35,603 nucleotides of DNA, taken from contig JAFTRE010000018.1 of assembly GCA_017462385.1 (NCBI GenBank), forward strand, positions 1 through 35,603. Direction: 5' to 3'. Made by a program: the position numbers and the translations under genes. Positions 1 through 35,603 of this stretch are shown one piece after another; position 1 is the stretch's first letter; each line of letters begins with the position of its first letter. Origin of the DNA: Clostridia bacterium (GTDB lineage Bacteria > Bacillota > Clostridia > Oscillospirales > CAG-272). The notes below the pieces were generated by a model. That model made no database searches and was not told the DNA's origin. It was given only the letters and a program-made list of their open reading frames with translations.

Positions 1-1474
1 GAATGTCCAGCATGGTGTCCCAAGAGCCGTCCTCTGCGGTGATCAGACCACAGGAGATACCTGCAACGGGAGCTTTGATCGGAACGCCCGCATCCATCAG
101 TGCCAAAGTGGAGCCGCAAACCGAGCCCTGAGAGGTGGAACCGTTAGAGGAAACCACATCGGAAACCAGACGGATTGCATAGGGGAACTCTTCCTCGGAG
201 GGAAGTACGGGAACCAGAGATCTTTCAGCCAAAGCACCGTGACCGATTTCGCGGCGGCCGGGGCTACGGACAGCCTTAGCCTCACCGACAGAATAGCCGG
301 GGAAGTTATAGTGGTGCATATAGCGCTTGGATGCTTCATTGTCGATACCGTCCAGCATCTGAGCCTCGGACAGCATACCGAGAGTGGCAACGGTAAGTAC
401 CTGAGTCTGACCACGGGTGAACAGACCCGAACCGTGGGTGCGGGGCAGAACGCCTACCTCGGCAGCCAGAGGTCTGATCTGGTCCATGCGGCGGCCGTCA
501 ACACGCTTTTTGTCAACAAGCAACCAGCGGCGAACGATCTTCTTCTGGATCTTGTAGATGACCTCGGGAAGCTGGATGGAGAGGTCGGGATATTCCTCGC
601 CGAACTTTTCCATGATAGCGTCCTGAATGGGAACCATGCGCTCGTCGCGGATGTTCTTGTCATCGGTGTCGAGAGCGAACATAACGTCCTTCTCGCAGAA
701 GTCGAAGATCTTATCGAACATTTCGTGATCCAGCTCGCAGGAGGGATACTCGAACTTAGGCTTGCCGATCTCGTCGACAATAGCGTTGATAAAGCCGAGC
801 AGATCCTTGATCTCTGCGTGAGCGGTCATGATAGCCTCGAACATAGTGTCGTCGTCGACCTCATTTGCGCCTGACTCGATCATAACGACCTTTTTCATAG
901 AGGCGGCAACGGTGAGCTGGAGGTCGGACTTCTTCTGCTGCTCTTCGGTGGGGTTGACGATGAGCTTGCCGTCAACAAGACCCATGAACACGCCGCCGAT
1001 AGGACCGTTCCACGGAATGTCGGAAATGGACAGAGCGATGGAGGCGCCGATCATAGCGGTGATCTCGGGCGAGCAGTCGGGGTCTACGGACATAACGGTG
1101 AGCGTCAGTGCTACGTCATTGCGCAGATCCTTAGGGAAGAGGGGACGGATAGGGCGGTCGATAACGCGGGATGCCAGAATAGCCTTTTCGGAAGGCTTGC
1201 CCTCGCGCTTGAGGTAACCGCCGGGGATCTTGCCTGCGGCGTACATTCTCTCCTCGAAGTCGACGGAGAGGGGCAGAAAGTCTATGCCGTCACGCGGCTT
1301 TGCCGATGCGGTGGCGCAGCAGAGAACCGCGGTGTCGCCGTAGCGGATAAGCACGGAGCCGTTAGCAAGACCTGCGATCTTACCGGTCTCTACCACGAGG
1401 GGTCTGCCGGCAAGCGTGTAGTTGAACACCTTGTAGTTCTTAAACTGCATGGGTGTGCTGATGTTTTGAGACAT
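1..1474 (-). CDS. pnp: Polyribonucleotide nucleotidyltransferase (PNPase), 3' end outside the window
   Basis: The reverse strand from ATG 1474 reads without a stop to the window edge, giving about 491 of the usual ~700 residues. It begins MSQNISTPMQFKNYKVFNYT and continues with the first RNase PH-like core (AAGKIPGGYLKREGKPSE, ILASRVIDRPIRPLFP), the all-helical linker, and the second RNase PH core (REIGHGALAERSLVPVLPSE, VCGSTLALMDAGVPIKAP). The C-terminal KH and S1 RNA-binding domains would lie outside the window. PNPase is a phosphorolytic 3'-5' exoribonuclease of mRNA decay. The start is supported by CGGAGGA eight bases upstream. It lies downstream of rpsO, the usual bacterial order, but a terminator-like hairpin and a long leader stem-loop separate the two. 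Identification is secure. Confidence 0.97.
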   Translation of the reverse strand, partial: MSQNISTPMQFKNYKVFNYTLAGRPLVVETGKIAGLANGSVLIRYGDTAVLCCATASAKPRDGIDFLPLSVDFEERMYAAGKIPGGYLKREGKPSEKAILASRVIDRPIRPLFPKDLRNDVALTLTVMSVDPDCSPEITAMIGASIALSISDIPWNGPIGGVFMGLVDGKLIVNPTEEQQKKSDLQLTVAASMKKVVMIESGANEVDDDTMFEAIMTAHAEIKDLLGFINAIVDEIGKPKFEYPSCELDHEMFDKIFDFCEKDVMFALDTDDKNIRDERMVPIQDAIMEKFGEEYPDLSIQLPEVIYKIQKKIVRRWLLVDKKRVDGRRMDQIRPLAAEVGVLPRTHGSGLFTRGQTQVLTVATLGMLSEAQMLDGIDNEASKRYMHHYNFPGYSVGEAKAVRSPGRREIGHGALAERSLVPVLPSEEEFPYAIRLVSDVVSSNGSTSQGSVCGSTLALMDAGVPIKAPVAGISCGLITAEDGSWDTMLDI

Positions 1475-1505
1475 TTGTGTGTCCTCCGTTAAAAATTTTT
1501 TATTT

Positions 1506-1588
1506 ACATCTCACGGAGGTTTAGCACTTAACTATACATCGGAGCTTGTCCGACACATAGTTAACTGCTAATCCAACGTGAGAGATGT
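1506..1588 (-). promoter_or_regulatory. Long imperfect stem-loop in the pnp 5' leader
   Basis: An ~83-nt inverted repeat fills most of the pnp leader. Paired arms are 1506-1515 with 1577-1588 (two extra bases on one side), TTAGCA 1521-1526 with TGCTAA 1566-1571, TTAACTAT 1528-1535 with ATAGTTAA 1557-1564, and CGGA 1540-1543 with TCCG 1549-1552 around a five-base loop. In E. coli a comparable pnp leader hairpin is cut by RNase III and used for PNPase autoregulation. By analogy this may be a processing and autoregulation site, but that role is inferred. Confidence 0.6.
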
Positions 1589-1600
1589 TGCATTGGGGGT

Positions 1601-1648
1601 AAAAAAGAGTTAGGAGTGAGGAGCCGGAATCATCCCGCCCGTCACTCC
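1601..1648 (-). terminator. Terminator-like hairpin between rpsO and pnp
   Basis: On the reverse strand GGAGTGA and TCACTCC (1613-1619 with 1642-1648) form a stem over a GC-rich loop. A six-U run follows after a six-base gap. It probably gives partial termination after rpsO, so pnp would receive read-through transcription. The gap before the U-run makes it weaker than a canonical terminator. Confidence 0.5.
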
Positions 1649-1662
1649 ATAACAATTATTGA

Positions 1663-1926
1663 TTACTTTCTGATCTGAAGCTTGTCGATAATAGCGCGGT
1701 AACGCTCGATATCGGTTTTCATCAGGTAGTTCAGAAGGTTTCTTCTGTGACCGACCATCTTCTGAAGTCCGCGACGGCTGTGGTTGTCGTGCTTGTTAGC
1801 CTTCAGGTGCTCGGTGAGGTTCTTGATGCGGTAGGTAAGCAGAGCTACCTGTACCTCGGGGGAACCTGTGTCACCCTCATGGGTGGCATACTGATCAATA
1901 ATTGCCTGCTTTTCGTCTCTGGTCAT
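1663..1926 (-). CDS. rpsO: 30S ribosomal protein S15
   Basis: An 87-residue protein, typical of S15 (88-89 aa). Family motifs are [32 protein letters not shown] and [12 protein letters not shown], with the usual basic C-terminus. S15 binds the central domain of 16S rRNA early in small-subunit assembly. The start at 1926 (MTRDEKQ) was chosen over the longer open frame because it has AAAGGTG just upstream and matches family length. A near-consensus promoter lies about 100 bases upstream and pnp lies downstream. No classical S15 autoregulatory leader was recognised in its 5' region. Confidence 0.97.
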
Positions 1927-2028
1927 TTTTGTTTTCACCTTTCTTTTATTGCACTGACACAGGTACCGGTTGGTGAAATGCCGCTTGGCGGCTGTATCCG
2001 GAGCCCGAGCCAATGTTATACAACATAT

Positions 2029-2057
2029 ATTATAGCACATCGGAATTTATTTGTAAA
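2029..2057 (-). promoter_or_regulatory. SigA-type promoter for rpsO
   Basis: On the reverse strand TTTACA (2052-2057) and TATAAT (2029-2034) are separated by exactly 17 bases. The predicted start lies about 95 bases upstream of the rpsO ATG, leaving a leader of moderate length. Confidence 0.8.
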
Positions 2058-2087
2058 GGGTTTTGGCGATTTTTTACGCTTGATTTT

Positions 2088-2477
2088 TTATTTTGTTGCA
2101 GCTTTTCTTGCCCGCTCATGTGACAGGATGCCGTACAGCGACATACTTCCGCAGAATACAAGCATACCGCCGAACAGTTTTCGCAGCAATCCCGCGTCGA
2201 GTATGGATGATAGGGCAGTTCCGCTGATGGCACCGACAGCGCCAATGCATATCATAAATGCTGCGGCTGTCCAGAAAATTTTGCGCCGACGTACATGTAT
2301 CAAAAGTGATGCGGAGGAGGAAAACAGGAAAAAATAAAGATTGAGCCCCTGCGCGGCAAGCTGAGGAACAGCATCCGCCACGGTCAGCCAAACGACGAGC
2401 AGTCCCGCGCTTCCAACCCCCATGCCCGAAAGCAGTGCTATGATAAAAGCCGCCGCAACGTCAAGAAAAATTTTCAT
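2088..2477 (-). CDS. Half-size TauE/SafE-family permease, second subunit
   Basis: A 129-residue, almost entirely hydrophobic protein with about four predicted membrane segments (roughly residues 5-30, 38-60, 66-90, 96-118). The N-terminal stretch AFIIALLSGMGVGSAGLLVVWL is a glycine-rich TauE/SafE half-repeat. Full-length TauE/SafE exporters are about 250 aa with two inverted repeats, so this is one repeat as a separate polypeptide. It starts 10 bases after the stop of the other half, behind the strong site TAAGGAGG. Family members export sulfite, sulfoacetate or related anions. The substrate here is unknown. The two halves probably form a heterodimer. Confidence 0.75.
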   Translation of the reverse strand: MKIFLDVAAAFIIALLSGMGVGSAGLLVVWLTVADAVPQLAAQGLNLYFFLFSSSASLLIHVRRRKIFWTAAAFMICIGAVGAISGTALSSILDAGLLRKLFGGMLVFCGSMSLYGILSHERARKAATK

Positions 2478-2487
2478 GCAGACCTCC

Positions 2488-2862
2488 TTAAAACAGCATG
2501 CTGAGTCCCGAGTAAATTATTATACCCGCGAAAATAAGCTTCAGCCATTTGATGTTTATCTTGTCCAGCACCAAAGCACCGCAAAAGCCGCCGATAATGG
2601 CGGGAATGAAAAGTATTCCGAGCTCGCCGCTATCGGCGAGTCCACGCATGCCGTAGCCGATAGCAGATATCGCTGACAGTGGCAGCATTATGACCAGTGC
2701 GTTGGCAAAGGCGTCGCGGCGGTCAGACAGCTGCCCCGATAGCACGTGTGAAAGCGCCCAGACAGCGATAATACCGCCGCCCGCGCCGAGCAGTCCGTTG
2801 ATAAGCCCCGCAAGCAGTGCCGAGACACCGAGAAAAAGGGCGTCTTTTGAGGTTTTTGTCAT
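2488..2862 (-). CDS. Half-size TauE/SafE-family permease, first subunit
   Basis: A 124-residue membrane protein with the TauE/SafE signature LLAGLINGLLGAGGGIIAVW near residues 16-35, followed by three more hydrophobic segments, the last ending at the C-terminus. It is half the length of a standard family member. Its ribosome binding site (AAGGAAG) is clear. It is transcribed with the second half-permease immediately downstream, so the two look like a co-translated pair. It is divergent from ftsK across an intergenic region of about 180 bases. The transported anion cannot be read from the sequence. Confidence 0.77.
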   Translation of the reverse strand: MTKTSKDALFLGVSALLAGLINGLLGAGGGIIAVWALSHVLSGQLSDRRDAFANALVIMLPLSAISAIGYGMRGLADSGELGILFIPAIIGGFCGALVLDKINIKWLKLIFAGIIIYSGLSMLF

Positions 2863-2910
2863 GTTGATCTTCCTTTTTTGTGAACAAAATGAAAACTATT
2901 TTTTGTTTAC

Positions 2911-2939
2911 TTGAAATGACGGTGTCAAAATGCTATAAT
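2911..2939 (+). promoter_or_regulatory. SigA-type promoter for ftsK
   Basis: TTGAAA (2911-2916) and TATAAT (2934-2939) with a 17-base spacer. Transcription would start about 100 bases upstream of the ftsK ATG. Confidence 0.75.
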
Positions 2940-3044
2940 ATAATAAATACACAATCATACCCGCGCAATGATATTATTATCTGCTGTGATGCGTTGATAA
3001 ATTCATGGCGCTTTTTGATATAAACATGGAAGGATATTTGTTAA

Positions 3045-5834
3045 ATGGCGGAAAATAAAAAGAAAAAGAATGTAAAAGTCGAAGAGGAGCAGACCAAGAA
3101 GCTGCCCGCGGCTAAAAAGCGGACTTCATCCTCGGATTCGAATGAGAACAAATCGTCACGTCCGCCGCGCACTCCGCGCGAGCCTATACGCGATGCCGTT
3201 CCGGACGAGCCCTCGGCAAAATTTATACATCAGTTTATGCCCTTTGTGCTCGGCATTGCGGCTGTGTTGCTTGCCGCTTGTTTCCTCTGGATAAACCTGT
3301 CGGACAGCACAAGTGCGGTCGGTGTCGTCGGTCAGTGGCTGAACGATATTTTCTGCGGACTTTTCGGCTGGCCCGTCTTCTTTTTACCGCTCATATTGCT
3401 CAATCTCGCTGTCTTTTGGGGTAAGTATGTCGACATGGGGCTGACTCCCCTGAAGCTGTCATTTTCGTTTTTGACGCTTCTGGCGATTTCGGCGCTTGTT
3501 CATGTCGTAACCATACATTCGCTCGGCTCGGATGGCTTTGATATCGGCGCGATGTGGCGCAACGCGATAGAACTGCGCGGCGGCGGCGTGCTGGGCGGCC
3601 TTCTCGGCGAGCTGTTCTACCTCGCACTTGGCATCGTAGGCTCGCTTATAGTGCTTATTCCGGGCATTTTGACCTTGCTTACCTTTCTTTTCGGCACAAC
3701 GCCGCGCGCTATAGTACTGCACATAAAATATTATCTGAAGAGATCCGCCGACCGCCGCCGGGAACGTCGTGCAGAGCTGGAGGAGCTTGAGGATGAGGAT
3801 GACGAGCCCGTAATCTCCCGCAAGGAGCAAAAACGGGCGGAAAAACAAAAGAAAAAGGCGGACGAGGATCGCCGTCGCCGCCATGAGATACTTGAGGAGG
3901 CTGTCGAGCCGCCGCAAAAGGCAGTGTTCACCGAGAACGACAAATCGCTTGATGAGCGGGACAATGCACCTGCCGCAAACGTCGGCACGATAACACTGGG
4001 CGAGAGCATCGAGCCCGCACCCGCACCCGCACCTGCACCCATTGAGTCAATACCGCTTACTCCTGCCGAGCCCGACAAAACAGTGCTCGAGCCTATTCGC
4101 CGCGCGCCGTCAGAGCAGAACAGCACGCTTGTCGAACAGCTCAAAAAGGATGACGATTTCAACGATCTCAACGATATTTTGCAGGGCGCCGTGCCTGCAA
4201 AAGCTATCGATAAGCAGGAGAAGAAGCCGAAAGTAGTCGCAGAGGAGCAAAAGCCCGAGGCCGAGACGGAGCTGGGGCTCATCACGGATGTTGAGGATAT
4301 GTCCGAGCTGATGGAGACGGACGAGGAGTTGCCCGCCGAGGAGGAAAAGACCGAGTATGTCTTCCCACCCTACGAGCTGCTCGCACAGCCGACCGAAAGC
4401 GAGGAGGACTTTGCACAGGAGCTTCGCGACAACGCAAAGCGCTTGATGGATACACTCAGTAGCTTCAAGATACGCATCAAGGAAATAAACTATTCGCGCG
4501 GTCCCACAATAACGCGCTACGAGCTTCGCCCCGATGACGGCGTGCGCATACGCAGTATTGCAAATCTGGTCGACGATATCGCGCTCAGCCTTGCGACCGC
4601 GGGCGTTCGTATCGAGGCGCCCATCCCCGGCAAATCCGCCGTCGGCGTCGAGGTGCCCAATCAGCATCAGGCAACTGTATATCTGCGCTCGCTGATCGAG
4701 TCGCAGACGTTTATCGACACGCCCAGCCGTCTTGCTGTTTGCTTGGGTCAGGACGTTGCGGGCAAGCCCATTTACTTCAATATTGATAAAATGCCTCACC
4801 TGCTTATCGCGGGTGCTACCGGTATGGGTAAGTCGGTATGTATCAACAGCCTCATCATCAGCTTGCTTTATAAGGCAAAGCCCGACGAGGTCAAGCTGAT
4901 ACTTGTCGACCCCAAAAAGGTTGAATTCAATATCTATAAGGATATTCCGCATCTTTACGTTCCTGTGGTCAGTGACCCCAAAAAGGCGGCGGGCGTTCTG
5001 GCAACAGCCGTTGCCGAGATGGAGCGCCGCTTCGAGCTGATTGAGGAGGTCAACGTTCGCGACATTACCAACTATAACCGCCTTGCGGAAAACGATCCCG
5101 AGCTGACCCCCATGCCCCGTATCGTCATTATAATAGACGAGCTTGCCGACCTTATGATGACAGCCTCTGCCGATGTTGAAACGGCAATATGTCGCCTGGC
5201 GCAAAAGGCGAGAGCCGCAGGCATACACCTTATAATAGGTACGCAGCGTCCGTCCGTCGACGTCATCACGGGTCTTATCAAGGCGAATATTCCGTCGCGT
5301 ATCGCGTGCAAGGTTTCGTCGCAGGTCGACTCGCGCACCATCATCGACATCGGCGGTGCCGAAAAGCTGATAGGACGCGGCGATATGCTGTTCGCTCCTG
5401 TCGGAGCCATGAAGCCTATCCGTGTGCAAGGCGCTTTCGTCGGCGACATGGAGGTTGAAAACATCGTCGAATTTATCAAGGAGCACAACGCCGCCGCGCA
5501 TTACGACGCCGAGTTCATCAAGCGCATTGAGGAAGAGGCAGCCAAGTGCGGAAACAACAAAAAAGGCGGTGGCTCCGAGGCGAATATCGAGGATGTCGAG
5601 GGCGACAACATGGATCCCAAGCTGCGTGATGCCATCGAGCTTGCCATTGAGAGCGGTAAAATTTCCACTTCACTTATGCAACGCCGTCTCGAGGTAGGCT
5701 ATGGCAGAGCCGCCAAGATACTCGACCAAATGGAAAGTCTGGGCTATATCAGCCCCGCCGAGGGCAATAAGCCGCGCCGTGTGCTGATAACAAAAGAGCA
5801 GTATATGGAAAAGGTCATCAACGATGACGTTTAA
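3045..5834 (+). CDS. ftsK: DNA translocase FtsK/SpoIIIE
   Basis: A 929-residue septal DNA pump that moves chromosome ends through the division or sporulation septum. A charged N-terminus (residues 1-60) precedes about four membrane helices (roughly 62-215). A long acidic and basic linker follows, with an Ala-Pro repeat near 325-335. The motor domain has Walker A GATGMGKS at 590-597, Walker B IVIIIDELADL near 691-701, and the motif GTQRPSVDVITGLIKANIPS. The C-terminal winged-helix gamma domain (about 857-915, ISTSLMQRRLEVGYGRAAKI) reads polar guide sequences. The length is typical of clostridial FtsK/SpoIIIE. GGAAGGA lies upstream of the start. A DUF4886 gene follows 15 bases after the stop. 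Confidence 0.96.
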   Translation: MAENKKKKNVKVEEEQTKKLPAAKKRTSSSDSNENKSSRPPRTPREPIRDAVPDEPSAKFIHQFMPFVLGIAAVLLAACFLWINLSDSTSAVGVVGQWLNDIFCGLFGWPVFFLPLILLNLAVFWGKYVDMGLTPLKLSFSFLTLLAISALVHVVTIHSLGSDGFDIGAMWRNAIELRGGGVLGGLLGELFYLALGIVGSLIVLIPGILTLLTFLFGTTPRAIVLHIKYYLKRSADRRRERRAELEELEDEDDEPVISRKEQKRAEKQKKKADEDRRRRHEILEEAVEPPQKAVFTENDKSLDERDNAPAANVGTITLGESIEPAPAPAPAPIESIPLTPAEPDKTVLEPIRRAPSEQNSTLVEQLKKDDDFNDLNDILQGAVPAKAIDKQEKKPKVVAEEQKPEAETELGLITDVEDMSELMETDEELPAEEEKTEYVFPPYELLAQPTESEEDFAQELRDNAKRLMDTLSSFKIRIKEINYSRGPTITRYELRPDDGVRIRSIANLVDDIALSLATAGVRIEAPIPGKSAVGVEVPNQHQATVYLRSLIESQTFIDTPSRLAVCLGQDVAGKPIYFNIDKMPHLLIAGATGMGKSVCINSLIISLLYKAKPDEVKLILVDPKKVEFNIYKDIPHLYVPVVSDPKKAAGVLATAVAEMERRFELIEEVNVRDITNYNRLAENDPELTPMPRIVIIIDELADLMMTASADVETAICRLAQKARAAGIHLIIGTQRPSVDVITGLIKANIPSRIACKVSSQVDSRTIIDIGGAEKLIGRGDMLFAPVGAMKPIRVQGAFVGDMEVENIVEFIKEHNAAAHYDAEFIKRIEEEAAKCGNNKKGGGSEANIEDVEGDNMDPKLRDAIELAIESGKISTSLMQRRLEVGYGRAAKILDQMESLGYISPAEGNKPRRVLITKEQYMEKVINDDV

Positions 5835-5849
5835 TGAGAGGGAATATAC

Positions 5850-6593
5850 ATGAAAAGAGTTTTGGTCATAGGCAACAGCTTCGGTCAGGACGCTACGCGC
5901 TATCTGCACGGTATCTCGCGCGCGGGCGGTCGTGAGATACGCGTTGTCAATCTTCACATCGGCGGATGTTCGCTTTACCGTCACTATCGCAATATGATAT
6001 CCGAGGAGGCGGTGTACTCATATGAAATTAACGGTCATCAGACAGGTCTGCTTGTCTCACTCAAAAAAGCGCTTTTGATGGAGGAGTGGGACTTCGTAGT
6101 TATGCAGCAGTGCAGTCCGCAGAGCGGAGAATACGACAAGTATCAGCCGTATCTCGACGAGCTTGCCGCATATGTGCGCCGCCTGTGCCCGCCTGCTAAA
6201 ATAGTTATGCAGATGACATGGACTTTTGCTCATGATTGCAAGCGATTCAAGCTGACGCCGTTTGAAACACCCGAGCAGATGTTGCCCGCCATTGAGGACG
6301 CATATGCCCGCGCGGCGGAGTCAATAAACGCGCATTTCGTCATACCGTCGGGGCGCGCTATGTGGAAGCTGTACGGGGAGATTGGCGCTGAGACCTACCG
6401 CGACGGGTTCCATTGCCACATGGGGCACTCCCGCTATATGCTGGCGTGCATGTGGTTCATGGCGTTCACGGGTAAGGGCGTCGACGATAATGCCTTTGCC
6501 GATTTTGACACCGAGGTGTCCGAGGAAATGGTGGAGCGGGTCCACCGTATTGCCACCGAGACCATGCAAGAGGCAGGATTTGAAATTAAATAA
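5850..6593 (+). CDS. DUF4886 / SGNH-hydrolase-like protein
   Basis: A 247-residue soluble protein without a signal peptide. It opens with VLVIGNSFGQDATRYL, where GNS matches block I of SGNH hydrolases (Ser as nucleophile). It carries FVVMQQCSPQSG in the middle and ends its core with DGFHCHMGHSRYM, where Asp and His could complete the triad (block V, DxxH). This matches the DUF4886 family, whose members are SGNH-like and of unknown substrate, possibly carbohydrate esterases. It follows ftsK by 15 bases and is probably co-transcribed. A strong terminator follows, so it ends this unit. The biochemical function is not established. Confidence 0.7.
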   Translation: MKRVLVIGNSFGQDATRYLHGISRAGGREIRVVNLHIGGCSLYRHYRNMISEEAVYSYEINGHQTGLLVSLKKALLMEEWDFVVMQQCSPQSGEYDKYQPYLDELAAYVRRLCPPAKIVMQMTWTFAHDCKRFKLTPFETPEQMLPAIEDAYARAAESINAHFVIPSGRAMWKLYGEIGAETYRDGFHCHMGHSRYMLACMWFMAFTGKGVDDNAFADFDTEVSEEMVERVHRIATETMQEAGFEIK

Positions 6594-6594
6594 T

Positions 6595-6638
6595 GATAAA
6601 ATCACCGTCGCCGCTACTGCTGCGACGGTGATTTTATC
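6595..6638 (+). terminator. Intrinsic terminator after the DUF4886 gene
   Basis: A perfect 17-bp stem (6595-6611 with 6622-6638) around a 10-base loop, with a GC core and A/T-rich base so that ATTTTAT forms the 3' arm. It separates the ftsK unit from recA. Its symmetry means it could also act on the other strand. Confidence 0.8.
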
Positions 6639-6703
6639 GCCTGCTCGATTTTGGAAAAATAAAGCGTGATGCAAAAGGGCTAATTTGCGACTGATAAAAA
6701 ATA

Positions 6704-6721
6704 TTTTCCGATTTCGGAAAA
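6704..6721. promoter_or_regulatory. Inverted repeat upstream of the recA promoter
   Basis: TTTTCCGA, two bases, TCGGAAAA: 8-bp arms centred about 27 bases upstream of the recA -35. It does not match the Gram-positive LexA/DinR box (GAAC-N4-GTTC). It could be an operator for another regulator or a small hairpin. Confidence 0.4.
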
Positions 6722-6739
6722 ATATATTTCAAAAACCTA

Positions 6740-6768
6740 TTGACAAGCGGCACGCACGGGTGTATAAT
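6740..6768 (+). promoter_or_regulatory. Consensus SigA promoter for recA
   Basis: TTGACA (6740-6745), 17-base spacer, TATAAT (6763-6768), a perfect match to consensus about 38 bases upstream of the start codon. No LexA box overlaps it. Confidence 0.9.
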
Positions 6769-6806
6769 GTATTCGACAAATATCTCCGCGAAAAGGATGG
6801 AATATC

Positions 6807-7919
6807 ATGAAGCAGACCAAAAAGGGTGTCGCTCCCGTACAACAGCATACAGATAAAACCGAAAAGCTCAAGGCGCTTGAAACCGCCATTTCTCAGCTCG
6901 AAAAGGATTTCGGGCAGGGAACTATCATGAAGCTGGGTGAAAACGCGCACATGGAGGTGCAGGCGGTTCATACCGGCTCTATCGCACTTGATATGGCGCT
7001 GGGTATCGGAGGTCTGCCGCGCGGCAGAATCGTCGAGATATATGGACCCGAGTCCTCGGGTAAGACCACGGTTGCGCTTCATGTTATTGCCGAGGTGCAA
7101 AAGATAGGCGGCGAGGCGGCGTTTATCGACGCCGAGCACGCGCTCGACCCCGTTTATGCCAAGGCGCTGGGCGTGGATATTGATAATTTGTTGGTGTCTC
7201 AGCCCGATTGCGGCGAGGACGCGCTGGAGATCACCGAGGCGCTTGTGCGCTCGGGCGCGATCGATATTGTGGTTATCGACTCGGTCGCGGCTCTGGTTCC
7301 CAAGTCTGAGATAGAGGGTGATATGGGTGCGTCCAGCGTCGGTGTGCAGGCAAGACTTATGTCGCAGGCGATGCGAAAGCTGTCGTCTGTCATTTCCAAG
7401 AGCAACTGTATTGTTATATTTATAAATCAGCTTCGTGAAAAAGTGGGAGTTTTCTATGGCAACCCTGAGACTACCACCGGTGGTCGCGCGCTCAAATTCT
7501 ATGCGTCTGTGCGTATCGATGTGCGTAAAGCCGATCAGCTTAAAAACGGTACCGAGATATACGGTAACCGCGTGCGCTGTAAGATAGTCAAGAACAAGGT
7601 CGCGCCGCCTTTCAAGGTCGCCGAATTTGATATACTTTACGGCAAGGGTATTTCTCGTTCCGCCGAGATCTTTGATTACGCTGTTAAGTTGGAGCTTATC
7701 AAAAAGAGCGGCTCGTGTTTTTCGTATAACGGCGAGCGCATCGGCCAGGGTAAGGACAACGTGCGCCGCATAATCGAGGAAAATCCCGTTATTATGGGCG
7801 AGCTGGAGGAAAAGATTCGCGCCATGAGCGAACAGGCTACGGCGATTGAAGAGGAATTCGAGCTGGATGAGGACGGCGGCGACGATGAGTTTGACGTCAG
7901 TCTCATGGATAATGAATAA
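6807..7919 (+). CDS. recA: Recombinase RecA
   Basis: A 370-residue RecA, the ATP-dependent strand-exchange protein and co-protease for LexA. The P-loop GPESSGKTT is at 80-88. Further family motifs are [33 protein letters not shown], the L2 region [20 protein letters not shown], and an acidic C-terminal tail rich in Asp and Glu. AAAAGGATGG lies before the ATG. Its stop overlaps the recX start by one base (TAATG), so the two are translationally coupled. The consensus promoter and lack of a recognisable SOS box suggest high basal expression. Confidence 0.98.
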
Positions 7920-8551
7920 TGAAAATACAAATTGTGCACGCCGCCGCTCTGAAAAGCGGCGGCGTTTCGATAAGAGTCAGAATAACTAATGGCGAGCAAA
8001 AAGAGAGCCGCAGTGTAGTGCTGAGCGAACTCGATTGGGCGCGCATGGCGCTCAAGGTCGGTGCGGAGCTTGGTGAAGAGCAGTATGACGAGCTGGAGAG
8101 CGCGGCGGAGTATTATGAGGCGATGCGGCGGGGAACAGAGCTTTTGTCCTACGGCGCAAATTCCCGCGCGGTGCTTGTGACAAAATTGCGGCGGCGCGGT
8201 TATGACCGCGAGACAGCCGAACGTGTGGCGGCACAGCTTTATGAGCGCGGGTATATAAACGAGAGCGCCGATGCCGAGGGCATCGTTCGCGCGTGCCTTT
8301 CTCGCGGTTACGGCAAGAAGCGCATAATAATGAAGCTGCGCGAGCGCGGTTATGAAAACGCTGTCATTTGTGAGGTGCTTGATAGCTTTGAGAATGTGGA
8401 TTTTACGGCAAATTGCGCAGAAATGATACGTAAAAAATACAAAAAACTGCCCGAGGAGCGTGCCGAGCTTGACAAGCTGATCGCCGCTATGGTGCGGTAC
8501 GGCTATTCTTACGGCGAGATCAAGGGAGCGCTGGAATTATGCAATATCTGA
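7919..8551 (+). CDS. recX: Regulatory protein RecX
   Basis: A 210-residue RecX, which binds RecA filaments and inhibits or modulates them. The family motif ELLSYGANSRAVLVTKLRRR lies near residues 74-93, and the three-helix tandem repeats continue through ERVAAQLYERGYI and RACLSRGYGKKRIIMKLRER. The N-terminal ~60 residues are less conserved, as in other Clostridia. The start overlaps the recA stop by one base, and the 3' end overlaps the following ATPase gene by 13 bases. It is therefore part of a tightly packed recA-recX-ATPase unit. Confidence 0.93.
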   Translation: MKIQIVHAAALKSGGVSIRVRITNGEQKESRSVVLSELDWARMALKVGAELGEEQYDELESAAEYYEAMRRGTELLSYGANSRAVLVTKLRRRGYDRETAERVAAQLYERGYINESADAEGIVRACLSRGYGKKRIIMKLRERGYENAVICEVLDSFENVDFTANCAEMIRKKYKKLPEERAELDKLIAAMVRYGYSYGEIKGALELCNI

Positions 8552-9423
8552 CGTCCTTTCGCCTGCCCTCACGGCTGAAAGAGGAAGACGTTATACTTAA
8601 CGATGTACGCCTTGATATGCAATGCTACAGTCAGAACGTGTATCCGTTTAAAATATTTCCGTCCAAGGGGCTGTCGGAGCTGACGTTTGCGCCCGTGACG
8701 CTGTTTTACGGCGGCAACGGCTCGGGTAAGTCCACCTTGCTTAACGTTATTGCCGAAAAATTAAAGCTTGAGCGCGGCGCGCCCTTTAATAAAACGCCGT
8801 TTTACGGTGATTTTTTGGAGCGCTGTCATGCAGAGGTTGCGGACGGGCTGCCGCGAGACAGCCGAATCATCACAAGTGATGACGTTTTTGATCATCTTCT
8901 TGATCTCCGCGCCATAAATTCGGGCGTGGAGAGGCGCCGCGACGAGCTGTTTGAGGAATACAGAGTTTACAAGGGCGCGTCGTCACCGCGGTTTAATATG
9001 CGATCGCTGGACGATTATGATGAGCTGAAAGAGCGAAATGAGGCGCGGCACTCCACCCGCTCGGCATATGTGGCGCGGCGAATGCCAAACGAGGTGTGGG
9101 GCAAGTCAAACGGCGAGAGCGCTTTTGAGTATTTTACAAGCATGATAAAGGGCGATGCGCTGTATCTGCTTGACGAGCCCGAAAACAGTCTTTCGGCAAA
9201 GCTTCAATGTGAGCTTGCGACATTTATTGAGCAATCGTCGCGGTTTTACGGCTGTCAGTTTGTGATTTCCACGCATTCTCCTTTTCTTTTGGCAATGAAC
9301 GGAGTTAAAATATATGATCTTGACACAGTTCCCGTGAGAGCGCGAAAATGGTCGGAACTTGAAAATATAAGGACGTATTTTGAATTTTTTGAGGCGCATA
9401 GGGAGTCTTTTTATGAAAATTGA
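8539..9423 (+). CDS. AAA family ATPase (ABC-ATPase-like, COG3910-type)
   Basis: A 294-residue stand-alone ABC-type nucleotide-binding domain without membrane segments. Walker A YGGNGSGKST lies at 57-66, a signature-like SNGESAFEYF near 190, Walker B ALYLLDEPENSLS near 208-220, and a switch histidine in FVISTHSPFLLAM near 241. The layout resembles small SMC/RecF-like ATPases of the COG3910 type, whose role is mostly unknown. Its start overlaps recX by 13 bases and its stop overlaps the NUDIX gene by 11. The coupling to recA-recX hints at a DNA-repair-linked role, but that is context only. Confidence 0.8.
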   Translation: MQYLTSFRLPSRLKEEDVILNDVRLDMQCYSQNVYPFKIFPSKGLSELTFAPVTLFYGGNGSGKSTLLNVIAEKLKLERGAPFNKTPFYGDFLERCHAEVADGLPRDSRIITSDDVFDHLLDLRAINSGVERRRDELFEEYRVYKGASSPRFNMRSLDDYDELKERNEARHSTRSAYVARRMPNEVWGKSNGESAFEYFTSMIKGDALYLLDEPENSLSAKLQCELATFIEQSSRFYGCQFVISTHSPFLLAMNGVKIYDLDTVPVRARKWSELENIRTYFEFFEAHRESFYEN

Positions 9424-9838
9424 ATTTTACGATTGTGTTGACCCCGCGCTTTTGCGTTTTTCGGTGATCGTGGCGCGCTCCGAGGGAAAGCTGGTGCTTT
9501 GCAAGCACAGGGAGCGTGACACATATGAGGTGCCGGGCGGGCACATAGAGCAGGGCGAGAGCGCCGAGGAGGCCGCGCGGCGGGAGCTTTATGAAGAAAC
9601 TGGGGCGATCGATTTTACCATACGCCCCGTTTGTGCTTATTCCGTTGAGGGAAAGAACAGAGTAAACGAGAACGGTGAGAAAAAATACGGAATGCTGTTT
9701 TACGCCGAGATAACGCGATTTGAGCATGAGCTGCACAGCGAAATGGAGCGCATCGAGCTGTTTGACGAGCTGCCGGCGGCGCTGACATATCCCGAAATAC
9801 AGCCTGCGCTGATGCAGGAGCTCAATCGCCGCACATAG
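9413..9838 (+). CDS. NUDIX hydrolase
   Basis: A 141-residue NUDIX protein that would hydrolyse a nucleoside diphosphate linked to a moiety X. The Nudix box is complete at residues 43-66: G, five residues, E49, seven residues, then RELYEETG. The preceding VPGG is also typical. I place the start at ATG 9413, not at a codon 33 bases upstream, because AGGGAG lies eight bases before it. It overlaps the end of the ATPase gene by 11 bases. Similarity to MutT-type enzymes suggests pool sanitation such as 8-oxo-dGTP removal, but substrate cannot be assigned. Confidence 0.85.
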   Translation: MKIEFYDCVDPALLRFSVIVARSEGKLVLCKHRERDTYEVPGGHIEQGESAEEAARRELYEETGAIDFTIRPVCAYSVEGKNRVNENGEKKYGMLFYAEITRFEHELHSEMERIELFDELPAALTYPEIQPALMQELNRRT

Positions 9839-9841
9839 GGC

Positions 9842-9870
9842 TTGCATTGCGGAAAAATATCTGCTATAAT
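9842..9870 (+). promoter_or_regulatory. SigA-type promoter for the PHP-domain gene
   Basis: TTGCAT (9842-9847), 17-base spacer, TATAAT (9865-9870), about 28 bases before the ATG at 9898. Its position also argues against an upstream TTG start that would overlap the -35 element. Confidence 0.7.
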
Positions 9871-9897
9871 ATAAAAAACTTGTGTGAGGTACATGCA

Positions 9898-10743
9898 ATG
9901 ATACATTCCGACTGGCATATACACAGCGAATATTCCTATGACGCAATGCTTCCGCTTGAAACGCTTATTGCCCGCGGGCGCGAGCTGGGATTGCGCCGTT
10001 TCGGCGTGACAGACCACGCAAATTACAATGACGAAAAATTTTTGGGCGATCTGCGCGCCTCGGCTGAAAATGTCAAGCGCGCTCAGGCAGATTGCCCTGA
10101 GCTGATACTGGGCGTGGAGCTGACGCCTATAGCCAGGCCGGAGTTTGATTATATAGCTAAGACAGGCACCCGCGAGGGCTATGTCGCGCCCATTCAGGAC
10201 ACGCCGTATGATATTGAGTTGGCGGCGACAAAGGAGGAGTTGATCTCGCTCGGGGTGCGTTATGCCATCGGCGCGGCACATTGGCGAGTTGACGTTGCCG
10301 ACCGCGCCAACGCCGACAACAGCCTCGATAACCTCATAAAAGAGTGGTACCGTCAGCAGATGTGGCTGGCTTGCGATGAGCGAGTGACAATACTGGGGCA
10401 TCCGTGGTACAACGGACGTGCGGTGTGGTACGAGGATTTTTCGGTCATTCCGCACTCTATGAATATGGACATTGCCGCCGCGCTCAAAGAGAACGGTAAA
10501 TATGTCGAGTGCAATGTTTGCATGGTGTGCGCGGGCAAGGCAAGCGAAAAGTTCCATCATCAGTATGCCGAGTTTTTGCGTGAGCTGTTTGAGATGGGCA
10601 TACCGATTACTTACGGCTCTGACTGCCACGGCAAGCCCACGGGTGAGTACCGTGACCGCCGCGGTGCCGCCGAGAAGATTCTTGCCGCCGCAGGATTTCG
10701 CGACGGAGACATTTCCGAGCTTCCGGAAGAAATTTTGTGGTAA
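9898..10743 (+). CDS. PHP-domain metal-dependent phosphoesterase-like protein
   Basis: A 281-residue PHP (polymerase and histidinol phosphatase) domain protein. The metal-site motifs are HSDWHIHSEYSYDA at the N-terminus, GVTDHANYND near residue 35, GVELTPIARPEFDYI in the middle, AIGAAHWRVDV, ILGHPWY, and the C-terminal GSDCHG. The start at ATG 9898 has GAGGT eight bases upstream and its own promoter. Family members include histidinol phosphatase and various phosphoesterases. This one is too generic to name a substrate and has no his genes around it. It ends with a strong terminator. Confidence 0.8.
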   Translation: MIHSDWHIHSEYSYDAMLPLETLIARGRELGLRRFGVTDHANYNDEKFLGDLRASAENVKRAQADCPELILGVELTPIARPEFDYIAKTGTREGYVAPIQDTPYDIELAATKEELISLGVRYAIGAAHWRVDVADRANADNSLDNLIKEWYRQQMWLACDERVTILGHPWYNGRAVWYEDFSVIPHSMNMDIAAALKENGKYVECNVCMVCAGKASEKFHHQYAEFLRELFEMGIPITYGSDCHGKPTGEYRDRRGAAEKILAAAGFRDGDISELPEEILW

Positions 10744-10760
10744 ATAAAACCGAAAATGCA

Positions 10761-10787
10761 AAAAGCGCTGAATTTCAGCGCTTTTTT
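10761..10787. terminator. Bidirectional intrinsic terminator
   Basis: A 10-bp stem AAAAGCGCTG/CAGCGCTTTT with a five-base loop, followed by a T run on the plus strand and flanked by A residues that give a U run on the minus strand. It lies between the convergent PHP and dgoK genes. Confidence 0.85.
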
Positions 10788-10790
10788 TGT

Positions 10791-10888
10791 CGATATGTCC
10801 GCCTGTGGCGGACACGATATAATGCCGCATTGCGGCATTTCGATATATTTGACGCAGGCGTCAAATTCGATATGCGCGCTAAGCGCGC
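10791..10888. repeat. Array of four short hairpins separated by CGATAT
   Basis: Four different palindromes follow each other: 10796-10814, 10821-10839, 10848-10865 and 10874-10888, with stems of 6-9 bp. Each is preceded by the same hexamer CGATAT (10791, 10815, 10841, 10868). Stem sequences differ while the spacers are constant, so this is not a simple tandem repeat. It sits between the convergent PHP and dgoK genes, directly after the terminator. Confidence 0.75.
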
Positions 10889-10897
10889 GAGTTAAAC

Positions 10898-11884
10898 TTA
10901 ATTATTTTTCTTCCACTCGGAATAGACCAGCATCGCGCCGATACTGGGAGCGAGGCGGGCTGTTTCGTCGTCGATGACCGTGAGGTTTTTCGCACCGGCG
11001 TGACGAAGTAACAGTTCAAAGATACTTCTCAGCGGGTCACCGCCGCCGACTATAAGCTTGCCATGCTCTCCGCAGGCATTGTAGATCGACATAATATCGT
11101 CCTTGAGCAGTGCGCCGACGAAAAAGTTCGCCGCCGCATCCTTGTTCCAGCCGCCGAAAAGCTGTGTAGTCCGCGCTTTTATCAACGATGGCGAGACGCC
11201 GCGCGTGGTGGCGTAGTCAAATCCGCAGTAAAGCGACTCGGGAATTATTTTTTGAATGACGGGGTGAGGAAGTGAGTGCTTGAGCAGAGTGTGCTCCGAC
11301 ATGGCGGCGATAAATTCGCCGCACATTCCCGTCTGGAGCCATGTTATGCGTCCCGACGCATCCACCTTGAAGACTTTGTTGTAGGAACCGGGCAGGGTGA
11401 TGACAAAATCGCCGTCAATCCCAAGCCGGGACATGATGCCGTATGTCTCGCATTCTTCGCCGCTCATGGACTCGAGTGCGTCGAAAAAACGGAGCATGTC
11501 ATGCTCGTCCTTTTGCGGTAAGGTTTTGACACCCGGGATAAACAGTATCGGAATAGAGGTTATGTCCTCCAAAACAGCGAGCCGAGCCGCGGCGGCACTT
11601 TCGGCGATACCGACGGGAGCGATGACGTGTGGAATGTAATAAATGCCGACATCGGACGCCAGCGTTCCGGAGCTTATGACAGCTTCAATGTCGGACTCGG
11701 CGAGACCTCCTGAGTCGAGTAGCTCTTTGATGCATTCCTTGAGCGACTGACGCAAAAAATCGGAGGTGCCGGAAAATGCAGTGTTGCGACAGCCGGCGGT
11801 GCGCTTGGCTTCTGCCATTAGGGTTGAGTCGTTGAAAAGACGACAGCGCATATTTGTGGTGCCGCAATCTACAGTAATAAACAT
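10898..11884 (-). CDS. dgoK: 2-dehydro-3-deoxygalactonokinase (DgoK family)
   Basis: A 328-residue sugar-acid kinase of the ASKHA fold. Its N-terminal phosphate loop is FITVDCGTTNMRCRLF. The DgoK-specific region ITLPGSYNKVFKVDASG is followed by TGMCGEFIAAMSEHTLLKHS, matching the family pattern LPGT/S-K...TGE...L. The C-terminal GGGDPLRS and adenosine region complete the fold. DgoK phosphorylates 2-keto-3-deoxygalactonate in the DeLey-Doudoroff route of galactose/galactonate use. It is the last gene of an operon with a GH27 alpha-galactosidase, which would supply galactose. AGAGGT precedes the start. The family call is good; the exact substrate is inferred. Confidence 0.82.
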   Translation of the reverse strand: MFITVDCGTTNMRCRLFNDSTLMAEAKRTAGCRNTAFSGTSDFLRQSLKECIKELLDSGGLAESDIEAVISSGTLASDVGIYYIPHVIAPVGIAESAAAARLAVLEDITSIPILFIPGVKTLPQKDEHDMLRFFDALESMSGEECETYGIMSRLGIDGDFVITLPGSYNKVFKVDASGRITWLQTGMCGEFIAAMSEHTLLKHSLPHPVIQKIIPESLYCGFDYATTRGVSPSLIKARTTQLFGGWNKDAAANFFVGALLKDDIMSIYNACGEHGKLIVGGGDPLRSIFELLLRHAGAKNLTVIDDETARLAPSIGAMLVYSEWKKNN

Positions 11885-11899
11885 AATAATACCTCTTTT

Positions 11900-12100
11900 T
11901 TATTTCGGTGTAAAAAGCTGGCAGCCCGCGTCGCGGTAGCGCTCTATCAGCTCGCGCAGACGGTCGGCGGTCGTGCCCATCTTGCGGGCGAGACAGTCGA
12001 TGCAAAAATATTCTGTGATATCGTGCCCGAGCAGTTTGACGGACAGTCCCTCCTCGTCGGGGTGCAGTACTTTGCCGCACTCGCGGCAGTATTTCTTCAT
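11900..12100 (-). CDS. Small zinc-ribbon-like protein
   Basis: A 66-residue soluble protein with two CxxC knuckles, CREC at residues 5-8 and CIDC at 33-36, spaced like a zinc ribbon. A basic and acidic helical tail follows (TADRLRELIERYRDAGC). No named family was recognised. It starts four bases after the GH27 stop and ends 15 bases before dgoK, so it is clearly part of that operon. Its ribosome binding site is weak, suggesting translational coupling to the upstream gene. The function is unknown; a small metal-binding or regulatory adaptor is possible. Confidence 0.65.
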   Translation of the reverse strand: MKKYCRECGKVLHPDEEGLSVKLLGHDITEYFCIDCLARKMGTTADRLRELIERYRDAGCQLFTPK

Positions 12101-12104
12101 GGCT

Positions 12105-13238
12105 TTAAAGTGTGACCAGCTTTGCGCGGAAGGCGCGTGTGCCGTGAGCGGTGACGCGAAGTCTCATGTCGTCGCGGCGGATGCCGATATGCTCGCCAGT
12201 CAGCATGTCGGTAAGATCGACACCAACTCCCGAGGAGTAGGGAACGCCGATGTCCATAAGGGGAATTTCGAGCGTGCGGTCGGCGTCCTTTAGGTTGAAG
12301 AACACCAGGGCGAACTCACCGTTTTCCAGCATGCGGATGAAAATGGGAAAGTCCTTTGTCGTACCGTTTGCCTGATAAGCGGGGCGGCACTCGGCGTCCT
12401 GATTGAGACGGATAAGCTCTTTGTTCTGCAACAGCTTACGGCTGTCCTCGTCGAGATTGCGAATGTCGGCGCCCATCATGAGCGGAGAGGCGCACAGACA
12501 CCAGAACACAAACTGCGTGATGTACTCGTTCATGGTGGTGAAGTTGACGTCGCGCGCTACGTTTCCCTTGCCGTGCATACCGACGGTCAGCATATCGAGG
12601 TCATTGAAGCAACCGGCTGCGTTGGCGTTCATGTTGGGTATCTGCGAGGTGAGAATATCAGCGAACGACTCAAAGGAGTCGTAAATATCGTGAGTTGAGC
12701 GGTACATATGCGCACCGATGGAGCGCATCCAGTTCCAAGGTTCGCCGCGCCCCCAGTTACAGCCCGAAAAAACAATGTCGCGACCTGTCGAGCGCAGTGC
12801 CATGCTCATGGTGAGGTAGCGGTTTTTGTTGTTGGCGTAGTTGGGAAAGTTGCAGAAATCGTATTTGAGCAGGTCGACGCCCCATTCGGCAAAGGTGCGG
12901 GCGTCCTCGTATTCGTGGTCAAAGCTGGAGGGATAGCCTGCGCAGGTGCGCACACCGGCGCAGGAATACATGCCGAATTTAAGTCCCTTTGAGTGTATGT
13001 AATCGGAAAGATGCTTCATCCCATATGGAAATTTGGCGGGGTCGGGGACAAGGCGACCGGTTGTATAGTCGCGCTCCATGAGCGACCAACAGTCATCGAT
13101 GACGACATATTCATAGCCTGCGGCGAGATAGCCGAGGTCTACCATAGCGTCGGCGGTCTCTCGGATGAGAGCGTCGTTGATATTGTGACCGAAGGTATTC
13201 CAAGTGTTCCAGCCCATTGGCGGTCTTTGAGCGATCAT
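12105..13238 (-). CDS. GH27 alpha-galactosidase
   Basis: A 377-residue glycoside hydrolase family 27 enzyme, releasing terminal alpha-linked galactose. The family opening PPMGWNTWNTFG is at residues 6-17, VIDDCW at 46-51, the nucleophile region LLKYDFC around Asp127, and the acid/base region FNDLDML at 211-217. A C-terminal beta-sandwich starts near 300. There is no signal peptide, so it is cytoplasmic and would act on imported oligosaccharides. AAGGAG precedes the ATG. It leads an operon with the zinc-ribbon protein and DgoK kinase and has its own consensus promoter. GH27 also contains alpha-N-acetylgalactosaminidases, which cannot be excluded. Confidence 0.9.
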   Translation of the reverse strand: MIAQRPPMGWNTWNTFGHNINDALIRETADAMVDLGYLAAGYEYVVIDDCWSLMERDYTTGRLVPDPAKFPYGMKHLSDYIHSKGLKFGMYSCAGVRTCAGYPSSFDHEYEDARTFAEWGVDLLKYDFCNFPNYANNKNRYLTMSMALRSTGRDIVFSGCNWGRGEPWNWMRSIGAHMYRSTHDIYDSFESFADILTSQIPNMNANAAGCFNDLDMLTVGMHGKGNVARDVNFTTMNEYITQFVFWCLCASPLMMGADIRNLDEDSRKLLQNKELIRLNQDAECRPAYQANGTTKDFPIFIRMLENGEFALVFFNLKDADRTLEIPLMDIGVPYSSGVGVDLTDMLTGEHIGIRRDDMRLRVTAHGTRAFRAKLVTL

Positions 13239-13307
13239 TTTTATTCTCCTTATGGTTATGAAATATTTTTACGGGCGGACGCCGACTGATGTCCGCTTTA
13301 CATTTTA

Positions 13308-13336
13308 AGTATAACTGTGCAAAGCGGTTTTGTCAA
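13308..13336 (-). promoter_or_regulatory. SigA promoter for the GH27 operon
   Basis: On the reverse strand TTGACA (13331-13336), 17-base spacer, TATACT (13308-13313), about 70 bases before the GH27 ATG. Confidence 0.85.
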
Positions 13337-13365
13337 TAGGCGGTGTGACTTTTTTAGTTAATAAA

Positions 13366-13547
13366 GGGGCTGTCTCAAATGCATAAATGCATTTGGTCGA
13401 CAAGCCCCCGGTTTTTGCTTGGCGGCTGAACACCGCCATTTTTGCGTGTTAAAACACGCAAAAACCGCAAATTCCCGGTGTAAAGAAACCTACCGTCGGT
13501 TTCTTTACACGAGAGGCTGTCTCAAATTGAAAATTTGAGACAGCCTC
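13366..13547. mobile_element. 182-bp hairpin-rich MITE-like element
   Basis: The ends are inverted: GGGGCTGTCTCAAAT at the left and ATTTGAGACAGCCTC at the right, differing at one position. It carries five hairpins: an imperfect one at 13366-13408, then 13420-13438, 13439-13464, 13478-13510, and a perfect 16-bp stem at 13513-13547. TAAA flanks both ends and could be a short target duplication, but such A/T-rich flanks occur by chance. It has no coding capacity. It occupies most of the gap between the GH27 promoter and the phosphodiesterase stop codon. Confidence 0.55.
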
Positions 13548-13548
13548 T
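13512..13548 (-). terminator. Terminator-like hairpin after the phosphodiesterase gene
   Basis: A perfect 17-bp inverted repeat with a three-base loop, starting nine bases after the stop codon of the phosphodiesterase gene. It lacks a long U run, so efficiency is uncertain. It also forms the right end of the MITE-like element. Confidence 0.5.
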
Positions 13549-13556
13549 AAAATTAT

Positions 13557-14876
13557 TTATTTGAGTATCTCATCAATAGCCGTGCCCTGCGCGTCGGGTA
13601 ACTCGACGCCGAGAATTTTTGCGTAGGTGGGCGCCTCGTCGACTATGGGGCGGCGGTCAAGCACAACACCCTCCTTGATGTGAGGTCCCTTTGCGACCAG
13701 CGTCGGCTGAGGGCCGAGGTCGGGAAGATATCCGTGGGTTGCCGCGCCGAAGCGGAAGTCGGTCAGGTCAATGGGCTGAATGACGGGACGCTTGCAGCTG
13801 TCCGAGAATGAGGTGTAGCCGTCGGACTCCAGCACAAAGCTGAAATCTCCCGACAGATGCTCGCTCTCCTCCAGCTCCTCACGGCGGAACACCTTCGAGA
13901 AGCCGTAAATGCCCTCTTCGCACATGTCGCAAAGCAGCTTGTATACGGCATCGTAGGTCTCTTTGTCATTCGGATCCTTGAGAAACACCATGCTGGACAT
14001 GGCGTTGGAGAGGCAGTATGCCTTCCAGCTTGTAGGCCTGCTTTTTTCGTTAAGCTCGATAAAGCCGTGGTCGGCGAGGTAGACATTGGGCTTGATGGTG
14101 CGCTTGATGTCGCGCTGACCGTGGTCGCTGACCAGGAAGAAGTCGGTGTCCTGCAGCACGCCTGCCGCTTCGAGCGCTTCGCCGAGCTGTCCTATCCAAC
14201 CGTCGACGAGGTCAAGCTCGCCCTTCAGGCACTCTGCCATTGCACCGTTTTTGTGGCGGGCGTTGTCCATGTTTCCGTTGTGCACGAAAACCACCTCGGG
14301 GGAATACTCGCGTATGATGTCACAGCAATTGGTGATGAGGAAGTTATCGACCTCGGGGTGTATCATGAAGTTTTTGCGGCCTGTCAGCTTGTAAGAGTCG
14401 GCAAGCAGATGCGCGTTTTTCTCAATTATTTCAAGGCAAGCTTCATTTGCACCCGCGCGGGCAAAGGAGGAGCGCAGTGTGTCGTCCTTTTGGGGCATCC
14501 AGTATTCGGTGATATTGTAGTCGATGCAAGGGTGGTTGCCCGTGACCGTCCAGAACACTGCCGCGGTGGAGTAGCCTGCCGCTTTGGAGGCGGTGAAGAT
14601 ATCGCCGCATTTTATATTGTCCGCAAACCACAGCCAGGTGTCTTCCTTGCTGTCGGTGGTGAAAGCAAAGTTGGAGGAGATGCCGTGGCGGTCGGGGTAG
14701 CAACCGCTCATCATGCTGACATGGGAGGGATAGGTGACGGAGGGGTAGACAGTGCGAATGGTGCGCACCTCACTGCCGCCTGCCAGATATTTTTTAAAAT
14801 TCGGCTTTGTGCGAAGGTAGTCGATGTCCTCACTTATCATGGCATCGACTGAGAAGACCAAGATTCTTTTTTTCAT
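13557..14876 (-). CDS. Type I phosphodiesterase / nucleotide pyrophosphatase (alkaline phosphatase superfamily)
   Basis: A 439-residue cytoplasmic enzyme of the alkaline phosphatase superfamily. Metal and active-site motifs are VFSVDAM at the N-terminus, the nucleophile region SVTYPSHVSMMSGCYPDRHG near residues 46-65 (Thr as nucleophile), HNGNMDNARHKNG near 203, LVSDHGQ near 247, and a late ATHGYLP histidine near 386. It would hydrolyse phosphodiester or pyrophosphate bonds; the substrate is unknown. AAGAAAGGTAG precedes the start. It is divergent from a LacI-family regulator, and an operator-like palindrome lies 20 bases upstream of its ATG, so control by that regulator is plausible. Confidence 0.85.
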   Translation of the reverse strand: MKKRILVFSVDAMISEDIDYLRTKPNFKKYLAGGSEVRTIRTVYPSVTYPSHVSMMSGCYPDRHGISSNFAFTTDSKEDTWLWFADNIKCGDIFTASKAAGYSTAAVFWTVTGNHPCIDYNITEYWMPQKDDTLRSSFARAGANEACLEIIEKNAHLLADSYKLTGRKNFMIHPEVDNFLITNCCDIIREYSPEVVFVHNGNMDNARHKNGAMAECLKGELDLVDGWIGQLGEALEAAGVLQDTDFFLVSDHGQRDIKRTIKPNVYLADHGFIELNEKSRPTSWKAYCLSNAMSSMVFLKDPNDKETYDAVYKLLCDMCEEGIYGFSKVFRREELEESEHLSGDFSFVLESDGYTSFSDSCKRPVIQPIDLTDFRFGAATHGYLPDLGPQPTLVAKGPHIKEGVVLDRRPIVDEAPTYAKILGVELPDAQGTAIDEILK

Positions 14877-14895
14877 GTATCGTTCTACCTTTCTT

Positions 14896-14907
14896 GGGTA
14901 ATTACAT
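14896..14907. promoter_or_regulatory. Operator-like palindrome, near-copy of ATGTAATTACAT
   Basis: GGGTAATTACAT matches 10 of 12 positions of the perfect palindrome found at the pdhA/lplA promoters. It lies in the divergent region between the phosphodiesterase gene and the LacI regulator. Further half-sites ATTACAT (14921-14927) and ATGTAAT (14938-14944) flank the LacI promoter -35. Confidence 0.5.
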
Positions 14908-14926
14908 TAAATTTTGTGAAATTACA

Positions 14927-14956
14927 TTGACAAAAGCATGTAATATGATGTAAAAT
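14927..14956 (+). promoter_or_regulatory. Promoter of the LacI-family gene, with overlapping half-sites
   Basis: TTGACA (14927-14932), 18-base spacer, TAAAAT (14951-14956). The inverted pair ATTACAT/ATGTAAT (14921-14944) overlaps the -35 and spacer, which fits autorepression. Confidence 0.65.
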
Positions 14957-14986
14957 AATATTACCGATTATTCAAGGAGAATTTAT

Positions 14987-16009
14987 ATGGGAAAAACTCT
15001 TGCAGATATAGCTCGTGAGATAGGAGTGTCGACCGCGACGATATCGCGCGTGATGAACAACGATGGCGGTGTAACTTCTGAAACTCGGGAAAAGGTATTG
15101 CGTGAGCTGGAGCGGCTTGATTATCATCCGCGTGCTCGGCGGAGAAGCGTCGCTATGAAAAACACCGACACGGTCATGATAATCGCGGGACAGCTCAATA
15201 ATCCTATAACGCTGGGATACATAGACGGCATTCGCGCACAGCTTGCCGCCGAGGGTATACGCAGTGTCATTTCGCTAACCGATTATGACAGCTGCACCGA
15301 GCGCTCTTTTATCGAATACGCCATCGCCAACAGATATACCGGCATTTTTATTCTCAACGTGGTCGAGAGCGAGCCGCTCATTCGTCTGCTTGAAAGCTCG
15401 CCCATACCCGTGGTGCTTGTCAACCGCTATTTGCGGGCGCTTGACACCGACGTTGTGACGGTAGACAATTACCGCTGCGGATATATGGCAACACAGTATC
15501 TGCTCGGACGCGGGCATCGGCACATTGCCCACATTGCGGGTCCCGAGGGGTCTATAACCTGCCGAAACCGCACGCTGGGATACATCGATGCTATGCACGC
15601 CGCGGGACTTGAGGTCGATGCAAAAGATATTTTTTACGGTGACCGCAAATATTCCAGCGGCTTTGAGTTTGGCAAGATGCTTTCGGCGGCTCCCGCCGAC
15701 GAGCGCGCAACGGCTGTTTTTGCTACGACAGCGCTTATGGCGGCGGGCATGGTAGATGCACTGGGAGAGGGAGGCATCCGTGTGCCCGAGGACATAAGTG
15801 TGATATGCAACGATGATTACAGCAAGGACTATATGCCGTATCCCATGGAGATAACCTGCTTCCGTCAGAATCCGCGTCTTATGGGGCGGACTGCGGCGGA
15901 TCTGTTGCTTGAGCGCGTGCGCAAGCCCAGCATACCGCCGCGGCGCGTTGTATTCCCGCCCGAGCTGATGGAGAAAGGAAGTATTATTTCATATACAACC
16001 CACCATTAA
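14987..16009 (+). CDS. LacI-family transcriptional regulator
   Basis: A 340-residue repressor. The N-terminal LacI helix-turn-helix is at residues 4-23 (TLADIAREIGVSTATISRVM), with the hinge near 45-60. A periplasmic-binding-like effector domain runs from about 62 to the end (MIIAGQLNNPITLGYIDGI, TVDNYRCGYMATQYLLGRGH, VICNDDYSKD). CAAGGAGAA precedes the start. It is divergent from the phosphodiesterase gene and its 3' end overlaps the convergent SDR gene by 26 bases. The ATTACAT half-sites at its own promoter and full sites at the pdhA/lplA promoters make it the best candidate to control both. Effector unknown. Confidence 0.92.
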   Translation: MGKTLADIAREIGVSTATISRVMNNDGGVTSETREKVLRELERLDYHPRARRRSVAMKNTDTVMIIAGQLNNPITLGYIDGIRAQLAAEGIRSVISLTDYDSCTERSFIEYAIANRYTGIFILNVVESEPLIRLLESSPIPVVLVNRYLRALDTDVVTVDNYRCGYMATQYLLGRGHRHIAHIAGPEGSITCRNRTLGYIDAMHAAGLEVDAKDIFYGDRKYSSGFEFGKMLSAAPADERATAVFATTALMAAGMVDALGEGGIRVPEDISVICNDDYSKDYMPYPMEITCFRQNPRLMGRTAADLLLERVRKPSIPPRRVVFPPELMEKGSIISYTTHH

Positions 16010-16742
16010 CGTCAATGACGTCGCCGGTGATGTAGCTGGAGAGGTCGGAGGCAAGAAAGAGGACGGCGTTTGCTATGTCCTCGGGCTGACCGAAGCGGCC
16101 GAGCGGGATGGTCTTTTTGGGGTCGTCCTTGGGGTCGGTCAACCAGGACAGCCCCTGCGCCATAGCTGTAAGTGTTCTGCCGGGGCAAACGCTGTTGGAG
16201 GTGATGTTGTACTCGCCGCCCGACAGCGCGAAGCATTTGGACATGTTGAGAACTGCCGCCTTTGCGGAGCTATAAGCGCAGGAGGAGGAACGGCCGCCGC
16301 GCTCACCCGCCATGGACGAGATGTGTACCAGCTTGCCGTAATTCTGCTGCTTCATTATTTCAAACACAGCCTGAGTGCAGAAGAAGACGCTCTTTATGTC
16401 GAGTGTCTGCATTTTGTCCCATTCCTCGATGGTGATGTCCTCAACGCGAGAGACACCCGTGATGCCCGCGTTGTTGACCCAAATATCTATACGTCCAAAG
16501 ATGTCGCGCATAGCCGCGACTTCTTTTTTTATGTTGTCAAAGTCGGCAACGTTGAATTTGTGGAAAGCGGCGCGATGCCCCTGTGAGGTAAGATCGTCTG
16601 CAACCGCTTGCCCTTTTTCGGTGTTTATATCTGTAACTATAACGGCGGCGCCGAATTCCGCGAGCTTACGTGCTATAGCCTCGCCGATACCCTGGCCGGA
16701 GCCGGTAACTACGGCAACTTTGTTTTCAAGAAGCTGTTTCAT
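15984..16742 (-). CDS. SDR-family oxidoreductase
   Basis: A 252-residue classical short-chain dehydrogenase/reductase. The cofactor motif TGSGQGIG is at residues 14-21, NNAG near 90, and the catalytic Ser with YSSAK near 155. The C-terminal end DVIDVNGGLYMK is typical. The acidic residue after beta-2 (TDIN) suggests NAD(H) preference. It resembles 3-oxoacyl-ACP reductases and sugar or diol dehydrogenases, so the substrate is open. It is the last gene of the operon that begins with the E1 subunits and could reduce or oxidise their acyl or acyloin product. Its 3' end overlaps the convergent LacI gene. Confidence 0.88.
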   Translation of the reverse strand: MKQLLENKVAVVTGSGQGIGEAIARKLAEFGAAVIVTDINTEKGQAVADDLTSQGHRAAFHKFNVADFDNIKKEVAAMRDIFGRIDIWVNNAGITGVSRVEDITIEEWDKMQTLDIKSVFFCTQAVFEIMKQQNYGKLVHISSMAGERGGRSSSCAYSSAKAAVLNMSKCFALSGGEYNITSNSVCPGRTLTAMAQGLSWLTDPKDDPKKTIPLGRFGQPEDIANAVLFLASDLSSYITGDVIDVNGGLYMK

Positions 16743-16760
16743 AATTTGTTCCTTTCTTTT

Positions 16761-17492
16761 TTAAACGGCAAAGCCGTCGAAATGGTGTTTGCCCTCGACA
16801 TCGGTAATGTCGTACTTGGCGTCAAAGCTTGTATTGTGGATGCCCGCGACCTTTACATTCGCGTTTTTGAGTTGTTCGGGAAGATGGCTGTCATCTGCCC
16901 AACGGACGACTTCAAAATCGCCGTTATCGTCTATCTCCATTGTGGTGATGGATGTGTTTTCAAGGCGTACCATCTGCCAGACATCGCGTATCGGAACATT
17001 CAGCAGCTTAGCCATGATGAGCTGGATGGTCAGCATGTGGCAGGCGATCGCAATCTTGTTTCCGCGCTCGCGATTTACTATGTCAATGATGCCGCGAATA
17101 GCGCGCTCCTGCACCTGCAAAAATGTTTCACCGCCCTCCATGTGCAGCAGGTCGGGCTTGTTTTCCCAAAGGTCGATCTGCCCGGGCCATTTTGCCTCGA
17201 TCTCATCGCGGTTGAGCGTTTCCCAACCGCCGCAATGGATCTCGCGTATATCATCTACGGGAATGATCTCGATATCGCGCCCATTCTGTATGCGCTCGGC
17301 GGTCATCATTGTTCTTTTGAGCGGGCTTGAATAAATGCGGTCAAGTTCAAGCTTGGACATAGGCTCGCGCAAGGTCTCTGCCTGTGCTATGCCGCGCTCG
17401 TTGAGAGGATGGTCGGTACTTCCGATAAAGCGATAGAGTCGGTTGAGATCGGTCTCGCCGTGACGAACTATGTATACTGTAGTTTTTGACAT
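16761..17492 (-). CDS. Histidine phosphatase family protein (phosphoglycerate mutase-like)
   Basis: A 243-residue protein of the histidine phosphatase superfamily. The catalytic RHG motif (YIVRHGETDLN) is at the N-terminus, IYSSPLKRTMMTAE near 52, an acidic REIHCGGWE near 85, and a second catalytic histidine in IAIACHMLTIQ near 151. I set the start at 17492 (MSKTTVYIVRHGE); the open frame extends upstream but has no family sequence there. It lies between the lipoyl-hydrolase fusion and the SDR gene. It could be a phosphatase for a small phosphorylated metabolite; true phosphoglycerate mutase activity is less likely in this context. Confidence 0.85.
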   Translation of the reverse strand: MSKTTVYIVRHGETDLNRLYRFIGSTDHPLNERGIAQAETLREPMSKLELDRIYSSPLKRTMMTAERIQNGRDIEIIPVDDIREIHCGGWETLNRDEIEAKWPGQIDLWENKPDLLHMEGGETFLQVQERAIRGIIDIVNRERGNKIAIACHMLTIQLIMAKLLNVPIRDVWQMVRLENTSITTMEIDDNGDFEVVRWADDSHLPEQLKNANVKVAGIHNTSFDAKYDITDVEGKHHFDGFAV

Positions 17493-17529
17493 TGTTTTTA
17501 TCCTTATATAATAATGGTGAAACACCGCA

Positions 17530-17549
17530 GGGCAGGGGAGACCCTGCCC
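17530..17549 (-). ncRNA. Intercistronic GC-rich hairpin
   Basis: GGGCAGGG/CCCTGCCC with a four-base loop, extended outward by an AACAC/GTGTT pair after small mismatches. It lies between the lipoyl-hydrolase fusion and the histidine phosphatase gene and lacks a U run. It is probably a transcript-stabilising or processing element that sets relative expression within the operon. Confidence 0.45.
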
Positions 17550-17563
17550 GTGAGTGTTATGTT

Positions 17564-19252
17564 TTAAAGCCCCAGAGACGCGTAAACTATGTTGCGTATA
17601 CGAGGATGAACTATGCGCTCCTGCGAGTTGAGCATATGTTGAACATAGAAGATGGAAAGCTGATTTTTGGGGTCGATGCCGATGTAAGCACCTGCGGCAC
17701 CTGCCCAACCGAACTCACCGAGCGGCGAGAGCGAGCCGGCGGTGCGGTCGATATGCGTGCGAACGCCCAGACCGTAGCCGTAGCCGCGGAACTGCGGGAA
17801 GGCGCGGTGGAAGTCGCCCAGACGAACATCGTCAAGCTGATTTTCGCGCATGAGGTCGATGGTGGCAGGGGAGAGTATGCGCACGCCCGTCTCACCAACG
17901 CCGCCGCATGCCAGCATGTCTGCGAAAATGCTCATGTCGCGAAGCGTTGAGATCATGCCCGCGCCACCGCTGTCGTAATCGGGTCCGAGAACGTAGCTGT
18001 TGGTCAGCGGGATGGGCTGAGCAGTGCGGGTCTTGTCGTTATAGCGATATTGCGCCGCCATGCGCGACTTATCGATCTGCTCGATGTGATAGCAGGAATC
18101 GTGCATTCCGAGCGGCTCGAATATTTCTTTTTTGACGAATTCGGAGAAGCGCATGCCCGAAACGACCTCTACCAGTGCGGCGAGAATGTCATGAGACAGA
18201 CCGTACAGCCACTGTGTTGAGGGGTCAAAGGTGAGTGGAGATTTTGCGACTGCGCGTGCGATATCGCGGGTGGGGCAACGGCCTTTGGTTTCAACGGCTA
18301 CGTCGTTGATGTTGGCGGTTGCAAGATTGTAGTTCAGACCCGAGGACATGGTGAACAGGTCTCGGATGAGAAGCTGATGCTTGACGGGCTGTGTGTACGA
18401 ACCGCGGCTGTATTCTATGTCGGCATACTCGGGCAGATAGTCCGAGACGGGGTCGAGCAACAGGAACTTTCCGCGCTCAAGCAGCTTGAGTGCCGCTACG
18501 CAGGTCACGACCTTGGAGCAGGAATACATATAGTAAAGTGCGTCGGAACGCAGTGGCTCACCGGTGGCTCTGTCCTGCACACCTGCCTGGCAGTAATAAA
18601 GCTGTTCATGTCCGCGCTTGACGGTCACAGCCGCCGAGGGAATGCCGATAACATCGGTGACATAGCTGATATAGTCGCGCAATGCCGAGAAATCGGCGGG
18701 CGCGGAAATAAGTGCGGGCGCGGCGGGGCGAGACAACGTTGCGGCTGCCGCTTTTACGTCGGCGGGCTTGATAAAGCTGCCGTTTGAAGCAGTGACAAGC
18801 GCCAAGTCAACTCCGAGCTCTGCCGCAAGCTTTTTAGCCGAGGGCATAGCGGGAGCGGCTGCCTTTGCCACGGGCGCGGGAGCAGGTGCGACAAATTCGC
18901 TGACGGGTGCGGGGGCGGCGGGTGCTGCCGCGACGGTAGGCTTCTCGGCGGCGGTTACTTCGACAGGCTCTTCGACAGGTGCCGACTTACCCGACTTTGC
19001 CGCTTCAAGGTCATCCGCGTCGCCGATCTCAAACATGAGCGCGCCTGCGTCAATAACGTCAAATTCATTTATATGAACAGCGCAGACATAGCCTGCGGCG
19101 AAGCTTTCGACGGGCAGAGTTGCCTTGTCTGTCTCAACCTCGGCGACGATGTGACCGCGACCGATCTTGTCGCCAACCTTGACACATATCTGTGTTACGG
19201 TGGCGGTATCGGTCGTCTGTCCGGCGCTGGGCATTATGATTTTTTTGATCAT
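17564..19252 (-). CDS. Lipoyl domain - subunit-binding domain - beta-lactamase-fold serine hydrolase fusion
   Basis: A 562-residue protein in one uninterrupted frame. Residues 1-80 form a lipoyl domain beginning MIKKIIMPSAGQ, with the modified lysine K43 in VETDKATLP. An Ala/Pro/Val linker (90-133) leads to a peripheral subunit-binding domain at 136-170 (PSAKKLAAELGVDLALV, IKPADVKAA). From about 190 to the end is a class C beta-lactamase/esterase domain: nucleophile S244 and K247 in YSCSKVV, Tyr350 in WLYGLSHD, and late GWAGAAG. No HxxxD acyltransferase core of a normal E2 is present. GGAG lies eight bases before the chosen start; an upstream ATG at 19264 is less likely. It follows E1 beta in the operon. 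It may transfer or hydrolyse the lipoyl-bound acyl group; that is inference. Confidence 0.85.
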   Translation of the reverse strand: MIKKIIMPSAGQTTDTATVTQICVKVGDKIGRGHIVAEVETDKATLPVESFAAGYVCAVHINEFDVIDAGALMFEIGDADDLEAAKSGKSAPVEEPVEVTAAEKPTVAAAPAAPAPVSEFVAPAPAPVAKAAAPAMPSAKKLAAELGVDLALVTASNGSFIKPADVKAAAATLSRPAAPALISAPADFSALRDYISYVTDVIGIPSAAVTVKRGHEQLYYCQAGVQDRATGEPLRSDALYYMYSCSKVVTCVAALKLLERGKFLLLDPVSDYLPEYADIEYSRGSYTQPVKHQLLIRDLFTMSSGLNYNLATANINDVAVETKGRCPTRDIARAVAKSPLTFDPSTQWLYGLSHDILAALVEVVSGMRFSEFVKKEIFEPLGMHDSCYHIEQIDKSRMAAQYRYNDKTRTAQPIPLTNSYVLGPDYDSGGAGMISTLRDMSIFADMLACGGVGETGVRILSPATIDLMRENQLDDVRLGDFHRAFPQFRGYGYGLGVRTHIDRTAGSLSPLGEFGWAGAAGAYIGIDPKNQLSIFYVQHMLNSQERIVHPRIRNIVYASLGL

Positions 19253-19283
19253 ATTAATCTCCATTCTGCAAATATTATCGATG

Positions 19284-19353
19284 AATTTTGTCAAGGACAA
19301 AATTCGTGCGTGAAAAAGTGTGCTTCACTATTAGAAAAAAGTAACTTTCACGC
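19284..19353 (-). ncRNA. Two small hairpins between E1 beta and the lipoyl-hydrolase gene
   Basis: AATTTTGTC/GACAAAATT (19284-19292 with 19296-19304, three-base loop) and GCGTGAAA/TTTCACGC (19308-19315 with 19346-19353). They fill most of the 117-base gap within the operon. No convincing promoter was seen there, so they probably influence mRNA processing or stability. Confidence 0.4.
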
Positions 19354-19369
19354 TAAACTCCTTAGTGAT

Positions 19370-20422
19370 TTACAGGCGAGCCAGCTTGCGTGCTGCGTCT
19401 GCTATCTTTTCAGTGGAGGGAATGACGTAGTTTTCAAGTACAGGCGAGAAGGGAACGGGCGTATCAAGTGCGGCGAGACGAACGATAGGTGCGTCAAGCA
19501 GGAATATCTCGTTTTCCGCAAAGTAGGATGCGACCTGTGCGCCCCAACCGCAGTTATAGTTGTCCTCGTGCACTATCATCAGCTTGCCTGTTTTGCGGAC
19601 GGACTCTACCACAGTCTCATAGTCGAAGGGAAGCAGAGTTCTGGGGTCGATGACCTCACAACTGATGCCTTCCTTTTCAAGCTGTTCAGCCGCCTGCATT
19701 GCCTTGTGGCACATCAGCAGGTTTGCGACGATGGTAACATCCTTGCCCTCACGGCGGATGGCTGCCTTGCCGAAAGGAATCGTGTAATCCTCCTCCGGCA
19801 CCTCGCCCGACGAGTTGATAGCGCCCGCTTCTTTACGCTTGGAGCCGTAAAGAAGTTTGTGCTCGAAGAAGATGACAGGGTTGTTGTCGCGGATGGCCGT
19901 CTTCATAAGACCCTTGGCGTCATAAGCCGTGGAGGGGCAGACGACTTTAAGTCCCGGAACATGTGCAAAATAGGTTTCGGGAGACTGTGCGTGCTGAGCA
20001 CCGCGGTTGGTAGCTCCCGAGGGGCAACGCATGACCATGGGTATATTTAGCGTACCGCCCGACATATATCTCATTTTTGCCGCCTGGTTGACCAGCTGGT
20101 CCATCATGCAGAACAGAAAGTCGCAGTACTGAAGATCGGCAACGGGTCTCATGCCCATCATAGCCGAGCCCACGCAAACGCCTGCGATCATGATCTCGGA
20201 AATAGGTGTGTTGATAGCACGGCCGACGCCTGCTACCTCTTTCTGACCGGGGATGGGAGGAAAGTAACCAAACTCATCTCCGATACCCTTTGTAACGGTA
20301 AAGGCACCTCCCATACCACCGGGAATATCTTCGTCCTCGCCCATACAGTAAACGGCGGGGTCACGGCGCATCTCCTCGGCGATAGCCGCCTTGAGAGCGT
20401 CGGCAATAGACAAAACTGCCAT
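19370..20422 (-). CDS. pdhB: TPP-dependent 2-oxoacid/acetoin dehydrogenase E1 beta subunit
   Basis: A 350-residue E1 beta. Family motifs are the N-terminal ALKAAIAEEMRRDPAVYCMGED, QLVNQAAKMRYMSGG, MVMRCPSGATNRGAQHAQSPE near 128-148, the C-terminal VIDPRTLLPFDYETV, and HEDNYNCGWGAQVAS. It pairs with E1 alpha to decarboxylate a 2-oxoacid (or cleave acetoin) on thiamine diphosphate and reductively acylate lipoyl lysine. Its ATG overlaps the E1 alpha stop by one base. The subunit type is clear; pyruvate, branched-chain and acetoin enzymes cannot be separated by eye, so the symbol is provisional. Confidence 0.9.
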   Translation of the reverse strand: MAVLSIADALKAAIAEEMRRDPAVYCMGEDEDIPGGMGGAFTVTKGIGDEFGYFPPIPGQKEVAGVGRAINTPISEIMIAGVCVGSAMMGMRPVADLQYCDFLFCMMDQLVNQAAKMRYMSGGTLNIPMVMRCPSGATNRGAQHAQSPETYFAHVPGLKVVCPSTAYDAKGLMKTAIRDNNPVIFFEHKLLYGSKRKEAGAINSSGEVPEEDYTIPFGKAAIRREGKDVTIVANLLMCHKAMQAAEQLEKEGISCEVIDPRTLLPFDYETVVESVRKTGKLMIVHEDNYNCGWGAQVASYFAENEIFLLDAPIVRLAALDTPVPFSPVLENYVIPSTEKIADAARKLARL

Positions 20423-21408
20423 TAGTTGTTACCTCCTTCATCGTAAACGTCGCACTCTGCGTCGGCAAGCGCCGGGAAAGGTGCTTTTTGTGCGTATTCA
20501 ACGCTGTCGTCGATAGCAGCGACGACCTCTGCCTCAATCTCGGCGAGCTCGTCCTCTGTGGCGACGCCCTCGGCGAGAATGCGCTCGCGGAACATCTTTA
20601 CGGGATCGTGCTCGTTGAGGTAGTAATTTTCTTCGTCCTTGGGGCGATAACCGCAGGCGTCGTTGCGCGAGTGACCGCCGCGGCGATATGTTTTGAGCTC
20701 AAGTATCGTGGGGCCCTCACCGGCTCTTGCACGGGCGATGGCGCGAGCGGCTGCCTCGTTAACAGCCAGCACATCGTTGCCATCAACGACCTCGGCGGGA
20801 ATGCCGTAAGCGGCGGCGCGATCGGCGGCGGGGTTGGGCATATTGCAGGTTATTTTGATAGAGGTGGTTGCAGAGTAGAGGTTGTTTTCGCAGACGAAAA
20901 TGACAGGCAGCTTCCAGACGGCTGCAGCGTTCATTGTCTCATGGAACGAGCCCTCGTTGGTAGCACCGTCGCCCATAAAGGACATGGCGACATTGTCCTT
21001 GCCCTGCATTTTGAAAGCAAGTGCGGCGCCTGCGGCGATCGGAATGTTGCCGCCGACGATAGCGTTGGCGGGGGGAGCGCCGACCGAGAAGTCACCTGTA
21101 TGCATTGCACCGCCCTTACCGCGGCAGCAGCCCTCGTCCTTGCCGAACATTTCGCACATCATAGAGCGCAGTGTGACGCCCTTTGCGATGTCGTGTCCTG
21201 CGGGACGGTGGGTCGAGAACATAACGTCATCGACTCTCAGGTCATAGATCATACCAACGGCAGACGCCTCTTCGCCGTGGCTCTGGTGGATGGTTCCGGG
21301 CATTATTCCTTCGAGGAACAGATAGTAGATCGTTTCCTCATACTGGCGTATGGTGTACATCGTTTTGTACATTCCAAGCGCCTTTTCCCTTGCGGGCATG
21401 TTTGCCAT
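20422..21408 (-). CDS. pdhA: TPP-dependent 2-oxoacid/acetoin dehydrogenase E1 alpha subunit
   Basis: A 328-residue E1 alpha. The thiamine diphosphate motif begins GDGATNEGSFHETMNAAAVW at 146 and ends with ENN near 175. Upstream are the substrate loop STHRPAGHDIAKG and the motif CRGKGGAMHTGD. GGHSRNDACGYRPKDE near 260 covers the loop that is phosphorylated in mitochondrial homologues. The start at 21408 (MANMPAREKA) has AAAGGAG upstream; the open frame to 21504 runs through the promoter region and is rejected. It leads a five-gene operon with its own promoter and an operator palindrome in the leader. The AcoA/PdhA subfamily is not resolved. Confidence 0.92.
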   Translation of the reverse strand: MANMPAREKALGMYKTMYTIRQYEETIYYLFLEGIMPGTIHQSHGEEASAVGMIYDLRVDDVMFSTHRPAGHDIAKGVTLRSMMCEMFGKDEGCCRGKGGAMHTGDFSVGAPPANAIVGGNIPIAAGAALAFKMQGKDNVAMSFMGDGATNEGSFHETMNAAAVWKLPVIFVCENNLYSATTSIKITCNMPNPAADRAAAYGIPAEVVDGNDVLAVNEAAARAIARARAGEGPTILELKTYRRGGHSRNDACGYRPKDEENYYLNEHDPVKMFRERILAEGVATEDELAEIEAEVVAAIDDSVEYAQKAPFPALADAECDVYDEGGNN

Positions 21409-21427
21409 TTCAGAATACTCCTTTGTT

Positions 21428-21439
21428 ATGTAATTACAT
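21428..21439. promoter_or_regulatory. Operator palindrome ATGTAATTACAT in the pdhA leader
   Basis: A perfect 12-bp palindrome lying about 35 bases downstream of the predicted pdhA start, just before its ribosome binding site. The same sequence occurs 124 bases away beside the lplA promoter. Confidence 0.65.
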
Positions 21440-21480
21440 TTGTGCGTATAAACGCAACTTGGGATTTTGTGTACATCATA

Positions 21481-21509
21481 ATTATAACGTGCGCATCTTT
21501 TCAAGTCAA
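21481..21509 (-). promoter_or_regulatory. SigA promoter for the pdhA operon
   Basis: On the reverse strand TTGACT (21504-21509), 17-base spacer, TATAAT (21481-21486), about 70 bases before the pdhA ATG. Confidence 0.85.
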
Positions 21510-21550
21510 CGGCAAATAAGGGGGAAATGCAGGATTTTTAATTTTTTGGC

Positions 21551-21564
21551 TATGTAATTACATA
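21551..21564. promoter_or_regulatory. Operator palindrome TATGTAATTACATA upstream of lplA
   Basis: A perfect 14-bp palindrome containing ATGTAATTACAT. It ends 13 bases before the lplA -35 and sits upstream of the divergent pdhA promoter, so one regulator could control both directions. Confidence 0.65.
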
Positions 21565-21577
21565 TTTCGCGCAACAC

Positions 21578-21606
21578 TTGACAAACCGTGGAGGAGCGGT
21601 TATAAT
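21578..21606 (+). promoter_or_regulatory. Consensus SigA promoter for lplA
   Basis: TTGACA (21578-21583), 17-base spacer, TATAAT (21601-21606), about 26 bases before the start codon. Confidence 0.9.
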
Positions 21607-21631
21607 AAATTGATTTGAAAGGGGGATGACC

Positions 21632-22600
21632 ATGATAAATAAACTTACATTTTACATATCCGACAGTTTTGATGTTTACTCCAATATGGCGCTGGAAAAG
21701 CATTTAACGCTTACCGCCGCGCGCGATGAATGTGTGCTGTATTTATGGCGCAATGAGCGTACCGTGGTTATTGGCAGAAATCAGAACTGCTGGGCGGAAT
21801 GCCGTGTCTCAACTCTTGAAGCCGACGGCGGACACCTCGCGCGGCGATTGTCTGGTGGCGGCGCCGTCTATCACGACGTGGGAAATCTCAATTTTACGTT
21901 TGCCGCAAGCGCCGAAAACTACGATGTGGCGCGGCAGTGCCGAGTTATTGCCGAGGCGGTCGGCGAGTTCGGACTTTGCGCCGAGGTCAGCGGACGAAAC
22001 GATATACTGATCGACGGCGCGAAATTTTCGGGCAATGCATTTTGGCGTTTTGGGCAAAATCATTATCACCACGGCACAATACTTATAAGGACAGATACTG
22101 AGGCGATGGCGCGGTATCTTAGCGTTGATCCTGCCAAGCTGAAAGCTAAGGGGGTGTCGTCGGTGCGTTCTCGGGTGGTCAACCTTGCGGAGTTGAGTCC
22201 GGATATTAACGTAAACAGTATGACGGCGGCGCTGAGAAAAGCATTTGGAAAGGTATATGGACTCGAGGTCAACGAAGGAGTATTGCCGACTGCGGAGGTG
22301 CTTGAGCCTATTCGCGCAGAATTTGCGGCGGACGAATGGAAATACAGCCGCACACCCGAGTTTTCGCATAAGCTGACCGAGCGGTTTGCGTGGGGCGGTA
22401 TTATGTTGGAGCTGGATGTCCGAGAGGGATATGTTGTCGACTGTGAGGTGTTTTCCGATGCGCTTGACAGCGAGTATATCGCGTCTCTTGCCGCGCGACT
22501 TATAGGCAATCGCTATGATGCAGGTTCGCTGTGCGCGGCGATCGGAGAGCAAGGGCAGGAGTCACGCGATATAGCGGCACTGTTAAGGAGGGAAATATAA
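21632..22600 (+). CDS. lplA: Lipoate-protein ligase A
   Basis: A 322-residue lipoate-protein ligase that attaches lipoate to the lysine of lipoyl domains using ATP. Family motifs are ARRLSGGGAVYHDVGNLNFT near 70-89 and SGRNDILIDGAKFSGNAFWR near 121-140, with the binding lysine in AKFSGNA. The C-terminal accessory domain is present. I chose ATG 21632 over ATG 21626, because AAAGGGGG abuts the first ATG but is correctly spaced for the second. It is divergent from the E1/lipoyl-hydrolase operon and shares an operator palindrome with it, so its likely client is K43 of that fusion protein. Confidence 0.93.
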   Translation: MINKLTFYISDSFDVYSNMALEKHLTLTAARDECVLYLWRNERTVVIGRNQNCWAECRVSTLEADGGHLARRLSGGGAVYHDVGNLNFTFAASAENYDVARQCRVIAEAVGEFGLCAEVSGRNDILIDGAKFSGNAFWRFGQNHYHHGTILIRTDTEAMARYLSVDPAKLKAKGVSSVRSRVVNLAELSPDINVNSMTAALRKAFGKVYGLEVNEGVLPTAEVLEPIRAEFAADEWKYSRTPEFSHKLTERFAWGGIMLELDVREGYVVDCEVFSDALDSEYIASLAARLIGNRYDAGSLCAAIGEQGQESRDIAALLRREI

Positions 22601-22607
22601 AATGTAA

Positions 22608-22637
22608 AAACGCCGAGAGCGTCCGCTCTCGGCGTTT
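22608..22637 (+). terminator. Intrinsic terminator of lplA
   Basis: A 13-bp stem AAACGCCGAGAGC/GCTCTCGGCGTTT with loop GTCC, seven bases after the lplA stop. The T-rich tail is interrupted by the MITE insertion site. Confidence 0.8.
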
Positions 22638-22643
22638 AAAATT

Positions 22644-22847
22644 GGCTCTGTCACAGCAAGTGGTTGATTTTTGCTGTCATTCTGAGCGAAGACCGCCCGA
22701 GATTACCCTGCGGGTTCGGCTACGGGCTACGCCCTACACTCAGGATGACGTGGGCGGTCGTAGTCGAAATCCGACCAAGGAGGATCAAACGGCACAGTGT
22801 GCCGTTTGGAATCCGGTAAAAATCAACCGCTTTGCTGTGACAGGGCC
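22644..22847. mobile_element. 204-bp MITE-like element with 8-bp target duplication
   Basis: The terminal inverted repeats are about 30 bp: the left end starts GGCTCTGTCACAGCAA and the right end, read in reverse, starts GGCCCTGTCACAGCAA; both continue with GGTTGATTTTT. The element is flanked by identical TTAAAATT (22636-22643 and 22848-22855). Inside are a nested pair GTCATTCTGAG/CTCAGGATGAC and a hairpin AAACGGCAC/GTGCCGTTT. It has no transposase and would have to be mobilised in trans. It landed in the tail of the lplA terminator, beside the orphan pyk fragment. Confidence 0.75.
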
Positions 22848-22853
22848 TTAAAA

Positions 22854-22916
22854 TTATTTAATGGTCTCAAATTTGATAAGGCTTGTGTTTCCGGACTGGC
22901 TGTTTGTGACGCTGCA
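22854..22916 (-). pseudogene. Orphan copy of the pyruvate kinase 3' end
   Basis: Read on the reverse strand this fragment encodes QSGNTSLIKFETIK and a stop, identical over those residues to the C-terminus of the intact pyk 2.8 kb away. About 20 codons align, in the same orientation. Differences are mostly synonymous (for example ATC/ATT, GAA/GAG, AAG/AAA, CAA/CAG), with Gly to Ser and Ile to Val changes further in. Similarity stops abruptly near 22914. This looks like a relic of a diverged but once functional pyk end and marks the far boundary of the AT-rich island. Confidence 0.8.
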
Positions 22917-22974
22917 ATAATAGTATTGCAATATTAATATTTTTAAAAAATTGATTATTTTGTATTAAAAAGCC

Positions 22975-23003
22975 TTGACACGTTCTAAAAAATTGGTTAA
23001 AAT
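22975..23003 (+). promoter_or_regulatory. Promoter of the AT-rich island genes
   Basis: TTGACA (22975-22980), 17-base spacer, TAAAAT (22998-23003), about 53 bases before the start codon of the RICIN-BIG2 gene. Confidence 0.75.
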
Positions 23004-23055
23004 TAATATGTACCATGCAAGGTATAAAATTTACAAAAAAAAGGAGTACACAAAA

Positions 23056-24528
23056 ATGGGTAGCAAAAAAGTTACGCGATGGATTTGTTTTACGGTTATG
23101 ATTATGACAGTCTTAATTCTCTTGCTAATTATTCCTGTTTCGGCAAACGAGGAACGAATGACAAATGACACCACAAGTAATGATGGCGTTGACAATTTAA
23201 GTACAACGAGCTTGACGGATTCAGATCAAATACTACCCGATGGGGTGTATAGAATATATAACTGGAGTTCGTTGCAAAGTCTTACAGTTGATTGATATGG
23301 AATATCTAATGGTACTAATGTTATATGTGAGTATGATATGATTTATGACTTTGATGAAATAATGGAGAAAAACTCACTATGGCTATTGACGCATTTATAT
23401 GATGATTTTTATACATTGAGACCTATACACAAGCCTAATTTTGCTCTCGACTATACTTCAACTAATGTTGATATATATAACATAGGTATCAATTATTCAT
23501 ATTCATTGACCAGCACGCAATGGAAAATATCGGAAGCATCAAACGGGGCAAGTTATATTATTCAAAACAATGGTTTGTCGAGCCGTACATTGGCACTTGA
23601 TTCGAGCAATGATAATGTGTACACGGCGTCGGAATATTCGGGATCTCCATATGAGCGTTGGGGATTGGAGAAACTTTCAGATTCAGAGACGGCATTGCTT
23701 GAAGGAATAATAGTGTATGGCGATTCTGCTGTTAAAATCGGCAATAGTACACAGCTTGTTGCAGGAGTTTTTTCAACGACTACATTAAATCAAGCTGTTA
23801 CTTATTCATCCAGTTATATATCTGCAACCGTAACATCTGCCGGTTATGTAACCGGAGTTAGTGAAGGACAGGTTATTATAGGTGTAACAAGCACAGCTGA
23901 TTCAACTGTTAGTGGAGTTGCTAAGGTTTCTGTTGTGTCTAATTTTAGGCAAAATGCAACGCTTATAGGTATACCGTCAAGTTTAGACGGAACACATGAC
24001 CATACTTCATATTTTAGTGATGTGTCATCATATATTCGTTTGCTTTACGGAATTAGTGCTAAGATATCAACATATACTAATATTACTGCGGCTGAGTATG
24101 CAGTTGGTTACATTGCTAATTCTGATATGACAATTTATCGTGGTCATGGAAAAGCCAATTATATAATCTTTGGAGATGATGAATTGTATTCACCTACAAT
24201 GAATAAAAATAATATAAGCGGTGGTGAAATGCGCATTTTTTCCAATTCGGATTTGATTTTATATTGCTGCTGCCTTTGCGGCGAGGGAGGTGCGACTGGA
24301 GATAATCTTGTTGTGGCTACATACAATGAGGGAGCAAAAAATGTTATTGGTTTTAAGATTGCGATATATTGTGATCAAGCAAATGAATGGGTGAAGGATT
24401 TTTTATCAAGATTATCGTGGTATGATGAGATAACATCGACTAATGTAAATAGTGTTTTGCTGGCAATGGCGAGCACCTATAGCGGTCAAACAGTAGCTCA
24501 TGGCAACATCTTGTATTTATATCAATAA
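23056..24528 (+). pseudogene. Secreted RICIN-BIG2-clan CD peptidase-like protein, interrupted by an in-frame TGA
   Basis: One frame of 490 sense codons with a single internal TGA at 23293-23295 (codon 80). The start has AAAGGAG upstream. A signal peptide covers residues 1-31 (hydrophobic core VMIMTVLILLLIIPVSA). A ricin-type lectin domain spans about 58-205 and contains the TGA, with matching sequence on both sides (GVYRIYNWSSLQSLTVD before, YGISNGTNVI after). A BIG2 Ig-like domain lies near 212-294. The C-terminal ~190 residues resemble CHAT/caspase-like clan CD peptidases: His364 in IYRGHG and cysteines 404-406 in LILYCCCLCG, followed by NEGAKNVIGF. Base composition is AT-rich, unlike neighbours. 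It is probably a recent nonsense pseudogene; the peptidase call is inference. Confidence 0.65.
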
Positions 24529-24557
24529 TAACCGTAAGTGGGGGAGGCATATTTATT

Positions 24558-25556
24558 ATGATGAAAAAAATATTATTGGGCATTGTTGCAATATTATTAA
24601 TTGGCGCAAACTTGATTGCTTGTTCGTTCGATAAATCGTTGAATGCTGCCGTACCAGGAAAAGTGGAATTGTGTGCTAATTCAAGCGATGTTATGGGATT
24701 GGCCGGATATAATTCCAATGTTGATGCCGATTCTATCAAGAAATTTAATGTGCTTGATGTACAAGTTGACGTTTTATATATACCGCCGGAGACGAAAACA
24801 TTGATATTTAAAGGTAAAACATATGAGACGTCATTTTTAATTTCAAAAAATTTGTTTATGCGTAATTACAGTTACGATGTTTATATGTACAAGAATCCTG
24901 AAACGGATGAAATGATGGAATTTCATGTTGTTAGCGGCACGAATGATGAAATAGTTGGATATAGGTATAATGTGTCAGTGTCCCAACTTACGAAAACCGC
25001 TTCGAAATCTGAAGATGAGTTGATACAAATTGCTACTGCGGCATTATCTGAATTTACAAATGCGAACTATTATAAAAATGTAAGCATCCAGTCATGGACA
25101 AACTATAATGTTTGGAAGGTGGAATTCTATAACACTATTGGAGATATTCGAGTAGCAGATTCATCTTATGTGGAGTTGACTATGGATGGTGAAGTTATTG
25201 CGGTTGAGGCGTTGCCCGAGCCTGCCATTCTTAAAGCAGCGCGATATTCAAAGCTTGACAGAGCACAGTTTGATGCGGCGCTTGAGACACAGATGGAGCA
25301 AGCCTATCCCGACTATTTACGTGATGATGCGGAAATGTTTTCCGATATCAAATATGATGGAACGAATATTCAATCATGCTGTATTACGCTTGATAATAAT
25401 GGTAATCCCATCGTAGTTTATTATGCCACGCCGAAATTGAAGTACGATATTTTGTATCGTGGCGATGCCGCGCAAGTATTACAGGAAAAAAGTATCGATG
25501 TTCACGAAACCGGTGTTTACGAGCCGCCTGTTTATGGCGTTATATATATTGAGTAA
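24558..25556 (+). CDS. Hypothetical lipoprotein of the AT-rich island
   Basis: A 332-residue predicted lipoprotein. A short basic start (MMKK), hydrophobic core and lipobox LIAC at residues 19-22 predict lipid anchoring on the outer face of the membrane. The rest is soluble, with two similar-looking modules containing YxV/F strands, perhaps PepSY-like or NTF2-like folds, but no named family was recognised. GGGGGAGG precedes tandem ATG codons at 24558 and 24561. It follows the RICIN-BIG2 gene by 29 bases and shares its AT-rich composition, so they probably moved and functioned together. Confidence 0.65.
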   Translation: MMKKILLGIVAILLIGANLIACSFDKSLNAAVPGKVELCANSSDVMGLAGYNSNVDADSIKKFNVLDVQVDVLYIPPETKTLIFKGKTYETSFLISKNLFMRNYSYDVYMYKNPETDEMMEFHVVSGTNDEIVGYRYNVSVSQLTKTASKSEDELIQIATAALSEFTNANYYKNVSIQSWTNYNVWKVEFYNTIGDIRVADSSYVELTMDGEVIAVEALPEPAILKAARYSKLDRAQFDAALETQMEQAYPDYLRDDAEMFSDIKYDGTNIQSCCITLDNNGNPIVVYYATPKLKYDILYRGDAAQVLQEKSIDVHETGVYEPPVYGVIYIE

Positions 25557-25564
25557 ATAAAAAA

Positions 25565-25610
25565 GTCCCCGCCAAGAATGGCTCTGATATGAGTCATTCT
25601 TGGCGGGGAC
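25565..25610. terminator. Bidirectional intrinsic terminator
   Basis: A 16-bp stem GTCCCCGCCAAGAATG/CATTCTTGGCGGGGAC with a 14-base loop. A-rich sequence on the left and T-rich on the right give U runs in both directions. It serves the convergent lipoprotein and pyk genes. Confidence 0.9.
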
Positions 25611-25621
25611 ATTTTTATTAA

Positions 25622-27037
25622 TTATTTGATGGTTTCAAACTTGATAAGGCTGGTATTTCCCGATTGACCGTTTGTAATGCCGCCCGTGATAACTATCTTG
25701 TCGCCCGAGGTGGCAAGTCCCGATCTGCGGGCACAGCTTGTCGCGTGATAGAACAGTACGTCGGTCGACTGGAACTCCTCGCTCATAATGGGAGTGACCG
25801 CCCAGGACAGTGCCAGCTTGCGCCACACCTTGGGTTCGGTGGTCATGCCGATGATGGGCTTGGGGGAGCGGAAACGAGATACCATGCGAGCGGTAGCGCC
25901 GCTGCGCGTGCAGACGACGATAAGCTTTGCGTCGATGTCGATGGACAGTGCGCAGGTCGAATGGGATATTGCATCGATATCGTTTTTGATCTTGAACTGT
26001 GCCGTGCGGAAGCGCTCCGCATAGTCTATATCGCGCTCCGCCTGCTCAGCAATGCGGGACATTGCGGCGACCGCCTCGACGGGGTACTGACCGATAGAGG
26101 TCTCGCCCGAAAGCATGATGGCGGAGGTGCCGTCGTAAACGGCATTGGCAACGTCGGATATCTCGGCACGGGTGGGGCGAGGTTTGGAGATCATAGACTC
26201 CAGCATCTCGGTCGCAGTTATGGTACGCTTGCCGCGGAAACGGCAGGTCGTGATTATGTGCTTTTGGATGGCGGGCAATTTTTCGAAGGGAATCTCAACG
26301 CCCATGTCGCCGCGGGCGATCATGATGCCATCCGAGGCGTCGATTATAGCCTCTATGTTCTCAACACCGGCGCTGTTTTCGATCTTGGCTATAAGGTCTA
26401 TTTCCTCACCGCCGTTTGCGTTGACAAACCTGCGTATATCATTAATATCTTGGGGGGACGAGACAAAGGAACAGGCTATGAAGTCGACATCATTCTCAAT
26501 TCCGAACAGCAGGTCGGACTTGTCCTGCTCGCTGAGAAATGTCTGGTGCAACACCTTGCCTGGAAAGCTCATGCTCTTGCGATTGGATATCTCGCCGCCG
26601 ATGACGACCTCGGTGAGTATTTCGGTGTCGGTTGTGGAGAGAACGCGGAAAGCGGTCAGACCGTTGTTGAGCAGAATGCTGTCGCCCTTACTGAGTTCGC
26701 GTGGAAGATTTTCATAGGACACGGCAACACGGGTCTCGTCGCCGATTATCTGCTCGGTAGTGAAAGTGAATTTATCGCCCTCGCGGAGCATTATCTTTCC
26801 GTCCTTGAAAGTACGTATGCGGTACTCCGGTCCCTTTGTGTCAAGCATGATGGCAACGGGAAGGCCAAGTCTGTCGCGGACGCGCTTGACAGTGTCCATC
26901 ATTTTTCTATGTTCTTCATGCGTGCCATGAGAAAAGTTAAAGCGTGCAACATTCATGCCAGCTTTTATCATGCCCTCGAGCACAGACTCGTCGACACAAG
27001 CGGGACCTATTGTACAGATTATTTTTGTTTTTTTCAT
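25622..27037 (-). CDS. pyk: Pyruvate kinase
   Basis: A 471-residue pyruvate kinase, which makes pyruvate and ATP from phosphoenolpyruvate and ADP. Motifs are KIICTIGPAC at the start, NVARFNFSHGTHEEH, VAIMLDTKGPE, the catalytic lysine in DLIAKIENSAG, the metal-binding IARGDMGVEIP, and the signature TATEMLESMISKPRPTRAE. The length is that of the core enzyme without the extra C-terminal PEP-utiliser domain seen in Bacillus. One unusual spot is LNNGLTAF where LIDDG is common. GGGAG precedes the start. Its last ~20 codons are duplicated at 22854-22916, on the far side of the AT-rich island. Confidence 0.96.
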   Translation of the reverse strand: MKKTKIICTIGPACVDESVLEGMIKAGMNVARFNFSHGTHEEHRKMMDTVKRVRDRLGLPVAIMLDTKGPEYRIRTFKDGKIMLREGDKFTFTTEQIIGDETRVAVSYENLPRELSKGDSILLNNGLTAFRVLSTTDTEILTEVVIGGEISNRKSMSFPGKVLHQTFLSEQDKSDLLFGIENDVDFIACSFVSSPQDINDIRRFVNANGGEEIDLIAKIENSAGVENIEAIIDASDGIMIARGDMGVEIPFEKLPAIQKHIITTCRFRGKRTITATEMLESMISKPRPTRAEISDVANAVYDGTSAIMLSGETSIGQYPVEAVAAMSRIAEQAERDIDYAERFRTAQFKIKNDIDAISHSTCALSIDIDAKLIVVCTRSGATARMVSRFRSPKPIIGMTTEPKVWRKLALSWAVTPIMSEEFQSTDVLFYHATSCARRSGLATSGDKIVITGGITNGQSGNTSLIKFETIK

Positions 27038-27079
27038 TATATATCAACTCCCGTTCTGTAAAAAACCAAATTCAAATTT

Positions 27080-27108
27080 ATTATATCATAAAAGATGGGG
27101 AAAATCAA
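27080..27108 (-). promoter_or_regulatory. SigA-type promoter for pyk
   Basis: On the reverse strand TTGATT (27103-27108), 17-base spacer, TATAAT (27080-27085), about 43 bases before the pyk ATG. Confidence 0.75.
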
Positions 27109-27158
27109 CCTAAAAAATTGGTTTTTTGAACAAAAAAGCAAATAAAGCTCGATATAAA

Positions 27159-27193
27159 ATTCCCGCCGCAGATGTTTTGTCTGCAGCGGGAAT
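27159..27193 (-). terminator. Intrinsic terminator of trpS
   Basis: On the reverse strand ATTCCCGCTGCAGA pairs with TCTGCGGCGGGAAT (one T-G pair) across a seven-base loop, starting three bases after the trpS stop and followed by a short U-rich stretch. Confidence 0.8.
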
Positions 27194-27195
27194 CT

Positions 27196-28191
27196 TTATA
27201 TGATAAATCCAAGCTTTTTCTTGACCTTTGACAGCGTTTTGCGGGCGTAATATGCCGCTTCGTCTGCGCCTTTTTTCATTTGTGCTTCGAGATATGCCTT
27301 GTCTGCGCAAAGCTTCTTGAATTCAGCCTGAACGGGGGCGAGCTGATCTGCGCATGTCTCGCCGACGGCAAGCTTGAAGTCGCCGTAACCGCGTCCCTCG
27401 AATTCGCGCTCTATTTCCTCCATGCTCTTGCCCGTGAAGGCGGCGTAGATCGTCATGAGGTTGTTGATGCCGTCCTTGCCCTCGGCAAAGCGGACGCAGG
27501 TGTCCGAGTCGGTGACGGCGCGGCGGAATTTGCGGATAATGGTATCGCGGTCGTCCAGAATGCGTACGACGGCGTTTTCGTTTTCGTCCGATTTACTCAT
27601 TTTCTTGGTTGGGTCTGCCAGCGACATTATTTTTGCACCGGCTTGAGGCATGATGGGCTCGGGAACGGTAAACAGGTCGGGATATATCTGATTGATGCGT
27701 TCGGCAATGTTACGGGTCAACTCAACGTGTTGCTTTTGGTCAGCGCCGATCGGCACGACATCGGTTTGATACAGCAGAATGTCAGCCGCCATAAGTGCGG
27801 GATATGTAAACAGTCCCGCGTTGATATTGTCGGCGTGGCGCGCACTCTTGTCCTTGAACTGTGTCATGCGGGAAAGCTCTCCGAACATGGTGAAGCAGTT
27901 GAGAATCCATGCAAGCTCTGCGTGTGCGGGGACATGCGACTGGACATAAAGCGTGTTTTTGTCGGGGTCAAGTCCGCAGGCGATGTAAAGCGCCAGCGTT
28001 TCGGAGGTGCGACGGCGCAGCTCGGCGGGGACTTGACGCACGGTTATGGCGTGCATATCCACGACGCAGTAAAAACATTTGTAATTTTCGGTGTAATAGG
28101 GGAAGTTTTTAAGTGCCCCCAGATAGTTGCCTATAGTGAGGTTTCCGCTGGGCTGAATGCCCGAAAAGGACACCTTGCGATCGTTTAACAT
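27196..28191 (-). CDS. trpS: Tryptophanyl-tRNA synthetase
   Basis: A 331-residue class I synthetase that charges tRNA-Trp. The HIGH-type motif lies in SGIQPSGNLTIGNYLGAL near residues 9-26, the tryptophan pocket in LLYQTDVVPIGADQKQHVE near 138, and the KMSKS loop in PTKKMSKSDENEN near 191-203. Length and architecture are standard. AAAGGAAA precedes the ATG. It lies 36 bases downstream of the YitT-family gene and may be the last gene of a unit that starts at the FAD oxidoreductase promoter. No T-box precedes it here. Confidence 0.96.
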   Translation of the reverse strand: MLNDRKVSFSGIQPSGNLTIGNYLGALKNFPYYTENYKCFYCVVDMHAITVRQVPAELRRRTSETLALYIACGLDPDKNTLYVQSHVPAHAELAWILNCFTMFGELSRMTQFKDKSARHADNINAGLFTYPALMAADILLYQTDVVPIGADQKQHVELTRNIAERINQIYPDLFTVPEPIMPQAGAKIMSLADPTKKMSKSDENENAVVRILDDRDTIIRKFRRAVTDSDTCVRFAEGKDGINNLMTIYAAFTGKSMEEIEREFEGRGYGDFKLAVGETCADQLAPVQAEFKKLCADKAYLEAQMKKGADEAAYYARKTLSKVKKKLGFII

Positions 28192-28227
28192 ATTTATATT
28201 TCCTTTCAGATTTTTGACTATGCTGTA

Positions 28228-29106
28228 TCAGAGGTCGGTGGCGCGATAGTTTTTGAAGCCCTCGCCGAATATTTCCTGCGCGGAGGAGACAATCATAAAC
28301 GCCATGTCGTCCACCTCGGTGACTATCTCGCGAATCTTGGGAAAGGTCTGCTTGTGCGCGGCACACATCAAGACTTTCTTGTTCTTGCCTGTATATGCGC
28401 CCTCACCGTCGAGATATGTCACACCGAGATCGAGCTGACGAAGCAGTCGCTCTGCGATATCGTCCGAGCAATCGCTGATGATATAGACCAATTTTGCACC
28501 GTCCGTGCCATAAAGCACGAGGTCGAGCACGCGGGTGCTGATGACCAGCGATAGCGCGGCATAAAGCGCTACCCTGATATCGCGGAATACGATGGCGGAT
28601 GCCGCTATGACGACCGAGTCGACGATGAGAAACACGGTCCCGGTTTTGACGTGCTTGTATTTAAGGCGAAGAAATTTTGTGATTATGTCCGAGCCACCCG
28701 TGGTGCCTCCTCCGCGCAGGACCAGCCCCAGACCGAGGGCAAGAAGTGCACCGCCGGCAAGCGCGGCGAGCAGCACATCATCGGTGATGGGCAGGTAGTC
28801 TGCGGCAAAGCGGTTGAGCAGACTGACAAGGCCGGAGGAGAGCAGGGTGGAGTAGACTGTGGAAAACAGAAAGCCTTTGCCGAATTTTACGAGCCCCGCA
28901 ATGAGCAGAGGAATGTTTAGAATTATGATAACAATACCGGTGTCGATTTGACTGACGGTATGGTTTATCATGACTGCGATGCCTGAAATGCCGCCCGGTA
29001 CCAGTCGGTTGGGATCGAGAAAACAGGACAGGGCAACGGCATACAGTACGCAACCTACAGTCATAAGCGAGAAATTTTTGATATTATTTGCGGCAGTTTT
29101 AGTCAT
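28228..29106 (-). CDS. YitT-family membrane protein (DUF161/DUF2179)
   Basis: A 292-residue protein with about five membrane segments in the first ~200 residues, including the family motifs LDPNRLVPGGISGIAVMIN near 30 and RGGGTTGGSDIITKFLRLKY near 130. A cytosolic DUF2179 domain follows (VYIISDCSDDIAERLLRQLD, ending VDDMAFMIVSSAQEIFGEGF). YitT proteins are widespread in Firmicutes; their transport substrate is not firmly known. GAGGT precedes the start. It lies 38 bases after the aminotransferase gene and 36 before trpS, so the three are probably co-transcribed. Confidence 0.9.
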   Translation of the reverse strand: MTKTAANNIKNFSLMTVGCVLYAVALSCFLDPNRLVPGGISGIAVMINHTVSQIDTGIVIIILNIPLLIAGLVKFGKGFLFSTVYSTLLSSGLVSLLNRFAADYLPITDDVLLAALAGGALLALGLGLVLRGGGTTGGSDIITKFLRLKYKHVKTGTVFLIVDSVVIAASAIVFRDIRVALYAALSLVISTRVLDLVLYGTDGAKLVYIISDCSDDIAERLLRQLDLGVTYLDGEGAYTGKNKKVLMCAAHKQTFPKIREIVTEVDDMAFMIVSSAQEIFGEGFKNYRATDL

Positions 29107-29144
29107 TTGTGAACCTCATTGCCGCACTTCCCGGCGGCTGTGTT

Positions 29145-30356
29145 TTATATATTAAACTCGCGAGCCGTCTCGCCCAGGCGTCGACAGCCCTCAACTATTT
29201 GGTCGTCAGTGGGGGTGGAATAATTGAGGCGCACTGAACGAGAAGGCGCGTCGGGATCGCAGTTAAAGGTGGTTCCGGGGACAACGGCGACCTTTTTCTC
29301 AAGGGCTTTTTTGACGAACGCGTTCATGTCTACGCCCTCGGGCAGTGTGCACCAGACGAACAGCCCGCCTTCGGGACGGGTGAATTTAAAGCTCTTGGGC
29401 ATGCATTCCTCCAGCGTTGAGATCATGAGCGAGCACTTGCGGCGATAGATCGCACGAATCTTTTCGATGTGAGCGTCGAGGTCGCACTCGGTAATAAAGC
29501 GATGGCACAGCATCTGGAAAAAGATATTTGTGTGCACGTCCTCGGACTGCTTTGCAACCACCATTTTTTGAACTATCTCGTCGGGAGCGGTGACGTAACC
29601 GACGCGCATTCCCGCCGAAAGTATTTTTGAGAAGGAGGAGCAGTATATGACAAGTCCTTCTGTGTCGAGCGACTTGACGGTGGGTATCTCCTCGCCTGCA
29701 AAGCGAAGCTCGCCGTAGGGGTTGTCCTCAAAAATGAGTATACCGTATTTTTTGGCTATTTCATATATTTTTATACGTTTTTCGAGCGAAGTTGAGGTGC
29801 CCGCGGGGTTCTGGAAGGTGGGGATGAGGTATATCATGCGGGCGTTGGGGGTCGACTTGATGGTTTGCTCCAGCGCGTCGGTGTCTATTCCGTCATCAAG
29901 CAACGGCACGCCGACTGTCTTTGCTCCGCAGGAGCGGAAGGCGTTGAGGCCGCCGATAAAGGTTGGGTTTTCGCAGATAACAACATCGCCCTCGTTGCAC
30001 AGCACTTTGCAGGCAAGCTCGATGCCCTGATTGCCGCCCGACACGATGACGGTGGTGTCATCATATTTGTCGCCCTCGGCGGCGCTTTTGCCGATGTTGA
30101 ACTTTTGCTTGAGGCGTTTTGCAACGGCTTGGCGAAGCGGTGCGTATCCGTCGGTGACGCTGTATTGCAGAGCGGAGGTTGCGGAGGTGGCGAAGATGTC
30201 GGCGGAGAGTCGAGCCAGGTCATCAACGGGGAAGGACTCAGGCGCGGGGTTGCCGGCTGCAAACGAAATGATGTTGGGGTCCGTCAGACTTTTAAACATT
30301 TCGCGAATGGCGCTGGGCTTGAGGCTTGCTATCTTATTGGAAAAAGTGTAGTTCAT
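29145..30356 (-). CDS. PLP-dependent aminotransferase (LysN/MocR-type class I/II)
   Basis: A 403-residue fold-type I aminotransferase. Motifs are FAAGNPAPESFPVDDL near 33, LQYSVTDGYAPLRQAVAKRL near 63-82, IYLIPTFQNPAGTSTSLEKR near 170, a pocket Tyr and Asp in FEDNPYGELRF near 205, the PLP lysine in SSFSKILSAGMRVGY near 235, and a C-terminal RLNYS arginine for the substrate carboxylate. It resembles 2-aminoadipate transaminases and the catalytic half of MocR regulators but lacks the GntR DNA-binding domain. Substrates are probably aromatic or branched amino acids. AGGAG precedes the start. Confidence 0.88.
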   Translation of the reverse strand: MNYTFSNKIASLKPSAIREMFKSLTDPNIISFAAGNPAPESFPVDDLARLSADIFATSATSALQYSVTDGYAPLRQAVAKRLKQKFNIGKSAAEGDKYDDTTVIVSGGNQGIELACKVLCNEGDVVICENPTFIGGLNAFRSCGAKTVGVPLLDDGIDTDALEQTIKSTPNARMIYLIPTFQNPAGTSTSLEKRIKIYEIAKKYGILIFEDNPYGELRFAGEEIPTVKSLDTEGLVIYCSSFSKILSAGMRVGYVTAPDEIVQKMVVAKQSEDVHTNIFFQMLCHRFITECDLDAHIEKIRAIYRRKCSLMISTLEECMPKSFKFTRPEGGLFVWCTLPEGVDMNAFVKKALEKKVAVVPGTTFNCDPDAPSRSVRLNYSTPTDDQIVEGCRRLGETAREFNI

Positions 30357-30413
30357 GTTTCAATAAACTCCTGCGTGTTACATGCAATAAATTTTGTATT
30401 TGTGATGTTAAAA

Positions 30414-31739
30414 TCAGTCAAACAATTTGGCGCCGAGGGATAGGAGGCGCTGCTGTACAGGTTTTGCCCCGAGCGCACGAGGCGTTGTTTTGCCTGCTGA
30501 AGCGAGTGCCGCGGCAACACCTGCCGCCTCGCCCATTGCCATGCAGATGGCCATTACGCGGTAGGAGGCGTGTGCGCGGTGAGAGCCCGAAATGCAACGT
30601 CCCGCCGTCAGCAGTCCCTCAATGCCGACGGGCAGCAGTGCGCCGTAGGGAATATCGTAGGGTTGGGCGGGCTGGGCAAAGCCCTCTGCTTGACCGCCGC
30701 CCGCGGGATTATGTATATCGATAAGAAACCAGGCGTTATGAACAATCACGTCGGGCGAATGAAGCCCCTGCTCGACATATTCGTCGGTAACCGTGTCGTC
30801 GCCCTTGACGCGGCGCGTCTCGCGGACGCCAAGCGTCGTGCCCGAGCTTTTTATGTAGCAGTTTTCATAGCCGGGGACGTATTTGACCAAAAAGTCGTAA
30901 CATATCTCTATCTGTCTGCGAAGCTCGACCTCGGCATCAAACTTGGCGGCGGGGTCAAGCGCGTCGATATCATTTATCTGAGTGGCATTGACCGAGCGTT
31001 CACCTGCCGTGCCCGTGCGGTGCAGACGTACGATATGAACATTGGAGGGCAACACGCCGTCGGCGCACATACGTTTGCACAGCGCGCGGTATTCCTCGCC
31101 CGACGGCAATTTTACGGGGTCTGAGCCGCCCCAGGCGGAAATTGCGACCGACTCGTCAACGCCGTTGACCATAAATTCAAGTGTGCAGGGCTGGACTTTG
31201 CCATCTCCATCGCGTCCGATGGAGATCTCGGCGCCTGCGAGGGCGGACACTGTGCCGTCGCCCGTGGCGTCTATGATGACATTGCCATGCAATGCAAAAA
31301 GTCCGCAGGGCGCGCCTGCAAGTACCAGGCCGCGCAGACGGTTTTCGTCCTTAATAACGTCGGCGACGGTCGTGCAGAGAAACACATCAACGCCCGCGTC
31401 GGCGACGAATTTTGTCAGCTTTATTTTTGCCTCTTCGGGATTGAGCGGCATTTCGCGACCATTGCGGGTGATAACGCCTGCCTTGTCGCGCGTGGTGCCG
31501 CTGAGCAGCTTGACGATCTCGTCGTACATAGTGCCCTCGGCGACCGAGCCGAGCAGGGGAGAGACGTGACCGACGGTCAGATTTCCGCCGATAGCGCCGG
31601 CGGATTCGATGAGCGCGACATGCGCACCCTCACGTGCTGCGGCAACCGCCGCGCATATGCCCGCGGGACCCGAGCCCGCGACGATGACGTCATATTCGGA
31701 GCGTACCGGAACAGCTCTGCTATAATTAAATGTTGGCAT
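30414..31739 (-). CDS. FAD-dependent oxidoreductase
   Basis: A 441-residue flavoprotein. The dinucleotide fold is clear at the N-terminus (YDVIVAGSGPAGICAAVAAA, then an acidic residue at the end of beta-2), followed by GGNLTVGHVSPLLG and a late FAD-contact region GLLTAGRCISGSHRAHASYR near 385-404. This fits the FAD_oxidored type (PF12831). The substrate is unknown. There is no signal peptide. The chosen start 31739 (MPTFNYSRAV) has GGAG upstream and its own consensus promoter; the longer frame to 32012 runs through that promoter and into the divergent AraC gene. The divergent AraC-type gene is its likely regulator. Confidence 0.85.
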   Translation of the reverse strand: MPTFNYSRAVPVRSEYDVIVAGSGPAGICAAVAAAREGAHVALIESAGAIGGNLTVGHVSPLLGSVAEGTMYDEIVKLLSGTTRDKAGVITRNGREMPLNPEEAKIKLTKFVADAGVDVFLCTTVADVIKDENRLRGLVLAGAPCGLFALHGNVIIDATGDGTVSALAGAEISIGRDGDGKVQPCTLEFMVNGVDESVAISAWGGSDPVKLPSGEEYRALCKRMCADGVLPSNVHIVRLHRTGTAGERSVNATQINDIDALDPAAKFDAEVELRRQIEICYDFLVKYVPGYENCYIKSSGTTLGVRETRRVKGDDTVTDEYVEQGLHSPDVIVHNAWFLIDIHNPAGGGQAEGFAQPAQPYDIPYGALLPVGIEGLLTAGRCISGSHRAHASYRVMAICMAMGEAAGVAAALASAGKTTPRALGAKPVQQRLLSLGAKLFD

Positions 31740-31770
31740 TTCAATAGTACTCCATTTTATTATTAATGAA

Positions 31771-31799
31771 ATTATAGCACTTACGGTGCGAATTGTCAA
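31771..31799 (-). promoter_or_regulatory. Consensus SigA promoter for the FAD oxidoreductase gene
   Basis: On the reverse strand TTGACA (31794-31799), 17-base spacer, TATAAT (31771-31776). The spacer contains a small inverted repeat, GCAC and GTGC separated by five bases, which could be an operator. Confidence 0.9.
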
Positions 31800-31853
31800 C
31801 GGTATATGAATATTTGGTTTTTGTTTGATGTAAAAAAACAGTACAAAAAACAC

Positions 31854-31882
31854 TTGACTTTTCGACAATTTTGTGGTATAAA
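31854..31882 (+). promoter_or_regulatory. SigA-type promoter for the AraC-family gene
   Basis: TTGACT (31854-31859), 17-base spacer, TATAAA (31877-31882), about 35 bases before the ATG. Confidence 0.75.
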
Positions 31883-31916
31883 GACTTTTGAAAAAACAAA
31901 AAAGGATTGATATTGC

Positions 31917-32753
31917 ATGATAAATTATTATATTACCGAATATCTGCCACAGGGGGACACGCTCGGGCAGCTCGAGCATACGATAAATTCGCGCGACGAG
32001 GAGCATACTCACGCTTATTTTGATATAATTATCCCCATCTCAGGCGAGGGACGGCAGTTTATCGACGGCAAAAGCTATGATATAAAATGTGGGAACATTT
32101 ATTTTATCGATCGCTCCATCCCGCATTTTATTATACCCGAGGGCGAGCTGCGCTATCGCGAGTTGCTTATTGCGGCGGATTTTTTTGAGAGTCAGACCGA
32201 CGCGGGCGAGCTGCGCCGCATTTTTTACACCGACAGCGAATATCAGCCCGCGCTGTCGCTTACCGAGGAGGAGCGGGGCGTTCTGGACTTTATTTTGCGC
32301 TCGCTTGAGCGTGAAAATAAGAGGCGTGCGGGAGATTTTCGCACGCTGATGCGCATGTGGGTCAAGCTTATGGGGCAGTATTTTGCCCGCGCAATGGAGA
32401 GAGCGAGAAGTGAACTGGCAAATCGCGATCCGCTTTATGTTTTGTCGGTGGCACTGGAATATGTGGACAAGCATTTTACCGAGAATATCTCGCAGGAGGA
32501 GCTTGCCGAGCGCTTCAGATACAATTCGGCATATTTTTCGCGCATGTTCAAAAAGCATAAGGGCATGAATCTTTCCGATTATATAACGGGCAAGCGCATA
32601 GATTATGCCGCCGAGCTGCTGAGCGGCACGGATATGTCCGCCGAGCAGATCTCCGAGACGGTCGGATATAAAAGTAAGCCGCAGTTTTATAATACATTTG
32701 TCCGCATCAAGGGCGTCACGCCGAGGCAGTATAGGTTGGAGAATAAAAAATGA
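31917..32753 (+). CDS. AraC-family transcriptional regulator with cupin sensor
   Basis: A 278-residue regulator. The N-terminal ~90 residues form a cupin-like sensor (HTHAYFDIIIPISGEGRQFI, then GNIYFIDRSIPHFI). The C-terminal ~100 residues carry the two AraC helix-turn-helix motifs (ISQEELAERFRYNSAYFSRM and AEQISETVGYKSKPQFYNTF), ending in the usual KGVTPRQYR. AAAGGA precedes the start. It is divergent from the FAD oxidoreductase gene with 177 bases between start codons, the standard layout for a local activator responding to a substrate of that enzyme. A strong terminator follows. Confidence 0.93.
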   Translation: MINYYITEYLPQGDTLGQLEHTINSRDEEHTHAYFDIIIPISGEGRQFIDGKSYDIKCGNIYFIDRSIPHFIIPEGELRYRELLIAADFFESQTDAGELRRIFYTDSEYQPALSLTEEERGVLDFILRSLERENKRRAGDFRTLMRMWVKLMGQYFARAMERARSELANRDPLYVLSVALEYVDKHFTENISQEELAERFRYNSAYFSRMFKKHKGMNLSDYITGKRIDYAAELLSGTDMSAEQISETVGYKSKPQFYNTFVRIKGVTPRQYRLENKK

Positions 32754-32787
32754 AAATGAGCGCTTTTGCGCTCATTTTCATTTTTTT
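32745..32787 (+). terminator. Intrinsic terminator of the AraC-family gene
   Basis: A 13-bp stem TGAAAATGAGCGC/GCGCTCATTTTCA with a four-T loop, flanked by A and T runs. It overlaps the stop codon region and separates the gene from the T-box unit. Confidence 0.9.
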
Positions 32788-32798
32788 GCAAAAAACTA

Positions 32799-32827
32799 TT
32801 GACAACCGCGCTTTATTGTGGTAAACT
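32799..32827 (+). promoter_or_regulatory. Promoter of the T-box transcript
   Basis: TTGACA (32799-32804), 17-base spacer, TAAACT (32822-32827). Transcription would start about at 32835, at the beginning of the T-box leader. Confidence 0.75.
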
Positions 32828-32834
32828 ATAATGC

Positions 32835-33083
32835 AATTAAAGACTGTGACGAAGAATTTCGCAAAGGGAAAGCCTCCAGAGAGCGGGCGTGTGGTGTGAG
32901 TCCGCGGTGAGTAACTGTGCGTCTGTCGCTTCCGAGTCGGTCGGCTGAGGGAAATGCGTGTAGGTCGGCACGTGTGCGCCGCGTTAAGGCGCAGGGCTTA
33001 GATGAGCCTGCTGAGGGGCGCATTTGCGCAATTTGAGTGGTACCGCGGTTTTTCCGTCTCATGCTTTCATGAGGCGTTTTTTG
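32835..33083 (+). promoter_or_regulatory. T-box leader (tRNA-sensing transcriptional riboswitch)
   Basis: The T-box TGGTACCGCGG is at 33038-33048. The antiterminator pairs GAG 33035-33037 with CTC 33058-33060 and GCGG 33045-33048 with CCGT 33054-33057, leaving the seven-base TGGTACC bulge. The competing terminator is a 9-bp stem 33055-33063/33068-33076 with six Ts after it. Upstream, stem I shows a K-turn-like TGA (32847) opposite GAG (32934), AGAGAGCGGGC and GGTGTGAG in the distal loops. The likely specifier is GTC (Val) at 32925-32927. The bulge residue T predicts an A discriminator, which fits tRNA-Val. Family is certain; specificity is tentative. Confidence 0.9.
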
Positions 33084-33115
33084 TTTTATACAGTCATTTT
33101 TTCGGAGGATCAAAA

Positions 33116-35371
33116 ATGGAACCCAGTATTCGTGAAATAGGCGAAAGAATCCAAACTCTGCGCGAGATACTTGAGATCTCCCGCGAGGAGATGGCAAGCA
33201 CCACAGGTGTGAGCGTTGAGCAATATATCGCAATGGAGGAGGGCAAGTCGGATATAGGCATCTCTTTCGCTTACCGTTGCGCGCTGCGCTTCGGCGTTGA
33301 TGTCAACGATCTGCTCGAGGGCAAAAGCCCTACATTGACGGGACTTTCCGTAGTTCGTTCGGGTAAAGGAATAAAGATCGGCAGACGCACGGGCTTTGAC
33401 TATATGTCGCTGGCGCCGCTGTTCAAAAACAAAAAGGCAGAGCCGTTTTTGGTTCTTGCCGCATATAAAGAGGAAGAGCAGCACACCCCGATACATACTA
33501 CCAGCCACGCCGGTCAGGAGATAGACATTATCCGCCGCGGACAGATGAAGCTGGTGGTGGGCGATAATGTTGAGATCATCGGAGAGGGCGACGTTGCCTT
33601 TTTCGACAGCTCGATCCCGCACGGTATGATCGCCGTCGGCGGTGCAGACTGTGAGTTTTACGCCATCGTTATCAACGGCGACGAATCGGCAAAGCAGCAG
33701 CACGTTTCTCCCAAAGCGCCCGAGACTCAAAAAGGTGTGCTGGGTATTGCCGACAAGTTTATAACCACAACCGTGGATGAGGACGGTATTTTTTCGGGCA
33801 TTACCTTCCATGACGACGATAAATTCAACTTCGCTTATGACGTTGTTGACGCTATCGCTGCCGCCGCACCTGACAAGCTCGCACTGCTTCATGTCGACAA
33901 GGACATGACCGAGCGTCGCTTTACATTTAAGGACATCAGCCGTGAGTCCAACCGCGCCGCAAATTATTTCCGTTCGCTCGGCATCAAAAAGGGCGACAGA
34001 GTCATGATGATACTCAAGCGGCATTATCAGTTCTGGATAGCTATGATAGGTCTCAACAAGCTGGGCGCAGTTGCCATTCCCGCAACCAATCAGTTGCTCA
34101 AAAAGGATATCGTATACCGTTTCAACGCCGCAGGCGTCAAGGCTATAATCGCAACTCCCGATGACAATGTGCCGATTCATGTTGAGGAGTCGCTTGCCGA
34201 GTCACCGACCGTAGAGATCAAAATGATAGTAGGCGGTCCTCGTGACGGCTGGCGCGATTTTGACGCCGACCTCGCTTGCTTCTCGTCTCGCTTTGAGCGC
34301 ACCGATGTGGGTGGAGACGATCCGTTACTTATGTACTTTACTTCGGGAACCACGGGCTATCCCAAGATCGCAATGCATGTTCATAAATATCCGCTCGGCC
34401 ACTATGCGACCGCTCGCTTCTGGCACAATGTTGACCCGAACGGTTTGCATCTTACCATTTCGGATACCGGCTGGGCAAAGGCTATGTGGGGCAAGCTTTA
34501 CGGTCAGTGGATGGCGGAGGGCGCGCTGTTTGTATACAACTTCGACCGCTTCCATGCCGAGGACATTCTCCCGCTGTTTGCCAAATACGGCATAACCACT
34601 TTCTGCGCACCGCCCACAATGTATCGTTTCCTTATAAAAGAGGATCTGAGCAAGTACGACCTGTCCTCCATCAAGCACGCCTCCATCGCGGGCGAGGCGC
34701 TCAACCCGGAGGTCATGGAGCAGTTCAAGAAGCACACGGGACTTACTATTATGGAAGCTTTCGGTCAGACCGAGACAACAGTTGTTATCGGAAACTTTGT
34801 CGGAATGCAGCCCAAGCCCGGCTCTATGGGCAAGGCGTCTCCGCTGTATGATGTTGACCTTGTAGACAGCGACGGTAATCCTGTCGCCGACGGCGAGACG
34901 GGCGAGATAGTTATCCGCACCGACAAGGGAATACCCAACGGTCTGTTCCGCGGGTATTATCGCGACGAGCAAAAGACAGCCGAGGCATGGCACGACGGTA
35001 TGTACCATCTGGGTGACACCGCATGGCGTGACGAGGAGGGTTATTATCACTATGTCGGTCGTGTGGACGATCTTATCAAGTCGTCGGGCTATCGCATAGG
35101 CCCGTTCGAGATTGAGTCGGTCATTATGGAGCTGCCTTATGTGCTTGAGTGCGCCATTACAGCCGCGCCCGATGAGATACGCGGACAAGTTGTCAAGGCA
35201 TCCATCGTGCTGGTCAAGGGTACACAGCCGTCGGACGAGCTCAAAAAGGAGATACAAACCTATGTTAAGGAGCACACCGCACCTTATAAATATCCCCGCA
35301 TTGTCGAATTCCTCGACGAGCTTCCCAAGACCGTCAGTGGTAAGATACGCCGCAGCGAGCTGAGAAAATAA
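33116..35371 (+). CDS. HTH (XRE)-cupin-acyl-CoA synthetase fusion
   Basis: A 751-residue protein with three domains: an XRE-type helix-turn-helix at about 8-65 (LREILEISREEMASTTGVSV), a cupin at about 110-190 (HTTSHAGQEIDIIRRG, SIPHGMIAVG), and an AMP-forming acyl-CoA synthetase from about 225 to the end. Synthetase motifs are YFTSGTTGYPK near 406, EAFGQTETT, YHLGDTAWRDEEGYYHYVGR and the catalytic lysine in PKTVSGKIRRSEL. It would activate a carboxylic acid as its CoA thioester, and the N-terminal half suggests it also binds DNA and senses a small ligand. The start has CGGAGGA upstream, directly after the T-box terminator. The acid substrate is unknown; branched-chain or medium-chain acids are candidates. 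Confidence 0.9.
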   Translation: MEPSIREIGERIQTLREILEISREEMASTTGVSVEQYIAMEEGKSDIGISFAYRCALRFGVDVNDLLEGKSPTLTGLSVVRSGKGIKIGRRTGFDYMSLAPLFKNKKAEPFLVLAAYKEEEQHTPIHTTSHAGQEIDIIRRGQMKLVVGDNVEIIGEGDVAFFDSSIPHGMIAVGGADCEFYAIVINGDESAKQQHVSPKAPETQKGVLGIADKFITTTVDEDGIFSGITFHDDDKFNFAYDVVDAIAAAAPDKLALLHVDKDMTERRFTFKDISRESNRAANYFRSLGIKKGDRVMMILKRHYQFWIAMIGLNKLGAVAIPATNQLLKKDIVYRFNAAGVKAIIATPDDNVPIHVEESLAESPTVEIKMIVGGPRDGWRDFDADLACFSSRFERTDVGGDDPLLMYFTSGTTGYPKIAMHVHKYPLGHYATARFWHNVDPNGLHLTISDTGWAKAMWGKLYGQWMAEGALFVYNFDRFHAEDILPLFAKYGITTFCAPPTMYRFLIKEDLSKYDLSSIKHASIAGEALNPEVMEQFKKHTGLTIMEAFGQTETTVVIGNFVGMQPKPGSMGKASPLYDVDLVDSDGNPVADGETGEIVIRTDKGIPNGLFRGYYRDEQKTAEAWHDGMYHLGDTAWRDEEGYYHYVGRVDDLIKSSGYRIGPFEIESVIMELPYVLECAITAAPDEIRGQVVKASIVLVKGTQPSDELKKEIQTYVKEHTAPYKYPRIVEFLDELPKTVSGKIRRSELRK

Positions 35372-35382
35372 ATAAAATGTTC

Positions 35383-35409
35383 AAACGCCGCGGCAATGCC
35401 GCGGCGTTT
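35383..35409 (+). terminator. Intrinsic terminator after the acyl-CoA synthetase gene
   Basis: A 12-bp GC-rich stem AAACGCCGCGGC/GCCGCGGCGTTT with loop AAT, 11 bases after the stop codon. Confidence 0.85.
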
Positions 35410-35413
35410 GCGT

Positions 35414-35446
35414 AAAATCTCCTATTGAATATAGGAGATTTTTTTG
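35414..35446 (+). terminator. Second hairpin with T run
   Basis: A 12-bp stem AAAATCTCCTAT/ATAGGAGATTTT with loop TGAAT, followed by a T run. It could be a backup terminator or the boundary of the repeat that follows. Confidence 0.65.
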
Positions 35447-35447
35447 T

Positions 35448-35603
35448 TATAATGTACGCAGAAAGCCTTGCTTACGCAAGTCTTTGGGCTTCGCCCCACC
35501 CGTGCTTCGCACGGCTGCGTAATTGACGGCTTCGCAAAAATGCTCTTGCAAGCAAGCATTTTTGCTCATGGTATAATGTACGCAGAAAGCCTTGCCTACG
35601 CAA
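35448..35603. repeat. Hairpin-rich direct repeat running off the window
   Basis: TATAATGTACGCAGAAAGCC starts at 35448 and again at 35572, a period of 124 bases. The 32 bases visible in the second copy differ at one position. Within one unit are several hairpins: CTTGC/GCAAG (35466-35479), GGGC/GCCC, CCGTGC/GCACGG, and AAAAATGCT/AGCATTTTT near the end. No gene is present. The second copy is cut by the window edge, so the number of units is unknown. Confidence 0.7.

Follow-up and report, generated by a model that had tools for sequence, protein, structure and literature searches.

The window, i.e., the whole stretch of 35,603 nucleotides analysed here, is one contig of a 1.76-Mb assembly that is 83.5% complete. 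At positions 17564..19252 of its minus strand lies a gene encoding 562 aa (stop codon included in the coordinates) that runs from a lipoyl domain through a linker and a subunit-binding domain into a family-VIII-type serine hydrolase. The lipoyl domain (residues 4-76, 19025..19243, minus strand; Pfam Biotin_lipoyl, E 7.5e-15) carries the lipoylation lysine, Lys43, within VETDKA (19124-19126, minus strand), and an Ala/Pro linker connects it to a peripheral subunit-binding domain at about residues 134-170 (18743..18853, minus strand). The latter is a partial match to E3_binding (27.6 bits, cut-off 23.7, aligned over residues 134-156), and its right border was set by eye. An AlphaFold model of the fusion (mean pLDDT 49 from a 5-row alignment), fair for the lipoyl and subunit-binding parts only, predicts helices at residues 137-146 and 163-173 of the subunit-binding region (block pLDDT 74-83); it was unusable for the hydrolase part and was left aside there. 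The remainder, residues 185-562 (17567..18700, minus strand), is the serine hydrolase domain, with PF00144 (Beta-lactamase) covering residues 203-544 at E 6.4e-59. The N-terminal part is 36-39% identical to the E2 of three operons whose E2 ends in a CAT-like acyltransferase core (CAT, PF00198). Thus, the protein has the lipoyl domain with an ETDK-type lysine and the subunit-binding domain of an E2, and no PF00198 core with HxxxDG was found in it by Pfam. The preliminary description of this gene named no strand but had given its coordinates, continuous frame, K43, S244xxK247, Y350 and GWAGAAG correctly, and its three-domain reading, with the acyltransferase core absent, was borne out by the Pfam domain search.

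The hydrolase half carries S244-C-S-K247, Y350, GGAG (429-432) and W516-A-G518 (in GWAGAAG). S244, K247, Y308, Y350 and G429/G430/G432 are kept in 44/44 homologues of our hydrolase alignment, W516 and G518 in 43/44, and among the 51 positions that at least 90% of 39 homologues have in common, the window hydrolase deviates at two (S345 and F372). Its closest solved sequence is the carboxylesterase 4ivi (E 6.6e-54); other solved relatives of this half are likewise carboxylesterases (7pp3, Est-Y29), and the N-terminal part matches E2 chains. With the family VIII carboxylesterases EstU1 (4ivi/4ivk), Est-Y29 and EstB (1ci8/1ci9) it shares SxxK, the catalytic Tyr, GGxG and W-x-G, but these are free-standing esterases and match the hydrolase half of the fusion only. 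Subfamily VIII.1 is listed with SxxK, Y-x-x and W-x-G in the family VIII motif table (PMC9795927), and the whole VIII.1-like set (S-x-x-K, Tyr of Y-x-x, W-x-G, G-G-x-G) is present in the window hydrolase. A resistance (class C) beta-lactamase was considered and rejected, as the bla models score far below their cut-offs (the best among those listed is NF033085, 42.7 vs 415 bits) and the protein has W-A-G instead of K-T-G. In place of the earlier label "class C beta-lactamase/esterase", this half is, going by its motifs (W-x-G and not K-T-G), better put as a family VIII carboxylesterase type. By eye there is no signal peptide, and the fusion is presumably cytosolic.

The reading frame is uninterrupted across 17564-19252, and a GGAG lies upstream of the ATG at 19252, separated from it by 6 bases. 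Free-standing homologues mostly start with M-x-F-x-x-L, where the window reads A-D-F-S-A-L with GCC (Ala) at the Met position; the E2 linker is thus joined at the former start of the hydrolase. In-frame start-type codons (TTG or GTG) occur near the junction at 173, 191, 209 and 225, and GGAG is absent from the 20 bases upstream of each; the simplest reading thus makes the hydrolase a part of the fusion. There is no abrupt change in G+C content across the junction (59.4% and 57.0%), and third-codon G+C on either side (60% and 68%) falls in or close to the range of eight other genes of the window (56-67%).

The fusion is embedded in a conserved cassette. Upstream on the same strand are the E1 beta subunit (19370..20422, minus strand; Pfam Transket_pyr and Transketolase_C), which is 83-86% identical in six relatives, and the E1 alpha subunit (20422..21408, minus strand; E1_dh, E 1e-80; 73-77% in the six relatives, after which its start codon was placed). 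Divergent from E1 alpha is LplA, a lipoate-protein ligase (21626..22600, plus strand; TIGR00545, 318 bits, cut-off 280). On the other side follow a histidine phosphatase (16761..17492, minus strand; His_Phos_1, E 2.5e-53; 64-93% in the six relatives, start again placed after them) and, by Pfam, a short-chain dehydrogenase (SDR; 15984..16742, minus strand; 76-84% in five relatives), a LacI-family regulator (14987..16009, plus strand; 49-60% in five relatives) and a type I phosphodiesterase (13557..14876, minus strand) that is syntenic and 68-70% identical in two relatives, G1002 and G826.

We found this cassette in six relatives of the family (G1002, G871, G826, G931, G1027 and G969), with the common plan LplA // E1alpha-E1beta-[E2-E3]-phosphatase-SDR // LacI. 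The fullest order, that of G1002 and G826, reads hydrolase-LplA // E1alpha-E1beta-E2-E3-phosphatase-SDR // LacI // phosphodiesterase, and the window has the gene order of G1002 with the fusion replacing E2-E3 and without a separate hydrolase. In all six, a separate hydrolase gene of the same type as the window's lies beside the cassette genes. LplA is present in G1002, G826 and G931 (45-46% identical), between the free hydrolase and E1 alpha; in G1027, in whose cassette no E3 was matched, the hydrolase comes after the phosphatase as it does in G969, where E3, phosphatase and hydrolase follow one another on a second contig. The cassette genomes were all picked through hydrolase matches, a selection by which hydrolase-free cassettes could have been missed. 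Five of the nine nearest free-standing family hydrolases have, next to them, relatives of the E1, LplA or phosphatase genes of the window. Among 14 hydrolase loci for which larger regions were examined (some short at contig ends), five have the cassette and nine have no cassette genes save one weak phosphatase match. The linkage was seen among the nearer homologues only, and 30 free hydrolases, with flanks mostly of 1.5 kb or less, had no E1, E2 or E3 neighbours. A search with E1 beta through 56 further family genomes returned one at E 1e-120, G969.

The E2s of these cassettes point to what has happened to the acyltransferase step. The gene is complete in five relatives (that of G969 ends at a contig edge after 94 codons), and in four of these five the catalytic His of the CAT core is lost (to I, M, A and A), the motif F/Y-D-H-R-x-x-D-G now reading FDIRVIEG in G1002, FDMRVVEG in G871, FDARIFEC in G826 and YDARAIDA in G1027. 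The S/T-N-L-G loop is missing from the same four cores as well, and their PF00198 scores are 50.5, 49, 42.3 and 60 bits, respectively; in four operons further removed, the CAT core reaches 261-273 bits. Only the E2 core of G931 is intact (FDHRALDG, 226 bits). The hydrolases, on the other hand, keep their active site in 6/6 related cassettes, and the CxxxxC disulfide is kept in the cassette E3s (four checked). The four E2s share the cassette with the window fusion and are 44-49% identical to it in the lipoyl/subunit-binding part, but they have a degenerate CAT core attached and the hydrolase as a separate gene. Homologues that are always split and have a normal E2 core had been named beforehand as a finding against the fusion; half of this holds, as the genes are indeed separate in 6/6 cassettes, but a normal core is seen in just one of the five E2s that can be read. 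A comparable protein is the E3-binding protein, or protein X, of the mitochondrial pyruvate dehydrogenase complex, which is E2-like with a core that has no catalytic His, but works beside a normal E2 and has no hydrolase.

Loss of the His need not by itself abolish activity: for E. coli E2o, His375Ala is reported to leave 2.1% of complex activity, His375Gly 13% and His375Trp about 60% (PMC5986005). The degenerate cores are probably inactive, a view strengthened by the simultaneous loss of several motifs. They are still 27-52% identical to one another, which suggests that their open frames are being retained; such a core can serve as a scaffold, and its degeneration need not equal lost function. 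Since acylation and reoxidation of the lipoate look intact in these cassettes and unloading by CAT does not, the hydrolase offers itself as the substitute.

In the rest of the window assembly, no second match to the fusion protein was found at E 0.001, nor a CAT-core E2, which could lie in the missing part of this 83.5% complete metagenome-assembled genome (MAG). The single weak PF00198 match is a lone 331-aa protein on contig 32 (33.9 bits over 55 residues). It reads DERICDG, with Glu for the catalytic His, and is without a lipoyl domain, for which reasons we do not take it for a normal E2. Contig 28 encodes a strong E3 (470 bits, cut-off 408.8) with the CxxxxC disulfide kept, 68-69% identical to the E3 of two sister species. 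In these, the operon is E2(CAT)-E3-E1alpha/beta(fused), and its other genes were unmatched in the 15 kb around the contig-28 E3. The window genome thus has the E1 pair, has lost the cassette E3 and has an E3 on another contig; with no CAT-core E2 found in the assembly, it does not show the standard pyruvate dehydrogenase complex gene set.

The fusion was found in a single MAG and, among the matches listed from partly overlapping samples, nowhere else. In its order (394 genomes, the window's included), 102 genomes match the fusion protein at E 1e-30; the listed matches other than its own start at residue 86 or later (the earliest of them run over stop codons), and none of these covers the lipoyl domain. 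The family gave 169 of 295 genomes at E 1e-25, again without lipoyl coverage (among the matches listed, all but the window's start at residue 128 or later), and in the genus (3 genomes) both sisters returned only weak matches, to CAT-type E2s. The N-terminal part as query matched 37 of the 394 order genomes at E 1e-8, its own included; the 30 loci returned comprise the window, 27 with the CAT H-x-x-x-D/G-G motif, one short frame without it (L044) and one left out of the motif evaluation (L062). Viral contigs gave no relative of the fusion, and in none of 273 plasmid records from a scan with it did one place span 80% or more of the query.

Replacement of an E2 core by a serine hydrolase is, however, not unique to the window. 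Aminobacter niigataensis and Rhizobium sp. K1/93 share one operon (oxidoreductase 85%, E1alpha 78% and E1beta 89% identical) in which the N-terminal parts of the E2s are 52% identical and the cores are CAT in Rhizobium vs alpha/beta-hydrolase in Aminobacter. The Aminobacter protein, which is plasmid-encoded (L111:4982-6358; lipoyl, E3_binding and Abhydrolase_1 domains), passes NF011457 with 404.5 bits (cut-off 307), the curated NCBIfam model of the acetoin dehydrogenase E2 (AcoC). The window fusion scores 47.7 bits against it and aligns to the first 104 model positions only. Both are E2-like proteins encoded beside two-subunit E1 genes and have a serine-hydrolase-fold core instead of CAT, but the AcoC-type core is an alpha/beta-hydrolase of unrelated fold and catalytic set, whereas that of the window is PF00144. 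By sequence, the fold of the replacing core is unique to the window within the genomes searched and the kind of swap is already known, the two being convergent. The preliminary statement that no such enzyme had been described consequently holds for this fold and fails for the kind of architecture. Our literature search, from which subscription papers were mostly excluded and which is no proof of absence, likewise showed, among the papers listed, none describing a lipoyl/beta-lactamase-fold E2 fusion.

Whether the fusion and the free hydrolases go back to one recruitment was addressed with a tree of 45 hydrolases. The six cassette hydrolases form one clade (support 97/97), the window hydrolase groups with three copies from another family of the order that are not cassette-linked (98/93), and all ten fall in one group (90/91). 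The window and the six cassette copies are united in 2% of 200 bootstrap trees, and a constraint holding these seven together was not rejected (p-AU 0.08; 23-row subset of the window and 22 of the 44 others). The best tree thus speaks against a single origin of the cassette hydrolases including the fusion although the p-AU value does not reject it, so that a single origin is neither shown nor rejected by these sequences; separate recruitment of the hydrolases from one pool is possible.

We consider it somewhat probable, judging from sequence, that the fusion serves as E2 in a dehydrogenase system for 2-oxoacids or acyloins with a two-subunit E1, and that a cytosolic hydrolase of the family VIII type replaced its CAT core, allowing unloading free of CoA. 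The domains, the catalytic residues, the gene context and the degenerate CAT cores of the relatives are read directly from the sequences, whereas each chemical step, the cytosolic site and the identities of substrate and acceptor are inferred. LplA would load lipoate onto K43, and E1alpha-E1beta would reductively acylate the lipoyl group from the E1 substrate. The swinging lipoyl arm would then enter the fused hydrolase, where S244, with K247 and Y350, would take the acyl group from S-acyl-dihydrolipoyl. The acyl-serine would be released to water, giving the free acid, or else, as W-x-G would allow, a small alcohol would take up the acyl group, but not CoA via CAT, after which the dihydrolipoamide dehydrogenase of contig 28 would reoxidise the lipoyl group with NAD. 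Water would be the simplest acyl acceptor and an alcohol is a possible one, family VIII enzymes with W-x-G being capable of acyltransferase activity (PMC9795927). In favour of this reading, ABHD11 demonstrates that acyl-lipoyl thioesters are open to cleavage by serine hydrolases (PMC12643935), and the Aminobacter E2 is an independent precedent of the swap. The acyl transfer or hydrolysis without CoA proposed in the preliminary description fits the sequence evidence and the degenerate cores of the relatives, and is to this extent partly supported. With a confidence close to evenly balanced, we further postulate that one family keeps the stages of a core replacement, i.e., an intact CAT plus hydrolase in G931, degenerate cores in G1002, G871, G826 and G1027 and a replaced core in the window, the end product being a lipoyl arm unloaded via an acyl-serine on a beta-lactamase fold to give a free acid or ester, not acyl-CoA. 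The intact CAT core and linked hydrolase of G931 suggest that the hydrolase may first have had another job.

In an unlikely alternative, the hydrolase acts upstream, de-esterifying a sugar-like or other ester to yield the E1 substrate, and the fusion only tethers it for channelling. With its LacI regulator, SDR, phosphatase and phosphodiesterase the cassette has a catabolic look, the closest solved sequences are carboxylesterases, G931 retains its intact CAT core beside a linked hydrolase, and four cassettes (G1002, G871, G826 and G931) have the hydrolase at the LplA/E1alpha end and not adjoining E2. However, this leaves the decay of CAT in four cassettes and its absence from the fusion unexplained, and no unloading step would remain.

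Improbable in our view is a repair thioesterase that clears unwanted acyl-lipoyl while another protein, e.g., a CAT-like one encoded elsewhere, transfers to CoA. ABHD11 is described as a glutaryl-lipoyl thioesterase that works so on the OGDH E2 (PMC12643935); it is likewise a serine hydrolase removing an acyl group from E2 lipoate, but it is an alpha/beta-hydrolase and a separate mitochondrial protein with a repair role. G931, with CAT core and hydrolase both, and the lone CAT-like protein of contig 32 would suit such a division of labour, but the latter has its Glu for the catalytic His and its low score over 55 residues, and a fusion in place of the core suggests a main step and not an auxiliary one.

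It is quite improbable that the fusion is a LovD-like acyltransferase in which a particular alcohol or amine, and not water, receives the group from the acyl-enzyme. "Transesterase" chains (4lcl, 3hl9), presumably LovD, are among the PDB matches of the fusion. The W-x-G of subfamilies VIII.1 and VIII.2 has been linked to acyltransferase activity, and a change of H-D-G to W-G-G reportedly made EstA an acyltransferase (PMC9795927), but family VIII enzymes hydrolyse freely too. Finally, it is very improbable that the gene is an artefact of assembly or a remnant without function. One could cite for this its occurrence in a single MAG and its absence from the other genomes searched, among the matches listed, but the junction is in frame at a domain border, the catalytic residues are kept, the composition has no sharp break and the fusion sits in the E2-E3 position of a conserved cassette matching on both flanks; we therefore reject the joining of two genes raised in the preliminary description and regard the fusion gene as real.

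In 2-oxoacid dehydrogenase complexes, the core in both structure and function has been described as being, in every case, the acyltransferase (PMC8421416). If the unloading by acyl-serine is true, the swinging arm can serve chemistry other than CAT transfer, serine-hydrolase folds unrelated to one another have replaced E2 cores on two or more occasions (in the window and in AcoC-type E2s), and the oxidation of 2-oxoacids or acyloins has an outlet that does without CoA. The fusion may also hint at how AcoC-type E2s work, a point for which no settling paper was found among the matches listed (subscription literature being mostly outside).

As for the E1 substrate, the window E1beta passes the subfamily model NF006667 (338.3 bits, cut-off 321), as does that of the acetoin-type Aminobacter operon (409). 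E1alpha reaches 320 bits with its best model, TIGR03182, which is under the cut-off of 393.85, and its closest solved sequence is the human pyruvate dehydrogenase E1alpha. The SDR passes, among the models listed, only the broad subfamily NF005559 (229 bits, cut-off 215) and stays under the butanediol dehydrogenase model (212 bits, cut-off 270). In a search of the order with E1beta, the other E1betas were at most 53% identical; seven of ten regions around these have a CAT-core match right after E1beta, one (L093) only a separate CAT-like gene, and two (L097 and L098) no E2, E3 or lipoyl match by BLAST. Class-wide, 391 genomes gave a single E1beta match at E 1e-115 other than the window's own, in G508, whose E2 has a CAT core, and among the 67 genomes of its order only G508 itself has an E1beta match. 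An operon of the Christensenella hongkongensis type (E1alpha-E1beta-aldolase-E2-E3, with an FGGY kinase nearby) resembles the window in E1 (66-68% identical) and in the N-terminal part of E2 (37%), but has a normal CAT core (PF00198, 270 bits). Three distant operons with the same kind of E1 (L004, L005 and L006) have a class II aldolase alongside and two of them an FGGY kinase, that of G508 a galactitol-type PTS, and an Arthrobacter plasmid operon an aldolase, a stand-alone lipoyl protein and an FGGY kinase. These neighbours (aldolase, FGGY kinase, PTS) point to carbohydrate or acyloin breakdown.

An operon of an oxidoreductase, E1alpha and E1beta is common to Rhizobium sp. K1/93 (NZ_CP072149.1) and Aminobacter niigataensis (NZ_CP132960.1), whereas the E2 differs in its core, which is of the CAT type in Rhizobium (positions 4982-6265 of the fetched locus) and an alpha/beta-hydrolase in Aminobacter (4982-6358 of its locus). 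This difference is a second core swap, independent of that in the window. Contig 32 of the window's own assembly encodes a stand-alone CAT-like protein of 331 aa (locus L002, 1462-2457), without a lipoyl domain, which matches the CAT core faintly and carries DERICDG in place of DHRxxDG, and a second stand-alone CAT-like gene lies close to E1alpha-E1beta in genome G052 (locus L093, 3886-4788), with no lipoyl part detected for it.

In Christensenella hongkongensis (locus L004, 7054-13349), and similarly in locus L005, E1beta and E2 of a PDH-like gene group are separated by a gene for a class II aldolase, with E3 and an FGGY-type kinase downstream of the aldolase and E2 genes; the aldolase is present in locus L006 too. 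The Christensenella type of cluster is a PDH-like system embedded in a sugar operon. On an Arthrobacter plasmid (NZ_CP084551.1, locus positions 1-4642), a class II aldolase, a fused E1alpha/beta, a stand-alone lipoyl protein of 85 aa and an FGGY kinase are consecutive, and no E2 core is among the genes annotated in this stretch.

Elsewhere in the window, a 376-aa frame on the minus strand (9700-10830), adjoining a 2-keto-3-deoxygalactonokinase-like gene, gave zero matches to Pfam at E 0.001 and to NCBIfam at 1e-20. The 789-aa protein at 33002-35371, in which a helix-turn-helix (residues 47-108) and a cupin (161-222) precede an acyl-CoA/acetate-CoA ligase domain (285-781), is an AMP-binding enzyme carrying a regulator-like front.
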